Shown here: positions 1 through 64,000 of the stretch, piece after piece | Layout of the letters: every line of letters starts with the position of its first letter | Numbering within the stretch: the stretch's first letter is position 1 | Assembly (NCBI RefSeq): GCF_001895005.1 | Contig: NZ_BCXH01000011.1 | Location: 124,001-188,000 of the forward strand | DNA: 64,000 nt | Origin: Rhodococcus yunnanensis NBRC 103083 | Lineage (GTDB): Bacteria > Actinomycetota > Actinomycetes > Mycobacteriales > Mycobacteriaceae | Direction of reading: 5' to 3' | Translations under genes and position numbers: made by a program | The notes under the pieces: model-generated | The model's database searches: none | Seen by the model: the letters and a program-made list of their open reading frames with translations, nothing else | What the model was told of the DNA's origin: nothing

Positions 1-1
1 T

Positions 2-550
2 CGCGCCAGATTTCAGTGCATGACAGTGGGGATCTCGTCGTCGATGGAAGGCGATAACTTTCTGCGCTCCATCGCGTACGCGACCATCGACGTCATGGCC
101 ACCATGGTCAGCCATCGCAACGCGGCCGTCGAATGCAACGATCCGGTCGCCTCCGCCCTTCTCGGTCGTATTGTCGCCGATCAAGAGCTTCAGGTGGCCT
201 TCCTCCGCTCGATCGGCGCCGCGGCACTCGACATCGCCCCCGCGCAGATGGCGGCGGCCATCACGGAAGTCATCATGAATTTTCAGATGCCTGGCATCGG
301 TCTGCCGGGATTCGAACGCAGCGCCATGCTGATCGCGCGCGACGGAATCTACGATCTCCGACGTCATCTCGACGAGGTGCTGCTGCCCGCGCTCGCGCAC
401 TGGCGACTCTTCGAGCGCGCCGAGCTCGGTCTCGGTGCCCGAAGTACCTCGATCCTGTCCGGTTTTCTCGACGACCTGGAGATCCAGGCAGCAGGCGTCG
501 AGTCGGCGGATGGTGCGGCCATGCAGGCCAGAAGGCTCCGGGCGTCCTAG
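2..550 (+). CDS. Acyl-ACP desaturase (FA_desaturase_2 family), 5'-truncated
   Basis: The frame is open to the left edge, so this is the C-terminal part of a longer gene. The visible protein reads SHRNAAVECNDP, then IVADQELQ, then VIMNFQMPGIGLPGF and ARDGIYDLRRHLDEV. This closely follows mycobacterial DesA1/DesA2, soluble di-iron desaturases that act on acyl chains carried by acyl carrier protein (often as mycolic acid precursors). In the family the second iron ligand set is an E/DxxH motif; here the equivalent stretch is DQELQ, with Gln where His is usual, as in DesA2-like members whose metal site is doubtful. Activity is therefore uncertain. An internal ATG at 20 exists but lies inside the conserved domain and is not the true start. 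A hairpin follows the stop at 596-629. Confidence 0.85.
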   Translation, partial: RARFQCMTVGISSSMEGDNFLRSIAYATIDVMATMVSHRNAAVECNDPVASALLGRIVADQELQVAFLRSIGAAALDIAPAQMAAAITEVIMNFQMPGIGLPGFERSAMLIARDGIYDLRRHLDEVLLPALAHWRLFERAELGLGARSTSILSGFLDDLEIQAAGVESADGAAMQARRLRAS

Positions 551-918
551 CGACGACGCCCGACCAAGAGAACCCCGGGGGGTCCGTGGGACAGTCCTCT
601 CTTCGGTTCCGTGAGGAATCGGAGAGAGGGCGCACCTGCCAGGCGGCGTGACGTCTGCGGTCCTCGTCCCAGTGGCACGACGCTGAACAGTCAGGGCAGT
701 TGCGCAGTGAGGGCGGACGCCTGAAGATCGGGCCCCCGCTGCGTACCGCGTCGTCTATTCTGGGGCCGGGACATCGGGCGGGTTCGGTCGATTTTCCGAT
801 TGCGAGCACCGCGTCGGCGGAATCATGCTCGGGGGCAATGGCGTAGGACATGCCGATGCCGCAATCGGTGGTCGTCTTCCTCGGTCGGTTCTCGTCGCCA
901 TCGACCGGAGGTGCACTC
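551..918. other. Intergenic region between desaturase and universal stress gene
   Basis: These 368 bases hold no convincing gene. The first third contains the terminator hairpin of the desaturase (596-629). The rest must carry the promoter of the stress protein gene; I could not recognise a clear -10/-35 pair or a DosR-type palindrome. Confidence 0.5.
596..629 (+). terminator. Hairpin terminator of the desaturase gene
   Basis: Arms CCTCTCTTCGGTTCC (596-610) and GGAATCGGAGAGAGG (615-629) pair over 15 bp, with two G-U wobbles and a GTGA tetraloop. It begins 45 bases after the stop codon. No U-tract follows, which is common for actinobacterial terminators. Confidence 0.6.
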
Positions 919-1776
919 GTGACAGGCTCGCACACCATCGTCGTCGGAATCGACGGTTCCGAATCGGCCAATCGCGCCGTCGTCTGGGCCGCGCAGGCCG
1001 CCGCGTCGCGCGGGTGGACGTTGCGGATCGTCATCGCGGTCGACCCGCCACACCATCTTTCCGACGAGGACAGGATCGAGTTCCGCGCGGTGGCAGAGGC
1101 ACGAGTGGCCGCGGCGGAAATTCTGGCTGCAGAATCCGTCGATCAGGGACAGTTCGACGTAGTCGTGGAGGCAGCGGACGGCAAGGTCGTCGAAGTTCTG
1201 ATGGCCGAATCCGCGGGTAGCGAATCGATCGTTCTCGGTGCAAGCGGGTTGGGCGAGTCCGATTCGGGGGTCATCGGTTCGGCGGCCGTAGCGTTGAGTG
1301 CCCACGGCTCCTCACCCGTCGTCGTCGTACGAGGCCGCAGCATCGACGGCCTCCCGCCGACGTACGGCCCGGTCGTCGTCGGCATCGACGGTTCGGCGCA
1401 GGGGCAATCGGCGGTCGCCGCTGCGTTCGACGAAGCAGCGCAACGCAACTCGCCCCTGATCGCCGTGCACGTCTGGTCGGACGTGAGTCTCGCGCAGGTC
1501 TCCGGGGTGCCGCGGGACTGGGAGTCCATCGCCGTGTCGGAAGAAGCCGTGCTTGCCGAAAGCCTGGCGGGATGGCAGGAGAAGTATCCCGACGTCGAGG
1601 TACGGCGGATCGTCGCCCAGGATCGTCCGGTCCGAGTGCTGAGCCAGCTGTCGGAGCAAGCCTCGCTGATCGTCGTCGGCAATCGAGGTCGCGGCGGATT
1701 CACCGGAATGCTGCTCGGGTCGACGAGCTATGCGCTCATCCACACCGCGGACTGCCCGGTGATGGTGGTGCGTTAG
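919..1776 (+). CDS. Universal stress protein, tandem UspA domains
   Basis: About 285 residues with two Usp domains, each opening with a VVVGIDGS strand-loop (near residues 9 and 151). The second domain ends with the nucleotide-binding signature GNRGRGGFTGMLLGSTS (G-2x-G-9x-G-S/T). The first domain has the corresponding GASGLGESDSGVIGSAAVAL. Tandem Usp proteins of this size are typical of mycobacteria and rhodococci and bind ATP during dormancy, hypoxia or stress. I chose the GTG at 919 because GGAGG lies 7 bases upstream and the IVVGIDGS motif follows directly; an ATG at 850 would add a non-homologous tail. The stop overlaps the stop of the convergent cupin gene. Confidence 0.88.
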   Translation: MTGSHTIVVGIDGSESANRAVVWAAQAAASRGWTLRIVIAVDPPHHLSDEDRIEFRAVAEARVAAAEILAAESVDQGQFDVVVEAADGKVVEVLMAESAGSESIVLGASGLGESDSGVIGSAAVALSAHGSSPVVVVRGRSIDGLPPTYGPVVVGIDGSAQGQSAVAAAFDEAAQRNSPLIAVHVWSDVSLAQVSGVPRDWESIAVSEEAVLAESLAGWQEKYPDVEVRRIVAQDRPVRVLSQLSEQASLIVVGNRGRGGFTGMLLGSTSYALIHTADCPVMVVR

Positions 1777-2099
1777 ACAGCCACGGTCAGTAGGAAGGCG
1801 ACATCTTCGAGCGCCTCGACGCTGTGCCGCGCGTCGGGCACGACCAGAAGGTCGCCCGCCGAGCCCTTCCAGGATTTCTCGCCACTGACCAGCATGAGCT
1901 GACCGCTCAGAACGAGGACTGTGGATTCACCCGAGAGATCGTGTTCGGCCAACTTGTTGCCTGCGACCAGTGCAACGACGGTCTGACGAAGATGCCGTTG
2001 ATGGCCGCCGTACACGGTCTGCGAACTACGGCCACTGGACGCGCCCACGGCAAGTTTGAGCTGTTGTCGGGCAAGGGCTGTGAGTGACTTCTTGTCCAT
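1773..2099 (-). CDS. Small cupin-domain protein
   Basis: A 108-residue single-domain protein. The segment KLAEHDLSGESTVLVLSGQL followed by GDLLVVPDARHSVEALEDV has the spacing of the two cupin motifs (GxxxxxHxH... and GD...PxxxxH), so a small beta-barrel is expected. The first motif keeps one His and a Glu. Proteins of this size act as metal-binding sensors or enzymes, but nothing here fixes a substrate. ATG 2099 is chosen; a GTG at 2117 would add six residues. The gene converges on the universal stress gene, and their stop codons overlap by 4 bases. Confidence 0.75.
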   Translation of the reverse strand: MDKKSLTALARQQLKLAVGASSGRSSQTVYGGHQRHLRQTVVALVAGNKLAEHDLSGESTVLVLSGQLMLVSGEKSWKGSAGDLLVVPDARHSVEALEDVAFLLTVAV

Positions 2100-2160
2100 G
2101 GGCCCAGTATGGCTCACCGACGCATGCGCGGAGAGCGGACTGACCGAAAGTCCGTGTGAA

Positions 2161-2667
2161 TCAGAGAGTTTGGTAAGCCTTGCCGTACTGGACGAAGCGG
2201 TAGCGAATGTTCTCGTTGCTGCTTGTCTGCCACTCGCCTGCCACCGACGTCCACCCGTCCGGAACGGCCGGTGCCGCGGTGTCCCCGTCGATCTGCAGGT
2301 CGATTTCGGTCACCTGAAGCTCGGTCGCGAACGGCAGTGCGGCGCGGTAGATTTCGCCGCCACCGATGACCCAGACCATCTCCGCGTCGGATGCTGCCAC
2401 GAGTCCGTCCTCCAGGCTCGAGACAGGCTCTGCGCCGTCGGCGCGCCACGTCGTGTTGCGCGTGACGACGATGTTCCGACGACCCGGCAGCGGCCGAAAC
2501 CTGGGGGGCAGGGAATCCCACGTCTTGCGGCCCATGATCACCGGATGATGCAGTGTCATGGCCTTGAAGTGCGCAGTGTCCTCGGGGACGCGCCAGGGGA
2601 TCGACCCGGCGTCGCCGATTGCCCCGCCGACGGTCTGCGCCCAGATCAGGCCGACGTTCGGAGTCAT
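2161..2667 (-). CDS. folA: Dihydrofolate reductase
   Basis: A 168-residue protein of normal bacterial DHFR length. It shows the N-terminal [20 protein letters not shown] strand with the Trp-Arg-Val-Pro-Glu-Asp substrate loop (catalytic acidic residue in [11 protein letters not shown]), then the NADPH-binding [10 protein letters not shown] and [10 protein letters not shown], and [15 protein letters not shown]. It reduces dihydrofolate to tetrahydrofolate with NADPH, recycling the dihydrofolate made by the thymidylate synthase encoded just upstream. The start ATG (2667) overlaps the thyA stop by 4 bases (ATGA), so the two are translated as a coupled pair. Confidence 0.97.
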
Positions 2668-3461
2668 ACCGCTACCGGGGCCTTGATGGCCGGATGGTGC
2701 TGATAATCGACGATCTCGATGTCCTCGAATGTGTACTCGAAGATCGAATCACGGTGCGCCAGTTGGAGCTTCGGGTACGGGTACGCCTCACGCGTCAACT
2801 GTTCGGTGACCTGGTCGCGATGGTTGTCGTAGATGTGGCAGTCGCCGCCGGTCCAGACGAAGTCGCCCACCTCCAGGCCCACCTGTGCCGCGACCATGTG
2901 CGTCAGCAACGCGTAGCTCGCGATGTTGAACGGCACGCCGAGGAACAGATCCGCGCTGCGCTGGTACAGCTGGCACGAGAGTTTGCCGTCGGCGACGTAG
3001 AACTGGAAGAACGCATGGCACGGGGCGAGCGCCATCTGCGGAATGTCGGCGACGTTCCACGACGAGACGATCATGCGACGCGAATCAGGATCGCTGCGCA
3101 GCGTCCCGAGAACCTGGGTGATCTGGTCGATGTGCTCGCCGGACGGGGTGGGCCACGAACGCCACTGCACGCCGTATACCGGTCCGAGCTCGCCGTCCGG
3201 ATCGGCCCACTCGTCCCAGATGCTGACCTTGTGTTCCTGCAACCACTTCACGTTGGACTCGCCACGCAGGAACCAGAGCAACTCGTAGACGATGGACTTC
3301 AGATGCACCTTCTTGGTGGTGATCAGCGGAAAACCCTCGGACAGGTCGAAGCGCATCTGATGACCGAAGACACTGGTCGTGCCTGTGCCCGTGCGGTCGG
3401 ATTTGGCGGTGCCGGTCTCGAGAACATGACGCAGCAGGTCCTCGTACGGGGTAGGAACCAT
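2664..3461 (-). CDS. thyA: Thymidylate synthase ThyA
   Basis: A 265-residue protein, the standard ThyA length. It has [17 protein letters not shown] at the N terminus, the dUMP and folate region [17 protein letters not shown], the catalytic cysteine in [14 protein letters not shown], then [20 protein letters not shown] and [12 protein letters not shown], and the C-terminal IKAPVAV. It methylates dUMP to dTMP using methylene-tetrahydrofolate. The frame stays open far upstream (to 4061), but only the ATG at 3461 starts at the family N terminus ([10 protein letters not shown]); the longer frame is antisense to the neighbouring glycosylase. First gene of the thyA-folA operon. Confidence 0.97.
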
Positions 3462-3528
3462 CACGGTGACCGAGTGTAGTGCGTCGACAACATGCGTGTG
3501 CATGCGCTGCATCCGCATAATGGGGGGC

Positions 3529-4395
3529 ATGCCCGAACTACCCGAGGTCGAAGCGCTCGCCGGGTTCCTACGCGAGCACGCTGTCGGATCCGTGATCGGC
3601 CGTATCGACATCGCGGCTCTGAGCGTGTTGAAAACGTTCGACCCCCCGATTTCCGAACTGCAGGGCCGTGATGTCACCGACGCGGCCAGATTCGGCAAGC
3701 ATCTCGCGCTGCAGGCGGGGGATCTGTGGCTCATCACGCACCTGTCGCGGGGCGGATGGCTGCGCTGGACGGACAACCCGAGCACGGCCCCACCGAAACC
3801 GGGGAAGGGGCCGTTGGCACTGCGGGTCCACTTCTTCACACCCGAGGGGCTCACGCCTGCCTTCGACCTCACCGAGGCCGGAACCAAGAAGCGGCTCGCG
3901 GTCTGGGTGGTACACGATCCCCAGCAGGTGCCGGGTGTTGCGCGCCTCGGTCCCGACGCTCTTGTCGTCACCGAATCGGAGTTCGCCGAGATTCTCGGGG
4001 GTACGACGGCCCGGCTCAAGACGTCCCTGGTCGACCAGTCCCTCCTCGCAGGAATCGGCAACGCTTATTCCGACGAGATTCTGCACGTGGCGAAGTTGTC
4101 GCCGTTCGCGTCCTCGAGCAAGCTCGATGCCGAGTCGGTGTCGGTTCTCTATCGGGCGATGCGGGAAGTTCTGCTCGACGCAGTGACCCGTTCCGAAGGA
4201 CAGGACGCCGCGCGCCTGAAAGGCGAAAAGCGTTCGGGTATGCGGGTGCATGCTCGCACGGGGCTTCCATGCCCGGTGTGCGGCGACCCCGTCCGCGAAG
4301 TCTCGTACGCCGAGCGCTCGTTCCAGTACTGCGCGACGTGTCAGACCGGCGGCAAGATCCTCGCCGACCGCCGGATGTCGCGCCTGCTCAAATGA
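3529..4395 (+). CDS. Fpg/Nei-family DNA glycosylase
   Basis: A 288-residue base-excision repair enzyme that begins [12 protein letters not shown], with the catalytic Pro2-Glu3 that demand this start. It has the helix-two-turn-helix segment [20 protein letters not shown] and a C-terminal zinc finger with CPVCGDPV...[10 protein letters not shown]. The finger ends [13 protein letters not shown] rather than the classic QR(Y/P) end, which places it with actinobacterial Nei2 or Rv0944-like members rather than MutM proper. It excises oxidised bases and nicks the abasic site. It is divergent from thyA. The last 8 bases overlap the end of the convergent carboxylesterase gene. Confidence 0.9.
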
Positions 4396-5941
4396 CCGAG
4401 GTCTCTGTCGGCTCGGTCTTCTGGCTCGCGTAGCCGCGGTAGCCTTCCCACGCTCGACGGCGGTCGCGCCTGGGATCGCGCTGCACGCGGGTTCGAGTAT
4501 CGAAGACGAGCGTCTCGCGTGCGTGTTCGTCGTACTTGGGCCACGACTCCAGCGGCGCTCCGGTGGTGGCGAACTGCAGCCACTGCGATTGCACCTTCTC
4601 GGTCACGTCCGCGAAGGCCTTGCGACCTCCGGGCACGGTCATCAACTTTCCGAAGGTGGTGCCGCTGATGCCGAAGACTGCGAAGAGTTCGAATCCGTGA
4701 GTGGCATCGAGTCCGAGCCATTTCATGACGCGTGGAGCGAAATCGTATCGGTAGCTGTAAGTGGGTGCTCGACGCGAATGTGCCTCCGCCACTTCGAGCG
4801 ACGGTTTCCAGAATGTGAAGTCGCCGCCGATGTCGATGGCAGCGGCCTCACCTGGGTATCCCGGATATGCCTCGGTGACAACGTTCTTGGCTGCCGGATC
4901 GGTGAGCGAGAACAACTTGTCGATGCGTTCGGGGTTGGTGGGAAGCGCGTCGAGCACCTTGGGGAACAGCGTGCCCTCGCGGGAGTTCGTTCCGATGATC
5001 AGAGGAACCGGGTGCGCGGAGCCACCGATGTAGGCGTCGAGTGGGTTCTGTGGGAGGAACTCGCCGTCGACGACGGGCCCGAACGGGAACAGGCCTGGGG
5101 TGCGCGCCGACACCGCCGCGCCGAGCTTCGTTCCTGCGCGGCCGAGTTGGGTCACGTCCGCGGTGTCGAGTGCGTGTGCTGCATCGCCGCCGTCGCCCAG
5201 GAAGTCGAGGAACTCGCGTGCCCACTGTGTCGCATTCTCGTGGGTCGCGACCATGCCGGGAGCCGAGCTCTCGGCGATGGCCTGCGCGAACAGTCCTTCG
5301 GCAGCGGGAGTCGTCAGCAGAGTCGTGACGGCATTACCTCCAGCCGATTCCCCGAAGATCGTCACGTTCTCCGGGTCCCCACCGAACTGGCCGATGTTGA
5401 GCTGAACCCATTCGAGAGCGGCAACCTGATCTCGCAGACCGAGATTGGAGTCGAACTGGCGACTCGGACCGGAGAACTGAGTCAGGTCGAGGTAGCCCAG
5501 CGCGCCGAGCCGGTAGTTGATGGACACGTAGATGATGCCGTCGCTGTCCTCGAGCGACCGGCGTACCAATGAACCGCCGCCGTACAGCGGGGTCGCCGAC
5601 GTGCCGAGCGTGTACGCGCCGCCGTGGATGAACACCATGACCGGGCGCGGTGTTGCGCTGGGCCGACCGGGCGCGAGGACGTTGAGCGTCAAGCAGTCTT
5701 CACTGGTGGGTTGGTACTTGCCGATCGACACCATCGTTCCGCGCTTGTGCTGCGCCGAGGCGTTGCCCCACTCGGTCGCGTCGCGAACACCCTTCCACGG
5801 CGTCGCAGGCTGCGGAGCGCGCAATCGGAGCGGCCCGATCGGGGGCGCCGCATACGGGATGCCCCTCCACGTGACGAGCTCACCGACGACCTTGCCTTCG
5901 ACGACTCCGTCGAGTGTCGCAACTCTGGTGTTCACAGACAT
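4388..5941 (-). CDS. Type-B carboxylesterase / lipase family protein
   Basis: A 517-residue alpha/beta hydrolase of the carboxylesterase type B family (PnbA-like). Visible signatures are the oxyanion-hole VFIHGGAYTLG, the nucleophile elbow VTIFGESAGGNAVTTLL (catalytic Ser in GESAGG), the acid in IGTNSREGTLFP and the histidine in LDATHGFELFAVFG, so the catalytic triad is complete. No signal peptide is seen, so it is probably cytosolic. It hydrolyses carboxylic esters; the natural substrate cannot be told from sequence. The ATG at 5941 (MSVNTRVATLDGVVEG) matches the family start; upstream in-frame sequence is antisense to the MOSC gene. Divergent from the MOSC gene. Confidence 0.92.
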   Translation of the reverse strand: MSVNTRVATLDGVVEGKVVGELVTWRGIPYAAPPIGPLRLRAPQPATPWKGVRDATEWGNASAQHKRGTMVSIGKYQPTSEDCLTLNVLAPGRPSATPRPVMVFIHGGAYTLGTSATPLYGGGSLVRRSLEDSDGIIYVSINYRLGALGYLDLTQFSGPSRQFDSNLGLRDQVAALEWVQLNIGQFGGDPENVTIFGESAGGNAVTTLLTTPAAEGLFAQAIAESSAPGMVATHENATQWAREFLDFLGDGGDAAHALDTADVTQLGRAGTKLGAAVSARTPGLFPFGPVVDGEFLPQNPLDAYIGGSAHPVPLIIGTNSREGTLFPKVLDALPTNPERIDKLFSLTDPAAKNVVTEAYPGYPGEAAAIDIGGDFTFWKPSLEVAEAHSRRAPTYSYRYDFAPRVMKWLGLDATHGFELFAVFGISGTTFGKLMTVPGGRKAFADVTEKVQSQWLQFATTGAPLESWPKYDEHARETLVFDTRTRVQRDPRRDRRRAWEGYRGYASQKTEPTETSVI

Positions 5942-6005
5942 GTCGGAAAGTGTACGGAAGCAACTTACCGCCGGGTAGGTCTTCGCTCGGGGCAGAATGC
6001 TCGGC

Positions 6006-6581
6006 ATGGCTTTCGAGTACCGCGCCGAGATTCTCCAGCTTCTCGTCTCGCCTGCACATGCGTATTTCGGGCGGTCGAAGGACGGGCCTGCGAAGGACGT
6101 CTCGACCGATCTGGTCGATCGAGTGGAGATCGTCGCGAACAAGGGCATACGCGGAGATCGGTTCTTCGGGGTGAAGGCACACACGGAGGCCGCGGTGACA
6201 TTTCTTGCCGTCGAAGCCTGGGAGGCCGTCGGGGGCGTGCTGTCCACCGACATGCCCGACACGTCCGTGGCCAGGCGCAACGTCGTCGTGCGCGGGGTGG
6301 AGCTCGACCCGCTGCGCGGCCTCGAATTCGAACTGGATTCGGGCGACGGTCCGGTCCGGTTCCGCGGCGGGCGGCCTGCGCATCCGTGCGTCTGGATGGA
6401 CACGATGGTGGTCGACGGCGCCCGCAAGGCGTTGATCGGGCGAGGTGGGCTCCGCGCGGAGCCGCTGACCGACGGCATCCTGCGTGTCGGCACGGTGACG
6501 GTGCGATCGCCCGTCGAACTCGATGTCTCCCGAGCGGGCGCGCAGGTGAAGCGGGCGCAACCCCTGAAAGTGGCGGAGTGA
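6006..6581 (+). CDS. MOSC domain-containing protein
   Basis: A protein of about 191 residues (194 if the ATG at 5997 is used). The MOSC (molybdenum cofactor sulfurase C-terminal) fold is indicated by GIRGDRFFGVKAHTEAAVTFLA, SVARRNVVVRGVELDPL, and the conserved cysteine in GGRPAHPCVWMD. Stand-alone MOSC proteins are thought to carry sulfur or bind molybdenum cofactor; the exact role of this one is unknown. It is transcribed divergently from the carboxylesterase gene. Neither candidate start has a strong ribosome binding site. Confidence 0.85.
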   Translation: MAFEYRAEILQLLVSPAHAYFGRSKDGPAKDVSTDLVDRVEIVANKGIRGDRFFGVKAHTEAAVTFLAVEAWEAVGGVLSTDMPDTSVARRNVVVRGVELDPLRGLEFELDSGDGPVRFRGGRPAHPCVWMDTMVVDGARKALIGRGGLRAEPLTDGILRVGTVTVRSPVELDVSRAGAQVKRAQPLKVAE

Positions 6582-6751
6582 GCGGCAGGCCGAGCTCGTT
6601 CGTACGTTCGTGCAGCTGCAGTCGTTGATGGGCCAGAGCACGAAGGGCACACTGAAGGGATGTTCGGTCGATACCGAGTCCGTGAAAAACGAGTCTCGTG
6701 ACCACCGTCTCCCGTGAATACCGAAATTCCACACGTACAGGAAGGAAGCCG

Positions 6752-7936
6752 ATGTCCTTACCGCTGAGCGGTGTTCGCGTGCTCGAGCTCGGAAACTACA
6801 TCGCCGCACCGACAGCCGCCCGAATGTTGGCGGATTTCGGAGCCGAGGTCATCAAGGTCGAGCGTCCGGGGACCGGTGACGAAATTCGCAACTGGCGCTT
6901 GTACTCGGGCACCACCTCGATGCTGTATCGCACGATCAATCGCAACAAGAAGTCCATCGTGCTCGATCTTCGCACCGAGCAGGGGAGACAGGACGTCATC
7001 GATCTCGCCGCCAAGTGCGACATCGTGTTGGAGAACTTCCGGCCGGGCACCCTGGAGAAATGGGGGCTCTCGCCGGAGACGCTCAGCGTCAAGAACCCGG
7101 ATCTGATCGTCACGCGGATCTCGGCGTTCGGGCAGACCGGGCCGATGTCGCAACGTCCAGGTTTCGCCGCGGTCGCCGAGTCCTACGGCGGCTTCCGCAA
7201 TCTCGTCGGTGATCCCGACCGCCCACCGGTTCGGGTCGGTGTCTCGATCGGCGACTCGATCGCCGGCCTGTACGCCGCATTCGGTTGTGCCATGGCTCTT
7301 TTCCAGCGTCAGACGGCCAAGGGCGGGCTGCCTCTGGAACAGCGGTCGATCGACGTCGCACTCAACGAATCGATTCTGTCGATGATGGAATCACTGATCC
7401 CCGATTATCTGGCCTATGGCGTCGAGCGCGAACGCACCGGCGGCCGCATGGAAGGTATCGCGCCGTCCAACGCCTACCTGTGCAACGACGGTAGGTCCGT
7501 CGTCGTCGCGGGCAACGGCGATGCGATCTTCCAGCGCTACATGGACACCATCGGGCGTCCCGACCTCGGTGCCGATCCCGAACTCGCCACCAATGCCGGT
7601 CGCTGGACGCGACGGGACGAGCTGGACGCGGCGATCAGCGCGTGGACCGGAATGCGTTCGCGCGACGACGCATTGAAGCAACTCGATGCGGCGGGTGTGC
7701 CGTCGGGGCCGATCTACACCGCAGCCGACGTCGTCGCCGACGCGCAGTACGCGTCGAGAGACATGATTCAGACCTTCTCGGTCGACACCGGGGCCGACGA
7801 GCCCACCGACGTCGGTTTCGTCGGCATCGTCCCGGTCATCGGGGGTAAGTCGATTCCGATCAGATCGGTCGGCCCCGACCTCGGCGAGCACACGAGCGAA
7901 GTACTGCGAGATCTTCTGGGCAGGAAGGACGCCTGA
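6752..7936 (+). CDS. CaiB/BaiF-type (family III) CoA transferase
   Basis: A 394-residue protein with the family III N terminus LSGVRVLELGNYIAAPTAARMLADFGAEVIKVE, then NRNKKSIVLDLRTEQG and VLENFRPGTLEKWGL. The catalytic Asp expected in this family lies in the region NLVGDPDRPPVRVGVSIGDS. These enzymes move CoA between carboxylic acids by a ternary-complex mechanism. The ATG at 6752 has AGGAAG upstream and begins at the family motif; an earlier start at 6698 would add 18 non-homologous residues. First gene of a three-gene operon: its stop overlaps the start of the HMG-CoA-lyase-like gene (TGATG). Confidence 0.93.
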   Translation: MSLPLSGVRVLELGNYIAAPTAARMLADFGAEVIKVERPGTGDEIRNWRLYSGTTSMLYRTINRNKKSIVLDLRTEQGRQDVIDLAAKCDIVLENFRPGTLEKWGLSPETLSVKNPDLIVTRISAFGQTGPMSQRPGFAAVAESYGGFRNLVGDPDRPPVRVGVSIGDSIAGLYAAFGCAMALFQRQTAKGGLPLEQRSIDVALNESILSMMESLIPDYLAYGVERERTGGRMEGIAPSNAYLCNDGRSVVVAGNGDAIFQRYMDTIGRPDLGADPELATNAGRWTRRDELDAAISAWTGMRSRDDALKQLDAAGVPSGPIYTAADVVADAQYASRDMIQTFSVDTGADEPTDVGFVGIVPVIGGKSIPIRSVGPDLGEHTSEVLRDLLGRKDA

Positions 7937-8868
7937 TGTACGAGTTCGAACCGAAGGCGCAGCTGCGCGATGTGACGTTGCGCGACGGCTTGCAGTTGAC
8001 CGGCAAGATGCTCCCCACCGATCGCAAGCTCGGTCTCGCTCGGAGTCTGCTGGCGGCAGGAGTGCCCGCGTTGGAGATCGGTTCGATGGCTCGCGGAGAT
8101 CTGGTGCCGCCCATGGCGAACACGCTCGAGGTCATTGCCGAACTGACGGCCGAGGAACTGGAGAAATGCTGGGTCTGGGTCGCGACGCCCCGACACATCG
8201 ACAAGGCCGCAGCTGCAGGTGCGCGCAATTTCCAGTACTGCTTCTCGGCGTCGGACTCCCACAACAAGGCCAACATCGGCCGATCCACCGAGGACTCTCT
8301 CGCCGCGATGCCCGACGCCGTCGACATCACTCGCAGCGTCGACGGGCAGATCCAGCTGTGCATCGCGACGTCTTTCACGTGCCCGTTCGAAGGCCGCGTG
8401 CCGCAGGAACGCGTGCTGGCCATCGCGAACGACGACCGTGCCCAGGGCGCAACCGACATCGTCATCTGCGACACCCTCGGCCAGGCCGTACCGGCCCAGG
8501 TGGCCTCGCTCGTCGCCCTTGTCGACCGCGAATCACCGAAGCGGCGCATCGTGTTTCACGGCCATGACACGTGGGGCCTCGGAGTCGCGAACACGCTCGC
8601 GGCGATCACCGCAGGTGCCACGATGGTCGACGGTTCCCTCGGCGGACTCGGCGGATGCCCGTTCGCCCCCGGTGCCAGCGGCAACACCTCCAGCGAGGAC
8701 ATCCTGTTCGCGGTCCGACCCGACTGGTTCCGACCCGATACGCTGGCAACCATGGTCGACATCTCCGAGAAACTACTCGCCGAGCTGGGCGAGCCCATGC
8801 GCTCGAAAACCGTCGAGGGAGCACGCTCGAGCAGAGACCGAAATTCCGTGTTCGAGTGGGTCGTATGA
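7936..8868 (+). CDS. HMG-CoA lyase-like aldolase (HMGL/DRE-TIM family)
   Basis: A 310-residue TIM-barrel lyase. The N-terminal RDVTLRDGLQ is the DRE-TIM catalytic Arg-Asp motif, and FHGHDTWGLGVANTLAAI supplies the His-x-His metal ligands. The glycine-rich end DGSLGGLGGCPFAPGASGN contains the active-site cysteine (GGCPFAPGA) that marks true HMG-CoA-lyase-type enzymes and separates them from isopropylmalate synthases. It should cleave a 3-hydroxy-3-methyl-acyl-CoA into an acyl-CoA and a keto acid. It lies between a CoA transferase and a 2-hydroxyacid dehydrogenase with 1-bp and 4-bp overlaps, so it probably cleaves the CoA ester made by the transferase. Confidence 0.9.
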   Translation: MYEFEPKAQLRDVTLRDGLQLTGKMLPTDRKLGLARSLLAAGVPALEIGSMARGDLVPPMANTLEVIAELTAEELEKCWVWVATPRHIDKAAAAGARNFQYCFSASDSHNKANIGRSTEDSLAAMPDAVDITRSVDGQIQLCIATSFTCPFEGRVPQERVLAIANDDRAQGATDIVICDTLGQAVPAQVASLVALVDRESPKRRIVFHGHDTWGLGVANTLAAITAGATMVDGSLGGLGGCPFAPGASGNTSSEDILFAVRPDWFRPDTLATMVDISEKLLAELGEPMRSKTVEGARSSRDRNSVFEWVV

Positions 8869-9854
8869 GCCGCATTCTCGTCACGACTCCGATTCCCGAC
8901 CCCGGCATGGAGATTCTCGCGGCCGCGGGAGAGGTCGAGGTGATTTCGCTCGATCATGCGGGCCTGTTCGAGAAGTGTGCGTCGGGCAAGTACGCCGTCG
9001 TCGTCTCGCAATTGCGAGATCGCTTCGACGCAGAACTCCTTGCCTCGGCAAGGCTCACCGGAATCTCCAACTACGCAGTCGGATTCGACAACATCGACAT
9101 CGCGGCGGCGACGGCACGGGGCATCACCGTCGCGAACACTCCCGGTGTGCTGACCGATTCGACGGCGGATGTTGCGCTGCTGCTGATGCTCTCGACGGCC
9201 CGTCGCGTGATCGAAGCGGACAACTTCGTTCGCGCAGGCGCATTCACCGGATGGGAGCCCGAGCTCATGCTCGGCAGCGATGTCTCGGGTCGCGTTCTCG
9301 GACTCGCCGGATTCGGGCGTATCGCTCGCGCGACGGCCCGCCGTGCCCTCGGGTTCGGCATGACCGTCAAGTTCTGCCCACGTCCGCCGTCCGACCGGGA
9401 GGTGAGCGAGACGGAGCTGGGTGAGTTCGCAGGCCGCGTCGACCATGTGTCGTGGGACGAGTTGGTGGAGACGAGTGACTTTCTGTCGCTTCATGTTCCG
9501 CTGAGCGAGTCGACCCATCATCTGGTCGACGTGCGGGTGTTGCACGCGATGAAGAACTCGGCGATTCTGATCAATACCGCACGCGGGCCGGTCGTCGACG
9601 AGGCGGCGTTGGTGACGGCATTGCGCGAGAAGGTCATCGCGGGTGCCGGTCTGGACGTCTACGAGGCCGAACCTGCGCTCGCGCCCGGTCTGGCGGGGCT
9701 ACCGAACACCGTCCTGTTGCCGCACGTCGGCAGTGCCACGGTGGCCGTGCGGTCGGAGATGGCGCGGCTGTGCGCGGAGAACGCCGCAGCGATGGTCACC
9801 GGCACACCACCGCCGCACGCGGTCAACCCGCAAGCGTGGTCCGACCCTCGATAG
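8865..9854 (+). CDS. D-isomer-specific 2-hydroxyacid dehydrogenase
   Basis: A 329-residue NAD(P)-dependent dehydrogenase. It shows ISNYAVGFDNIDIAAATARG, the Rossmann motif LGLAGFGRIARATARRALGFG (GxGxxA variant GFGRIA), SLHVPLSESTHHL, NTARGPVVDEAALVTAL with the catalytic Arg, a downstream Glu (YEAEPAL) and LPHVGSAT with the catalytic His. It resembles glyoxylate/hydroxypyruvate reductases. ATG 8865 overlaps the lyase stop by 4 bases (ATGA). In this operon it may reduce the 2-keto acid released by the lyase, or act in the reverse direction to make the substrate; this is inference. Confidence 0.93.
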   Translation: MSRILVTTPIPDPGMEILAAAGEVEVISLDHAGLFEKCASGKYAVVVSQLRDRFDAELLASARLTGISNYAVGFDNIDIAAATARGITVANTPGVLTDSTADVALLLMLSTARRVIEADNFVRAGAFTGWEPELMLGSDVSGRVLGLAGFGRIARATARRALGFGMTVKFCPRPPSDREVSETELGEFAGRVDHVSWDELVETSDFLSLHVPLSESTHHLVDVRVLHAMKNSAILINTARGPVVDEAALVTALREKVIAGAGLDVYEAEPALAPGLAGLPNTVLLPHVGSATVAVRSEMARLCAENAAAMVTGTPPPHAVNPQAWSDPR

Positions 9855-9892
9855 ACGCGCTGGATTTGCGCTCGGTATCGGTACGCCCGAAG

Positions 9893-10480
9893 CTAACCTC
9901 TGCGCCGATCGATCAGGCGGTGGACAGGTGACTCCAGAGCGAGCGCCAGCAACGACCACAATCCGACGACGGTGAACGACAACACGAATGCCACCAGCAT
10001 CAGAATTGCCGTGATGGAGCCGCCGAGCAGGCTACGGCCGGAGTTGTAGGGAGCGATGTCGGGGTTGTACTCGATGACGAGTTCGATGAGGAAGATCGCG
10101 ATCACCGATACCGCGATGGTCCCGACGTACAGCGACGACGCGCTCGGATCGAATCCCTCCTTCTCGGCGATGAGTTTGGTCGGGAAGGGCAGGAACACGA
10201 TGCTGAGCAGCCAGACGAAGTTGGCCCATGCCAAAGTCTTCGTGTACCCGATCAGGTCGCTGAAGATGCGGTGGTGAGTGAGCCAGAGCCTGAAGATCAC
10301 CACGAAGCTGAGGACGAACGCGAAGATCTCGGCACCGTGCTCGGCGATGAGTTCCCACGTGGTCATTCCCTCTGTCGGTCCGGCGATGTCCACCAGCGGC
10401 AGAATCAGCAGAGTGGCCGCGATCGCGACCACCGCATCACTGAAGTTGACGAGCCGCTCGAACCCCCGTTGCGTTTCCAT
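9893..10480 (-). CDS. TMEM175/DUF1211-family membrane protein (putative K+ channel)
   Basis: About 195 residues with the family signature RLVNFSDAVVAIAATLLIL (FSDxxxAIxxT) in the first membrane helix, followed by five more hydrophobic segments. Prokaryotic TMEM175 proteins are tetrameric potassium-selective channels lacking the classical selectivity filter; the FSD motif helix lines the pore. The ATG at 10480 (METQRGFERL) is chosen over an upstream start at 10516. It is convergent with the dehydrogenase operon and divergent from the SnoaL-like gene. Confidence 0.88.
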   Translation of the reverse strand: METQRGFERLVNFSDAVVAIAATLLILPLVDIAGPTEGMTTWELIAEHGAEIFAFVLSFVVIFRLWLTHHRIFSDLIGYTKTLAWANFVWLLSIVFLPFPTKLIAEKEGFDPSASSLYVGTIAVSVIAIFLIELVIEYNPDIAPYNSGRSLLGGSITAILMLVAFVLSFTVVGLWSLLALALESPVHRLIDRRRG

Positions 10481-10518
10481 GCCGTCATTGTGGCCCGCGC
10501 AGGCGTAACTTCCCACAC

Positions 10519-10905
10519 ATGGCTATCGACAAGCTGCGCGAGATGTTTTCCGTCATGGTGGTCGCGAAGAACGCCGACGCGGTGCCGCGGTACTACCACC
10601 CGGATTTCGAACTCGTCACCAACGGTGCCACGCAGACGTACGCGGAGTTCGACCGAGGTCACCGCACCGTCTACGCAACCGAGATCACCTACGACCTCGA
10701 GTACGACGAGGACGCGTGGGTGGAGGCAACGGACCGGGTGGCTGGGCGGATGTGGATCACCACGGCTCGGCCGAATGAGTCGCCGACGCGCATCGAGGTG
10801 TTGTTCATCGCAACGTTCGTCGACGGGTTGATCCACCGACTGTGGGAGCTGACCTGGCCGGACTGGTCACAGCTCGGGGCGTTCGAGACGTACGGCAACC
10901 GGTGA
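10519..10905 (+). CDS. SnoaL-like / NTF2-fold protein
   Basis: A 128-residue protein, MAIDKLREMFSVMVVAKNADAVPRY..., with the pattern of a helix followed by curved beta sheet (YYHPDFELVTNG, FIATFVDGLIHRLWELTWPDW) typical of the SnoaL-like/NTF2 superfamily. Members bind small hydrophobic molecules or act as isomerases and hydrolases; the substrate here is unknown. The stop overlaps the permease start by 4 bases (GTGA at 10902-10905), so the two genes are co-translated and may share a substrate. Confidence 0.75.
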   Translation: MAIDKLREMFSVMVVAKNADAVPRYYHPDFELVTNGATQTYAEFDRGHRTVYATEITYDLEYDEDAWVEATDRVAGRMWITTARPNESPTRIEVLFIATFVDGLIHRLWELTWPDWSQLGAFETYGNR

Positions 10906-12305
10906 ACGAGCGTCGAACACTGACCACCGGACGCGTGGTGTTCCTCGTCGTCGCAGCGGCCGCCCCGATGGCCGCGATGATCGGCAACGTCCCCCTCGCG
11001 CTGATCCGCGGCAACGGTGCAGGTCTGCCCGCGGCGTTCGCCATCAGCGGCATCGTGCTGATGTGTTTCTCGGTGGGTTTCGCGGCGATGAGTCAGCAGG
11101 TGGTCAACACCGGTGCGTTCTACACTTACGTCGGACTCGCGCTGGGAAAGCCACCCGGCGTTGCGGCTGCGTACGTGGCGGTGCTCGCATACACCTCGCT
11201 GGCGTGCGGTCTCGCTGCGGCGTTCGGGTACTTCACCCATCTCGTGGTTCTCGACTCGGGCCCGGACGTGCCGTGGTGGGTGTTCACCGCGGTCGCGGTC
11301 ATCATCGTTGCGTGCCTTGGGTTCCGCAACGCTGATCTGTCGGCGAAGGTCCTCGGCACACTGATGGTCGCCGAATTCGCGTTCCTCACGATGTTCGACG
11401 TCCTCGTCGTCGGGCAGAAAGGTTCCGCGGCACTGCCCCTCGAATCGTTCGCTCCCGCACAGGTGTTCTCCGGTTCGCTCGGAATCGCATTGATGTTCGC
11501 GTTCTCGAGTTTCATCGGCTTCGAATCTGCGGCGCTCTACGGCGAGGAGACCAAGGACCCGAAACGGAGCATTCCGCGGGCCACCTACATCGCCGTGTCG
11601 ACGATCGCCGTGTTCTACGTCCTGACGAGCTGGATCATCGTCGGTGCGGCCGGCGGCGTCGACGCACCGGCCCTGGCCCAGAGCGAACTGGGCAACCTGC
11701 TCTTCACTCTCGCTCGCGAGTACGGCGGAACGATCCTGTACGACGGTACCGCGGTGCTGCTGTGTACGAGCGTGCTCGCGTCGTATCTTGCGGTGCACAA
11801 CGCGGCAAGTCGCTACCTGTTCGCGCTGGGGCGAGAAAGAGTGCTGCCGGAGGTACTGGGCCGGTTCCACGCGAAACACTTCAGCCCGCACATCGGCAGC
11901 ATGACGGTGTCTTCGGTGTGCGCAGCAGCCCTGGTGGTGTTCGCGCTCTTCGGCGCCGACCCGTACCTCGTTGTCGCGGCGGGCGCGATCGGACTCGGCA
12001 CGTTGGGTGTCATCGCGCTGCAGGCGGCCGCGGCTCTGTCGGTGCTTGCATTCTTCTGGCGGCGCGACGACCGATCGCTGTGGCGCACCGGAATTGCACC
12101 GGGTGTCGGGTTCGTCGGCCTGACAACGGGATTGGTGCTGGCCGGCACGCACTACAGCACACTCACCGGCTCGGACTCGGCCGTGGTCAACGCCGTCCCG
12201 GTCGTGCTGGTGGTGGCGGCAGTCGCGGGCGTGCTGGTGGCTGTCCGTATGAAGCGCCGCGAACCGGAGTTGTATGCCGGTATCGCAGCGGGTCATCTCC
12301 GGTAA
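10902..12305 (+). CDS. APC-superfamily amino acid permease
   Basis: A membrane transporter of about 467 residues with roughly 12 hydrophobic helices. Family marks include GNVPLALIRGNGAGLPAAF in helix 1, the FIGFESAALYGEETKDPKRSIPRAT loop (amino acid permease signature) and NAASRYLFALGRERVLP. It imports amino acids or amines by proton or ion symport. The GTG at 10902 overlaps the upstream stop and gives the expected short N terminus (NERRTLTTGRVVFLVVAAAAP); an earlier in-frame start would lie inside the SnoaL-like gene. Confidence 0.9.
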   Translation: MNERRTLTTGRVVFLVVAAAAPMAAMIGNVPLALIRGNGAGLPAAFAISGIVLMCFSVGFAAMSQQVVNTGAFYTYVGLALGKPPGVAAAYVAVLAYTSLACGLAAAFGYFTHLVVLDSGPDVPWWVFTAVAVIIVACLGFRNADLSAKVLGTLMVAEFAFLTMFDVLVVGQKGSAALPLESFAPAQVFSGSLGIALMFAFSSFIGFESAALYGEETKDPKRSIPRATYIAVSTIAVFYVLTSWIIVGAAGGVDAPALAQSELGNLLFTLAREYGGTILYDGTAVLLCTSVLASYLAVHNAASRYLFALGRERVLPEVLGRFHAKHFSPHIGSMTVSSVCAAALVVFALFGADPYLVVAAGAIGLGTLGVIALQAAAALSVLAFFWRRDDRSLWRTGIAPGVGFVGLTTGLVLAGTHYSTLTGSDSAVVNAVPVVLVVAAVAGVLVAVRMKRREPELYAGIAAGHLR

Positions 12306-12309
12306 CGGC

Positions 12310-13740
12310 TCACTCGCGACGCGACTCCAACAGGCGCAGCCATACTTCACTGACAGTGGGGTACGACGGTACGGCGTGCCACAGGTCGTCGAGCGTCACC
12401 TTGCCGACGACGGCAACTGTTGCGGCATGCACCAACTCGGCAACACCCGGCCCGACGAAGGATGCGCCGACGAGGGTGTCGGTTCCCTTGTCGACGATCA
12501 ACTGCGCGTGCCCCGAGTAGTCGTCCTGCTGCAGCGAGGATCCGGCGACCGCGATGTCGACTCCGAGAATCTCGACGTCGACGCCTGCGTCACGTGCCTG
12601 CTTCTCGGTCTGCCCGACGGACGCCACTTCGAGCGGTGTGAACACCACCTGAGGTACCTGTCGATGATCTGCGGTGGCCGAGAATCGCTTGCCGCTCAGG
12701 GGTCTTCCGTCGGCCCGTGCGGCGATGACGTCGCCGGTGACGCGGGCTTGGTACTTGCCCATGTGCGTCAACTGGGCTCGGCCGTTGACATCGCCCGTGG
12801 CGTACAGCCAGTCGAGGCCCGGTACCTGAAGGTGGTCGTCGGTCTCGACGAACTTGCCGTCCTCCAGTCCGACCGCCGACAGTCCGACGTCGCTGCTCGC
12901 CGGCTTCCTGCCCGCCGCCACGACGATCTCGTCGACGGTGATCGTCTCGCCGCCGACCGTCAAGTGTGCTGCGCCGCCGTGGATCTTGCCGATTCCGGTG
13001 TCCTGTGCGCCCGGCCGCGAGACGCTCTGCAGATCGGCGTGGAACAGAATCGTCGCACCACGATCACGCAATGCCGTCGCGACCAGTTCGCTCGCGAACG
13101 GTTCGGCATTGGCCAGCAACGCGGACCCGCGCACGATCATCGTCACCTCGGCGCCCAAGGACAGCAGCCACGTCGCGCTTTCGCAGGCGACGACACCTCC
13201 GCCGATGATCGCGACGCGTCGGGGAACCTCGTGCAGGTTGGTGGCGTCACGTGAGATCCAGGGGAGCGCATCGCGCAGGCCGGGTGTGTTCGGCACCGAT
13301 GCCGTGGTGCCGGTGGCGAGGACGACCGCATGCCTGGCCGTCAGGGTGCGGCCGTCGACGTCGACCGTCTTCTCACCCGAGATGCGGCCGTGCCCGCGAA
13401 CGACGGAGATGCCTGCGGATTCGGCCCACTTCACCTGGGAGGAGTCGTCGAGCGCATGCGTGAACGATTCCCGGCGCGCAAGCACGGCCTCGACATCGAG
13501 AGGCTTGTCGCCGACCAGCTCCTGGACACCTGGCATGTTTCGCGCGGTGTCGAGCACCTGGCCAGGGCGGAGGAGCGACTTGCTGGGCATGCACGCCCAG
13601 TACGAGCATTCGCCGCCGACCAGCTCGTGTTCGACGATGACGGCCGTACGGTCGCTTCCGGCAATGGCGTAGCTCGCCGCGTTCTCGCCAACGGGGCCGC
13701 CGCCGATCACGATGACATCGAATTCGTCGCTACTGTCCAT
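12310..13740 (-). CDS. FAD-dependent pyridine nucleotide-disulfide oxidoreductase
   Basis: A 476-residue member of the dihydrolipoamide dehydrogenase / mercuric reductase class. The FAD-binding VIVIGGGPVGENAASYA is followed by the redox-active pair in GGECSYWACMPSKSLL (C-4x-C spacing kept, but with YWA in place of the usual NVG). An NAD(P) Rossmann motif is present (VAIIGGGVVACESA), then YATGDVNG and a C-terminal dimerisation domain ending near VHAATVAVVGKVTLDDLWHAVPSYPTVSEVW. The His-x4-Glu pair of lipoamide dehydrogenase is replaced by HAVPSYPT..E, so the physiological disulfide is unclear. The ATG at 13740 has GGAG 8 bases upstream. Convergent with the permease gene. Confidence 0.9.
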   Translation of the reverse strand: MDSSDEFDVIVIGGGPVGENAASYAIAGSDRTAVIVEHELVGGECSYWACMPSKSLLRPGQVLDTARNMPGVQELVGDKPLDVEAVLARRESFTHALDDSSQVKWAESAGISVVRGHGRISGEKTVDVDGRTLTARHAVVLATGTTASVPNTPGLRDALPWISRDATNLHEVPRRVAIIGGGVVACESATWLLSLGAEVTMIVRGSALLANAEPFASELVATALRDRGATILFHADLQSVSRPGAQDTGIGKIHGGAAHLTVGGETITVDEIVVAAGRKPASSDVGLSAVGLEDGKFVETDDHLQVPGLDWLYATGDVNGRAQLTHMGKYQARVTGDVIAARADGRPLSGKRFSATADHRQVPQVVFTPLEVASVGQTEKQARDAGVDVEILGVDIAVAGSSLQQDDYSGHAQLIVDKGTDTLVGASFVGPGVAELVHAATVAVVGKVTLDDLWHAVPSYPTVSEVWLRLLESRRE

Positions 13741-13775
13741 GGTCATCACTCCAGAGTGGCATAGGCTCGTCGGCC

Positions 13776-14534
13776 ATGGGGCAGACGAGGAAGAACATTT
13801 TGATCACCGGCGCGAGTTCGGGTCTCGGGGAGGAAATGGCGCGGCGATTCGCAGCCATGGGTCGCAACCTCGCGCTGTGTGCGCGGCGGCTGGATCGGCT
13901 CGAGGTTCTGCGGGACGATCTGCTCGCGAAGAACCCGGGCATCAGCGTGGCGATCAGGGCTCTCGACGTCACCGACCACAACGCCGTCGCGCGCGTCTTC
14001 GGCGAGCTGGAGGAAGAACTCGGCGGACTCGACCGCATCGTGGTCAACGCAGGCTTGGGCAAGGGCGCGAAGATCGGTACCGGCCGCGCCGATGCGAACC
14101 TCGCGACCGCTCGAACCAACTTCGTGGGCGCACTCTCGCAGTCCGAAGCCGCACTCGAGATTTTCCGTCGACAAAAATACGGGCATCTGGTGCTCGTGTC
14201 CTCGATCAGCGCAGACCGAGGACTGCCGGGGCCGAAGGCGGTCTATTCGGCGAGCAAGGCGGGCGTCGCGGCTCTCGGTGAGGCGTTGTCGACCGAGCTC
14301 GCCAGAACGCACATCGCCGTCACGACTTTGTTGCCCGGGTTCATCGCCACCGACATGTCGGCCAAGGCGGGCGACAACTCCTCGCTGACAGCCACTCTCG
14401 ATGTCGGCGTCACCGCAATGGTCACCGCCATCGAGAAGGAGTCCAGGCGTGTGGCTCTGCCCGGCCTGAAGTGGCAGGGGATCGACCTCGCGCTGCGCTT
14501 CCTGCCCACCGCGATCTCGAACCGGCTCGTCTGA
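13776..14534 (+). CDS. Short-chain dehydrogenase/reductase (SDR)
   Basis: A 252-residue classical SDR: cofactor motif ILITGASSGLGEEMARR (TGxxxGxG), NAG loop (IVVNAGLGKG), catalytic Ser in LVSSISADRG and the Tyr-x3-Lys in VYSASKAGVAAL. The Arg after the first strand (CARRLDR) suggests NADP(H). The relative position next to a flavoprotein and upstream of pgi recalls Rv0945 of M. tuberculosis. The substrate is unknown. It starts 35 bases from the divergent flavoprotein gene, so both share a short promoter region. Confidence 0.92.
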   Translation: MGQTRKNILITGASSGLGEEMARRFAAMGRNLALCARRLDRLEVLRDDLLAKNPGISVAIRALDVTDHNAVARVFGELEEELGGLDRIVVNAGLGKGAKIGTGRADANLATARTNFVGALSQSEAALEIFRRQKYGHLVLVSSISADRGLPGPKAVYSASKAGVAALGEALSTELARTHIAVTTLLPGFIATDMSAKAGDNSSLTATLDVGVTAMVTAIEKESRRVALPGLKWQGIDLALRFLPTAISNRLV

Positions 14535-14537
14535 CGT

Positions 14538-14783
14538 CTACTGCAGGTAGTGCTCGACCTGTTCGACGCTGTTGACCTTCGCGTCGTCGGGGGATTGGCC
14601 TGCGTCCTTGCGGGCGCGGCGCTGACGCAGGAGGTCCCAGCACTGATCGAGCGCGTGCTCGATGGACGCGAGTTGCGCCTTCTCGTCGGCGGGGTCGATG
14701 TCGCCGGCCTCGGACTGCGTACGCAGCTTGTGTTCGGTGGCGACCAGTTGTTCGATCTTGCTGTAGATGTCGTTCTCGCTCAT
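14538..14783 (-). CDS. DUF2630 family small protein
   Basis: An 81-residue, highly charged, mostly helical protein: MSENDIYSKIEQLVATEHKL, then SIEHALDQCWDLLRQRRA and KVNSVEQVEHYLQ. This matches the DUF2630 family of actinobacteria, whose role is unknown. It converges on the SDR gene, with only 3 bases between the stop codons. Confidence 0.85.
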   Translation of the reverse strand: MSENDIYSKIEQLVATEHKLRTQSEAGDIDPADEKAQLASIEHALDQCWDLLRQRRARKDAGQSPDDAKVNSVEQVEHYLQ

Positions 14784-14798
14784 GTGTTCACGGTAGCC

Positions 14799-16022
14799 CT
14801 ATCTCCAGGATCGAGCATCGAGACGCCTGCGTGTCAGAACGGACTGTGCCCCATCTCGCAGCGCGTCCGACGTCGGGGCCAGCTGTGCGTCGGTCCCGAC
14901 GAGCGAGAGGGTCGACGTCGTACCCGTCGACGCCAGGTAGGCCGAGAGTGAATTGACGGTGGCAGTGCCTTCGGCGCCAGGATGCATCGCCCTGGTCGCC
15001 ACCGTCCTCGCTCGGTGTGGTCCGATCGAGTAGATCGCTGCGGGGAGTTTCCCGATGTTCGAACACAGCACCGGTGCGCTGCCGGGGCCCGCAGTGAGCG
15101 ATGCGGCCACACGATCGGGCAACAGCTGAACGGCTTCGGCGGGGAAACCGCTCGGGGCACCGGCGGGACCGGTGAACGCGGCCTTGCAGGCGGCTCCGAT
15201 GTCGGCCACGGTCTCGCCGGGCGACACCTCGATGGTTGCCATACCGATTCCGTTGGCACCAGGCGTACTCGAACGGAACGGCACGTTCACCGTCACCGGC
15301 GACCGATGGCCGAGTTCGACGGCGATGCCGCTGACGAGGGAAATGAACTCGGCGTTGGTCATCGCACCGTCGATGTCGAACACCGCGGTGGTGACGACGG
15401 CGGAGTGAGACTCGATCTTTTTCGGCGCCCTCAGAAAGGCGGTCAGTTCACGGCGCGATTCGGCGTGAAGCGTCAGCCCGGCCACCGCGCGCAGCGACCT
15501 CGCCGTGACGGAGGTGCCGAGTCGCACTGCGTCCAGGAGATCGGAGCTGTGGTGCGAAAGATGGTGCTGCGGAGCAGTTCCCCCGAACGCGAGCACCGCG
15601 GCCGAGATCAGGCCCGCAGCGTCGGCGAGTGCATGCGAACAGACGAGTGATGCTAGCGTTCCACCGTTGTCGGTGGTGGTCGAGGACAACCGCCATCCCG
15701 GACCGTACTCGGGATCGAGATCCACATCGGCCTGCGCGTCGGCCCAGTCGAGCAACTCGGATTCGGCAAGTCGAGAATCCTCGAACGCGAGGGGAAGTGA
15801 TTCGCTGTTCGGGGCCCACCGTCGTCGAGCACCGGGAATGGAGGGCGTCACCACCTTTCGTCCCAGTAAACCCATCGACAGATTGGCATGTGCGGCAGCA
15901 AGTTCCACGCGCGCGATGGTCTCGTCGCTACGCAGCAGGCCCTGCAGAACTATCGGCAGTCCGTACCCGCGATGCGTGCGCAGGAAGATCTCGTCGATGA
16001 CGGACAGTCGGTCCGAGGTCAC
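14799..16022 (-). CDS. HxxxD-type acyltransferase / condensation-like protein
   Basis: A 407-residue protein of the chloramphenicol-acetyltransferase-like superfamily by inspection. It carries LVCSHALADAAGLISAA, a clear HxxxD(xxG) catalytic motif near residue 130, and a C-terminal half (VTVNVPFRSSTPGANGIGM, VLCSNIGKLPAAIY) resembling the DFGWG region of PapA, wax synthase and condensation domains, though DFGWG itself is not present. Such proteins esterify or amidate acyl chains carried on CoA or carrier proteins. The start ATG overlaps the stop of the enoyl-CoA hydratase by 4 bases (ATGA), which points to an acyl-CoA linked role. Exact function unknown. Confidence 0.65.
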   Translation of the reverse strand: MTSDRLSVIDEIFLRTHRGYGLPIVLQGLLRSDETIARVELAAAHANLSMGLLGRKVVTPSIPGARRRWAPNSESLPLAFEDSRLAESELLDWADAQADVDLDPEYGPGWRLSSTTTDNGGTLASLVCSHALADAAGLISAAVLAFGGTAPQHHLSHHSSDLLDAVRLGTSVTARSLRAVAGLTLHAESRRELTAFLRAPKKIESHSAVVTTAVFDIDGAMTNAEFISLVSGIAVELGHRSPVTVNVPFRSSTPGANGIGMATIEVSPGETVADIGAACKAAFTGPAGAPSGFPAEAVQLLPDRVAASLTAGPGSAPVLCSNIGKLPAAIYSIGPHRARTVATRAMHPGAEGTATVNSLSAYLASTGTTSTLSLVGTDAQLAPTSDALRDGAQSVLTRRRLDARSWR

Positions 16023-16783
16023 GGCGCCCCTGTACCGTGCCTACCGGCGCCCGACGCGAATGCCTGCGCCCCGCCGAGCGCGTCGGCTGCCATGGAGACT
16101 GCGCCGCGCCGAAACTCGTTCGCGATGGCTGCCTCTTCGTCGAGTCCGTCCTGTTCGAGAAGCGACAGTCGGTCCTGGCGCATGCACGTCTGCGGAAGCG
16201 TCGCCAGTTGCGCGGCGAGTGCTTCGGCCTCGGCACGGGCATGCCCGACGGGAACCACCCGATTGGCGAGTCCGATCGCGAGCGCTTCGTCGGCGTCCAC
16301 GGCACGGCCGGTGAGGATCAGGTCCATTGCGCGTGAGCTGCCGATCAGTCTCGGCAGCCTGACCGTGCCGCCGTCGATCAGCGGAACACCCCATCGGCGG
16401 CAGAAGACTCCGAACGTGCTGTTGCTCTCGATGATTCGGAGATCGCACCACAGTGCGAGTTCGAGTCCGCCGGCGACTGCGAACCCGGACACCGCCGCGA
16501 TCACGGGTTTCGACAACCGCATGCGTGTCGGACCCATGGGGCCGTCACCGTGTTCGGTCGCGTGATTGGAACGGTCGGTCCCGAGCGCTTTCAGATCGGC
16601 GCCGGAGCAGAAGGTGCCGCCCTCGCCCCACAGAACCGCGACGGCCGCGTTCTCGTCGGCGTCGAACTCCTCGAATGCTGCGACGAGTTCGGTCGCGGTC
16701 GGTCCGTCGACGGCGTTACGCGACTCGGGCCGCGACAAGACGACGGTGGTGACAGGTCCGGAGCGTTCGATCCTGACTGGCAT
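16019..16783 (-). CDS. Enoyl-CoA hydratase/isomerase (crotonase family)
   Basis: A 254-residue crotonase: VVLSRPESRNAVDGPTATEL, the oxyanion-hole GTFCSGADLKALG, and VIAAVSGFAVAGGLELALWCD followed by GVFCRRWGVPLIDGGTVRLP. The second catalytic Glu position of true hydratases is occupied by Asp (PLIDGGT) as in several actinobacterial EchA paralogs. It probably hydrates or isomerises a 2-enoyl-CoA. ATG 16783 (MPVRIERSG) is the family start; the longer frame runs antisense through the TetR gene. It lies 61 bases from the divergent tetR gene, with the operator at 16814-16834 between them, so the TetR protein may control both sides. Confidence 0.9.
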   Translation of the reverse strand: MPVRIERSGPVTTVVLSRPESRNAVDGPTATELVAAFEEFDADENAAVAVLWGEGGTFCSGADLKALGTDRSNHATEHGDGPMGPTRMRLSKPVIAAVSGFAVAGGLELALWCDLRIIESNSTFGVFCRRWGVPLIDGGTVRLPRLIGSSRAMDLILTGRAVDADEALAIGLANRVVPVGHARAEAEALAAQLATLPQTCMRQDRLSLLEQDGLDEEAAIANEFRRGAVSMAADALGGAQAFASGAGRHGTGAP

Positions 16784-16813
16784 GGGTTCGACGGTACTCA
16801 CGAGGTCTTGCCT

Positions 16814-16834
16814 GAAGCAATGAATCAATGCTTC
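16814..16834. promoter_or_regulatory. Palindromic TetR-type operator
   Basis: A 21-bp near-perfect palindrome centred on 16824: left arm GAAGCAATGA, central A, right arm TCAATGCTTC (one mismatch pair). It sits 10 bases before the tetR start codon and about 30 bases from the divergent enoyl-CoA hydratase start. Size and position fit autoregulation by the adjacent TetR protein and control of the divergent gene. Confidence 0.75.
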
Positions 16835-16844
16835 AATTCTTCCC

Positions 16845-17441
16845 ATGCCGTACCGCCGCACAACGGCCGTGCAAGCTCGTCTCGACGCCGGGCGCGAGAA
16901 ACTCTTCGCGTCCGCCATCGAGGTGCTGTCCACACAGGGGTACCGAGGTCTGTCCATCGCAACCGTCGCCGCCGCAGCCGGGGTGTCTGCCGGCAGCGTG
17001 TACACGCACTTCGAGAACAAGTCCGACCTGGTGGTAGCGATCTTCAGGGAGGTGAGCGGCCGCGAGGTTCGGGCCGTCGCCGCCGCGGGGAGTTCGGGAA
17101 ACGTCGTCGAGCGGGTCACCGCGATCGTCGAGACGTTCGCCGGCCGAGCCATGAAGAACCGCACGATGGCATACGCCCTACTGGCCGAGCCCGTCGATCC
17201 AGCCGTCGACGCGGAACGGCTGGTGTTTCGCCGCAGCTTCACCGACGCGATAGCCGGGGCCATCTCGGCAGGCGTCGCATCCGGGGACCTACCGGAGCAG
17301 AATGTCGACCTCGCGGCCGCCGGACTCGTCGGCGCGGTCGGGGAGGTTCTCGTCGGGCCGCTGAGTCCTGATCGCACGCCGGGGCCGGACGTGGTTCCAG
17401 ACCTCGTCGCCTTCGCCCTCCGCTCGTTAGGAGTTCGCTGA
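16845..17441 (+). CDS. TetR-family transcriptional regulator
   Basis: A 198-residue repressor. The N-terminal DNA-binding helix-turn-helix is clear: REKLFASAIEVLSTQGYRG, then IATVAAAAGVSAGSVYTHFENKSDLV. The C-terminal ligand domain is alpha-helical and not informative. A palindrome (16814-16834) lies just upstream. The TGA overlaps the ATG of the AidB-like gene (TGATG), so regulator and dehydrogenase form one operon. Neighbours suggest an acyl-CoA or fatty-acid-derived inducer (inference). Confidence 0.93.
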   Translation: MPYRRTTAVQARLDAGREKLFASAIEVLSTQGYRGLSIATVAAAAGVSAGSVYTHFENKSDLVVAIFREVSGREVRAVAAAGSSGNVVERVTAIVETFAGRAMKNRTMAYALLAEPVDPAVDAERLVFRRSFTDAIAGAISAGVASGDLPEQNVDLAAAGLVGAVGEVLVGPLSPDRTPGPDVVPDLVAFALRSLGVR

Positions 17442-19072
17442 TGACTTTCCCCGCTACACACGAGGTGTTCAATCAGGTGCCGGACCTGCTGCCGTACGAC
17501 ACGTCGGAGGACTCGTCGCTACTGGAAGGGCTGGAGCGCCACGGGGCGCAGTGGGCCCTCGGCGAACTCCGTGAACTCGGCGATCTCGCCGGAAGCGTCG
17601 AGGTTCAGCAGTGGGGTCGGCTTGCCAACGAGTATCCACCCGTACTGCACACACATGATCGATACGGCAACCGCATCGACGAGGTCGAGTTCCATCCGCA
17701 CTGGCACGACCTGATGGCGGTCGCCGTCGCCAACGGATTGCACGCGACGCCGTGGCAGTGTGACCGCCCCGGCGCGCACGTTGCGCGCGCCGCCAAGTTC
17801 TACGCCTGGGGGCAGGCGGACGCCGGACACATGTGTCCGATCTCGATGACGTACGCCGCTGTGCCTGCGCTGCGCCACAATCCGACGCTCGCCGCGCTGT
17901 ACGAGCCGTTGTTGGCGTCGAGGCACTACGATTTCGGGCTGCGTGTGCCCACCGAGAAACGTGGCCTCATCGCCGGAATGTCGATGACGGAGAAGCAAGG
18001 CGGCTCCGACGTCCGGGCCAACACGACGAAGGCCGTTCCGTGCTCCGACGGTAGCTATTCGATCGTCGGACACAAGTGGTTCACGTCGGCTCCGATGTCG
18101 GACATGTTTCTCACGCTGGCGCAGGCGCCCGGCGGGCTGTCGTGCTTCCTGCTGCCCCGTGTACTTCCCGACGGCAGTCGCAATCGTATTGCGCTGCAAC
18201 GACTCAAGGACAAGCTCGGGAACAAGTCCAACGCGTCGGGCGAGCTCGAGTACCAGGGAGCGACGGGCTGGCTGATCGGGGAGGAGGGCCGCGGCGTCCC
18301 CACGATCATCGACATGGTGAACATGACCAGGCTCGACTGCGTCATCGGATCCGCCGCGGGCATTCGCAACGCCACCGTGCGAGCCGTTCATCATGCACGG
18401 CACCGCGCCGCATTCGGCGCGGCGCTCGTCGATCAACCGCTGATGCGGAACGTACTGTCGGACTTGATCATCGAGTCCGAGGCTGCGACGACGGTGATGA
18501 TGCGACTCGCAGGCGCCACCGACCGGGCCGCGCACGGCGACGAACAGGAGACCTCGCTGCGACGGATTGCCTTGGCCGTCAGCAAGTACTGGGTCTGCAA
18601 GCGTGCGCCCTCGCATGCTGCCGAAGCGCTCGAATGCCTCGGTGGCAACGGCTATGTCGAGGAATCGGGCATGCCGCGGTTGTTCCGCGAGTCGCCACTG
18701 ATGTCCATCTGGGAAGGATCGGGCAACGTCGCCGCGCTCGATTCGCTGCGCGCACTTCTCAAGCAGCCGGACAGCGTCGATGCGTACTTCACCGAGGTCG
18801 GACTCGCATCCGGTGCCGACTCACGCCTCGACGACGCCATCTCCCGCGTCGGGAAGGAGTTGGCCGATCATTCCGACATCGAATACCGCGCACGACGCGT
18901 CGTCGAGCTCATGGCTCTCGTGTTCCAGGGTTCGCTGCTGGTCCGACACGGGGATCCGGCCGTGGCCGATGCCTTCTGCGCCAGCAGGCTCGGCGAGGAC
19001 TGGGGCGGAGCCTTCGGCACATTGCCCACCGGAGTGGACACGGCAGCGGTCTTGGCTCGCGTGCCGCTGTAG
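17441..19072 (+). CDS. aidB: AidB-like acyl-CoA dehydrogenase family protein
   Basis: A 543-residue flavoprotein, the length of E. coli AidB (541) and longer than catabolic acyl-CoA dehydrogenases. AidB marks are FYAWGQADAGHMCPISMTYA, GMSMTEKQGGSDVRANTTKA, RLKDKLGNKSNASGELEY, ALECLGGNGYVEESGMPRLF and a C-terminal extension after the dehydrogenase core. AidB is induced by alkylating agents, binds DNA and shows weak isovaleryl-CoA dehydrogenase activity. Here it is controlled by a TetR gene rather than Ada, so it may serve a different stress or substrate. The ATG overlaps the tetR stop by one base. Confidence 0.88.
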   Translation: MTFPATHEVFNQVPDLLPYDTSEDSSLLEGLERHGAQWALGELRELGDLAGSVEVQQWGRLANEYPPVLHTHDRYGNRIDEVEFHPHWHDLMAVAVANGLHATPWQCDRPGAHVARAAKFYAWGQADAGHMCPISMTYAAVPALRHNPTLAALYEPLLASRHYDFGLRVPTEKRGLIAGMSMTEKQGGSDVRANTTKAVPCSDGSYSIVGHKWFTSAPMSDMFLTLAQAPGGLSCFLLPRVLPDGSRNRIALQRLKDKLGNKSNASGELEYQGATGWLIGEEGRGVPTIIDMVNMTRLDCVIGSAAGIRNATVRAVHHARHRAAFGAALVDQPLMRNVLSDLIIESEAATTVMMRLAGATDRAAHGDEQETSLRRIALAVSKYWVCKRAPSHAAEALECLGGNGYVEESGMPRLFRESPLMSIWEGSGNVAALDSLRALLKQPDSVDAYFTEVGLASGADSRLDDAISRVGKELADHSDIEYRARRVVELMALVFQGSLLVRHGDPAVADAFCASRLGEDWGGAFGTLPTGVDTAAVLARVPL

Positions 19073-19079
19073 ATCGGTC

Positions 19080-20840
19080 TCAGGCGTCGACCTTCGCGGC
19101 CTCGGCGAGCTCCTCGCGCTCGTCGTGGACGTAGCGGCCGCCTGCCAAGGCGGACGCGATGGCGCCGATGATCATCATCGCGGCTGCGGCGACGAACACC
19201 ACGATCAGACCGGAATGGAACGGACCCGAGATGAGGTTCGGGAAGAAGGACTGGCCCACCAGCACGTCGGAGTTCACGCCCGGCTGACCGAGAGTCCCCG
19301 ATGCGCCGAGGAGTTCCTGGATCGGATTGAATCCCAGGAAGGCCGCGAACAGGCTTCCCACCGGCGGCAACGCGGCGACGTTCTGCGCGATGTCGGACGG
19401 GACGCCCTGCGCGGTCAGGCCTTCGAGCATGGCGTCCGGAAGAGTGGTCGAGAGGCCGATGATCATGAGCGAGAAGAAGATTCCGATCGACAACGCAGTC
19501 CCGGAGTTGAAGAAGGTAGCGCGCATTCCCGACGCGGCGCCGCGCTGATCGGCGGGCACGCTCGACATGATGGCCGCGGTGTTCGGGGAGGAGAACAGGC
19601 CCGATCCGACCCCGTTGAGGAACACCAGTAGCGCGAACACCCAGTAGTCGAAGTCGACCGGAATCACGAGCATGAGCAGGAACGTCGCGGCGACGAGCAG
19701 CGATCCGCCGGTGGCGAACGGACGGGCACCGAAGCGGTCCGACAGAATGCCCGAGATCGGTCCTGCAGCGAGGAATCCAACGGTGAGAGGGAGCAGGTAG
19801 ATGCCTGCCCACAGCGGCGTCGACTCGTAGTCGAATCCGTGCAGCGGCAGCCAGATTCCCTGCAGCCAGATGATCAGCATGAACTGCAGGCCGCCGCGTC
19901 CGACGGATGCCATGAGCCCCGCCAGGTTGCCGAACCCGAACGCACGGTTCTTGAACAGGGCCAGATGGAACATCGGCTGTGCGACCACCGATTCCACCCA
20001 GCAGAACAGTCCCAGCACCGCGAGACCGCCGAAGACCGCGGCGAGGACCCACGGATTGCTCCACCCCGTCGTCGAATCCCCGTAGGGCTGGATGCCGTAG
20101 GTGATGCCGGTGAGCAGGGCGGTCAGCCCGACGGCGAACGTGACGGTACCGAGCCAGTCGATCGTGCCGGTGCCGCGCTGGCCCAACTCGTGCAGCGACT
20201 TGTACGACCACAGCGTGCCGAGCAGGCCGAGCGGCACGCTCACCCAGAACACCGCGCGCCAATCCCATTCGGACAGAACACCGCCGATGATGAGACCGAG
20301 GAACGAACCGGCGACGGCCGCGACCTGGTTGATGCCCAGTGCCATGCCGCGTTGGCGCGACGGGAACGCGTCGGTGAGGATGGCGGTCGAGTTGGCCATC
20401 AGCATCGCACCGCCGACGCCCTGGACCACTCGCCAGCCGATGAGCCACAGTGCGCCCGCGCCCTGGTCGAAGAAGTCGAAGCACAGCAGCACCGAGGACG
20501 CGGTGAACACCACGAATCCGAGGTTGTAGACCTTGACGCGGCCGTAGATGTCACCCATCCGGCCGAACGTCACGACGAATACCGCGGACGCCAACAGGAA
20601 CCCCATGAGGAGCCACAGCAGGTAGCTGACGTTGCCCGCAGCCAGCGGATCGAGGTGAATTCCGCGGAAGATCGCGGGGAGGGAGATGATCACGATCGAC
20701 GAGTTGATCGTCGCCATCAGCACGCCCAACGTCGTGTTGGACAGCGTGATCCACTTGTAGCGCGGATGGTCGTGGTCGACGCGAAGGCGACGGCGAACCG
20801 TCGCGACGTCACCGAGATCGAGCTCGTGCTCTGTAGTCAC
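19080..20840 (-). CDS. MFS exporter, DHA2 (14-TM) drug:H+ antiporter family
   Basis: About 586 residues with roughly 14 membrane helices. It shows the MFS motif A (GRMGDIYGRVKVYNLG), the helix-4 RVVQGVGGAMLMANS and the helix-5 motif-C-like INQVAAVAGSFLGLIIGGVLS, all typical of EmrB/QacA-type multidrug exporters. The charged N terminus and C terminus are cytosolic. GTG 20840 is preferred, with GGGGA a few bases upstream; a GTG at 20858 is also possible. A palindrome at 20860-20895 covers the probable promoter. The gene ends 7 bases from the convergent AidB-like gene. Confidence 0.9.
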   Translation of the reverse strand: MTTEHELDLGDVATVRRRLRVDHDHPRYKWITLSNTTLGVLMATINSSIVIISLPAIFRGIHLDPLAAGNVSYLLWLLMGFLLASAVFVVTFGRMGDIYGRVKVYNLGFVVFTASSVLLCFDFFDQGAGALWLIGWRVVQGVGGAMLMANSTAILTDAFPSRQRGMALGINQVAAVAGSFLGLIIGGVLSEWDWRAVFWVSVPLGLLGTLWSYKSLHELGQRGTGTIDWLGTVTFAVGLTALLTGITYGIQPYGDSTTGWSNPWVLAAVFGGLAVLGLFCWVESVVAQPMFHLALFKNRAFGFGNLAGLMASVGRGGLQFMLIIWLQGIWLPLHGFDYESTPLWAGIYLLPLTVGFLAAGPISGILSDRFGARPFATGGSLLVAATFLLMLVIPVDFDYWVFALLVFLNGVGSGLFSSPNTAAIMSSVPADQRGAASGMRATFFNSGTALSIGIFFSLMIIGLSTTLPDAMLEGLTAQGVPSDIAQNVAALPPVGSLFAAFLGFNPIQELLGASGTLGQPGVNSDVLVGQSFFPNLISGPFHSGLIVVFVAAAAMMIIGAIASALAGGRYVHDEREELAEAAKVDA

Positions 20841-20859
20841 CAATATCCCCGGAATCACT

Positions 20860-20895
20860 CGGCCAAATAGTTATATAGGCGTACTATATTGGCCG
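20860..20895. promoter_or_regulatory. Inverted repeat over the exporter promoter
   Basis: Arms CGGCCAAATAGT (20860-20871) and ACTATATTGGCCG (20883-20895) form an interrupted palindrome, with AT-rich sequence that could be a -10 box between them. It lies 20 bases upstream of the exporter start. It looks like a repressor operator, but no regulator gene is adjacent. Confidence 0.5.
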
Positions 20896-20940
20896 AGGTG
20901 CGGTTAATCGACTCCAAAAGTGTTGCCTATGCCCGATTTA

Positions 20941-20979
20941 CTCCCCGTGTTGTGCGCTGTCGAGGCACAACACGGGGAG
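20941..20979 (-). terminator. Hairpin downstream of pgi
   Basis: A perfect 14-bp inverted repeat, CTCCCCGTGTTGTG and CACAACACGGGGAG, with an 11-base loop. It lies 36 bases beyond the pgi stop codon and would fold in the pgi transcript. No U-tract follows. Confidence 0.7.
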
Positions 20980-21014
20980 TGGATCGACCACTCGGGAGTG
21001 CTGCTTCGGGAGTG

Positions 21015-22664
<1,650 letters not shown>

Positions 22665-22744
22665 ATTTGTCGACCCTAATGTGCGGGACGCCCTTGTGCG
22701 CGTCTTCTGGTGCCGACCCATGCGGGCAGGGCAGACTAGAAGGC

Positions 22745-24196
22745 ATGGGAATCAAGTCAATCATCGAAACCATTCAACCGAAGCTGTGGATCGGTGGCCA
22801 TGCTGTCGACGCCGAGAACGGTGCCACGTTCGAAGTCAACGACCCGTCGACCGGCAAACCGATCGCCGTCGTCGCCGACGCCAGCCCCGCCGACGCCGCG
22901 AAAGCGATCGATGCAGCCGCCGGTGCACAGAAGTCCTGGGCGAGCACGCCTGCCCGTGAACGCGGTGAACTCCTTCGAGCGGCGTTCGAGAAGATCACCG
23001 AGCGCGCCGACGACATCGCCGAGGTCATGACACTCGAGATGGGCAAAGCCATCGCCGAGTCCAGGGCCGAGGTCAAGTACGGCGCAGAGTTCTTCCGCTG
23101 GTTCGCCGAGGAAGCAGTGCGGATCGGTGGTCGCTACACCCCGGCTCCGGCAGGCAACGGTCGAATTCTTGTCACCAAGGTGCCCGTGGGACCGGTACTG
23201 GCGATCACGCCCTGGAACTTTCCGCTCGCGATGGGGACCCGCAAGATCGGGCCCGCTCTGGCGGCCGGCTGCACCATCATCGTCAAGCCGGCAAGCGAGA
23301 CGCCGTTGACGATGCTGCTCCTCGCGCAGATCCTTGCCGAGATCGGACTCCCCGACGGTGTGCTGTCGGTCCTGACCACGTCGTCGTCGAGGGCGGTGAG
23401 TGCACCCCTGCTCTCGGATCCACGTCTGCGCAAGCTCACGTTCACGGGTTCGACGGAGGTGGGCAAGAAGCTCATCGAGCAGTCTGCAGGCACTCTGCTG
23501 CGTACGTCGATGGAACTCGGCGGCAATGCACCATTCGTCGTGTTCGACGACGCGGACATCGATGCTGCCGTCGACGGCGCGATACTCGCGAAGCTCCGCA
23601 ACGGCGGCGAAGCGTGTACTGCGGCCAACCGATTCCATGTCGCCAACAGCGTTCGAGAAGAATTCACCACCAAGCTCGTCGAGAAGATGAAGACCTTCAC
23701 GCTCGGGCCGGGCATCGACCCCGAGACGAAGCTCGGACCGCTGATCAACGCGGATCAGCTGAGCACGGTGCAGGAACTCGTTGCGGACGCGGTCAAGGAA
23801 GGCGCCACGGTGGCTCTGGGCGGCGAAGCGCCGGGCGGAGAAGGCTACTTCTACCCGGCGACCGTGCTGACCGACGTCCCGCCGACCGCGCGGATCCTGA
23901 AGGAGGAGGTGTTCGGGCCGGTGGCACCGATCATCGGATTCGATACCGAACAAGAGGGAATCGACGCTGCCAACGACACCGAGTTCGGGTTGGCGTCGTA
24001 CTTCTACACCGCGAGCCTCGACCGTGCGCTACGTGTCGCCGACGCCATCGACAGCGGAATGGTGGGCGTCAACCGCGGAGTGATCTCGGACGCGGCTGCA
24101 CCGTTCGGAGGAGTGAAATCGTCCGGCTTCGGACGCGAAGGTGGAAGTGAAGGAATCGAAGAGTACCTCGACACCAAGTACATCGCTCTGACCTGA
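22745..24196 (+). CDS. gabD: NADP-dependent succinate-semialdehyde dehydrogenase
   Basis: A 483-residue aldehyde dehydrogenase. Motifs are [19 protein letters not shown] (cofactor pocket), [11 protein letters not shown], the Glu in [16 protein letters not shown] and the nucleophilic Cys in [13 protein letters not shown]. The overall pattern ([40 protein letters not shown]) is that of GabD-type succinate-semialdehyde dehydrogenases, which feed 4-aminobutyrate and 2-oxoglutarate-derived semialdehyde into the TCA cycle as succinate. Substrate assignment rests on family resemblance. ATG 22745 lies 80 bases from the divergent pgi start. Confidence 0.85.
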
Positions 24197-24203
24197 CGAA
24201 AAA

Positions 24204-24237
24204 ACTCGTTGTGCATGAGCGTTCATGCACAACGAGT
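24204..24237 (-). terminator. Intrinsic terminator of chorismate mutase gene
   Basis: A perfect 15-bp stem, ACTCGTTGTGCATGA and TCATGCACAACGAGT, with a 4-base loop. Read on the minus strand it is followed at once by TTTTTCG, which makes a classic Rho-independent terminator 8 bases after the chorismate mutase stop. On the plus strand it could also end the aldehyde dehydrogenase transcript. Confidence 0.85.
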
Positions 24238-24244
24238 GGTCGGG

Positions 24245-24535
24245 TCAGCGTCCGAGGCGTCCGCGACCGAGACGAAGCAGAAGCATTGCGAGCGTGTGGC
24301 CTTCCTGGCCCAGGCTGCTGAAGCGGTCGAGAACCTTCATCTCACGGCTGTGAACCATGCGAGGTCCGCCGGAAGCCATACGCGTGCGGCCGATCAGCTG
24401 CGAAACCTCGGTGCGGCGCTGGATGGCGGCCAGGATCTCGGCGTCGAGGCGGTCGATCTCATGACGAAGCTCGTCGATCTCGGCCTCGGTCGAGGGCAAC
24501 GGGGTCTCGGAATCGATCTTGGTGGTAGATGCCAT
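24245..24535 (-). CDS. Chorismate mutase, AroQ type (monofunctional)
   Basis: A 96-residue all-helical protein. AroQ features are EIDELRHEIDRLDAEILAAIQRR in helix 1 with the catalytic Arg region, then VSQLIGRTRMASGGPRMVHSREMKVLDRF with the conserved Lys/Arg residues. It rearranges chorismate to prephenate for Phe/Tyr synthesis. It resembles intracellular Rv0948c, which in M. tuberculosis also lies beside uvrD1 and pgi and is activated by DAHP synthase. The frame starts at ATG 24535. A U-tract terminator follows. Confidence 0.93.
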   Translation of the reverse strand: MASTTKIDSETPLPSTEAEIDELRHEIDRLDAEILAAIQRRTEVSQLIGRTRMASGGPRMVHSREMKVLDRFSSLGQEGHTLAMLLLRLGRGRLGR

Positions 24536-24892
24536 TTTCTTCTCCTCGTGTCACTTCGTGGATCGCTGCCTGGTCCGACACCGTTACTACCGCGTATTCG
24601 CGAGCGCTCACGGAATCGATGTGTCGATATGCAGTGCGTCACATAAAACAGTGCGTCACATAGAACGGCCCCGGATCCTCAGTGCGTGAGAGGACCTCGG
24701 GGCGCACACAACTATCGACAATTCCCCTGCCCCGGCGTCGAGCATTCGACTGCGGACAGGAGTTGGCGACGAACGGCTGTTTCGATCACCGATCCAGTTT
24801 GCCCTATGTGTACCGTCCTGGAAAGTCGGATGTTCGTTGTACTTTCTCACCGGTAACTTCCTGTCGGTCCCCGCCGGTAATCTGGTAGCGCG
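24536..24892. other. Divergent intergenic region (chorismate mutase / pcrA)
   Basis: These 357 bases carry no supported gene. They must hold two divergent promoters. Two copies of a 14-base direct repeat lie at 24632-24662. An ACCGGTAA/GCCGGTAA pair (around 24849 and 24874) precedes the pcrA start. I recognise no clear LexA box. Confidence 0.5.
24632..24662. repeat. Direct repeat, 14-bp units
   Basis: CAGTGCGTCACATA occurs at 24632-24645 and again at 24649-24662, separated by AAA (period 17). It lies about 100 bases upstream of the chorismate mutase start, and each copy contains a TCACA half-site. It could be a tandem regulator site. Confidence 0.6.
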
Positions 24893-27364
24893 ATGAACAC
24901 GAATCTTCAGGATGTACCGGTGCCAGGAAAGTCCAAGTCCGAGACGCTTCTGGAGGGGTTGAACCCTCAGCAGCGTGAGGCCGTCGTGCATTCGGGTTCG
25001 CCGCTGCTCATCGTGGCCGGCGCAGGTTCGGGAAAGACGGCGGTTCTGACGCGTCGGATCGCCTATTTGCTGGCTGCGCGTGGTGTCACTCCAGGTCAGG
25101 TTCTGGCCATCACCTTCACCAACAAGGCCGCCGCCGAGATGCGCGAGCGTGTCGCAGGCCTGGTCGGACCGCGCGCCAACAGCATGTGGGTCTCGACGTT
25201 CCACTCCAGCTGCGTCCGCATCCTGCGAAGTCAGGCATCGCTGCTTCCCGGCCTCAACTCGAACTTCTCGATCTACGACGCCGACGATTCTCGACGGTTG
25301 CTGACGATGATCTCCAAAGACCTGCAGATCGACACGAAGAAGTTCTCGGCACGGCTGCTCGCGACTGCGATCTCGAACCTGAAGAACGAGCTCGTCGGAC
25401 CCGAGGACGCCGCGGCGGACGCGGAGAAGCAGATGGTCGAGCTGCCGAAGCTCGTGGCGCAGGTCTACGGCATCTACCAGCTGCGTCTTCGTGCGGCCAA
25501 CGCACTGGACTTCGACGACCTGATCGGCGAGACCGTCGGGTTGCTGCAGGCATTCCCCCAGGTGGCCGAGTACTACCGACGTCGGTTCCGTCACGTACTC
25601 GTCGACGAGTACCAGGACACCAACCACGCCCAGTACATGCTCGTGCGTGAGCTGGTGGGCACCCCGGATGCCGACGGTGCCCTCGAGGGGACCATCGAGC
25701 CGGGTGAGCTGTGCGTCGTCGGTGACGCAGATCAGTCGATCTACGCGTTCCGCGGCGCCACCATCCGCAACATCGAGGAGTTCGAGCGCGACTACCCGGA
25801 CGCGCGCACCATTCTGCTCGAGCAGAACTACCGATCGACACAGAACATTCTGTCCGCGGCCAACTCGGTCATCTCTCGCAACACCGGCCGACGCGACAAG
25901 CGTCTGTGGACCGACTCCGGCGAAGGCGAGCTCATCGTCGGTTACGTCGCCGACAACGAGCACGACGAGGCATCGTTCGTCGCATCCGAGATCGACCGAC
26001 TCGTCGACGGCGAAGGAGTGCGCTACGACGAGGTGGCGGTCTTCTACCGCACCAACAACTCGTCCCGAGCACTCGAAGAGATCTTCATCAGGCTCGGACT
26101 GCCGTACAAGGTCGTCGGCGGCGTCCGGTTCTACGAGCGCAAGGAGGTCCGCGACATCGTCGCCTACCTCCGTGTGCTGTCCAACGAGGACGACACCGTG
26201 AGTATGCGTCGCATACTCAACACGCCCCGGCGTGGCATCGGTGATCGCGCCGAGGCGTGCGTGGCGGTGCACGCCGAACAACGCGACATGAGCTTCTCCC
26301 AGGCGCTGCACGACGCGGCTGACGGCAAGGTCGCGCTGCTCAACTCGCGGTCGCAGAAACTGATCGGCGGGTTCCTGGAGCTACTCGACGAGCTTCGGGC
26401 CGTATTGACGGCCACCGACGGCGACGGCAACGACATCGCGGACATCGGCGACGTCGTCGAAGCGGTGCTCGATCGCACGGGTTACCGCGCCGAGCTCGAG
26501 GGCAGCAGCGATCCGCAGGACGGTGCGCGGCTGGACAACCTCAACGAACTCGTCAGCGTGGCACGGGAATTCACCTCCGAGGCACGCAACCTCGCGGCGG
26601 TCGAGGCAGAGCTGGAAGCGGAAGGTATCGAGCGGTCGGTACCCGACGGCGAAGCCGATCCCGAGGAGGGCCTCCCCGAACCCGGATCCCTCGCGGCGTT
26701 CCTCGAGCGAGTCTCGCTCGTCGCGGACACCGATCAGATCCCCGATTCCGGCACGGGAGTCGTCACCTTGATGACGCTGCACACGGCCAAGGGATTGGAA
26801 TTCCCGGTCGTCTTCGTCACGGGCTGGGAGGACGGTCAATTCCCACACATGCGTGCACTCGGCGACCCGCACGAGCTGTCCGAGGAGCGCAGACTTGCAT
26901 ATGTCGGCATCACTCGTGCGCGCCATCGTCTCTACGTCACTCGGGCGATCATGCGCTCGGCGTGGGGGCAGCCGATCAACAACCCGGAATCGCGTTTCCT
27001 GCAGGAGATTCCGCAAGAGTTGATGAAGTGGAAGCGAGAGGATCCCGGCGTCGGCGGTGGGCGCGCCATCGGGGGAGGGCGTCCCCGATCGGGTTTCGGT
27101 GGCGGTGGCTTCGGTGGTGGCGGTTTCGGGGGAGGCGGTTATGGGGATCGACAGTCGTCGTCCACGCCGAGCTTCGGTGCGCCGCGCAAGAACAACACTC
27201 TGGTCCTCGCAGTGGGGGACAGAGTCAACCATGACAAGTACGGCCTCGGAACGGTGTTGGAGTCCACCGGGTCAGGAACCTCGGCGATGGTACTCGTCGA
27301 TTTCGGTACGTCCGGGCGTGTGAAGATGATGCTCATCGGTGGGGTCCCGATGACCAAGCTTTGA
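24893..27364 (+). CDS. pcrA: ATP-dependent DNA helicase UvrD1/PcrA
   Basis: An 823-residue superfamily 1A 3'-5' helicase for nucleotide excision repair and replication restart. Motifs in order are Q-motif LNPQQREAV, Walker A VAGAGSGKTAVLTRR, Ia ITFTNKAAAEM, Walker B VDEYQDTN, III GDADQSIYAFRGA, IV QNYRSTQNIL, V TLMTLHTAKGLEFPVVF and VI VGITRARHRLYVTRA. The tail has a long Gly/Phe-rich linker (about residues 720-760) and a Tudor-like end, GDRVNHDKYGLGTVLES. In M. tuberculosis and Bacillus the Tudor part contacts RNA polymerase, and in UvrD1 redox-linked dimerisation maps near it. The M. tuberculosis protein is 771 residues, so the linker is expanded here. Confidence 0.96.
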   Translation: MNTNLQDVPVPGKSKSETLLEGLNPQQREAVVHSGSPLLIVAGAGSGKTAVLTRRIAYLLAARGVTPGQVLAITFTNKAAAEMRERVAGLVGPRANSMWVSTFHSSCVRILRSQASLLPGLNSNFSIYDADDSRRLLTMISKDLQIDTKKFSARLLATAISNLKNELVGPEDAAADAEKQMVELPKLVAQVYGIYQLRLRAANALDFDDLIGETVGLLQAFPQVAEYYRRRFRHVLVDEYQDTNHAQYMLVRELVGTPDADGALEGTIEPGELCVVGDADQSIYAFRGATIRNIEEFERDYPDARTILLEQNYRSTQNILSAANSVISRNTGRRDKRLWTDSGEGELIVGYVADNEHDEASFVASEIDRLVDGEGVRYDEVAVFYRTNNSSRALEEIFIRLGLPYKVVGGVRFYERKEVRDIVAYLRVLSNEDDTVSMRRILNTPRRGIGDRAEACVAVHAEQRDMSFSQALHDAADGKVALLNSRSQKLIGGFLELLDELRAVLTATDGDGNDIADIGDVVEAVLDRTGYRAELEGSSDPQDGARLDNLNELVSVAREFTSEARNLAAVEAELEAEGIERSVPDGEADPEEGLPEPGSLAAFLERVSLVADTDQIPDSGTGVVTLMTLHTAKGLEFPVVFVTGWEDGQFPHMRALGDPHELSEERRLAYVGITRARHRLYVTRAIMRSAWGQPINNPESRFLQEIPQELMKWKREDPGVGGGRAIGGGRPRSGFGGGGFGGGGFGGGGYGDRQSSSTPSFGAPRKNNTLVLAVGDRVNHDKYGLGTVLESTGSGTSAMVLVDFGTSGRVKMMLIGGVPMTKL

Positions 27365-27453
27365 CTTTCCTTTTGCGATTGCGCTTTTGGTGAATCTCGC
27401 CGGCGGCGACGGGGTATCTTTGCGCACACCTACGCGGTTGCCGAAGGACCACT

Positions 27454-28524
27454 ATGCGCGTCGCCATCGTCTCGCCTGGATTTCCGCCGGACCGAGGCGG
27501 GGTGGAGGCGCACGTCGAAGCTCTCGCCGAGGGGCTGACCGCCGCCGGTGTCGACGTGGAGGTGTTCTGCGCGCATCGTGGGGCGCGGTCGACGCACGTT
27601 GCCGGCACCGGCTCCGTTGTCGTGCACACCTTCCCGGCGTGGAGAGTGTCCAGTATGTCGATTTCGCCGAGGCTGTTGTGGAGGGCACTTCGGCTCGGAC
27701 CTGGCTTCGACGTGATCCACGTGCACAGCTATCACGCAACCTCCGGTGCTGCGGCGCTGGTGGGGCTCCGTGCGAGAGTGGTGTTCACGCCCCACTATCA
27801 CGGGGTCGGGCATTCCCGGGCTGCCGAACTGCTGCATCGGGTCTACGGCCGTTTCGGTTCCGTATTGTTCCGCCTGAGTCGGGCGGTGATCTGCGTGTCC
27901 GAGGTCGAGCAGGAACTGATCGTGCACGACTTTCCGCGCTGCGCGGACAGAATCACGGTGATCCCGAACGGCACGAATGTCATCGGTATCGGTGCGGCTG
28001 CACCGTTCCCGAACGAGCCTCCCACCGTGCTCAGTGTGGGGCGCCTCGCGGCGTACAAGCACACCGAACGGCTGGTCGCGGCCATGGCGGATGTGTCCGA
28101 GCACGCTCAGCTCGTCGTGATAGGCGACGGTCCCGAGCGTGCGGCCTTGGAAGCGCGGGTACGTGACTCGGGCATGGAAGGCCGGATCCGTTTCACCGGG
28201 CAGGTCGACGATGTGACACTTCGTCGCTGGTTGCGCACGGCCGCGGTGCTGGTGTCGCTGTCGGAGCAAGAGGCATTCGGAATGGCCCCCGTCGAGGCTG
28301 CGAGCGCTGGAGCGCGTGTCGTGCTCAGCGATATCCCGGCCCATCGTGAGCTGGAGAGGCTGTACCTCGGCGACGCGGCACGAATCGTGGCCGGCCACCT
28401 CGACGTCGCATCGACGATCGGCGAACTGCTGATGCTGAAAGACCGTGTAGTGGTGGAGGTACCGGACTGGCCCTCGGTTGCCGCGTCGACCATGTCGGTG
28501 TACCGAAGTGTGTGCAAGCGCTAG
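27454..28524 (+). CDS. Glycosyltransferase family 4 protein
   Basis: A 356-residue GT-B glycosyltransferase. The N-terminal domain starts MRVAIVSPGFPPDRGGVEAH, the acceptor domain typical of GT4. The C-terminal donor domain has ITVIPNGTNV, VLSVGRLAAYKHTERLVAAM and the E-x7-E motif in SLSEQEAFGMAPVEAASAG. It transfers a sugar from a nucleotide donor to a lipid-linked or membrane acceptor. No membrane helix is present. It has AAGGA before its ATG and opens the accessory glycan block, 89 bases after pcrA. It is separated from the following seven-gene operon by 100 bases. Confidence 0.9.
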   Translation: MRVAIVSPGFPPDRGGVEAHVEALAEGLTAAGVDVEVFCAHRGARSTHVAGTGSVVVHTFPAWRVSSMSISPRLLWRALRLGPGFDVIHVHSYHATSGAAALVGLRARVVFTPHYHGVGHSRAAELLHRVYGRFGSVLFRLSRAVICVSEVEQELIVHDFPRCADRITVIPNGTNVIGIGAAAPFPNEPPTVLSVGRLAAYKHTERLVAAMADVSEHAQLVVIGDGPERAALEARVRDSGMEGRIRFTGQVDDVTLRRWLRTAAVLVSLSEQEAFGMAPVEAASAGARVVLSDIPAHRELERLYLGDAARIVAGHLDVASTIGELLMLKDRVVVEVPDWPSVAASTMSVYRSVCKR

Positions 28525-28624
28525 CCGCGAAGCTGATTTGGTAGTAGCTTTGTCTGCAGCGCCGTACGTCTCCTGTCCCTGGCACGTCACGCGCCGACAT
28601 GAACTGAGCTGCTCCTGACAATCG

Positions 28625-29371
28625 GTGGCCACTGAACTCGTTGACGCGAACAGGTGGGCTGCCATGCACTACGACCAAGAGTTCGTGGGTGCCATCGCCC
28701 GGTTGGCAGTGCTGCCGGCCGAGAAGTGCGATTGCATAGCTGCGATGACCGAATTGAACCGCATCGCAATCGAACTGCTCGGTCTGTTCGGTAGCGGCGT
28801 CACCGTCACGGTTGCAGGCCGTCAGCATTCCATCGTGGAGTCGACCGCTCGTGAGACGGATCTGACGTGGTTCCAGGATCGTCTCGTGGTCGGGCCGTGC
28901 CGCACCACCTGGGACGCCCTGACGACGGTCTGCCTGCCGGATGTGCGTGAGTGCGTCGAGCAGTGGCCGGAGATCGCGGCCGAAGCCCGATGCACCGGAA
29001 TTGCCGGGATTGCCGGTATTCCCATGCACATCGGAATACACTGTATCGGCGTCCTTGCTCTGTACTCCGACGAACCTCGGATGTGGCGTGAGGACGACAT
29101 CAGTGCCGCCGACGTCCTGGCCTCGATGACAACCGGGTATTTGATCGATTCGACAGCGCTGTCGCAGAACGAATCTCGCGCGGCTCGGCTCGATCGTGAA
29201 GTGCAGTGCAGGATAGTCGTCGAGCAGGCCAAAGGGATGACTGCAGACGACAGGCAGGTGTCGGTCGATCAGGCCTACCGGTTGATCGAGCAACACGCGG
29301 TGCGGCACAACACAACCGTTCTTGCGGTGGCTCAGGCGATCGTCGGTGTCGGATTCCGGGTCCGCTCGTGA
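28625..29371 (+). CDS. GAF-ANTAR transcription antitermination regulator
   Basis: About 248 residues. The N-terminal 150 residues form a GAF-type sensor (ELNRIAIELLGLFGSGVTVTV, then TGIAGIAGIPMHIGIHCIGVLALYSDEPRMW). The C terminus is an ANTAR domain: RIVVEQAKGMTADDRQVSVDQAYRLIEQHA with the conserved EQAKG and A-x(4)-L pattern. ANTAR proteins bind paired RNA hairpins in leaders and prevent termination. The start is GTG 28625, or ATG 28664 which has AGGTGG upstream. The stop overlaps the GT2 start (GTGA), so the regulator is made together with the glycan enzymes. It is a paralog of the gene at 45438. Confidence 0.88.
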   Translation: MATELVDANRWAAMHYDQEFVGAIARLAVLPAEKCDCIAAMTELNRIAIELLGLFGSGVTVTVAGRQHSIVESTARETDLTWFQDRLVVGPCRTTWDALTTVCLPDVRECVEQWPEIAAEARCTGIAGIAGIPMHIGIHCIGVLALYSDEPRMWREDDISAADVLASMTTGYLIDSTALSQNESRAARLDREVQCRIVVEQAKGMTADDRQVSVDQAYRLIEQHAVRHNTTVLAVAQAIVGVGFRVRS

Positions 29372-30309
29372 GCGGCGTGCGACCGGTCCCGGTCCGCGGT
29401 GACGGCTCGGCTCGGGTGCGCCCCAGCGGCGTCGGTCGTTCCCTTCGATCCGAATCCGCCGACGCGGCCCCGTCGTCGCACGCGCCCTTGGTGAAGCTGT
29501 CGATCGTGATGCCGGTCTACAACGAGGAACGCACCATCGGTCTCGCCATCGAACGGGTCCTCGCCGTCGAGTTCGACTGCGCTGCCGAAATCATCGTCGT
29601 CGACGATGGAAGTACGGATGCGACGCCTCGGATGCTCGGCGCGCTCGCGCGTCGAGGTGTCGTCGTCATCACGCATTCTCGCAACTACGGCAAGGGAACC
29701 GCGGTGGTGACGGGAATACGTTCGGCAACGGGCAGCCATCTCATCATTCTCGACGCGGACCTCGAGTATGCGCCTGCGGATATTCCGTCACTGCTCGCCC
29801 CTGTCGTCGAAGGAAGAGCCGACCACGTCTTCGGGGTCCGGGTGTTCGGTGTGAATTCTCGGTTTCCTTCGCTGCGCTATGCGTACGGTGGACGAGCTAC
29901 GACGCTGGTCGCGAATCTGCTCTACGACTCGTGTCTGACCGATATGCACACGTGCCTGAAACTGATTCCGGTGTCGCACTTTCGGGCACTTGCGCTGCAC
30001 GAGGGCGGATTCGGACTCGACACCGAATTGACAGCGCGGTTGCTGCGGAGTGGGGTGCGACCGTTCGAGGTGCCGGTGTCCTACTGTGGACGCTCCGCGC
30101 GCGAAGGCAAGAAGATCACCTGGCGCGACGGTGTGCACTGCCTGTCCGTCCTTTTCAAGGTCCGTATCGAGCGTCATCCGATTCCGTTGCCGCCGTTGAT
30201 CATCGATGCCAAGTCCGATGATGCCGTTCCCGACTCTCCCGAGGGCCCTGGTTCAGGCGAAGCCGGGAGTCCCGACGGGCGATTCGGACTTCGATCGCGG
30301 TCACTATGA
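29368..30309 (+). CDS. Glycosyltransferase family 2 protein (DPM1-like)
   Basis: About 313 residues with a GT-A fold. The core reads LSIVMPVYNEERTIGLAIERVL, IIVVDDGSTDATPRML, NYGKGTAVVTGI, and LIILDADLEYAPADI with the metal-binding D-A-D. It resembles polyprenyl-phosphate mannosyl/glucosyltransferases, which load a sugar on a lipid carrier for use by GT-C enzymes such as the one two genes downstream. There is no membrane anchor. The GTG at 29368 overlaps the upstream stop (GTGA); the conserved domain starts about 40 residues later, so an internal GTG at 29491 is an alternative start. Confidence 0.88.
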   Translation: MSGVRPVPVRGDGSARVRPSGVGRSLRSESADAAPSSHAPLVKLSIVMPVYNEERTIGLAIERVLAVEFDCAAEIIVVDDGSTDATPRMLGALARRGVVVITHSRNYGKGTAVVTGIRSATGSHLIILDADLEYAPADIPSLLAPVVEGRADHVFGVRVFGVNSRFPSLRYAYGGRATTLVANLLYDSCLTDMHTCLKLIPVSHFRALALHEGGFGLDTELTARLLRSGVRPFEVPVSYCGRSAREGKKITWRDGVHCLSVLFKVRIERHPIPLPPLIIDAKSDDAVPDSPEGPGSGEAGSPDGRFGLRSRSL

Positions 30310-31451
30310 GAGGCAGGCATACCTACGTCGTCGTAGGACCGGGATTTCGCTTCCAGAGCGGTATCTCGGTGTACACCCATCGGTTGGCGGACGCCCTGTC
30401 GGCGTACGACGACGCCTCGGTGTTGCTGTTACGTCGCCTGATCCCACGGCACCTCTACCCGGGAGCCGCGAGGGTCGGTAGTCGTCTGACCGACCTGCAT
30501 TACCCCGACAACGTGCCGGTGCTGGCCGAACTCGACTGGTATTGGGGGCCGACGATGGTGCGGGCGTTGCGGGCCCTTCGACGAGCGCGTCCCGACGCGA
30601 TCGTGTTGCAGTGGTGGACGGCCGCGACGCTGCACAGTTACCTCGTACTTGCCCTCGTTGCTCGGTGGTGGCGCATCAGGGTGATCGTGGAGTTCCACGA
30701 GGTGCAGGACACAGGTGAAGCGGATATCGGGCTGGTTGCTCGGTATTGCCACCGGGCTATGCCGCTGTTGCTGCGGTTGACCGATGCTGCGCTGGTGCAC
30801 AATCGACACGACCTCTCGCTGCTGCGGCGAACGTACGGCGGCGACGCGATCGACCGGCTGCGTCTCGAAATGGCCCCCCACGGTCCGTACGATCATCTCG
30901 TCGGCGATCGGGCGCCCGCACGCCGTGACGGCTCGGTGACGCGACTGCTTTTCTTCGGGCTCATTCGCCCGTACAAGGGCCTGGAGGATCTGATTCGCGC
31001 CTTCGGCTCGATGACCGAGGAGGAAGTGGAGCAGTTCCATCTCACGGTGGTGGGTGAGACATGGGAAAACTGGTCCCTTCCAGCAGAACTGATTGCGGCA
31101 AGCCCGTACCGCCATCGCATCACGTTCGTCGATCGGTACGTCGACGACGGCGCCGTGCGCTCGTTCTTCGCGTCGGCGGACGCCCTCGTGTTGCCGTACC
31201 GACGGGGTTCCGCCAGCGGTCCCATGCAGATTGCGATGAGTGGCGGTATGCACGTCGTCGTGTATGCCGTCGGCGGGTTACGTGAGACCGCTGCGGAGTA
31301 CGAGGGAGCTGTGCTCGTGCCGCCCGACGACATCGACTCTCTCCGAGCCGCACTGCTACAGCTTCCGCCGCGCCGCGAGATGCGATTCGCGGACCCGTCC
31401 TCGTGGTCGACGACGGTGTCCGCGTACGACCGTCTGGTTCGCCGCGCATGA
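30306..31451 (+). CDS. Glycosyltransferase family 4 protein
   Basis: A 381-residue GT-B enzyme: MRGRHTYVVVGPGFRFQSG... with the SGIS-type acceptor-domain start, RVIVEFHEVQDTGE, LLFFGLIRPYKGLEDLIRAF and the C-terminal LVLPYRRGSASGPMQIAMSGG. The usual E-x7-E is replaced by RGSASGPMQIA, as seen in a subset of polysaccharide GT4 enzymes. The start ATG overlaps the GT2 stop by 4 bases. Confidence 0.88.
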   Translation: MRGRHTYVVVGPGFRFQSGISVYTHRLADALSAYDDASVLLLRRLIPRHLYPGAARVGSRLTDLHYPDNVPVLAELDWYWGPTMVRALRALRRARPDAIVLQWWTAATLHSYLVLALVARWWRIRVIVEFHEVQDTGEADIGLVARYCHRAMPLLLRLTDAALVHNRHDLSLLRRTYGGDAIDRLRLEMAPHGPYDHLVGDRAPARRDGSVTRLLFFGLIRPYKGLEDLIRAFGSMTEEEVEQFHLTVVGETWENWSLPAELIAASPYRHRITFVDRYVDDGAVRSFFASADALVLPYRRGSASGPMQIAMSGGMHVVVYAVGGLRETAAEYEGAVLVPPDDIDSLRAALLQLPPRREMRFADPSSWSTTVSAYDRLVRRA

Positions 31452-33364
31452 TCTCGATCGCGCACTTCGCTCCGGCGCAGGGCGCGAGGAACTCCGCACC
31501 CAGTGACCACGGCGCATGCGGAGTTCGGCTGTGGGCGCCGATCTGTGTCTCGATAGCGGCCGGTATCGTCATTGTCGGTCTGTCGTACCGGATATCAGCG
31601 CATTCAGGCTCGCCGTCGGCGTACTACGGCGTCTTCTGGGCAGGGATGTCCGCCGCTGTCGTTCCCGTCGCCATCGTGCTGGTGCGCAGAAGCAGTACCG
31701 ATAGCCAACGGCTGTGGGCGATACTGTTGCTCGGACTGTCGACGGCCGTCCCGAAGTTCCTTCGCAACCCCGACGTACCGCTCTATCACGACGAATACGC
31801 CCATTGGCGGCAGGCGATGGATGTACTGGTCAGTGGCCGTTTGTACCATTCGAATTCGATAATCCCGATCGTCGAGTTCTATCCGGGAACCTCGGCGTCC
31901 ACTGTATCGATCGCGGGCCCGAGTGGATTGTCGGTATGGTCGTCCGGGCAACTGCTGGTGTGTGCCAGTCATGTTCTCACGCTGTTCGCCGTCTACGTGC
32001 TCGGGCGATCGCTTCTGGGCTCCGGTCGTGCAGGAGCGATTGCGGCACTGGTCTATTCGATCAATCCGTCGGCGCTCTACTTCGACACTCAGTACGCCTA
32101 CGAGAGTGTCGCCATCGGATTGTTCCTGTGGGTTCTTGCCCTTGCAACGCTCGCGGTGTCCTCGCCCGATCGTCGCGTGCGCCGTGGGTATTGTGCAGCG
32201 GCTCTACTGTGCGCGGCCGGATGCACAGTGACGCACCATCTCACGACGCTCGTGCTGCTGGCGGTCATGGCATTGCTGGCGATGTCGGTGACCGTACACA
32301 CCGCGCGATATCCGCTCGACTCCACGGACATGCCCTACGCCGCCCTGCGTTGGTGGGCACTGCTGGTCGGCATCGGGGTGATCGCAGCGTCGTGGCTGGT
32401 GTTCGTGGCTTCGCCGACCATGGCGTATCTTGCTCCGTACGTGGGTAGTTCGATTCATCAGCTGACCGGTGTCGCGGCCTCGCAGGAAGAAAGCCGCGAG
32501 CTGCTGGCGGCGAACGTGCAGCCGCTACCCGAACGAATCATGACTGCACTTGCGCCTGCGGTGGCAGGTGTGGTGTTCGTACTCGGTCTCGGCTTGGCTC
32601 GCAAGGAACGTCGGACGCTTCCCGGCGCACTGTTCGGGTTCTTCGCGCTGGCAGTGATGTACTTCGCCTCGGTGCCTTTCGTGCTCGTTCCGTCCGGTGC
32701 CGAGGGCGCCCGACGCTCATGGGCCTTCACATACGTGGCGATCGCACTGATCTTCGCCTTCGTCGCCACATCCACCCGTTGGCAGAGATCGTCGATTCGC
32801 GTCGGACGACGAGCTCGCGCGGTGACCGTGTTCGCGACGCTGACGATACTGGCGATCGGCAATGTCGGCGGCGGACTGAACGACCCGTACCGATTTCCAG
32901 GGCCGTTCCTGTGGGGGTCGGACACCAGATCCGCGTCCGAGGAGGCACGCACTGTCGCCGAACAGCTGTACTTCCAGTTCGGCAGCGTGAACGTCGTGAG
33001 TGATCGGTACACGAGCCTGGCGCTCGCGGCGTACGGGTCGCACTACATCGCCGAAGCCACCGACGCATACCCGGTATGGAATCTGACCCAGACCGATTCG
33101 GATCCCGATCCCACCCTTGCCGGTGACATGACGTTCTCCCGCTACGTGTATCTGGTCGTCGACGTTCGTATGTCCGAGGCTCCGGCGTTCAACGGTGACA
33201 ACTACGGCGCGGGGGATCCCCTTGCCGGAGAGCCGACGCCGCAGGCCTACCTCGATCGGCTCGACGCTGTCCCGTGGGCCGCCCGGATCATGTCGACCGA
33301 ACACCTTCGTGTGTATCGCCTGGATCTGGAACGAATCGGTACTGCCGTGCAGGAGGGACCGTGA
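31448..33364 (+). CDS. Polytopic GT-C-like membrane glycosyltransferase
   Basis: A 638-residue integral membrane protein with about 10-12 hydrophobic helices and a C-terminal soluble tail of roughly 130 residues. The first extracytoplasmic loop contains PLYHDEYAHWRQAMD, an acidic pair before a membrane segment as in GT-C (PMT/ArnT-type) enzymes that use polyprenyl-phosphate sugars. It fits as partner of the DPM1-like GT2. Family assignment is by motif and topology only; a polysaccharide polymerase role is an alternative. ATG 31448 overlaps the previous stop by 4 bases; the frame upstream is antisense-free but non-homologous. Confidence 0.75.
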   Translation: MISIAHFAPAQGARNSAPSDHGACGVRLWAPICVSIAAGIVIVGLSYRISAHSGSPSAYYGVFWAGMSAAVVPVAIVLVRRSSTDSQRLWAILLLGLSTAVPKFLRNPDVPLYHDEYAHWRQAMDVLVSGRLYHSNSIIPIVEFYPGTSASTVSIAGPSGLSVWSSGQLLVCASHVLTLFAVYVLGRSLLGSGRAGAIAALVYSINPSALYFDTQYAYESVAIGLFLWVLALATLAVSSPDRRVRRGYCAAALLCAAGCTVTHHLTTLVLLAVMALLAMSVTVHTARYPLDSTDMPYAALRWWALLVGIGVIAASWLVFVASPTMAYLAPYVGSSIHQLTGVAASQEESRELLAANVQPLPERIMTALAPAVAGVVFVLGLGLARKERRTLPGALFGFFALAVMYFASVPFVLVPSGAEGARRSWAFTYVAIALIFAFVATSTRWQRSSIRVGRRARAVTVFATLTILAIGNVGGGLNDPYRFPGPFLWGSDTRSASEEARTVAEQLYFQFGSVNVVSDRYTSLALAAYGSHYIAEATDAYPVWNLTQTDSDPDPTLAGDMTFSRYVYLVVDVRMSEAPAFNGDNYGAGDPLAGEPTPQAYLDRLDAVPWAARIMSTEHLRVYRLDLERIGTAVQEGP

Positions 33365-34254
33365 CCGAGCTGAGAGAACCGACGTCCCGGCACGAAGCAG
33401 CGCCGCGATCGAGTTCGACGCGCCGAGTGCTCGTGCCCTGTGCGCTCGTGCTTTTCGCCGCAGCGCTCGCCGTGAGCGATGCCCCGTCGATCGTCCGCGC
33501 CGCCGTCGTACTTCCCGTCCTGATTCTGGTTCCAGGATGGGCAGTGACCGTACTGCTCGTCGGTCGAGCGAACGATGCGCCCGAACGGCTCGTGCGAATG
33601 TGCATGTGCCCGTTGCTCGGTTCGTTGCTTCTACTCGCGGTCGTGCTCGCTCTAGGCGCCGGTGGTGTCGCTATCACCGGCGACACCGTTGCCGGATTCG
33701 GTGCGGCTGCGGCAGTGGTGTCGGTGCTCGGGGCAGAGTGGAGTACGCGACATGGCCGATCGGCCACCACGTTCGGTCGACCACCCGACGCACGGACGGT
33801 TGTCCTCGGTGCAGCGGCAGCGGTGCTGCTCGTCACGGCGCTGGTGGTTGCCGTGAAGCTGCAGCCCGAGGTTCACGAGAAGTACACCGAGCTCGTGCTC
33901 ACCGGTCCCGCGACGTCTGCCCCTGGCCAGATACACGCGAGCGCTGGGGCCGACGTGCAGATTCGCTGGGCGAGATACAGCTATGGATATTCTCTCCCAC
34001 AGGATCTGCCCGTCGTCGACGTCACCATCGCAGGTGCCTCCGTCGTCGACGAGGCGGCGACGACAGAGGCGCCCGAGCCGGTGCCGGACGCCACCACCGA
34101 TGTGGTCGACTCGCAAACGGGGAAGTTCACCGTCGCGGCACCGGAGAAATACGGGACCTATCGCGTGAGCGTGACCGTGAGCGATGCGGACGCTCCGGAT
34201 CTCCAGGCGGCCGGCAACTCCACACTCGTGATGTATCTCGAGGTGGGCAGGTGA
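33361..34254 (+). CDS. Membrane protein with C-terminal extracytoplasmic domain
   Basis: A 297-residue protein I cannot assign to a family with certainty. It has two helices near the N terminus (VLVPCALVLFAAALAVS, AAVVLPVLILVPGWAVTVLL), two more around residues 80-125, a fifth near residues 155-175, and then about 120 residues of soluble, beta-rich sequence (DVTIAGASVVDE, YGTYRVSVTVSDADAPDL). The first half recalls DUF1616-type proteins found in archaeal and bacterial glycan loci. GTG 33361 overlaps the preceding stop (GTGA) and its own stop overlaps the flippase start, so it belongs to the glycan machinery. Confidence 0.7.
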   Translation: MTELREPTSRHEAAPRSSSTRRVLVPCALVLFAAALAVSDAPSIVRAAVVLPVLILVPGWAVTVLLVGRANDAPERLVRMCMCPLLGSLLLLAVVLALGAGGVAITGDTVAGFGAAAAVVSVLGAEWSTRHGRSATTFGRPPDARTVVLGAAAAVLLVTALVVAVKLQPEVHEKYTELVLTGPATSAPGQIHASAGADVQIRWARYSYGYSLPQDLPVVDVTIAGASVVDEAATTEAPEPVPDATTDVVDSQTGKFTVAAPEKYGTYRVSVTVSDADAPDLQAAGNSTLVMYLEVGR

Positions 34255-35591
34255 GTCGGCGGTTGATCTCCGAACTACGAACTCGGGCAGCCGATCACCT
34301 GTCCGACAACCCGATGCTGCGGTCGAGCGCGGCGCTCATGTCGAGCACGGTGGCAACGTCGCTGCTCGGCTACCTGTTCTGGCTCGTCGTCGCACGGACG
34401 GCAGATGCAGACGTCAGCGGGATCGGAGTGGCGACCACCAGTGCACTGCAGATGACCGCAATTTTCGCGAGCGTCGGTGCGGGTACCGCGATGCTGCAAT
34501 GGCTACCCCAGGCGTGCGGCCCGGCGCAATGGCAGCGCATCTTCACCGCGGGAGTCGTTGTTGCCCTGGCCACCAGCCTTACGGGGTCCGTTGTCGTGGT
34601 GCTGATACTCGGACGCATGTCGAGCATTCTGCCCACCCTCGATTCGCCTGCCGCTGCCGCGTTCTTCTGCTCGGGCGCAGTGCTGTTCGCAGTGGGCACA
34701 GTTCTCGATCATGTGGCGGTGTCGGAAAGGCGAAGCATTCTGTTGTTGGCGAGGAACGTCCTGCTGTGCTCACTGCGTACCCCACTTCTGTTCGTTCCCT
34801 TCCTGGTTCGTGATCGACCCAACGAGATTCTCGTCGCGTGGACAGTGGCCGCCGCGTTGTCGCTCCCACCGTCGCTTCTGCTGTTCACCCGCGACGACTC
34901 CCGACGGTTGAGGCCCGCCTTCGGGCACGTGGTGAGCGACATCAAAGCGATGGTGCCCTCCCTCGTCGGACAGCACTTGATCTCGGTGGCAGCGGTTCTG
35001 ACGACGTTCCTGTTGCCTGTCGTCGTGTTGGCACGTACCTCGGAAGCGGACGCGGCGTACTACTACGCTGCGTGGATGTTGGGCGGAATCTTCTTCATGG
35101 TCAGCCCGTCCGTGGCCACGTCGTTGTTCGCCGAAGGGTCGGCCGACCCCGCGAGGATCCACGTGTCGGTGGTGCGGTGCTGCCGAATCATCACAATCTC
35201 GATCGCACCGCTGATCGTGTTCTATCTCGTCTGCGGTGGGTGGTTGCTGCAACTGTTCGGGCCGGCATACGAGCAGAACGGGCGGGCTCTGTTGCTCGTG
35301 CTGACGTTCTCTGCGATTCCGGATGCCGTCACCAATGTCGCGGTTGCGGTCCTGCGGTCCACGAACCGGCTCGGGGCCGCGCTTCGCCTCAACACCGCGA
35401 TGCTTGTCGTGTGCCTCGTGCTGTCGTGGCTGTTGCTGCCGTCGGTGGGAATCGTCGCGGTCGGTATCGCGTGGATCGTGAGTCGAAGTGCAGGAGCGGT
35501 GTGGGTAGCGGTGCAGTGGCGCTCGATCATGGCGGCGCCAGGTGAGGCGAACGGCGCTCGCGCGGACACCGAACCAGGACGGGCCGAATGA
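34251..35591 (+). CDS. Wzx-like polysaccharide flippase (MOP superfamily)
   Basis: A 446-residue polytopic protein with about 12-14 helices and little soluble sequence. It begins DNPMLRSSAALMSSTVATSLLGYLFW, the usual Wzx/RfbX opening, and continues with YYYAAWMLGGIFFMVSPSVATSLFAEG and QLFGPAYEQNGRALLLVL, both typical of MATE/Wzx polysaccharide exporters. It should move lipid-linked oligosaccharide across the membrane. GTG 34251 overlaps the upstream stop by 4 bases. A longer reading in this frame (from 33195) is a shadow of the two genes before it. Confidence 0.85.
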   Translation: MSRRLISELRTRAADHLSDNPMLRSSAALMSSTVATSLLGYLFWLVVARTADADVSGIGVATTSALQMTAIFASVGAGTAMLQWLPQACGPAQWQRIFTAGVVVALATSLTGSVVVVLILGRMSSILPTLDSPAAAAFFCSGAVLFAVGTVLDHVAVSERRSILLLARNVLLCSLRTPLLFVPFLVRDRPNEILVAWTVAAALSLPPSLLLFTRDDSRRLRPAFGHVVSDIKAMVPSLVGQHLISVAAVLTTFLLPVVVLARTSEADAAYYYAAWMLGGIFFMVSPSVATSLFAEGSADPARIHVSVVRCCRIITISIAPLIVFYLVCGGWLLQLFGPAYEQNGRALLLVLTFSAIPDAVTNVAVAVLRSTNRLGAALRLNTAMLVVCLVLSWLLLPSVGIVAVGIAWIVSRSAGAVWVAVQWRSIMAAPGEANGARADTEPGRAE

Positions 35592-36850
35592 AAGTTCTTC
35601 TCGTCTGCGACAGCTATCCACCGGCCACCGGTGGCCTCGAACGAGCGGTCCAAGCTCTGGCCCACGGACTGGTCCGCGCCGGTGACGAGGTCACGGTGGC
35701 GACTCTGGGGCATCCGAGTGGTGCGACGGCCGACGACCCTGGCGTCGGTGTGGTGGGTGGCGTTCGTGTGGTGGGAGTCGACGGGTGGAGTCGGCACCTC
35801 GACAGGTTCTCCACCGACCCGAACCATCGCTTCCATCCCACGGCCCCGGATCCGGCACTGACTATGGCACTGCAGCATCTCGTGGACGAGATTCGTCCCG
35901 ACGTGGTGCATGCGCATGGCTGGATCGTGTTCTCGTGCCTACTGCTTCGGCTGCCGCTGGGCTCGGCGTTGGTCCACACCCTGCACGATTACGGTCTGAC
36001 CTGTGCAAAGAAAACGCTTGTCCGACAACAGGATCTGGACAGCTGCTGCGAGGGGCCCGCGCTCGGTCGCTGTCTGCCCTGCGGACGGGACGCATACGGC
36101 GCGGTGAAGGGCGGCGCTCTGGTGCTGGGCCTGGCAATGACCAGACCGCTCCTCGGCCGCATCGACATGTTCCTACCCATCAGTGCAGCAGTTCGAGCAA
36201 GCATGCCGGACGTCGGGCCGAAACGAGTTCGGATCATCCCGTCCTTCGTCGCCGACGACGTCGCGAACGAGGCCTCGGCAGCGGTCCCGCCCGATTGCCT
36301 GCCCGCGGGCGAGTACATCGTCTTCGTCGGAGCTTCGGGCGCGCACAAGGGCGTCGACACCTTGGTGGAGGCACATCGACAGATGCGGCATCGGATACCG
36401 CTCGTGGTGATCGGTCCGGCGCAGGTTCGGCAGCACCCGCGCTCGGGTACACCCGAGCGACCGGTGATCCACGCCGGATCGCTTGCACACGGGCCGGTGA
36501 TGGCGAGTCTCGCATCGGCGAAAGTAGCTGTGGTGCCGTCACGTTGGGCAGAGCCGCAGGGGTTGGTCGCGATCGAGGCGATGGCAGTCGGTACACCGGT
36601 CGTCGCATGTGACGTCGGGGGATTGCGTGATGTGGTCTCCGAGGAGACGGGACTCGTGGTTCCCCCGGGTGATCGTGCCCGGTTGGCAGACGCGCTCGAT
36701 CGGCTTCTCGACGATGCCGCGCTGCGCCAGCGCACGGGTGTGGCTGGCGCAGCGCGCGCCCTCGGGTACACGGAATCGGCAATCGTTCCCCTTGTGCGGC
36801 AGGCCTATCGGGCAGCACAACGGAATCGACATGAGACGGAATCGACGTGA
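35588..36850 (+). CDS. Glycosyltransferase family 4 protein (last gene of operon)
   Basis: A 420-residue GT-B enzyme: MKVLLVCDSYPPATGGLERA, VVHAHGWIVFSCLL, a cysteine-rich insertion (DSCCEGPALGRCLPCGRD) near residue 150, then YIVFVGASGAHKGVDTLVEA and VPSRWAEPQGLVAIEAMAVGTPVVA with the E-x7-E motif. The four-cysteine insertion is seen in some GT4 enzymes and may bind metal. ATG 35588 overlaps the flippase stop (ATGA). It ends 25 bases from the convergent GH6 gene. Confidence 0.88.
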   Translation: MKVLLVCDSYPPATGGLERAVQALAHGLVRAGDEVTVATLGHPSGATADDPGVGVVGGVRVVGVDGWSRHLDRFSTDPNHRFHPTAPDPALTMALQHLVDEIRPDVVHAHGWIVFSCLLLRLPLGSALVHTLHDYGLTCAKKTLVRQQDLDSCCEGPALGRCLPCGRDAYGAVKGGALVLGLAMTRPLLGRIDMFLPISAAVRASMPDVGPKRVRIIPSFVADDVANEASAAVPPDCLPAGEYIVFVGASGAHKGVDTLVEAHRQMRHRIPLVVIGPAQVRQHPRSGTPERPVIHAGSLAHGPVMASLASAKVAVVPSRWAEPQGLVAIEAMAVGTPVVACDVGGLRDVVSEETGLVVPPGDRARLADALDRLLDDAALRQRTGVAGAARALGYTESAIVPLVRQAYRAAQRNRHETEST

Positions 36851-36875
36851 GCGATCGGCCCACCGAAACATGCGG

Positions 36876-37862
36876 TCACCGACCGGAATTACGCACTAGA
36901 TCCACCGCATAGGCCTGCCACCAGACGCTGGAAGGCGGATCACCCCGGTCGCACGTGCCGTCCGATTCTCCCGGATGTTTGACCCACAGGTACGCATCTG
37001 CGTGTGCGTCGTCGGTCTGCGCTGTCGGCTCGTCGCCGAGAGCACGACCCGGCGGATTGCACCAGTTGAGCGGTGCGTCGGGTGCAGGTCCGTTCCCGTT
37101 ACGTGAAGTATCGATGACATAGTGCTTGCCGCCGAGCAAACTCGACACCGTCTCGCCGTACGCCGATTCCTCGGCCGTGCTGAAGAAGTTCGCGACGTCG
37201 AGGCTGAAGCCTCGTATCCTGTCGACACCGACAGCTGCCAGCATCGACGCGAGATCCGGTGGGCTGAGCCACCGGGAATGTCCGCCGTCGAGATAGACCG
37301 CGACGTGCGGTAGATCCGCGAAGACCGACACCGCGTGCCGGAGCATGTCCAACCGAGACTCGGTGTCGGCTGGATCGAGGCAGGTGGTGGCCGTCAGTGC
37401 ATCCGGTTCGACGATCACGGCTGCTGTCCTGTCGCCGATCGCCGTTCCCAGACCGTCGATCCATGCACGATACTGCCCAGGATCGGTGAACCCGCCTGCC
37501 GAGTAGGAGCCGCAATCGCGGTGGGGGATACCGTACGTCACCACTACGGGAATCGCATCGGCCGCTGCCGCGTCGACCACATACCGCTGCACCGACTCCG
37601 GGGACGCCGACGAGTCGAACCACCGTGCCTGTGGGGTGTCGGCGATGACCGAGATGTCCCGTGCGTCCTCGGGATAGCGGATCACTGCCCGCGATGCCGA
37701 TGTGTCGGGGGAGACGTACAGAGGTTGTGTGGTGAAGATGTTGGATTCGGTATGCCCTTCGGCGGAGGACCGAACCGGGGCCGCAGCACTACCGAGCATC
37801 AGTAGCGCGAACACTGCGCATGCTCCGATGGCCGCCTTCGACTCGTCCATGACCCGGGCCAC
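36876..37862 (-). CDS. Secreted glycoside hydrolase family 6 (cellulase family)
   Basis: A 328-residue protein with an N-terminal signal segment (AAIGACAVFALLMLGSAAAP) and one GH6 domain, no carbohydrate-binding module. GH6 signatures are VVTYGIPHRDCGSYSAGG with the catalytic-site Asp in RDC, AVIVEPDAL, VYLDGGHSRWL, LDVANFFST, VIDTSRNGNGP, WCNPPGRALG and VKHPGESDGTC. GH6 enzymes cut beta-1,4-glucan with inversion. The GTG at 37862 shares a base with the NRPS stop (TAGTG), so it is co-translated with the peptide synthetase; ATG 37850 is an alternative. It may trim or release a glucan made by the neighbouring operon (inference). Confidence 0.9.
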   Translation of the reverse strand: MARVMDESKAAIGACAVFALLMLGSAAAPVRSSAEGHTESNIFTTQPLYVSPDTSASRAVIRYPEDARDISVIADTPQARWFDSSASPESVQRYVVDAAAADAIPVVVTYGIPHRDCGSYSAGGFTDPGQYRAWIDGLGTAIGDRTAAVIVEPDALTATTCLDPADTESRLDMLRHAVSVFADLPHVAVYLDGGHSRWLSPPDLASMLAAVGVDRIRGFSLDVANFFSTAEESAYGETVSSLLGGKHYVIDTSRNGNGPAPDAPLNWCNPPGRALGDEPTAQTDDAHADAYLWVKHPGESDGTCDRGDPPSSVWWQAYAVDLVRNSGR

Positions 37863-40800
37863 TACGTAGACCCGGCGTAGTCGCGCCGCAGGCTCTGCAG
37901 GACGAGCTCGGCGACTTCCAGCGCCCGTGGCCGACTCAGCAACGTCGCATGGTCACCCGGCATGCGGTGTGTCGTCAGAGGGCCTCGATGCAGTTCCTTC
38001 CAGCCCAGCGCTGCCCGCCCCACCGCAGTTGCGGTCTCCTCGGTCACGAACAATTCCATGGGCACGTGATGGCCACCGCGGGAATACCGTTGGATGATGT
38101 CCCATGCTCCGCGCAGATCGAACTGCTCGGCTTCGGCACGGCGCACGAGTCTGGCTTCGATCAATCTCTCGCGCGCTGCCCACCGTAGGTTGGCCGCGTA
38201 ATCGAGGACCATCTTCGTCCGATCGGGTTCGCGGACGCGAGCCAGCCTGCCGGCGGGTGACTTCCACCTGCGGATCAGCTGACGCGCCATTTCCGGGGTC
38301 GGCGAGTCCAACATCACCACTCGCTCGACGTGGCTCCCATCCTCGGACAGCCTTCGGGCCAGCTCGTACGCCAGCAGCCCACCGAACGAGTATCCGAGCA
38401 GGACGTACGGTCCATGCGGTGTGACCGACCGAATGGCGTCGAGCAGAGGAGCGGCGAGTTGCTCGATACTGTGCCAGCGGGCATACCTCCCGCCGGGCAA
38501 TATCGGCAACAGAGGGTGCGCAGGTAGCTCGTCCTTCCACACCGACGACAGATGCCGAAGGCTCATTGCGCTGGCCAGATCGGGGTAGACGACGAAGATC
38601 GGTGGTGCCGAGCCAGCCTGCTGCGGGCGGGATCGCGAGGCGACGGTCTGTGCTGTCAGATCGGTCAGCCCGGCCAATGTGGTTCCCCGTGCGAGGAAGT
38701 CGGCCAAGGTGACCGAGATGCCGAGGGTGGATTCGATCCGCGCCAGCAGCTGCGCTGCGTGCAGCGAGTGCCCGCCCAGATCGAAGAAGTTCAGATTCTC
38801 GTCGACGGTGTCGACTCCGAGAACATCCGACCACAGTGCGGCGACGTTCGTCCGCGCATCGGGATCGACTCCGCCGCCGATCCGCTTACGCTGCAGGCGT
38901 GTTGTGGTGTCGTCCATCACCGGGGCCGGCGCGGGTAGAGCTGCGCGGTCGAGCTTTCCGCTGATCGAAGTGGGCAGCGCGGAAAGATGTACGACGGCAG
39001 TAGGGACCATGTAGTCCGGAAGGCGGGTTCGCATCCAGGCTCTGAGCTCGACCTCGAGCGAGACCGATTCCCGCGAGGACGATCCCCGCGAGGCCGGCTG
39101 CGGGCCGACGACGTAGGCCACGAGTTGACGCCGCCCATCGCGGTCCTCGCGTGCGGCGGCGGCCACTGCATCCAGTCCAGGAAACTGTGCCATCACCGAC
39201 TCGACCTCGCCCAGCTCGACACGGAAGCCGCGTATCTTGACCTGGTCGTCGTTGCGACCCAGATGTTGCAGCCGTCCGTCGCTGAGCCACCTGCCTCGAT
39301 CCCCGCTGCGAAAGACCATGTGTCCCTCGCAGAATGGATCGGGCAGGAATCTGCGTTCGGATTCTTCGGGTCGATTGGCATACCCCTGCGTCACTCCCGA
39401 TCCGCCGATCAGAATTTCTCCCGGTACTCCTGTGGGGACCAGGCGAAGTCGCTCGTCCACCACGTAGAGCCGAACACCGGTCAAAGGCTTTCCGACAGTG
39501 ATGGGTTCACCTTCGCTCACGAACCCACCGCCGGCGAAGACGGTCGTCTCGGTGGGTCCCCACCCGTTCCACACCGCACGGCATCGCGCGAGCAGTGCGT
39601 CGGCCAGCGGTTCGGGAAGTGGCTCTCCCACACTGCCCGCGACGAGTGCCGGGTTGCCCGACCAACCCGCCGCGATCAGTGCCGACCACGTGGTCGGCGT
39701 CGCGCCCATGAACGTGGCGCCGGATCGGCCGACGAGATCGATCAGCAACCGTGGATCCTTGGTCTGCTCCTCGTCTGCGACGACGAGTGCGGCCCCGACC
39801 CCGAGCGTGGGAAAGATGTCCCCGATCGACATGTCGAAGGTGTAGGACGCCACCGAGAGTACGGTGTCGGCGGCTGTGGTTCCCAGCGCCTCGGGCATGG
39901 AATCCATCAGGCTCGTCACGTTGCGATGCTCGACTCGAACGGCCTTCGGCGTACCGGTCGTCCCGGAGGTGTAGATCATGTATGCCAGATCTCCGGGTTC
40001 TGTTGCACGCGAGCTCTTGTCCGGTACACGAGAGCTCTCGACGAGAGCTTCCACGACGAGCCCGCGGTGAGCGCGCGGATGATCCGGCGACGAATCGGTC
40101 AAGAGCACACGTGCCCCCGAGTCGGCGATCATGAACTCACGTCGTCGGGCCGGCTGCGCCGGGTCGATGGGAACATACGCCGCACCGGACATCAGAATGC
40201 CCAGCAGCGCAGGAACCAAGTCGATCGAGCGAGCGAGCACAGTCGCAACGACATCGCCGCACGTCACGCCTGCATCGAGAAGAAGCGCCGAAATGGACTG
40301 GGCGCGTTCCGCGAGTCGACGATAGGTCAAGCTCTGAGTGCCGACGACCACCGACACCGCATCGGGTGTGCGCCGTGCCTGCTCCATCACGCGGGCATCG
40401 ATGCGGGTGCTCGCATCGTGAGGTGTACGCGTCAGGTGCAGTAGTTGACGGCGACGATCGTCGGTGTCGGGCTCGAGGAGTTCCGTCAGAGGTACGTCAG
40501 GAGTGCTCGAGATCCGATTCAACAATCGAACGTACTGCTCGGTCATCGACTGTGCTGTGCCGCAATCGAACAGATCCGTGCTGTAGATCAATCGGCCGGT
40601 GACGTGGCCCTCGCTACGCTGGTCGAGTTCCATGCTCAGATCGAACTTGGACTTACCGAGTGCTGCCCCGATCGCATTCTCCATCTGATGCATGGACCAC
40701 GACGGGTCGGGTGTCAGCATCGGCGGTTCCAGGACGAACGCAGACTGGAACACCGGGTTTCTTCGGGGGTCTCGCGGTAACCCGAGGCTGCGAACCAGGT

Positions 40801-41944
40801 GCTCGAACGGCACTGCGTTGCCGATCGCGTCGAGAATCTCGTGGCGCACTTCCCGGAGGAGATCGGTGAACGTCGACGCGCCCTCGGACGAGCATCGTAG
40901 GACGACGGGGGTGAGGCAGTACCCCACCATCGACTCGAGCTCCGGTCGTTGTCGTAGGTCGCAGGCGGTGGCGAACACCACGTCGCGGGTACCTGAATAG
41001 CGCTGCAGCCAGTATGAGTATGCGGCCGCCAATACCTGGAACAGAGTCGCGTTCGCGGATGCGGCGAGCTCGCGCAGCGCACGTACGGTCGCAGGCTCGA
41101 TCGAGATCGGCACGACGTCGCCTGCCGAGGACTTCAGGGGAGGGCGCGGTCGGTCCTGGGGGAGATCGAGTGGCTGCGCGCCACTGAGCCGAGCGCGGAA
41201 GTGCTCGATTCTTCGTTCGACCTCGGGTGAACTCACCCACTCCCGCTCCCACACAGCATAATCCGGGTATCGGATGGGAAGCGGCGGCAGCAGCGCCTGT
41301 ACTCCCGCGCAGCGTGCGTCGTACAGGGCGACGAGCTCGGGCAGTACTATCCGGTACATACTGACACCGTCGAAGACCAGATGATGCATGCTCAGATACA
41401 GTCGGTGGTCCGATCGAGACAGCCGTACGAGCAGAGGTCGAATCAACGGGCCCGTCGACAGGTCGTACGGCTGCGAAGTGCGTTGTATCGCAATCGATGT
41501 TGCCTCGGTCTCCGCATCGCCCTCACTCAGGTGGCTCAGATCGAGCAGCGCGGGCTCCGAAGGCAGATGCTCGTGCACCACTTGCACGGGTTCACCGTCC
41601 AGGGTCTCGAAGGTCGTACGCCATGCGTCGTGCCGTCGAACCACGTGATCGAAGGCCCAGCGAAATGCATCGACATCGAAGGATCCGCTCTTGCGCACGG
41701 TGACCAGTTCGTTGTAAGCCGAAGAGTGCGGAGACATTCGGTCGACCAGCCACAGTTGCAGTTGCGCAGCCGACAGCGGTGCCCGGCCGTGCGGGTGGTC
41801 GATTCGCCGAACCGGATGATCACAGGCACGGCCACGAGTGTGTACACCGCGCAGTCGTGCGTCGAGAAGCCTCCTACGTGCCTCGGTCAACTCGGCCTCG
41901 CTGAAACTCCGCGCTTGGCGGCGATCGCCGTTGTGGGAGCTCAT
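37862..41944 (-). CDS. Nonribosomal peptide synthetase, C-A-T-TE
   Basis: A 1360-residue termination module. Condensation domain (about 55-490) with intact HHLVFDG at 187-193. Adenylation domain (about 510-1005) with YTSGTTGTPKAV, FDMSIGD at 703-709, WNGWGPTETT near 792, GRNDDQVKIRGFRVELGE and SGKLDR. Thiolation domain with FFDLGGHSL (phosphopantetheine Ser1060). Type I thioesterase with GYSFGG (Ser1186) and GDH (His1332). Hand-aligned to GrsA, the specificity residues read D-M-G-G-G-V-G-V-F-K, which I cannot match to an amino acid. The single C domain implies one upstream aminoacyl or acyl donor, most simply the free-standing A-T protein. ATG 41944 overlaps the P450 stop (ATGA). Confidence 0.93.
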   Translation of the reverse strand: MSSHNGDRRQARSFSEAELTEARRRLLDARLRGVHTRGRACDHPVRRIDHPHGRAPLSAAQLQLWLVDRMSPHSSAYNELVTVRKSGSFDVDAFRWAFDHVVRRHDAWRTTFETLDGEPVQVVHEHLPSEPALLDLSHLSEGDAETEATSIAIQRTSQPYDLSTGPLIRPLLVRLSRSDHRLYLSMHHLVFDGVSMYRIVLPELVALYDARCAGVQALLPPLPIRYPDYAVWEREWVSSPEVERRIEHFRARLSGAQPLDLPQDRPRPPLKSSAGDVVPISIEPATVRALRELAASANATLFQVLAAAYSYWLQRYSGTRDVVFATACDLRQRPELESMVGYCLTPVVLRCSSEGASTFTDLLREVRHEILDAIGNAVPFEHLVRSLGLPRDPRRNPVFQSAFVLEPPMLTPDPSWSMHQMENAIGAALGKSKFDLSMELDQRSEGHVTGRLIYSTDLFDCGTAQSMTEQYVRLLNRISSTPDVPLTELLEPDTDDRRRQLLHLTRTPHDASTRIDARVMEQARRTPDAVSVVVGTQSLTYRRLAERAQSISALLLDAGVTCGDVVATVLARSIDLVPALLGILMSGAAYVPIDPAQPARRREFMIADSGARVLLTDSSPDHPRAHRGLVVEALVESSRVPDKSSRATEPGDLAYMIYTSGTTGTPKAVRVEHRNVTSLMDSMPEALGTTAADTVLSVASYTFDMSIGDIFPTLGVGAALVVADEEQTKDPRLLIDLVGRSGATFMGATPTTWSALIAAGWSGNPALVAGSVGEPLPEPLADALLARCRAVWNGWGPTETTVFAGGGFVSEGEPITVGKPLTGVRLYVVDERLRLVPTGVPGEILIGGSGVTQGYANRPEESERRFLPDPFCEGHMVFRSGDRGRWLSDGRLQHLGRNDDQVKIRGFRVELGEVESVMAQFPGLDAVAAAAREDRDGRRQLVAYVVGPQPASRGSSSRESVSLEVELRAWMRTRLPDYMVPTAVVHLSALPTSISGKLDRAALPAPAPVMDDTTTRLQRKRIGGGVDPDARTNVAALWSDVLGVDTVDENLNFFDLGGHSLHAAQLLARIESTLGISVTLADFLARGTTLAGLTDLTAQTVASRSRPQQAGSAPPIFVVYPDLASAMSLRHLSSVWKDELPAHPLLPILPGGRYARWHSIEQLAAPLLDAIRSVTPHGPYVLLGYSFGGLLAYELARRLSEDGSHVERVVMLDSPTPEMARQLIRRWKSPAGRLARVREPDRTKMVLDYAANLRWAARERLIEARLVRRAEAEQFDLRGAWDIIQRYSRGGHHVPMELFVTEETATAVGRAALGWKELHRGPLTTHRMPGDHATLLSRPRALEVAELVLQSLRRDYAGST

Positions 41945-43161
41945 ACGGACCACCGGACCCTCATGGCCTGCAGGCCGCGAAGACCGAGGTTCGGACGCCA
42001 CACGAGCGGTTCGGGAACGAGTGAGAGGTCGGGAAGACGGGAGAGTACCGCGGCGAAGGCGGCTGCGGCCTCCATTCGGGCCAGCGGCGCACCGAAGCAG
42101 AAGTGGGCCGCCCAGCCGAATGCCAGATGCCGGTTGTCACTCCGGCACAAATCGACTCGATTCGGATCGGGAAAGCGATCCGGATCGCGATTGGCCGCCC
42201 CCATCACTGCGATGACCGCCTGCCCCTTCTCGATCGGTCGACCCGCGATCGAGGTGTCGCGCGGTGCGAGCCGGGCCGTGTGTTGGCTCGGGCTCTCGAA
42301 GCGCAGCAATTCTTCGACCGCGCTGGGCATGAGCGTCGGATCCGCTCGAAGCTGCTGCAGTGCAGCGGGATGTCGCAGCAGTGTCAGCAGCCCGTTGCCG
42401 ATCAGATTCGTCGTCGTCTCCTGTCCGCCCACCATGGTGACTATGACGTTGGCGACGACCTCGTCCTCGGTCAGCCGGTCGCCGTCGATCTCGGCGTTGG
42501 TGAGCGCGTTGACCAACCCATCGGTCGGGTGCGCCGCTTGCGCACGGATTGCATCTCTGAAGTAGCAGGTCATCTCGTCCACGCTGCGCAGCACCTGTGC
42601 CGTTCGCCCTGGATTGTGTTGAAAATTTCCGAGCATCTCCGCGAAATCGGTCGACCATTTCTTGAGCATCTCGTGATCGGACGTCGGTACGCCGAGCATC
42701 TCCGCGGTCACGATCGCGGGCAACGGATTGGCCAACTCGGCCATCACATCCATGTGCCCTCTGCCTGCGACTGCATCGACGAGCGAATCGGTGATGCCCT
42801 GGATGTGAGCTGCGAGTTCCTCGATTCGCCGCGGCGTGAAAGCAACCGCGGCGAGCCTTCGCACCCGTCCATGCGCTGGGCGGTCGAGAAAGAGCATCTG
42901 CGCAACCATGATTCGGGCGAGAGGCGTCAGGTTCTCCATACCGAGTTCGACGAGCTTGTCCGGGGTCGGGGTCCTGTTGGCACTGAAAGTGGTCAGAACC
43001 TCGACGACGTCGGCGTATCGGGTGACCACCCATGCATGCAGGTAGGGGTCCCACAGCACGGGAGTCTCGGCGCGCAAGCGTGCGTACAGAGGATATGGGT
43101 CGGCCAGTACCTCCGGGTCGAGTAGGTGGAACAAACTGGGTGTCTTGGTCGGTGCGTTCAT
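41941..43161 (-). CDS. Cytochrome P450
   Basis: A 406-residue soluble bacterial P450. It has LLDPEVLADPYPLYARLR at the start, the I-helix oxygen-activation motif VTMVGGQETTTNLIGN, the ExxR motif EELLR (E284/R287), AANRDPDRF and the heme loop FGWAAHFCFGAPLAR with ligand Cys355. No redox partner gene is nearby. It lies one base after the A-T gene and overlaps the NRPS gene by 4 bases. Free-standing A-T protein plus P450 is the arrangement known from NovH/NovI and NikP1/NikQ, where the P450 beta-hydroxylates the carrier-bound amino acid; by analogy this one may hydroxylate carrier-bound leucine. Confidence 0.92.
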   Translation of the reverse strand: MNAPTKTPSLFHLLDPEVLADPYPLYARLRAETPVLWDPYLHAWVVTRYADVVEVLTTFSANRTPTPDKLVELGMENLTPLARIMVAQMLFLDRPAHGRVRRLAAVAFTPRRIEELAAHIQGITDSLVDAVAGRGHMDVMAELANPLPAIVTAEMLGVPTSDHEMLKKWSTDFAEMLGNFQHNPGRTAQVLRSVDEMTCYFRDAIRAQAAHPTDGLVNALTNAEIDGDRLTEDEVVANVIVTMVGGQETTTNLIGNGLLTLLRHPAALQQLRADPTLMPSAVEELLRFESPSQHTARLAPRDTSIAGRPIEKGQAVIAVMGAANRDPDRFPDPNRVDLCRSDNRHLAFGWAAHFCFGAPLARMEAAAAFAAVLSRLPDLSLVPEPLVWRPNLGLRGLQAMRVRWSV

Positions 43162-43162
43162 C

Positions 43163-45016
43163 TCAGCTGATGCCCCCGTCCATGTCGACGGCGTTCGTCA
43201 ACGATTCCGCGCTCATCTCTGCAATCTGCTGCACCAGTAGGCGTTCGATCTCGACCGCCATCTGCGCGACGGACGGATGATCGAACAAGTCGAGCAATGT
43301 CATCTCGACGCCGTAAATACGGGAGATCTCGATGATCAGCTGGGCGCCGAGCATCGAATGTCCACCGAGGAGAAAGAAATTGTCGTCGACGCCGATTTTC
43401 GTGGTCTTCAGTCGCTCCGCAACCATGTCGAGCAGCGTTGCTTCCACCGTGGTGAGCGGGCGGTCCTCGATCCGGTCCCCGCGGTCGGGCGGCGGGAGAG
43501 ACCGAAGCGCGGTTCGATCGATCTTGCCGTGTGCTGTCGTCGGCAATTCGGTGACCGCGACGACCGTATCGGGCACCATGAAGTCCGGTAGTCGCTGTGC
43601 GAGATAGTGCTGGAGGTCGACTGTGCCCATATTCGAATCCTGCTGAAACACAACGAACAGGGCGAGCCGCGGGTCGCCGGATCCTTCGATCGGAACAACT
43701 GCGCAGGTGCGAACCTCGGTACAGGCTCGGAGGGCGTCGCCGATTTCACCGATCTCGACTCGGAATCCCCGAATCTGCACCTGATCATCGACGCGGCCGA
43801 GGAAGTCCACGCTGCCGTTGTCGTCCATGCGCACCACGTCGCCGGTGCGATAGGCGCGAACCGCGGAATCCAACGGGTCGGAGACGAATCGCTGCGCAGT
43901 GAGTCGGGGCAGTCCGAGGTATCCCCGTGCGACGCTGACGCCGCAGATCACCAGTTCCCCGATGGATCCGGGCGGCACCGGTTTTCCGACATCGTCGACG
44001 ACCCTGAGCTCTACTCCGTCGATCGGCGTACCGATCGACGGAGCGTGAACGGAGTCGGATTGGGCTGCAACGGTTCCCGATGTCGAGACCACCGTTGCCT
44101 CGGACACTCCGTAATTGTTGACCAGTTCGAAGGGCAGCCCCGGCGGCGGCAGGTGGCGAAGGACGTCGCCGCCGGTCAGCAGGTACCGCAGGGCCGCCGT
44201 GGGCGGCCACGGAAGTTCGACGAGGGTTTCGGCCAGTGGCGTCGGGAGGAACGCGACGGTGATGTTCTCGGCAATCATCCAGTCTCGCAGACGAACCGGA
44301 TCGGTCTTGAGTGCCGCCTCGGGTACGTGGAGGCAGGCGCCCGCGCAGAGTGTCGGCCAGATTTCCCAGGCCCCGGCATCGAAGCCGGGGTTGGCGATCA
44401 GCGTCGTTCGATCACTCGCCGTGAGGTCGAATGTGTTTCGGTGCCAGTCGACGAGATTCAGCAGACCGGCGTGCTCGACCATGACGCCCTTGGGCTTTCC
44501 GGTCGAACCGGAGGTGTAGACGACGTACGCGAGATCGCCTGGGGCAGGAACAGTGTGGCTCATCGACGCTGAGGGCGTAGCGCTCGGCGACGTGCAGGGC
44601 GATACCACATCGACTGTGCCGGACAACGTATCGACCATCGATGGGTATGCGACCGCGACACCCGCGCCGCAGTCCGCCACCATGAAGTCCAGCCGCTGGT
44701 GCGGCTGATCGGGATCGAGTGCGACGTACGTTGCGCCGAGTGCGAGAATTGCCAGCGCTGCCACGATCAGGTCCGACGATCGGGGCAGGCACAGCGCGAC
44801 GAGGTCGCCGCGCGCCACACCGGCCTGCTGCAGCCGAATACCCAGTTCGTTCGATCGCGCAGTCAGTGCCGAGTACGACAGGTGGTCGTCGGCGCTTCGC
44901 ACCGCCGGCGCGTTCGGTGTGGCACGCGCTCGATCGAATACCTGCCCGGTTATGTCGAACTGCGTGGCAGGGCTGTCGAGACGATTCTTGTGTGCCGAAT
45001 GCTGCGTCGAGTACAT
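43163..45016 (-). CDS. Free-standing NRPS adenylation-thiolation (A-T) didomain protein, predicted Leu
   Basis: A 617-residue protein with one adenylation domain (about 20-500) and one thiolation domain (about 520-600; FFLLGGHSM, Ser554), no C or TE domain. Core motifs are YTSGSTGKPKGVMVEH, GFDAGAWEIW, YRTGDVV, GRVDDQVQIRGFRVEIGE and HGKIDR. Pocket residues aligned by eye to GrsA are D213, A214, W217, F256, L280, G282, N301, V309, V310, K498, i.e. DAWFLGNVVK, a code classically assigned to leucine. The A5 motif is NNYGVSEAT instead of NxYGPTE. First gene of the A-T / P450 / NRPS / GH6 operon. AGGGG lies 6 bases before ATG 45016, inside a hairpin. Confidence 0.93.
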   Translation of the reverse strand: MYSTQHSAHKNRLDSPATQFDITGQVFDRARATPNAPAVRSADDHLSYSALTARSNELGIRLQQAGVARGDLVALCLPRSSDLIVAALAILALGATYVALDPDQPHQRLDFMVADCGAGVAVAYPSMVDTLSGTVDVVSPCTSPSATPSASMSHTVPAPGDLAYVVYTSGSTGKPKGVMVEHAGLLNLVDWHRNTFDLTASDRTTLIANPGFDAGAWEIWPTLCAGACLHVPEAALKTDPVRLRDWMIAENITVAFLPTPLAETLVELPWPPTAALRYLLTGGDVLRHLPPPGLPFELVNNYGVSEATVVSTSGTVAAQSDSVHAPSIGTPIDGVELRVVDDVGKPVPPGSIGELVICGVSVARGYLGLPRLTAQRFVSDPLDSAVRAYRTGDVVRMDDNGSVDFLGRVDDQVQIRGFRVEIGEIGDALRACTEVRTCAVVPIEGSGDPRLALFVVFQQDSNMGTVDLQHYLAQRLPDFMVPDTVVAVTELPTTAHGKIDRTALRSLPPPDRGDRIEDRPLTTVEATLLDMVAERLKTTKIGVDDNFFLLGGHSMLGAQLIIEISRIYGVEMTLLDLFDHPSVAQMAVEIERLLVQQIAEMSAESLTNAVDMDGGIS

Positions 45017-45075
45017 GGGCTGCCCCTTGTGGTCCGATCCGGATGGAACGGGGCACCGAGTAGCAGGGGCAGCCC
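45017..45075 (-). promoter_or_regulatory. Leader hairpin covering the RBS of the NRPS operon
   Basis: In the leftward transcript, GGGCTGCCCCT (45075-45065) can pair with AGGGGCAGCCC (45027-45017), a perfect 11-bp repeat with a 37-base loop. The second arm includes the ribosome binding site AGGGG and runs to the base before the ATG. When folded it would block initiation; opening it would switch translation on. Confidence 0.6.
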
Positions 45076-45307
45076 CACGTGATCAGCGCAGCGAAACCGG
45101 GGGCACGAGTATCGCGGCTGACCCGAAAATACTCCACGTCCCGGTGCGGCGGCTACGGTTCGGGCGGAGGAAATCGAACTCGGTTGCAACTCTGCTTCGA
45201 GTGCGTAGAAGTTGTCGTAAACCGACGGGATCGAGAGTACGGTTCAGGGAATCAAGTTTATCGCATGTTTTTCGATGGTCGGGGCGGCGAAGTAGCAGCT
45301 CATCGGA

Positions 45308-45330
45308 CAACCAGTGTGAAGGACTGGTTG
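45308..45330. repeat. 8-bp inverted repeat upstream of GAF-ANTAR gene
   Basis: CAACCAGT (45308-45315) and ACTGGTTG (45323-45330) flank a 7-base GTGAAGG loop. It lies 108 bases before the chosen start. It may be an operator or an RNA hairpin. The loop is seven bases, so it does not fit the published paired hexaloop ANTAR target as it stands. Confidence 0.45.
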
Positions 45331-45437
45331 AAAAACACTGAATTAACTGATGCGAGTGCGGGTTCGAAGACGCCGGGTAGATGCCGCACGCCTTGAACAA
45401 GAAATTTGACATATTCGCGCGTAAGGAATCCCTGCTC

Positions 45438-46178
45438 ATGACTCACCTCGCTGTGCAATCTTTGCCTGCCTGTCCGCCTCGGACTCCCTCCTCGCCAGTG
45501 TGTGAACACGGCGTCAGCGAACTATCACCCTGCGCGAGCGCACCGGAATCCGATGCAGAGCCACTGCCGACGCTCGGGGCCTCGCTGCGTGCCCTCGAAG
45601 AGGTGTGTTCGGTGGCTGTCCGAACGTTGGCTCTTCGGACCAGCGTCATCGTCGCGACGGTCGGCCGGTCCGATCACACCGTCAGTGCGGGTTGTGCAGA
45701 CGGTGTGATGCCGGAGCAGGATCGATCGACAGTCCGCTGTATCGCGAACATCGGCGGCACGGCCACGATGCGGCCGTCGTTCCACACCGACAGGCCGACA
45801 GGCCGGCGTGCGGCAACTGCGTCGATTCTGCTCGAGCGAGAAGGCGTGCGTCTCGGGGCTCTGCATCTGTGGTCGGCGGAACCGCGTCCGTGGCGGCCGG
45901 CCGATCTCGATATCGCCCACCGGCTGGGAACGGTTGCGGCGACACACATCGACTTCGCAACTCGGCTGTGGCAGCAGGAACAGCTCGTATGCCAGCTGAG
46001 CTACGCACTGGAGGCGAGAATCATCGTCGAACAGGCGAAAGGGATCATTGCCAACGACAGGCAGATCGATGTCGAGAAGGCGTACGAGCTGATTCGACGG
46101 CACGCGAGACGTCACAATGCGACAGTCCGAGCTGTGTCCAACGCCATCGTCCACGCAGGGATGAGGGTCGCTCGATAG
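45438..46178 (+). CDS. GAF-ANTAR transcription antitermination regulator
   Basis: About 246 residues. The middle (RALEEVCSVAVRTLALRTSVIVATV to ILLEREGVRLGALHLWSAEPRPWR) is a GAF-like sensor. The C-terminal ANTAR domain reads RIIVEQAKGIIANDRQIDVEKAYELIRRHARRHN, very close to the ANTAR of the regulator at 28625. ANTAR proteins bind RNA hairpins and prevent premature termination. ATG 45438 has AAGGA ten bases upstream; ATG 45381 would add 19 unlikely residues. It is divergent from the NRPS operon and the likely local regulator. Confidence 0.85.
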   Translation: MTHLAVQSLPACPPRTPSSPVCEHGVSELSPCASAPESDAEPLPTLGASLRALEEVCSVAVRTLALRTSVIVATVGRSDHTVSAGCADGVMPEQDRSTVRCIANIGGTATMRPSFHTDRPTGRRAATASILLEREGVRLGALHLWSAEPRPWRPADLDIAHRLGTVAATHIDFATRLWQQEQLVCQLSYALEARIIVEQAKGIIANDRQIDVEKAYELIRRHARRHNATVRAVSNAIVHAGMRVAR

Positions 46179-46186
46179 GACCGGAG

Positions 46187-47215
46187 CTAGTCCTGCTCGA
46201 CGCCGAGGCTGATGCCACGGGAAGCGAGCCAGGGAAGTGGGTCGATCTTGTTCTCGCCGGGCAGGTGTACCTCGAAGTGGAGGTGAGGCCCGGTGGAGAA
46301 GCCGCGGTTACCCATGCGTGCGATCTGGTCTCCGGCCATGACGTCCTGGCCGACGCTGACGGTCGCGCTGTCGATGTGGCCGTAGACGGTGATGGTGCCG
46401 TCCGCGTGCTGCAGGCGAACCCACATTCCGAAACCCGAGGCGGGACCGGCATCGATGACCTTGCCGTCGGCGACCGCGAGGATCGGCGTTCCGATGGCGT
46501 TGGCGATGTCGACTCCGGCGTGCAGCGTTCCCCAGCGGGTTCCGAAGTTCGATGTGTACGTTCCGACGGCCGGCAGTACGAACAGCGGGCGGCGGGCGGC
46601 GGCCTCGCGGGCGGCACGCTCCTCGCTGAAGCGCTGGCCCTTGGCCAGAAGGTCGCTGAACTGGCTCAGATCGACAGCGTTGGCGACGTTGAGAATCTGC
46701 GGAGCGGACGACGGCGACGTGTCGGTCGTGTCTGCGGCATATCCGGCAGCCTGCGGTACCGCGGTTGCTGCGATTCCTGGGGCCGCACCGGCGGCGAGAG
46801 CAACTTCCTCGGACGAGGTTGCTGTGGTGGTGTCATGATCGACGATGGCCTGTCCCGCTGCGACGACGGCGCCCGCGGCAACTGCCAGGACCGCTGCGCG
46901 ACCCTTGAGTGCGGTGGGGGGCGTCGGGATGCGGTGCGCTCCACCCTTGCGGGGAACGGCGGTGACGGTCTCGAATGTGTCGGCGGTACCGAACTCGGAA
47001 GAATCGAGCGATTCGGGAGTGCTGTGCAGCTCGGAATCGTGGTAGCTGTCTGCCGAGCCGTAGTTGCTGGCAAAGTAGTCGTACCGGTTCGAGTCGAGGT
47101 CTTCGGTCTCGGCACCCCAGCTGGTCTCGTTCGAGTACACGGTGGGTGCGCTGTCGGTCACGACCGCCGGTGTGACGAAGCGGCTGGAAGTGAAGGAAGC
47201 GCGGTGTTGCGACAA
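46187..47215 (-). CDS. M23-family peptidase (LytM/NlpD-like), membrane anchored
   Basis: About 342 residues. After a Ser/Tyr-rich cytosolic N terminus comes one membrane segment (GRAAVLAVAAGAVVAAGQAIV), a linker with an Ala/Arg/Glu-rich helix, and a C-terminal LytM domain: FGTRWGTLHAGVDIANAIGTPILAVADG (H-x3-D zinc ligands) and STGPHLHFEVHLPG (HLHFE). It should cut or help cut cell-wall peptide cross-links. It matches Rv0950c in M. tuberculosis order, beside sucC. I chose the TTG at 47215, which has GGAGG nine bases upstream; the frame is open to 47317 but lacks a better start. Confidence 0.88.
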   Translation of the reverse strand: MSQHRASFTSSRFVTPAVVTDSAPTVYSNETSWGAETEDLDSNRYDYFASNYGSADSYHDSELHSTPESLDSSEFGTADTFETVTAVPRKGGAHRIPTPPTALKGRAAVLAVAAGAVVAAGQAIVDHDTTTATSSEEVALAAGAAPGIAATAVPQAAGYAADTTDTSPSSAPQILNVANAVDLSQFSDLLAKGQRFSEERAAREAAARRPLFVLPAVGTYTSNFGTRWGTLHAGVDIANAIGTPILAVADGKVIDAGPASGFGMWVRLQHADGTITVYGHIDSATVSVGQDVMAGDQIARMGNRGFSTGPHLHFEVHLPGENKIDPLPWLASRGISLGVEQD

Positions 47216-47319
47216 GACCTGCGACCTCCGTTTCGTGATCTGCTCGTGACTTAAGACTCGGCAGACGGTAACGAAACGATTGCAACGGGCGCAAGTTTTC
47301 CGGCCCACAAGAGGCATAT

Positions 47320-47335
47320 TGTGACGTGCCTCACA
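47320..47335. promoter_or_regulatory. CRP/GlxR-type palindrome
   Basis: TGTGACGTGCCTCACA is a perfect TGTGA-N6-TCACA site, the consensus for cAMP receptor proteins (CRP, GlxR). It lies about 105 bases upstream of the M23 peptidase start and 126 bases upstream of the divergent membrane protein gene, so it could control either. Confidence 0.65.
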
Positions 47336-47460
47336 CTGCGAGCAGGGGTTATGCGAAGACGCCGCGGCGTCTCCACTCGGTCACGATTACCCGCCTCGTC
47401 GTTATCGAAACACCGCGAGAGGTGACCGACTTGTTCGGCGTCGAACGATAGCGTTCACCC

Positions 47461-49320
47461 GTGCCATCCCCATCTCGGATCGATCCGTCCGGCAAAGTCC
47501 CCCCTCGTCGTATCGAGCGTGGAAACGACGAGGACAAGAGTGCTCGGCCCGCCGCCGTCGTCGCAGCAGTACTGATGTCGATCGCGGCACTCGTCGCTGC
47601 TGCGGCACTCGTGGTCGACACGGTCCGCGTCGAGTCCGCGAGCGCTGTCGGCGGAGGTGTCGAGTCCGCGAGCGCTGTCGGCGTAGGTGTTGTCGCCGCC
47701 GCGATCATCTCGATCGCCCCGCTCGTCGTGACCGCACTCGCCGCCCTCGCCGCGGCTTCTCGCAGCCCCGCATTCGCCGGGGCGCTCACGGCCGGAGTCG
47801 GCGCGGTCGCCGTCGGGCTCGCGGTCCTGGACATCGGTCTGCTGCTGGACCCGATCGACGCGAACCGGCTGGAGCTGTTTCGGCCGGTCACCGCCGCACC
47901 GCTCGAGCCCGGCCCCGGTGCGTACCTGATGTTGGCCGCCCATGTGGTGGCGGTGCTGGCGGGCGTGTGGGGTTGGGTCGCGGTCGGCCGGGCGTCCCTG
48001 ACCGACGGGTACGGGCAGTCGGCCGGCCCGGATCTCACCGGCCGCGCCGCTGCCGCTCGCATCGGCGGGGTGGTGTCGTCGGTCGCAGCAGTGGCCGCAG
48101 CGCTCGTGGCCGGATCGATGTTCGTACCGCCCTACGTCTCCGCCGACTCCATCGTGCTGGTTCCGGCGATCATCGAGTCGCCGTGGACGACGGCGGTGGG
48201 ATCCGGCCTCGTCGCGTTGGCAGCACTCGTCGTCACCGCCTCCGCGCTGGCGTCGATCTCGCCTGCCGTCGCGTCGGGCACGCTGATCGGCGCGGGAGCG
48301 ACGCTGCTCGGTCTCACCGGCGCACGAGTGACAGCGGGTCTGTCGTCGGGCGCCGGGATCGAGGTGTCGCCGGGTGCCGTGGTCGGAGTGATCGCGTCCG
48401 GGGTGATCGTGGTCGCAGGAGTACTGGCGCTGCCGCTGGCTGCGGCCCGGGATCGGCGAGCGGCGCGCACGTCGCAGGACCGGGTTCGATCGACTGCCGA
48501 GGCCGGATCGGATGTGAACGCGGCGTCGACGCGGTGGCACCTCGTCGCTGGGTCGGCCGGTGCGCTCGCCGGGGTCCTGCTGGCCGCGGCAGGGTTGCTT
48601 CCGGTTCTGAGCGTCCCGGACGGGTTGTCGCCCCCGACTGTCCTTGCGACACGAACTGCGCTCATCGCCGGAGTGGTGCTCGTCCTCGCGTCCGTGCCGA
48701 TGTTCTTCTCGCTGTTCGCCGCTACCGTCGCACCGGCCCTCGGAGTGTTGAGCGTCGCAGCGTTCATGGCTGCGTCGGGGGTACTGCAGTCGGTCGTCCT
48801 CGCCAGCGATATCGCAGGGATCTCCGTCGGAACCGGAGGCTTCGCGACGATCGCCGGATCGGTGGCGGCCCTCGTGTGCGGAAGTGCGGTCCTGCTCGCG
48901 GGAAGCGCCGAACGTGACGACGTCGACACCTCCCGCCGTGCCACCGACGTCGTGGTCGGCTCGGTTGCCTGTGTCGGCGCGATCGTCTCGGCAGTCGGCT
49001 TGGCGCTGCCGCTGTATCGAGGTGTCGACGTCACGGCTGCGACGGTCGTCGAACTTCCGTGGGGCTGGGATGTCTGGGGTCAGATCGCGCTGGCTGTGAC
49101 ACTGCTGATCGGCGCCGTCGTCGCGGCGCGGTCGAGGCGCTCACGCGGGACCTCGTTGCTCGTCGGCGCCGTCGTGGCCATGGTGATCTATTTGCTCGGC
49201 TGGCCGCTCACACAGGCGCGCGCCGTCGCTCCGGTCGTCGGGCCCGGGTTGTTCGCCGGGGTGGTCGGAACGGTGATTCTCGTTGCGGCTGCACTACTTT
49301 CGGCTCGCCGGCAGTCCTAG
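47461..49320 (+). CDS. Large polytopic membrane protein of unknown function
   Basis: A 619-residue protein with around 15 hydrophobic segments, very rich in Ala, Val and Gly. I do not recognise a family. The N terminus is basic and cytosolic. A 30-bp tandem duplication (47629-47688) repeats VESASAVGGG as VESASAVGVG between helices 1 and 2. Two short hydrophilic loops carry Arg/Asp clusters (AARDRRAARTSQDRVRS, SAERDDVDTSRRATD). GTG 47461 is the only reasonable start. It is divergent from the M23 gene and precedes sucC in the same direction by 149 bases. Confidence 0.75.
   Translation: MPSPSRIDPSGKVPPRRIERGNDEDKSARPAAVVAAVLMSIAALVAAAALVVDTVRVESASAVGGGVESASAVGVGVVAAAIISIAPLVVTALAALAAASRSPAFAGALTAGVGAVAVGLAVLDIGLLLDPIDANRLELFRPVTAAPLEPGPGAYLMLAAHVVAVLAGVWGWVAVGRASLTDGYGQSAGPDLTGRAAAARIGGVVSSVAAVAAALVAGSMFVPPYVSADSIVLVPAIIESPWTTAVGSGLVALAALVVTASALASISPAVASGTLIGAGATLLGLTGARVTAGLSSGAGIEVSPGAVVGVIASGVIVVAGVLALPLAAARDRRAARTSQDRVRSTAEAGSDVNAASTRWHLVAGSAGALAGVLLAAAGLLPVLSVPDGLSPPTVLATRTALIAGVVLVLASVPMFFSLFAATVAPALGVLSVAAFMAASGVLQSVVLASDIAGISVGTGGFATIAGSVAALVCGSAVLLAGSAERDDVDTSRRATDVVVGSVACVGAIVSAVGLALPLYRGVDVTAATVVELPWGWDVWGQIALAVTLLIGAVVAARSRRSRGTSLLVGAVVAMVIYLLGWPLTQARAVAPVVGPGLFAGVVGTVILVAAALLSARRQS
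47629..47688 (+). repeat. 30-bp in-frame tandem duplication
   Basis: Two adjacent 30-bp copies beginning GTCGAGTCCGCGAGCGCTGT differ at one base (GGCGGAGGT against GGCGTAGGT). The reading frame is kept, adding ten residues to a loop of the membrane protein. The near identity suggests a recent duplication or slippage. Confidence 0.85.
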
Positions 49321-49469
49321 TGAGACGTGGGACACAGCGGCCGTGCCGGTGAGATAGACCACATAGCATCCATGCGCCCGATGGAGCGCCGGAGCACCTG
49401 GATAAAGTCGGTCATCAGACCCGCTCACACCCGACGAGCGGGCGTCAACGTAGACGAGACGGTGAGCTG

Positions 49470-50633
49470 ATGGATCTCTTCGAATACCAGGCGAAGGAAT
49501 TGTTCGCCAAGCATGGCGTACCAACTTCAGCCGGTCGTGTCACGGACACGGTTGCCGGCGCAACAGAAATTGCCGAGGAAATCGGCAAGCCAGTGATGGT
49601 CAAGGCTCAGGTCAAGGTCGGCGGCCGCGGCAAGGCCGGCGGCGTCAAGTACTCAAAGGACGTTGCTGCAGCTACCGAGAACGCCGAAGCGATTCTCGGA
49701 CTCGACATCAAGGGCCATGTCGTGAAGAAGCTTCTCGTTGCAGAAGCTTCCGACATCGCGGAGGAGTACTACATCTCCTTCCTGCTCGACCGCACCAACC
49801 GCACCTACCTCGCGATGTGTTCGGTCGAAGGTGGAGTCGAAATCGAGGTGACGGCGGAGGAGAACCCCGACGCACTCGCGAAGATCCCGGTCGACGCCGT
49901 CAAGGGCGTCGACCTTGCTTTTGCTCGTGAAATCGCCGAAAAGGGCAAGCTTCCCGCCGAGGTGCTCGACGCCGCTGCGGTGACCATCCAGAAGCTGTGG
50001 GAAGTCTTCATCAACGAAGACGCCCTGCTGGTCGAGGTCAACCCGCTGGTTCGCACCCCGTCCGATGAGATCCTCGCCCTCGACGGCAAGGTCACGCTCG
50101 ACGCGAATGCCGACTTCCGCCAGGCAGGTCACGCGGAATTCGAGGACAAGGACGCAGCAGATCCTCTCGAGGCCAAGGCCAAGGAGAACGACCTCAACTA
50201 CGTCAAGCTCGACGGACAGGTCGGAATCATCGGCAACGGTGCCGGTCTGGTCATGTCGACGCTCGACGTCGTCGCATACGCCGGTGAGGCGCACGGTGGC
50301 GTCAAGCCCGCCAACTTCCTCGACATCGGTGGCGGCGCCTCGGCCGAGGTCATGGCCGCAGGCCTCGACGTCATCCTCGGTGACGAGCAGGTCAAGAGCG
50401 TGTTCGTCAACGTCTTCGGTGGAATCACCGCATGCGACGCTGTGGCGAACGGCATCGTCGGCGCGCTGAAGAAGCTGGGCGACGACGCCAACAAGCCGCT
50501 GGTTGTCCGTCTCGACGGCAACAAGGTCGAAGAGGGCCGCAAGATTCTTGCCGACGCCGCGCACCCTCTGGTGACGCTCGCCGGAACCATGGACGAGGGC
50601 GCCGACAAGGCCGCCGAGCTGGCAGCGAAGTAG
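49470..50633 (+). CDS. sucC: Succinyl-CoA ligase (ADP/GDP-forming), beta subunit
   Basis: A 387-residue ATP-grasp protein. It begins [20 protein letters not shown], then [19 protein letters not shown] (nucleotide loop), [21 protein letters not shown] and the C-terminal [20 protein letters not shown] and [15 protein letters not shown]. With SucD it converts succinyl-CoA to succinate and makes ATP in the TCA cycle. The ATG of sucD follows 8 bases after its stop. Between the M23 gene and purN, as in M. tuberculosis (Rv0951). Confidence 0.97.
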
Positions 50634-50641
50634 AGGAAACC

Positions 50642-51553
50642 ATGTCTATCTTTCTGAACAAGGACAACAAGGTCATCGTCCAGGGCATCACCGGCGGCGA
50701 GGGCACCAAGCACACCGCCCTGATGCTCAAGGCCGGTACCCAGGTCGTCGGCGGCGTCAACGCACGCAAGGCCGGCACCACGGTCAAGCATGTCGACGCC
50801 GACGGCAACGACATCGAACTCCCCGTCTTCGGCACCGTCGCCGAGGCCATCGAGAAGACCGGCGCCGACGTCTCCATCGCGTTCGTCCCGCCTGCATTCT
50901 CGAAGGACGCCATCGTCGAAGCGATCGACGCAGAGATCCCACTGCTCGTCGTGATCACCGAGGGCATCCCCGTGCAGGACTCCGCATACGCGTGGGCCTA
51001 CAACGTGGAGAAGGGCAAGAAGACCCGCATCATCGGCCCGAACTGCCCCGGAATCATCACTCCCGGTGAAGCTCTCGTCGGCATCACGCCCGCCAACATC
51101 TCCGGAACCGGCCCCATCGGCCTGGTCAGCAAGTCCGGCACGTTGACCTACCAGATGATGTTCGAGCTCCGTGACTTCGGATTCTCGACGGCCATCGGTA
51201 TCGGCGGAGACCCGGTCATCGGTACGACGCACATCGACGCCATCGAGGCATTCGAAGCGGACCCCGAGACCAAGCTCATCGTCATGATCGGTGAGATCGG
51301 TGGCGACGCCGAAGAGCGTGCAGCCGACTACATCAAGGCCAATGTGACCAAGCCGGTCGTCGGCTACGTCGCAGGCTTCACCGCTCCCGAGGGCAAGACC
51401 ATGGGCCACGCAGGCGCCATCGTCTCCGGTTCGCTCGGCACGGCTCAGGCGAAGAAGGACGCGCTCGAGGCTGCAGGCGTCAAGGTCGGCAAGACGCCGT
51501 CCGAGACCGCTGCACTCGCACGCGAGATCCTGGAATCGCTTTCCGTCAAGTAG
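50642..51553 (+). CDS. sucD: Succinyl-CoA ligase, alpha subunit
   Basis: A 303-residue protein with the CoA-binding Rossmann domain ([22 protein letters not shown]), [31 protein letters not shown] and the phosphohistidine loop [17 protein letters not shown] with the active-site His. It forms the succinyl phosphate / phospho-His intermediate. Second gene of sucCD; a strong hairpin follows at 51584-51629. Confidence 0.97.
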
Positions 51554-51583
51554 GGCGTATTCCCTACTGCAGGAACCGTTCAC

Positions 51584-51629
51584 ACTGAAGGGGCGCACAC
51601 GGTCGACAGACCGTGTGCGCCCCTTCAGT
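51584..51629. terminator. Long perfect hairpin after sucCD
   Basis: A perfect 21-bp stem (51584-51604 with 51609-51629; arm begins ACTGAAGGGGCGCACACGG) and a GACA tetraloop. It lies between the convergent sucD and siderophore-binding protein genes and can end both transcripts. No U-tract is present on either strand. Confidence 0.85.
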
Positions 51630-51671
51630 CATGTCAGCGGCACCGTTTGGGTCGTCACTGCTGGTAGTGCG

Positions 51672-52733
51672 TCACTGTGTGAGTGTGTCGGTGAGGACAT
51701 TCAGAACGAGGGTCGCGGCGGTCGGTCCGGCATTGAGGAACCACGGATCGTCCTCGACGGCGACGATGTGATTCTCCGTTGCCGCACTCATCGAAGTCCA
51801 GAGCGGGTTGGAGGTGAAGGTCTCCGCGTTCGAGCCGGGGGTGCCGGTCTGCTGGTTGGAGACGAAAACCCAATCGGCGTCGGCCAATTGAATTTCCTCT
51901 TCGCTGAAGTCGCGCGCGACCTTGTCGAATTGCTGGCTTTCCGGACGTCCGAGTCCGGCATCCCATGCGATGAAGCCGGCGAACGACGGTACGCCGTACA
52001 CGCGTGCCAGGTCGGCAGTGAAGCGAACGAAAGAGACTGTGGGCGAATCGGATCCGACGGTATCGCCGAGTTCGTGAGCATCGTCGAGGAAATCGTCGAG
52101 GTACTGCTGGGCTTGCTCGGTACGCCCGAGCGCGGCGGCGATCAGAAGGAAATCTTGTTTCCAGTTGATGCCGACGCCCTCGGTGAGAACGGTGGGCGCA
52201 ATGGCGGACAGGAGTGGGTAGTCCTCTTCCGACGCCGTGTTGTTTCCGAGTATCAGATCGGGCTGGATCGCCGCGAGTGCTTCGAAATTGACGTCCTGGC
52301 GATTGCCGACATCGACGAACGACGCCATCTGCTCGGAGTACTGAGGGAACGAACGGGACAGGTACTCCGGGACGAGTTCGGCTCCACCGGCGTAGGTGAC
52401 CCCGACGGGAAGTACGTCGAGTGTGAGGACGGAATCGAGTTGGCCTGTGGCGAGCACAACAACTCTCTTAGGTTCCGCCGGGATGTCGGTGGACCCTGCG
52501 AAGTGCCCGACGGTGCGTGGGAACACGCCGTCGGCCAGGCCGGGAGAGCCCATGCCGTCGGGCACAGCGGTAGGCCCCGGTGTGTCGGCAGATGAGTTGG
52601 GGGCAGCAGTGTCGGGGGCTGCGGAGGTGGTGGACGGGGCGGTCGCGGTCGAGTCGGGTGAAGAGCTCGAACAGGCGGACAGTCCAAGGAGGGATATGAC
52701 CACGAGCGAGGTGGTGAACAGAGAGCGTTTCAA
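51672..52733 (-). CDS. Fe3+-siderophore ABC transporter substrate-binding lipoprotein
   Basis: About 353 residues. The N terminus is a lipoprotein signal: basic start, hydrophobic core and lipobox LSAC (cysteine near residue 21), then a Ser/Thr/Pro linker. The mature part has the periplasmic-binding (FepB/FhuD type) pattern: RVVVLATGQLDSVLTLDVLPVGVTYAGG, PDLILGNN, SAIAPTVLTEGVGINWKQDF and ADADWVFVSNQQ. No permease or ATPase gene is adjacent, so it serves a transporter encoded elsewhere. TTG 52733 puts a short basic tail before the hydrophobic core; TTG 52766 is an alternative. An IdeR-like box lies upstream. Confidence 0.88.
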   Translation of the reverse strand: MKRSLFTTSLVVISLLGLSACSSSSPDSTATAPSTTSAAPDTAAPNSSADTPGPTAVPDGMGSPGLADGVFPRTVGHFAGSTDIPAEPKRVVVLATGQLDSVLTLDVLPVGVTYAGGAELVPEYLSRSFPQYSEQMASFVDVGNRQDVNFEALAAIQPDLILGNNTASEEDYPLLSAIAPTVLTEGVGINWKQDFLLIAAALGRTEQAQQYLDDFLDDAHELGDTVGSDSPTVSFVRFTADLARVYGVPSFAGFIAWDAGLGRPESQQFDKVARDFSEEEIQLADADWVFVSNQQTGTPGSNAETFTSNPLWTSMSAATENHIVAVEDDPWFLNAGPTAATLVLNVLTDTLTQ

Positions 52734-52765
52734 GTCGATGTCTTTCGCACAGCAGTGAAGGGACA

Positions 52766-52782
52766 AGGTAAAGCTATCTTTA
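52766..52782. promoter_or_regulatory. IdeR/DtxR-like iron box
   Basis: AGGTAAAGCTATCTTTA agrees with the IdeR consensus AGGTTAGGCTAACCTAA at 12 of 17 positions and contains the perfect palindrome GTAAAG-CTAT-CTTTAC (52768-52783). It lies about 30 bases upstream of the siderophore-binding protein start, as expected for iron repression. Confidence 0.65.
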
Positions 52783-52881
52783 CTTCAATGTTCAACACAA
52801 TTCGGCGGAAATGGCCCTCCGTTGCATTCATCGTGATTTCAAGTGTGGGCAGGGTCGGTGAAGATCGGTTCACTGGTGACC

Positions 52882-54105
52882 ATGACCACAACCGAGAACA
52901 GAGCACTTGCACGCGACTGGCCGGACGCTCCCACGTCTCCCGAGGGCTGGATCGGTAGAGCGGGGGAGGTGGCTCAGATCCTTGCGGTCGACGCCGTTGC
53001 ACGAGATCGCGGGCGCGAGGCACCCTTCGCGGAGGTCCAGCTGCTCAAGGACGCCGGGCTTGTCACGCTGCTGGGTCCAGTGGAACACGGTGGTGCAGGC
53101 CAGGATTGGCCTACGGCACTGCATGTGATCCGCCGTGTCGCCGCGGCCGACGGATCCATCGGGCAGCTGCTCGGCTACCACCTGCTGTGGTTCTGGGCCG
53201 CGCGATTGGTGGGAACGAAGGAGCAGATCGAGGCGGTCGAAGAGGCTGCGACGACGAACAAGTGGTTCTTCGGCGGCGCCGTCAATCCTCGCGACAACGA
53301 TGTGTCGGTCACCGACGAGGGCGACACGCTTGTGTTCGACGGAAAGAAGACGTTCTCCACCGGCAGTCGGGTGTCCGACGTGACGGTACTCGAGGGCGCG
53401 CTGACCGGCAGCGACGCGCACGTTTTCGCCATCGTCCCGTCGACGATCGACGGACTCGCATTCAACGACGACTGGGACAACATCGGCCAACGTCAGACGG
53501 AATCGGGTAGCGTCGAGATCGATCACGTTCGCGTGGACTGGAGCGACGCAGCAGGATTCGTCGACAAGCAGTTTCAGCCACGGGTGTACAACACACTCAA
53601 TGTCCCCACCATTCAGCTCATCTTCGTCAACTTCTACCTCGGTATCGCGAGGGGTGCTCTCGAGGAAGCCGCGTCCTACACCAAGGAGAACACGCGGGCG
53701 TGGCTGCACAGTACCGTCGACACCGCCGTCGACGAGCCGTACATCATCGACATCTATGGAGACCTGACCGCCAAGCTGTGGGCAGTGGAAGCGCTCGCGG
53801 ACGCAGTTGCGTTGGAAGCGAAGAAGATTCACGACGATGCCTGGAACGTCACGGCCGAGCAGCGCGGTGACCACGAGGTCCGCGTCGCCGCAGTGAAGGC
53901 ACGTGCGACCGAGGTGTCTCTGGAGATCACCTCGACGGTGTTCGAGGCGCTCGGCGCTCGGGCGACGGCGAGCAAGTACGGGTTCGATCGCTTCTGGCGC
54001 AACGTCCGTACGCACACGCTGCACGATCCCGTCGCCTACAAGCGGCGGGAGGTCGGCCGCTGGGTCCTGACGGGCGAACTGCCCGAGCCGACCTGGTATT
54101 CGTGA
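52882..54105 (+). CDS. SfnC/DszC-type flavin monooxygenase (acyl-CoA dehydrogenase fold)
   Basis: A 407-residue protein of the acyl-CoA dehydrogenase fold, but of the flavin-dependent monooxygenase branch (DszC, SfnC). It shows LLGPVEHGGAGQDWPTALHVI, IGQLLGYHLLW, DNIGQRQTESGSVEIDHVRV, the NFYLGIARGALEEAASYT helix and the C-terminal RFWRNVRTHTLHDPVAYKRREVG. The last motif, with NVRTHTLHDP, is diagnostic of DszC-like oxygenases. It lies 26 bases before an SfnG-type gene, which fits organosulfur (dimethyl sulfone or sulfonate) use. ATG 52882 is preferred over an upstream start at 52843. Confidence 0.85.
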   Translation: MTTTENRALARDWPDAPTSPEGWIGRAGEVAQILAVDAVARDRGREAPFAEVQLLKDAGLVTLLGPVEHGGAGQDWPTALHVIRRVAAADGSIGQLLGYHLLWFWAARLVGTKEQIEAVEEAATTNKWFFGGAVNPRDNDVSVTDEGDTLVFDGKKTFSTGSRVSDVTVLEGALTGSDAHVFAIVPSTIDGLAFNDDWDNIGQRQTESGSVEIDHVRVDWSDAAGFVDKQFQPRVYNTLNVPTIQLIFVNFYLGIARGALEEAASYTKENTRAWLHSTVDTAVDEPYIIDIYGDLTAKLWAVEALADAVALEAKKIHDDAWNVTAEQRGDHEVRVAAVKARATEVSLEITSTVFEALGARATASKYGFDRFWRNVRTHTLHDPVAYKRREVGRWVLTGELPEPTWYS

Positions 54106-54131
54106 CGCGCCCAGCTATATCGAGGAGAACA

Positions 54132-55256
54132 ATGAGCACCGAAAGAATCGCAGACGCAATCAAGTTCGCCTACTGGGTTCCCAATGTCAGCGGCGGCCTC
54201 GTCACCAGTGACATCGAGCAGCGCACGAGCTGGGATTACGAGTACAACAAGAAGCTCGCGCAGACTGCGGAGAACAACGGTTTCGAATACGCACTGAGCC
54301 AGGTCCGATACGAAGCCAGCTACGGCGCCGAGTTCCAGCACGAGTCCACCAGCTTCAGCCTCGCCCTGCTGCTCGCCACCGAACGGCTGAAAGTCATTGC
54401 AGCGGTCCATCCGGGGCTGTGGCAGCCTGCGGTGTTGGCGAAGCTCGGCGCCACCGCCGATCACCTGTCCAACGGGCGATTCGCGGTCAACGTCGTCAGC
54501 GGGTGGTTCAAGGACGAGTTCACGCATCTGGGCGAGCCGTGGCTCGAGCACGACGAGAGGTACCGGCGCAGCGCGGAATTCCTTCAGGTACTGCGCAAGA
54601 TATGGACAGAGGACGACGTCGATTTCCGTGGCGACTTCTATCGGATCCACGACTTCACGCTCAAGCCCAAGCCGCTCAACACCCCCGAACGGCCCAATCC
54701 GGAACTGTTCCAGGGTGGCAACTCCTCGGCCGCGCAGGAGAACGCCGGTCGGTATTCGGACTGGTACTTCAGCAACGGCAAGGATTACGACGGGGTCACA
54801 GAGCAACTCGTCAACATTCGACGCGTTGCGCGGGACAACGATCGCGAGGTGAAGTTCGGTCTCAACGGATTCATCATCGCGAGGGACACCGAGAAGGAAG
54901 CTCGGGACACGCTGCGGGAGATCATCGAGAAGGCCAACAAGCCTGCGGTCGAGGGTTTCAAGGGTGCCGTGCAGCAGGCAGGGTCGTCGACCAAGGACGG
55001 CAAGGGAATGTGGGCCGACTCGTCGTTCGAGGATCTGGTGCAGTACAACGACGGATTCAAGAGTCAGCTGATCGGAACACCCGAACAGGTCGCGCACCGC
55101 ATCTTCGAATATCGCAAGCGCGGAGTCGATCTGATCCTCGGTGGATTCCTGCATTTCCAAGAGGAGATCGAGTACTTCGGCGCGAATGTACTTCCGCTGG
55201 TCCGAGAATTGGAAGCCGCGGATTCCTCGACTCCCGCGTTGGTGGACGCAGGCTGA
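54132..55256 (+). CDS. sfnG: FMNH2-dependent dimethyl sulfone monooxygenase SfnG-like
   Basis: A 374-residue luciferase-like (LLM) TIM-barrel flavoprotein. It begins KFAYWVPNVSGGLVTSDIEQR, then AAVHPGLWQPAVLAKLGATADHLSNGRFAVNVVSGWFKDEF and HDERYRRSAEFLQVL, and PELFQGGNSSAAQENAGRYSDWYF. This pattern is that of SfnG, which uses FMNH2 and oxygen to turn dimethyl sulfone into methanesulfinate, and of related alkanesulfonate enzymes. It has GAGGAG before its ATG and is followed by a U-rich terminator, forming a two-gene operon with the SfnC-like gene. Confidence 0.88.
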   Translation: MSTERIADAIKFAYWVPNVSGGLVTSDIEQRTSWDYEYNKKLAQTAENNGFEYALSQVRYEASYGAEFQHESTSFSLALLLATERLKVIAAVHPGLWQPAVLAKLGATADHLSNGRFAVNVVSGWFKDEFTHLGEPWLEHDERYRRSAEFLQVLRKIWTEDDVDFRGDFYRIHDFTLKPKPLNTPERPNPELFQGGNSSAAQENAGRYSDWYFSNGKDYDGVTEQLVNIRRVARDNDREVKFGLNGFIIARDTEKEARDTLREIIEKANKPAVEGFKGAVQQAGSSTKDGKGMWADSSFEDLVQYNDGFKSQLIGTPEQVAHRIFEYRKRGVDLILGGFLHFQEEIEYFGANVLPLVRELEAADSSTPALVDAG

Positions 55257-55277
55257 ATTCGACGCCGAACCACCCGG

Positions 55278-55322
55278 TCGGGTCCGTAGACTAGTTTGGT
55301 CTACGGACCCGATCTTTCTTTT
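55278..55322 (+). terminator. Rho-independent terminator of the sfn operon
   Basis: A perfect 14-bp stem, TCGGGTCCGTAGAC and GTCTACGGACCCGA, 7-base loop, followed by TCTTTCTTTT. It starts 21 bases after the sfnG-like stop and ends just before the ribosome binding site of the next gene. Confidence 0.9.
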
Positions 55323-55335
55323 CGAGGAGTGTGTC

Positions 55336-56622
55336 ATGACTTATTCACCCGAGGGCCCCAATTCTGGGGGTACCGGTTCACCCGGATATGGAGCGGGTGG
55401 ATACGGCAACTACGGCCCGCCCCAAGGTTCGACGCCCCAGTCCTCTCCGCAGCCCGGCGCATCGCCTGCGAGCGGACAGTCCCCGTACTCGCAACCCCAG
55501 TATTCGCAGGGACAGTACTCGCAAGGGCAGTATTCACAAGGGCAGTACGGGCAGGGGCAGTACCCACAACCGCAGTACGGACAGGGGCAGTACCCGCAGT
55601 CTCAAAGTTCTCCATCGGGGCAGTCCGGATCCTACGAGCCGGTGGCCACACCGAAGACGGCATCACCGTTGCCGCGCATACTGACGCTCGTCGTCGCCAT
55701 CTTCGGTGTCGTCAATTTCCTGGCGGGTCTTGCAGGCCAGTACTCTGCATTCGACATCTCGAGCAGTTTCTTCCTCCCTCAGTCCGGCGATCCGACGTCG
55801 ATCGCGTTGCTGTTGGCCTCGGGCGTCGTCGCCGCGCTCGGTCTGCTTCCGAAGCAACCGAACACGTTGGGGATCTCGGTGGGCCTGGCATTGTCGGGTT
55901 GGCTGGTGCTGGTGTTCCAAGCGTTCAGCATCGACAACAGCGACGGGCTCGGTGCCTCGATCGGTCTCGGTGCGGGCGCGATCACCGTGCTGGTGCTCGG
56001 TTTCCTGCAGGTCGCCACTGCCGTCGCCGCACTACTGTTCGGTGCTGGAGTGCTGAAAGTGCCTGCTCCGAAACCGGTTTCGTACGGTCAGCAGAATCCG
56101 TTCCAGGGTTACGGCCAGCAGGGCCAGAACCCGCAGAGCCAGAACCCGCAGAGCCAGAACCCGCAGGGCCAGCAGTACGGGTACGGGCAGCCGCAGCAGA
56201 GCTACGGTAACCCAGGCCAGGGCAATCCGGGTCAGGGCAATCAAGGTCAGGGCAATCCAGGGCAGGGCAATCCGGGGCAGGGGAGTTACGGCCCCCCGAC
56301 CTACTCCGGGCCGTCCAGCCAGAACACCACCGGTGGCCTCGGTTACCCCGTCGGCACGTCGCCGGATTCCTCGTCCCCCGATTCCTCGCAATCCGATTAC
56401 TCGCAGCCGGGTTCGAGCGGTCTGACCGGACCTGCCGGGCAGAACTCGCCGTACAGCCAGTATCAGTACGGTCAGCCCCCTGTCGGCTCCGCAGGGTACG
56501 GCGAGGCCCAGCACGCCCAGCCGTCCGAGTCGCACGAGGATCACGCCGAAGAAGCAGAGGCGCCGTACAGCGCGCCGACTCAGGCATTCGGGACGACTCC
56601 GGACAAGGACGACCAGAAGTGA
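55336..56622 (+). CDS. DUF5336-type membrane protein with Gln/Gly-rich repeats (Rv0954-like)
   Basis: A 428-residue protein with a central membrane domain of four helices (ILTLVVAIFGVVNFLAGLAG; SIALLLASGVVAALGLL; ISVGLALSGWLVLVFQAF; AITVLVLGFLQVATAVAALLFGAG), matching DUF5336, the domain of the mycobacterial 34-kDa antigen family. The N-terminal 110 residues contain seven YSQGQ-type pentapeptides, and the C-terminal 180 residues hold QNPQS and NPGQG repeats; both tails are low complexity. Rv0954 occupies this place in M. tuberculosis and has been linked to cell division. GAGGAG precedes ATG 55336. Confidence 0.88.
   Translation: MTYSPEGPNSGGTGSPGYGAGGYGNYGPPQGSTPQSSPQPGASPASGQSPYSQPQYSQGQYSQGQYSQGQYGQGQYPQPQYGQGQYPQSQSSPSGQSGSYEPVATPKTASPLPRILTLVVAIFGVVNFLAGLAGQYSAFDISSSFFLPQSGDPTSIALLLASGVVAALGLLPKQPNTLGISVGLALSGWLVLVFQAFSIDNSDGLGASIGLGAGAITVLVLGFLQVATAVAALLFGAGVLKVPAPKPVSYGQQNPFQGYGQQGQNPQSQNPQSQNPQGQQYGYGQPQQSYGNPGQGNPGQGNQGQGNPGQGNPGQGSYGPPTYSGPSSQNTTGGLGYPVGTSPDSSSPDSSQSDYSQPGSSGLTGPAGQNSPYSQYQYGQPPVGSAGYGEAQHAQPSESHEDHAEEAEAPYSAPTQAFGTTPDKDDQK
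55498..55602 (+). repeat. 15-bp coding repeats, Q-Y-S-Q-G type
   Basis: Seven 15-bp units of the form CAGTAYTCGCARGGG encode seven QY(S/G/P)Q(G/P/S) pentapeptides (residues 55-89). Third positions vary among units, so the array is old rather than freshly expanded. Confidence 0.85.
56125..56280 (+). repeat. 15-bp coding repeats, Q-N-P-Q-S and G-N-P-G-Q types
   Basis: Three copies of CAGAACCCGCAGAGC run from 56125 to 56169, and five copies of a GGCAATCCGGGTCAG-type unit run from 56206 to 56280. The copies are much more alike than those of the N-terminal array. This part should vary in length between strains. Confidence 0.85.
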
Positions 56623-56679
56623 GTTCCACTCGGCGCGCCTGATCGATCGGCTCGCTCGATGATGCAACGCTCGTAGTCG

Positions 56680-58182
56680 ATGAGCGCTCTACTGAACCAC
56701 GAGAAGCGGCGGACCTCGCGGACGCAACGCACCCCCACGCGTCCACCGGTCGTGACGCCCGAGCAGTCTCGGATGCTGGTACGAGTCGGCTTCCGGACGC
56801 CGGGTGTGCTGATCGCGGCAATCGCCGCCCTCGTGCTGGTGACTCTCGTATCGGTCAACAGCGAACTCACCGGGGCATTCGGAGCCATCGCGGGCCTCTG
56901 GTTCGCCGTCCATCAGGTTCCGCTGAGTATTTCGGGGACCTCGCTGGGAGTGTTGCCACTGCTGCCAACCCTGGTTCTGGTGTCGACGGTGGCCCGCGGC
57001 GTCAGGTCGGTGGTGTCGGAGACGTCCACGCGTCGCACGGCGATATCGGTGTTCGGGGCTGCGGTACTCGGTCCGGTCGTCGTCACCGCGGTTGCGTTGG
57101 CTGTGGCTGCAGACGCGTCGGCCACGATCGGTCTGGCCAGCCCGAACGCGCTGGTGGCGTTCGGCTGGGTTGCCGCCGTGCACGCGGTCGGCGCAGGCAT
57201 CGGTCTCGGCTTCGGGATGTGGCGTTCCGCAGCAGTGCTGGCATTGCCCGACTGGGTTCGCGACACGCTCCGTCCGACGGTTCGCGCTGCCATGGTCCTC
57301 GTGGCCGGGGCAAGTGCAGTGGTGCTCGTCTCGATGGTGGCCTCCTGGTCGACGACGGAGATGCTGCTCAGCGCTGGCAACGGATTCGTCGGCGTCCTGG
57401 GATTGACTGTGCTGTCGATCCTCTACCTACCCAATGTCGTTCTCGGATCCCTCGCGGTGTCGGTCGGGTCGGCCGCCCAGGTCGGTGAGGTGTCGGTGAG
57501 CATCTTCCACACCACCGGCGGTCCGCTTCCGCCGCTTCCCATGCTGGCGGTGCTGCCGGAAGGCGCCGCACAGAGTGTGTGGTTTCTGATGCTCGTCGTT
57601 CCCTTGGCCGCGGGCGTACTGCTCGGCCGGGACTGCGCGCACCGGACGTTCGACGTGCACTACGCGTTGTCCTCGGTCTGGCTCGGTGCTGCCGGCACTG
57701 GTGTTGCGACGCTGGTGCTCGGCTTCGCTGCAGGCGGCAATCTCGGAACGTTCGGCACCGTCGAGGTCACAGTCTGGTCGCTCGGCCTGCTGACCTTTGC
57801 GTGGCTCGCGGTGATCGGCTCGGTGTCGGCGGCGTACACCGCGTGGCGAGGCGGATCCAAGCAGCCCGAGCCTTCCGAGGTACCCGTACCCGTCGCTCCG
57901 GTTCCCGCGGCTGCACCTGCCGAGCCGGTCGTCCACGAGGATCGCGCGCTGGAGGCCGAGATCGTCGAGGAGCCACAGGCGCTTGCGGACCCCACAGACG
58001 AGACCCGCGATGTAGAAGTTGTCGAGGCAGAAGTCGTCGAAGTCCCTGCAGTCGATGACCCTGTCGTTGATGACCCTGCCGTCGAGGCCGTCGTCGAAGA
58101 AGCTGTTGCCGAGACCCCCGAACCGGTCGACGCCGAGACCACAGAGGACCTGCCCGACACGCCCTCGGACCGCAGCGACTAG
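56680..58182 (+). CDS. DUF6350-like polytopic membrane protein (Rv0955-like)
   Basis: A 500-residue protein with about 10 membrane helices and a long acidic C-terminal tail (residues about 395-500, rich in Glu, Val and Pro). Hydrophobic core features include the loop LWFAVHQVPLSISGTSLGVLPLLPTL near residue 80, characteristic of the actinobacterial DUF6350/Rv0955 (PerM) type. In M. tuberculosis PerM (Rv0955) is an integral membrane protein needed for persistence and stable cell division. The gene order DUF5336-DUF6350-purN-purH matches M. tuberculosis. The acidic tail is longer than I would expect for the mycobacterial protein. Confidence 0.82.
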   Translation: MSALLNHEKRRTSRTQRTPTRPPVVTPEQSRMLVRVGFRTPGVLIAAIAALVLVTLVSVNSELTGAFGAIAGLWFAVHQVPLSISGTSLGVLPLLPTLVLVSTVARGVRSVVSETSTRRTAISVFGAAVLGPVVVTAVALAVAADASATIGLASPNALVAFGWVAAVHAVGAGIGLGFGMWRSAAVLALPDWVRDTLRPTVRAAMVLVAGASAVVLVSMVASWSTTEMLLSAGNGFVGVLGLTVLSILYLPNVVLGSLAVSVGSAAQVGEVSVSIFHTTGGPLPPLPMLAVLPEGAAQSVWFLMLVVPLAAGVLLGRDCAHRTFDVHYALSSVWLGAAGTGVATLVLGFAAGGNLGTFGTVEVTVWSLGLLTFAWLAVIGSVSAAYTAWRGGSKQPEPSEVPVPVAPVPAAAPAEPVVHEDRALEAEIVEEPQALADPTDETRDVEVVEAEVVEVPAVDDPVVDDPAVEAVVEEAVAETPEPVDAETTEDLPDTPSDRSD

Positions 58183-58243
58183 TCTGGGCTGGCCCTTCGG
58201 AGACGAAGGGCATCCCCCACGACGAGTTTGTAGGAGTAGTGCG

Positions 58244-58867
58244 CTGACTGCCACGCGTGAGCACCCAGCACGAGTCGTCGTCCTCGCTTCGGGCACCGGT
58301 TCGTTGCTTCTGTCGCTGATTGCGGCGTCGCGTGACGAGGCATATCCCGCGCAGATCGTCGCAGTGGGCGTCGACCGTGATTGTGATGCCGCTCGTCACG
58401 CACACGATGCCGAGATCCCGCACTTCCGCGTCGGGATTCGCGATCACGCGGATCGAGAAGCGTGGGATGCTGCGCTCACCGATGCCGTCGCGGGACACGA
58501 GCCCGATCTCATCGTCACCGCGGGCTTCATGAAGATCCTCGGACCCCGTTTTCTCGACGCGTTCGCCGGTCGTATCGTCAATACCCATCCGGCGCTGCTG
58601 CCGTCGTTCCCCGGCGCTCATGCCGTGCGTGACGCGCTCGGATACGGCGTCAAACTGACCGGCTCCACCGTTCACCTCGTCGACGCGGGCGTGGATACCG
58701 GGCCGATTCTGGCCCAGGAAGCTGTACCGGTGCAGCCCGACGACGACGAGGCGTCGCTGCACGAGCGAATCAAAACTGTGGAACGCAGGCTGCTGGTCGA
58801 AGTGATCGCTGCCGTTGCAGCCCGAGGTGTTGTCTCCGATGGACGAAAGGCTCAGATTAGGCGATGA
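58244..58867 (+). CDS. purN: Phosphoribosylglycinamide formyltransferase PurN
   Basis: A 207-residue folate-dependent transformylase: [13 protein letters not shown] at the start, then [33 protein letters not shown] with the catalytic Asn-x-His and the substrate loop, and [19 protein letters not shown] with the catalytic Asp. It makes formyl-GAR in purine synthesis. No ATG, GTG or TTG lies in frame near the N terminus. CTG 58244 has AGGAG exactly seven bases upstream and gives the right length, so I infer a CTG start. The nearest out-of-frame GTG (58240) meets TGA at once. The stop overlaps the purH start by 4 bases. Confidence 0.92.
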
Positions 58868-60417
58868 GTGAACGTAAAGCAGTGCGGCGTGCGCTGGTCA
58901 GTGTCTACGACAAGACCGGATTGATCGAGCTCGCGACCGGCTTGCACAATGCGGGCGTCGCTGTGGTGTCCACCGGCTCGACGGCGTCGAAGATCGCCGA
59001 CGCGGGCATCCCGGTCACCAAGGTCGAGGACCTCACCGGATTCCCGGAGACACTCGACGGACGCGTCAAGACCCTGCATCCCCGCGTGCATGCCGGTGTT
59101 CTCGCCGATACCCGTCGCCCCGAGCATCTTTCGCAGCTCGAGGAGCTGGGTATCGAAGCGTTCGAGTTGGTGGTGGTGAACCTGTACCCGTTCACCGATA
59201 CCGTCGCCAGCGGCGCGACGCCGGACGAATGCGTCGAGCAGATCGACATCGGTGGACCGTCGATGGTGCGGGCCGCGGCCAAGAATCATCCGTCGGTTGC
59301 CGTCGTCGTCGATCCGGCTCGGTACGACGACGTGCTCGCTGCTGTCGCAGGCGGCGGATTTACTCTTGCGGAACGTACTTCGCTTGCAGCGCAAGCATTT
59401 CAGCACACTGCGTCCTACGATGTCGCGGTGGCATCGTGGATGAGCAGCGTGCTCGTCTCCGACGCGGATTCGCAGTTCCCCGAGTGGATCGGTGGTACGT
59501 GGGACCGGTCGGCCGTTCTGCGTTACGGCGAGAACCCGCACCAGGCTGCTGCGCTGTACATCGCGCCGGGAGGCGCCGGCATCGCGCAGGCCGAGCAGTT
59601 GCACGGTAAAGAGATGTCGTACAACAACTTCACCGACGCCGATGCAGCCTGGCGCGCGGCGTTCGACCACGATGCGCCCACCGTCGCGATCATCAAGCAC
59701 GCGAACCCGTGCGGCATCGCGGTCGCCGCGGACATCGCCGATGCACACCGCAAAGCGCATGCCTGCGACCCGGTCAGTGCGTACGGCGGCGTCATCGCAG
59801 CCAACCGTGAGGTGACCGTCGAGATGGCCGAGCAGGTCGCGGAGATCTTCACCGAGGTCATCGTCGCTCCCTCGTACGCGGACGGAGCGCTCGGAGTTCT
59901 GCAGCGCAAGAAGAACATTCGTGTTCTGCTCGCGACCGCGCCCTCGGCGTCGGGCATCGAGCTCAAGCCGATCTCCGGTGGCACCCTGCTGCAGCAGCGA
60001 GACGCAATCGACGCCGAAGGCGACAACCCGGCCAACTGGACACTCGCCGCGGGTGCACCTGCCGACGAGCAGACGTTGAAGGATCTCGAATTCGCTTGGC
60101 GTGCAGGGCGGGCCGTGAAGTCCAACGCAATCCTGCTGGCCAAGGACGGTGCCTCGGTCGGCGTCGGCATGGGACAGGTCAATCGCGTCGACGCAGCTCA
60201 CCTGGCAGTCCAGCGTGCCGGTGATCGGGTCGAGGGTTCGGTCGCGTCCTCGGACGCGTTCTTCCCGTTCCCCGACGGCCTGCAGGTTCTGCTCAACGCT
60301 GGCGTCAAAGCCGTCGTTCAGCCCGGCGGATCCGTCCGCGACAACGAGGTCATCGCAGCTGCTCAGGACGCGGGCGTGACCCTCTACCTCACGGGTTCGC
60401 GGCACTTCGCGCACTAG
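58864..60417 (+). CDS. purH: Bifunctional AICAR transformylase / IMP cyclohydrolase PurH
   Basis: A 517-residue enzyme for the last two steps of IMP synthesis. The N-terminal cyclohydrolase domain has [34 protein letters not shown] and [15 protein letters not shown]. The C-terminal transformylase domain has [13 protein letters not shown], the catalytic Lys-His in [12 protein letters not shown] and [14 protein letters not shown]. It ends [12 protein letters not shown] 58864 overlaps the purN stop (ATGA). A hairpin follows at 60430. Confidence 0.97.
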
Positions 60418-60429
60418 CTTGTTCGGCCA

Positions 60430-60468
60430 ACGCCGATGCGTCTGCAGTCAGTGCCTACGCATCGGCGT
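60430..60468. terminator. Shared hairpin between purH and the LuxR-type gene
   Basis: A perfect 12-bp stem, ACGCCGATGCGT and ACGCATCGGCGT, with a 15-base loop. It begins 13 bases after the purH stop and includes the stop and final codons of the convergent LuxR-type gene, so it can act for both. No U-tract. Confidence 0.65.
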
Positions 60469-60864
60469 GGCTGCTCCGAAGACGAGGGCAACCATTTCGG
60501 CTCGGCTGTTGACGGCGAGTTTGGCGAAGATTCGTCTCAAATGAGTCGCGACTGTCCAGAGGCTGATCTCCAGCGAGCTCGCGATAGCTCGGTTCGTGTA
60601 GCCATTGCTGACCATCCTGGCTATCTCACGTTCGCGTGGACTCAATAGCGCCTTTCGTGTGGGAGCGGCGAAAACAAGGCATCGCATCCCCGCGATGTCC
60701 GCGTCGAGTAGCGCCTGCGCGGGTGCGTCCGGGTGCGCTGATGCCTGCCCGTTTTCCGCAAGATCAGCAAGCTTGCGAAGTAGCGCCGCGATTTCGGACA
60801 CAGGAGTTCCGAGTTCCCCCTCGTGTTCGTCAACCAGTGATGGCGATCGGACCACCGTGCCCAC
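60448..60864 (-). CDS. Small LuxR-type HTH regulator
   Basis: About 138 residues. The C-terminal 60 residues are a GerE/LuxR helix-turn-helix: LSPREREIARMVSNGYTNRA, IASSLEISLWTVATHLRRIF and KLAVNSRAEMVAL. The N-terminal part (LVDEHEGELGTPVSEIAALLRKLADL) is helical, with no receiver domain, so the activating signal is not obvious. The start is uncertain: GTG 60864, GTG 60855 or ATG 60897; all overlap the end of the M20 peptidase gene, so it is the last gene of this operon. Confidence 0.75.
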   Translation of the reverse strand: MGTVVRSPSLVDEHEGELGTPVSEIAALLRKLADLAENGQASAHPDAPAQALLDADIAGMRCLVFAAPTRKALLSPREREIARMVSNGYTNRAIASSLEISLWTVATHLRRIFAKLAVNSRAEMVALVFGAATPMRRH

Positions 60865-62221
60865 CCCCGAGCATCGTTCCGGCAATTGTAGGGGCATCTG
60901 ACTTCGCACGCCGCGAATTCGGTCGTCGGTCGATCGATTGCCACAGCATCGTGCTAGCTTGCACCGATCTGAGCCAGTTGGGTATGTGGAGATACTCGTC
61001 GGGTCCGTGAGCGTTGTCGTCGGGCGGTCCAAATCCCCATAGAAGCGGCGGAACTCCGAGAACGTCTTCCAGGTCCTGAACGGCGCGAATTGTGCCCCCC
61101 GATCTGGCGTACGTGGGTTTCCTTCCGTAGACGATCTTGCACACTCGATCGACGGTGTCGGAGAGAGATGAATCAGGACGGCAGTCCAGGCCTCGTGCGG
61201 TTCGTCCGACTCGCACCGTCATGATGGATTCGCATCCCCGTGTAAGCAGTCTTATGAAGCTTCGAGCTGCAATGCCCGCGTCGTATCCAGGAGGAAGTCG
61301 GATATCGACCGATGCGCGTGCGCTGGTGGCGATGGATCCTGCTGTTCCGTTCGAACTGACCTGTGTCACAGTCATGGCAGCGTGCGTGGTCAGCCAATTG
61401 TGACGACCGATGTTAGGGCTGTGCCGTGCGGGCATACGACCGCCGGACCTCACGATGAGCATGCGATCGGTGGGAGCGGTCAGGCGCGTCGAGATATCGA
61501 TGCACGTACCCGTGAGCCCTCTGATTTGTTGGACGTACAAGTTGAGCTGGTCCAGCTTGCGTATCACCACGAGTGCCGGGTCCAGAACAGCCCCTCCGAA
61601 ACGGCCGGCGTGCACTGCTCGGCCACCGACATCGACGACGACGTCGAGGCCGACGACGCCTCGCTGGGAAACAGTGATGGAAGGAGTTGCAAGCGTCGCC
61701 TGTTGTGTGTCACTGACTACGACATGTCCGAGTCTGTGAAGTCGACGCTCGCGTCGCACAGTCGACAGAACTTCACGGAGGCCCGGGCTCCCAACTTCCT
61801 CAGCTCCTTCTGCCAATACCGCGACATCTTGGTGTAGATCATCCCGCTCGACAAGCGTACGAAGAGCGACGAGGTGGGCAAACAGTTGGCCCTTGTCGTC
61901 GCTCGAACCCCGTGCCACCAGCCGGGTGCGTGTCGAGACCGGTGTGAACGGCCGCGAAGACCATCCGGCACCTGCTGGCTGGACGTCGTAATGCCCGTAC
62001 ACGAGGGAAGATCGGACAGTCGCCGTCGAGCCAACGAAGCGACCGAAGACGACCGGCGCGCTGGATGTGGGTAGAACCGAGACAATTGCTCCAGCTCGAG
62101 TGAGCCACCGAGCGAGCCAATGTGCGGCGGCCGTGACGTCATGGTGGCGCTTCGGGTCGGAACTGACCGAGGGTATGGCGAGCCATTCGCACAGTTCGCG
62201 CAGGCGACCGTCCATGGTCAC
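60830..62221 (-). CDS. M20-family metallopeptidase (dipeptidase / ArgE-like)
   Basis: A 463-residue zinc amidohydrolase. Metal and catalytic motifs are LVYGHYDVQPAG (His-x-Asp), ARGSSDDKGQ (bridging Asp), the Glu-Glu in AEGAEEVGSPG, and the C-terminal DDNAHGPDEYLHI (His ligand). The middle holds a dimerisation domain (VVDVGGRAVHAGRFGGAV). Relatives cleave dipeptides or N-acyl amino acids. GTG 62221 overlaps the upstream stop by 4 bases (GTGA). It follows two unrecognised genes and precedes the LuxR-type gene in a tight operon. Confidence 0.88.
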   Translation of the reverse strand: MTMDGRLRELCEWLAIPSVSSDPKRHHDVTAAAHWLARWLTRAGAIVSVLPTSSAPVVFGRFVGSTATVRSSLVYGHYDVQPAGAGWSSRPFTPVSTRTRLVARGSSDDKGQLFAHLVALRTLVERDDLHQDVAVLAEGAEEVGSPGLREVLSTVRRERRLHRLGHVVVSDTQQATLATPSITVSQRGVVGLDVVVDVGGRAVHAGRFGGAVLDPALVVIRKLDQLNLYVQQIRGLTGTCIDISTRLTAPTDRMLIVRSGGRMPARHSPNIGRHNWLTTHAAMTVTQVSSNGTAGSIATSARASVDIRLPPGYDAGIAARSFIRLLTRGCESIMTVRVGRTARGLDCRPDSSLSDTVDRVCKIVYGRKPTYARSGGTIRAVQDLEDVLGVPPLLWGFGPPDDNAHGPDEYLHIPNWLRSVQASTMLWQSIDRRPNSRRAKSDAPTIAGTMLGGGHGGPIAITG

Positions 62222-63453
62222 AGACGAGGTGTACTCGCCGTAGCCTGCGAGCGGTTACCGCGGAACGTGTTGTTTCCGCCGCGTATTGGGTAGGTAGGTG
62301 CCCGTCGAACCGATGGCGGAAGAAGATTTGGTGAACGCTCGGAATAGGCTGTAGCGACGCCTGATTGGCCGTGAGAATCCCACGGCATCACTCGATCCGA
62401 CCCTGTACGACGTGTCAGCGTCATCGCTTGTGCCGATGTCAGCCACTCTTCGGATGACTCCGCCACCTGCATGAGTAGAGTTTCGAACTCTGCCCTGGAG
62501 GTTCGGAGAATATGGGGGGCGGACAGCCATCGGAGAACATCACGGCCATTCACCGCCATGCGCTGCCGAGGCGATGACTGCAATTTCTCGTCGAAATAGC
62601 GGATCAGGACCTCGTCGACGACATCCCAGCCGTTCTCTGCACCGAAAAGACGTTTGACATCTTCGGATTCGAGGATCCCGAAGCATTCGTCCAACACCTG
62701 CATCACTTCGACCCTCAGCACGTTGACGTGGCCGAAAGACGTGAATTTGAGATTGTTTCGCAAATCGAGGCCGGCACGTCTGACAACCGCAATAGAACCG
62801 AAACTGGGATCGAGCGCGCGTTCTCGAATCACGTCGCTGATCCTCTTGTCGCGCCAGAACAGCGTCACTTGATTGACAAAGTGAGAGAACAGAGCATGGA
62901 AGTCTGTATTCGGTCGACTTTGGCCTGCTCCGAGTCCGCGTCCGTATCCGAGAACTCGACGATATGCAGCATGGCGGTCGTTTCGGGTGTAGCGCAGTAC
63001 GTCGCGGCGGTCGAACTGGTACAGCCTGTACGCGCCTTGCTCACCGGACAGGCGAACAGCTCCTCCTTCGAACAGTTCCTTCAGTTTCTGCACTACTCGG
63101 AAGACACCGATCTGTTCGTGTTGGTAGATGTAGTAGAGGTCGCCGACGGCTCCGATTCGCTCGGAGTTGACGGTATCGTCGTAGGCTTTGACGCCATGGT
63201 TCATCTGAACGTCGCCGAAGTGCTGCGCAGCCTGCGGACCGATTCCAGCCAGTTGCGCCAGGCCTTTGTCGGGAAGCTTCGGTTGCTGGAGATCGTTCGA
63301 CGATGCCGTGTCGATCAGTTCGTCGATCTGTCGGTTGATCTCCTCTGCCAGAGCAGGATTGGATGTCAGACTCCCTGCCAACTGTGCCGTAACGGATTGT
63401 CTGAGCCCGGCAATTCGATCCATACGGTCTTGGTAGTCGCGTTCACTCAGCAC
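62218..63453 (-). CDS. Unrecognised 411-residue protein
   Basis: I do not recognise a family. The first 80 residues are helical and polar (MDRIAGLRQSVTAQL, EEINRQIDELIDTA). A middle part begins GVKAYDDTVNSERIGAVGDL and YIYQHEQIGVFRVVQKLKEL and is rich in aromatic and Arg residues. There is no signal peptide or membrane helix, and the last 60 residues are Ser/Pro/Arg-rich and probably disordered. GTG 63453 has AAAGGAG six bases upstream and is preferred to 63477. The start overlaps the preceding stop by 11 bases and the end overlaps the peptidase gene. Base composition looks lower in G+C than the rest of the window. Confidence 0.7.
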   Translation of the reverse strand: MLSERDYQDRMDRIAGLRQSVTAQLAGSLTSNPALAEEINRQIDELIDTASSNDLQQPKLPDKGLAQLAGIGPQAAQHFGDVQMNHGVKAYDDTVNSERIGAVGDLYYIYQHEQIGVFRVVQKLKELFEGGAVRLSGEQGAYRLYQFDRRDVLRYTRNDRHAAYRRVLGYGRGLGAGQSRPNTDFHALFSHFVNQVTLFWRDKRISDVIRERALDPSFGSIAVVRRAGLDLRNNLKFTSFGHVNVLRVEVMQVLDECFGILESEDVKRLFGAENGWDVVDEVLIRYFDEKLQSSPRQRMAVNGRDVLRWLSAPHILRTSRAEFETLLMQVAESSEEWLTSAQAMTLTRRTGSDRVMPWDSHGQSGVATAYSERSPNLLPPSVRRAPTYPIRGGNNTFRGNRSQATASTPRL

Positions 63454-64000
63454 GGCTAGCTCCTTTGAACTGGGCACTCGGTTCGACGGCCAACGTCGTC
63501 TTCATACCCTCCGTCAACATGTTCCCGTTGCCGTCGACGACAGAGACTCGATGGTCGCAGTCGGATAGGTCGTGAGACAACGTGAACTCGGATGTGATCG
63601 TGTCACCATCGATGGAGGTCCGGTCTTCGTCCGAGGGCACGGTTTCGCCGCCGGCGATCAGTACAAGATCGTTGTCTGGACGAATGTTCAAACACCGAGC
63701 TTCTACGCGAATCCGGACATCGCTGTTGCTTGTTGTGTCGGCGATACGCTCGGTGCGTATGTTCAGCAGGATCGGTGTGTCGGATCTACTGATGCGGCTG
63801 GACAGACACACCAGATTCGTCAGTTGCCGTTCCAGGCTCTTGGCCGCATTCTGGGTGCGTGCCGCATAGAGTCCGGGGGGATAGCCGTCGTTCTCGGCCT
63901 GTGAAAAGTGGCTCTGGACCAGCTTCTGCAACGTGGCCGCCGTTGGGGTGAGCGAAGTCTGAATTCCATTCCTGCCACCCTCGATGGCAATGGTTTTCGC
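63443..64000 (-). CDS. Unrecognised protein, 5'-truncated by the window edge
   Basis: The frame is open through the right edge, so the first part is missing; 185 residues are visible. The first half is polar and helical (TLQKLVQSHFSQAEN, AAKSLERQLTNLVCL). The second half looks beta-rich (VRIRVEARCLNIR, DTITSEFTLSHDLSD, HRVSVVDGNGNMLTEG) as in an Ig-like or adhesin-type fold, but I cannot name a family. It is the upstream partner of the 411-residue protein, with an 11-base overlap. The TTG at 63931 is an internal codon, not a start. Confidence 0.6.
   Translation of the reverse strand, partial: AKTIAIEGGRNGIQTSLTPTAATLQKLVQSHFSQAENDGYPPGLYAARTQNAAKSLERQLTNLVCLSSRISRSDTPILLNIRTERIADTTSNSDVRIRVEARCLNIRPDNDLVLIAGGETVPSDEDRTSIDGDTITSEFTLSHDLSDCDHRVSVVDGNGNMLTEGMKTTLAVEPSAQFKGASRAE

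Follow-up and report, generated by a model that had tools for sequence, protein, structure and literature searches.

Why does a gene of a cellulase family end an NRPS operon in Rhodococcus yunnanensis NBRC 103083? The operon is located in a 64,000-nt stretch of contig NZ_BCXH01000011.1, referred to here as the window, and all coordinates are positions in it. An initial annotation had read the four leftward genes listed below as a self-contained operon producing a hydroxyleucyl dipeptide or similar small peptide, with a secreted GH6 hydrolase as an odd fourth member.

The NRPS operon

43163..45016, minus strand: stand-alone A-T NRPS protein, 617 aa (Pfam AMP-binding 3.9e-72, PP-binding 8e-13)
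41941..43161, minus strand: cytochrome P450, 406 aa, presumed hydroxylase of the loaded amino acid (Pfam p450 2.9e-28)
37862..41944, minus strand: C-A-T-TE NRPS (Pfam Condensation, AMP-binding, PP-binding and Thioesterase; ATGA overlap; C, T and TE motifs)
36876..37862, minus strand: GH6 hydrolase, 328 aa (Pfam Glyco_hydro_6 6.6e-63)

Pfam was run on about 27 ORFs of the window, and matches were found for all domain calls of the initial annotation (A-T, P450, C-A-T-TE and GH6). The four genes were found on the minus strand with junctions, read from the sequence, of +1 (A-T/P450), -4 (P450/NRPS, ATGA, given an NRPS start at 41944) and -1 (NRPS/GH6, TAGTG), as had been described. The longest ORF of the C-A-T-TE NRPS (37862-42001, 1379 aa) opens with a GTG at 42001, and translation more probably begins at the ATG at 41944 (1360 aa).

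The ten code positions of the A-T protein, placed by hand via motif anchors, read DAWFLGNVVK, which we take to be a Leu code, and the identical ten letters were found in the A-T proteins of three syntenic relatives (see below). The earlier assignment of a Leu-type A-T protein thus agrees with our placement, and the protein is predicted to activate Leu. We know of no code that matches the one in the second A domain, approximately D-M/V-G-G/S/C-..-G-V-F/Y-K. The core motifs of the C, T and TE domains were intact in a comparison of four full-length and two TE-less sequences, which fits the two-residue product proposed initially. The A-T didomain gene is adjacent to the P450 gene, and the same pair was found in five other loci. 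Among the best 60 of 306 matches, many of them with generic names, the solved chains nearest to the P450 were 8yhn (named only Cytochrome P450), BioI and PikC. No MbtH-like gene was found in the window, as had been noted, and the single match in the whole genome was on contig C5 (the window is on C11). A scan of the contigs of the genome with the A-T protein gave 25 loci with best-segment identities of 29-37%, all of them distant A domains. Searches against plasmids gave two 1% matches for the four-gene operon (megablast), 16 records for the P450 and 13 for GH6, all records of the two single genes being below 60% identity.

The hydrolase showed its closest similarity among solved chains to 1uoz and 1up0 (putative cellulase Cel6/CelA1 of M. 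tuberculosis, 1.2e-96); its own gene differs in being the last of an NRPS operon. The stretches IPxRDCG, EPDAL and ESDGxC, which may include the catalytic Asp residues, were kept in four sequences. The family assignment of the initial annotation was confirmed by the Glyco_hydro_6 match, and a hydrophobic N-terminal stretch at residues 8-30 suggests that the enzyme is secreted. Of 37 genomes of the window's genus, only this one was found to contain GH6 (E 1e-20).

A 13-gene block between pcrA and an M23 peptidase gene

27365..46186: entire insertion, flanked by pcrA (24893-27364) and an M23 peptidase gene (46187-47317)
27454..28524, plus strand: GT4-type glycosyltransferase (Pfam Glyco_transf_4 8.1e-28; 48-51% in three relatives)
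28625..29371, plus strand: GAF-ANTAR regulator 1 (Pfam ANTAR 3.3e-11; 31% to a gene on the glycan side of the block in one relative)
29206..30309, plus strand: GT2, like polyprenyl-phosphate-sugar synthases (Pfam Glycos_transf_2 1.8e-30; 58-67% in three relatives)
30306..31451, plus strand: GT4-type glycosyltransferase (Pfam Glyco_trans_1_4 1.3e-17; 58-60% in three relatives)
31403..33364, plus strand: large membrane protein with 10 hydrophobic segments (54-57% in three relatives)
33274..34254, plus strand: DUF1616-like membrane protein, weak match (DUF1616 0.0017; 30-32% in three relatives)
34314..35591, plus strand: multi-pass membrane protein, weakly flippase-like (54-56% in three relatives)
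35588..36850, plus strand: GT4-type glycosyltransferase, convergent with GH6 (Pfam Glycos_transf_1 2.2e-27; 54-56% in three relatives)
45381..46178, plus strand: GAF-ANTAR regulator 2, divergent from the A-T operon (Pfam ANTAR 5.2e-14)

Together with the NRPS operon these genes form a block of 18.8 kb and 13 genes, i.e., the NRPS operon, a convergent glycan-type operon and two GAF-ANTAR regulators. The genus was represented by 36 other genomes; in the 29 whose junction could be read, pcrA and the M23 gene were always directly adjacent, so the block was considered to be an insertion. Similarity to the congeners stops at 27360-27369 and restarts at 46169-46203, depending on the congener. Neither Rfam matches (E 1, 27300-46300) nor tRNA genes (20000-52000) were detected, and promoter-like and terminator-like sites were fewer than in shuffled sequence.

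With its four glycosyltransferases, large membrane protein, DUF1616-like protein and weakly MatE flippase-like protein, the glycan-type operon looks, by sequence, like a surface-glycan assembly pathway. The best NCBIfam match of the GT2 was AglJ (2.6e-30), under the AglJ cut-off. The MatE match of the flippase-like protein (6.9e-5, 23.0 bits) was under the cut-off of 24.9, and the protein showed no PDB match at E 0.1; the DUF1616 match reached 18.0 bits (cut-off 31.6). No Pfam, NCBIfam or PDB match was obtained for the large membrane protein, in which the residues HDEY were invariant in four sequences and the DE motif resembles that of GT-C enzymes. Among the genes of the block no polymerase gene was recognised and no enzyme evidently joining peptide to sugar was found, and among the Pfam matches of its ORFs there was neither a Wzz chain-length protein nor a DltB-like acyltransferase.

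Recurrence of the block in other genomes

The order A-T, P450, C-A-T-TE and GH6, facing GT4, flippase-like, DUF1616-like, large membrane protein, GT4, GT2 and GT4, was found to recur in three genomes of another genus (G936, G907 and G963) at a different chromosomal site, with an ANTAR gene at each end. Identities to the three relatives were 48-75% (72-75% for the P450), except for the DUF1616-like and ANTAR proteins (29-39%). In the relatives, rpoC and the block are separated by about 6.7-8 kb, the block being on the downstream side (rpoC was verified with Pfam in G936 and is represented by ORFs of equal length in G907 and G963). Compared with the position of the block between pcrA and the M23 gene here, this shows that it holds together at two sites. 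The P450s of G907 and G963 were 98% identical, and since these two genomes are closely related the independent cases number about three.

Of 28 genomes of the relatives' genus, the same three were positive for the P450 at E 1e-100 and for the large membrane protein at E 1e-25, and the other 25 for neither. The genome draws overlapped (397 genomes of the order, 394 of the class and 401 of the family), and mostly the best four candidates were scored per genome (best three in the family draw with the membrane protein). In that draw of 401 genomes, identities of 55-58% to the large membrane protein were found only in the three relatives, besides 100% in its own genome. The class draw of 394 genomes returned only the own genome at 1e-90.

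Loci with one half only were also found. In G400 and G381 an A-T gene, a P450 gene (60-61% identity) and a TE-less C-A-T gene are followed by a TupA-like ATP-grasp gene, and the A-T code is DVNFHGNVTK compared to DAWFLGNVVK in the window. No relatives of GH6 or the glycan genes were detected in the stretches analysed (60 kb in G400 and 40 kb in G381, Pfam on part of the ORFs). GH6 and TE were thus present in all four loci with the glycan half and absent in both loci without it. G079 contains a related glycan cluster with no NRPS or GH6 relative within 20 kb. Two further candidates were rejected: G384, with the next-best P450 (45%), whose neighbours matched the A-T protein and the NRPS at 25-26% only, and G195, in which the P450 alone matched.

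Regulators and leader regions

Regulator 2 showed 39% identity over 132 aa to the gene at the same place in a relative, although the best match of that gene in the window was regulator 1. An ANTAR-type hairpin contains a hexaloop with A1 and G4. Among eight stretches (four A-T leaders and four glycan-side regions) one such hairpin was found, in the leader of G963, and 0.3-0.6 per A-T leader are expected by chance from simple shuffles. The leader in the window had a folding z of -2.13.

Comparison with known systems

Pairs of a stand-alone A-T protein and a P450 include NovH/NovI, NikP1/NikQ and BpsD/OxyD. As in these, a separate A-T didomain gene is here followed by a P450 gene, and the likeness rests on this gene pairing; the present locus differs in its Leu code and in the C-A-T-TE NRPS and GH6 that follow and face a glycan-type operon. 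Dlt-type aminoacylation puts an adenylation enzyme and a carrier at the service of an envelope polymer, as the reading proposed below would do, whereas here a two-residue NRPS with a P450 and a TE is present.

The Wzx/Wzy-type wps-1 cluster of Actinoplanes missouriensis combines glycosyltransferases, a flippase, a large membrane protein and a glycoside hydrolase (PMC13390465). The block has the same kinds of genes, with a candidate flippase. The hydrolase described there is a GH26, compared to a GH6 accompanied by an NRPS and a P450 here (PMC13390465), and in contrast to Wzx/Wzy-type clusters no Wzy or Wzz was recognised in the block. The terms nonribosomal, non-ribosomal, cytochrome P450 and GH6 are absent from the main text of that paper (PMC13390465). 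For the TupA-like domain Cj1438C, amide formation on the glucuronic acid of the Campylobacter capsule is reported (PMC11800379); a TupA-like ATP-grasp gene follows the NRPS core in two relatives and is absent from the block of the window.

Interpretation

We favour a reading, with a probability of roughly 0.45, in which the 13 genes and 18.8 kb form one compound locus: one half would make an extracellular glycan, and the operon would be the other half, supplying the peptide that partners it. This reading is supported by the recurrence of the same order, the co-occurrence of markers of both halves, and the way GH6 and TE track the glycan half; because Cj1438C is reported to form amides, the TupA-like gene after the NRPS in two relatives also counts for a peptide on a glycan. 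Leu would be loaded onto the A-T protein and hydroxylated by the P450, probably at the beta carbon and probably while carrier-bound; the C domain would couple the Leu-derived unit to a second residue, and the TE would release or transfer the dipeptide. Acting together, the GT2, the GT4 enzymes and the GT-C-like and flippase-like membrane proteins may build and export a lipid-linked glycan, on which the dipeptide would finally be placed. The hydroxyleucyl dipeptide would thus serve, and probably sit on, an extracellular glycan that GH6, if secreted, trims or releases, the peptide-glycan bond being a deduction of ours. Both convergent operons may be controlled by the two ANTAR proteins. Counted against this reading are the lack of an evident peptide-sugar joining enzyme in the block, the NRPS core with a different first A-domain code and no nearby glycan relatives in two genomes, the glycan cluster of G079 without NRPS or GH6 relative, the sub-cut-off flippase and DUF1616 matches, a large membrane protein without family or PDB match, the lack of a recognised polymerase or chain-length gene, and the small number of independent cases.

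The dipeptide or a diketopiperazine might instead act as a small free signal or matrix component, the two halves being co-regulated and co-travelling and chemically unjoined, with GH6 loosening the matrix. A TE motif in all four full loci, ANTAR regulators at both ends, the lack of a ligation gene and the occurrence of the NRPS core apart from glycan relatives favour this, but in the two genomes concerned the NRPS lacks a TE and is followed by a TupA-like ATP-grasp, which fits ligation better than free release, and we regard a free molecule as rather unlikely. Less probable again is a glycosylated peptide, in which an oligosaccharide built and exported by the glycan operon is attached at the leucine hydroxyl made by the P450. 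In non-ribosomal peptides, sugars are commonly attached to hydroxylated residues, and glycosyltransferase genes are present in all four full loci; however, the GT2 resembling polyprenyl-phosphate-sugar synthases and the GT-C-like and flippase-like proteins are more in keeping with a lipid-linked polymer than with sugar transfer onto a released dipeptide, and GH6 also suggests a polymer.

Variable sites gather unrelated clusters, and relatives of each half do occur apart, so that an NRPS cluster might have come to lie beside a capsule-type cluster and a stray cellulase gene. This is very unlikely, since two genera share the gene order at different chromosomal sites and markers of both halves occur in the same three of 28 genomes; the four-gene set is more than chance, since the same genes recur in the same order in three other genomes, and GH6 is not a stray gene, since it sits at the same place in all three. 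The initial reading, a self-contained operon with GH6 as part of the peptide pathway, is the most improbable of all. Tight junctions, complete domains and the last position of GH6 in all four full loci speak for it, but what recurs is the 13-gene block, and loci lacking the glycan relatives lack GH6 as well. The initial interpretation is therefore partly supported: the operon stands, and the unit to which it belongs is the conserved block. The rest of this block consists of the glycan-type operon and the two ANTAR genes, so GH6 makes more sense as the glycan's partner than as an out-of-place fourth member of the NRPS operon.

Among the matches listed from the literature, no characterised cluster was seen to share these four genes, nor did the matches listed from the open-access literature, or term searches of surveys of Rhodococcus biosynthetic clusters, give a description of such an NRPS and glycan locus. 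If our reading is right, a single conserved and transferable locus would link non-ribosomal peptide synthesis to the building of a surface glycan in bacteria, and this would account for the cellulase-family gene that ends the NRPS operon. Some relatives have TE and GH6 and others a TupA-like gene in their place, which suggests that the product of one peptide core is handled in two ways. As a tentative and more specific possibility, the product may be a hybrid envelope polymer of glycan units bearing the NRPS-made hydroxyleucyl dipeptide and processed by a dedicated GH6, the peptide-sugar bond arising at the P450-made hydroxyl or in the TE step (ATP-grasp in relatives); the NRPS would then be an envelope-decoration machine rather than the maker of a free metabolite.

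An Inserted Block of 13 Genes

In all 29 congener loci examined, out of 36 other genomes in the genus, pcrA was found next to the M23 gene; in the window, 18.8 kb separates them. Similarity to the congeners breaks off no more than a few bases from the pcrA stop and restarts near the M23 stop. The inserted DNA carries 13 genes:

27454: GT4 (glycan operon)
28625-29371: GAF-ANTAR gene
29206: GT2 (glycan operon)
30306: GT4 (glycan operon)
31403: large membrane protein; 10 hydrophobic segments, DE motif resembling that of GT-C enzymes
33274: DUF1616-like protein
34314: flippase-like protein (MatE match below the cut-off)
35588: GT4, the last gene before the convergent ones
36876-45016, minus strand: GH6, NRPS, P450 and A-T protein, convergent to the glycan genes and 3′ of the GT4 at 35588
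45381-46178: second GAF-ANTAR gene

The two GAF-ANTAR proteins resemble each other (46% over 106 aa). Elsewhere in the window (52843-55256), an acyl-CoA-dehydrogenase-like gene adjoins a luciferase-like monooxygenase gene.

The initial annotation presented the four minus-strand genes as a candidate biosynthetic operon. ORF calling and Pfam confirmed the ORFs and their domains, and the junctions of +1, -4 and -1 bases are correct, provided that translation of the NRPS begins with the ATG at 41944. The window was also correctly described as lacking an MbtH gene, the single MbtH match of the genome being located on another contig. The interpretation was supported in part, the four genes being half of a conserved NRPS-plus-glycan locus. 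GH6, with a hydrophobic stretch at residues 8-30, was found in one of the 37 genomes of the genus, the own one (E 1e-20). For the NRPS protein, the best match among those listed was 33-41% (60 relatives searched).

Relatives of the Full Block and of its Halves

With the P450 as query (E 1e-85), 401 genomes in the family gave six with a match: three from genus g31 (73-75%), two from genus g30 (61%) and one more g31 genome, G948 (40%); the next-best P450 after the g30 pair, among 397 genomes of the order, showed 45%. In the first three g31 genomes, the entire block recurs within the 40 kb taken from each, its gene order unchanged apart from the position of one ANTAR gene; here too an ANTAR gene stands at both ends. 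Identities to the window were 72-75% for the P450, 49-53% for the A-T protein, 50-52% for the NRPS, 55-57% for GH6, 48-67% for the GT genes, 54-56% for the flippase-like protein, 54-57% for the large membrane protein, 30-32% for the DUF1616-like protein and 31-39% for ANTAR. The g31 block begins 6.7-8 kb downstream of rpoC (checked by Pfam in G936, and by ORFs of equal length in G907 and G963). Of 28 g31 genomes, the same three have the large membrane protein as well as the P450, and the other 25 have neither; besides the own genome, only these three had the membrane protein at 55-58% in a 401-genome draw from the family.

Two g31 relatives have an inverted repeat 5′ of the A-T gene (arms of 30-32 nt, 84-90% complementary, 190-222 nt apart; locus L132, 17639-17668 and 17891-17920; locus L130, 17388-17419 and 17610-17641), and none such was found in the A-T leader of the window. 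Beside the block, G907 carries genes for a ThiF/nitroreductase-domain protein and a GGDEF-EAL protein (L132, 12880-15039 and 15070-16926), with similar-sized ORFs at the same place in G963; these genes are not part of the window's block.

The two g30 genomes with the P450 showed A-T (51-52%), P450 (60-61%) and C-A-T (50%) genes, the NRPS without a TE, and directly after it a gene for a TupA-like ATP-grasp protein (PF14305; L086, 15235-16128, overlapping the NRPS gene by 4 bases; L087, 4411-5727). Neighbours identified include an amino-acid permease, a PDDEXK nuclease, a TetR and a short-chain dehydrogenase, and the P450 was absent from the other two g30 genomes examined. Since the g30 loci (60 and 40 kb fetched) contained no relatives of GH6 or the glycan genes, the A-T, P450 and C-A-T genes appear to form a core that can stand apart, with TE and GH6 accompanying the glycan half. 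Relatives of the large membrane protein (28-29%, 401-genome draw) were present in G137, with a flippase-like relative (26%), and in G079, with flippase-like (32%) and GT (42%) relatives; the 20 kb retrieved around each contained no NRPS or GH6 relative.

Predicted Substrate and Product

The A-T specificity letters, placed by hand on the Stachelhaus positions, are DAWFLGNVVK, a Leu code, with all ten letters identical in G936, G907 and G963; both g30 genomes have DVNFHGNVTK. The second A-domain code is similar in 6/6 loci. The C-domain HHxxxDG, T-domain GGHS, and P450 heme-Cys and ExxR motifs were present in all six loci compared, as was GxSxG in all four NRPS proteins with a TE. From the A-T/P450 gene pair, Leu would be hydroxylated by the P450.

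The best explanation centres on a peptide that would be joined to the glycan. We propose this bond because the block stays linked at two chromosomal sites, because it includes GH6, and because the TE-less relatives carry a TupA-like gene, for which capsule amidation is a reported precedent (PMC11800379). Two observations count against such a bond: no ligation gene was found in the block, and each half has relatives that stand without the other.

The wps-1 cluster sets a precedent for a glycoside hydrolase, in that case a GH26, within an actinomycete Wzx/Wzy cluster (PMC13390465). Among the papers listed from mainly open-access literature, none described a locus with this composition; two Rhodococcus biosynthetic-cluster surveys (PMC11433410, PMC5550956) were covered by term search.
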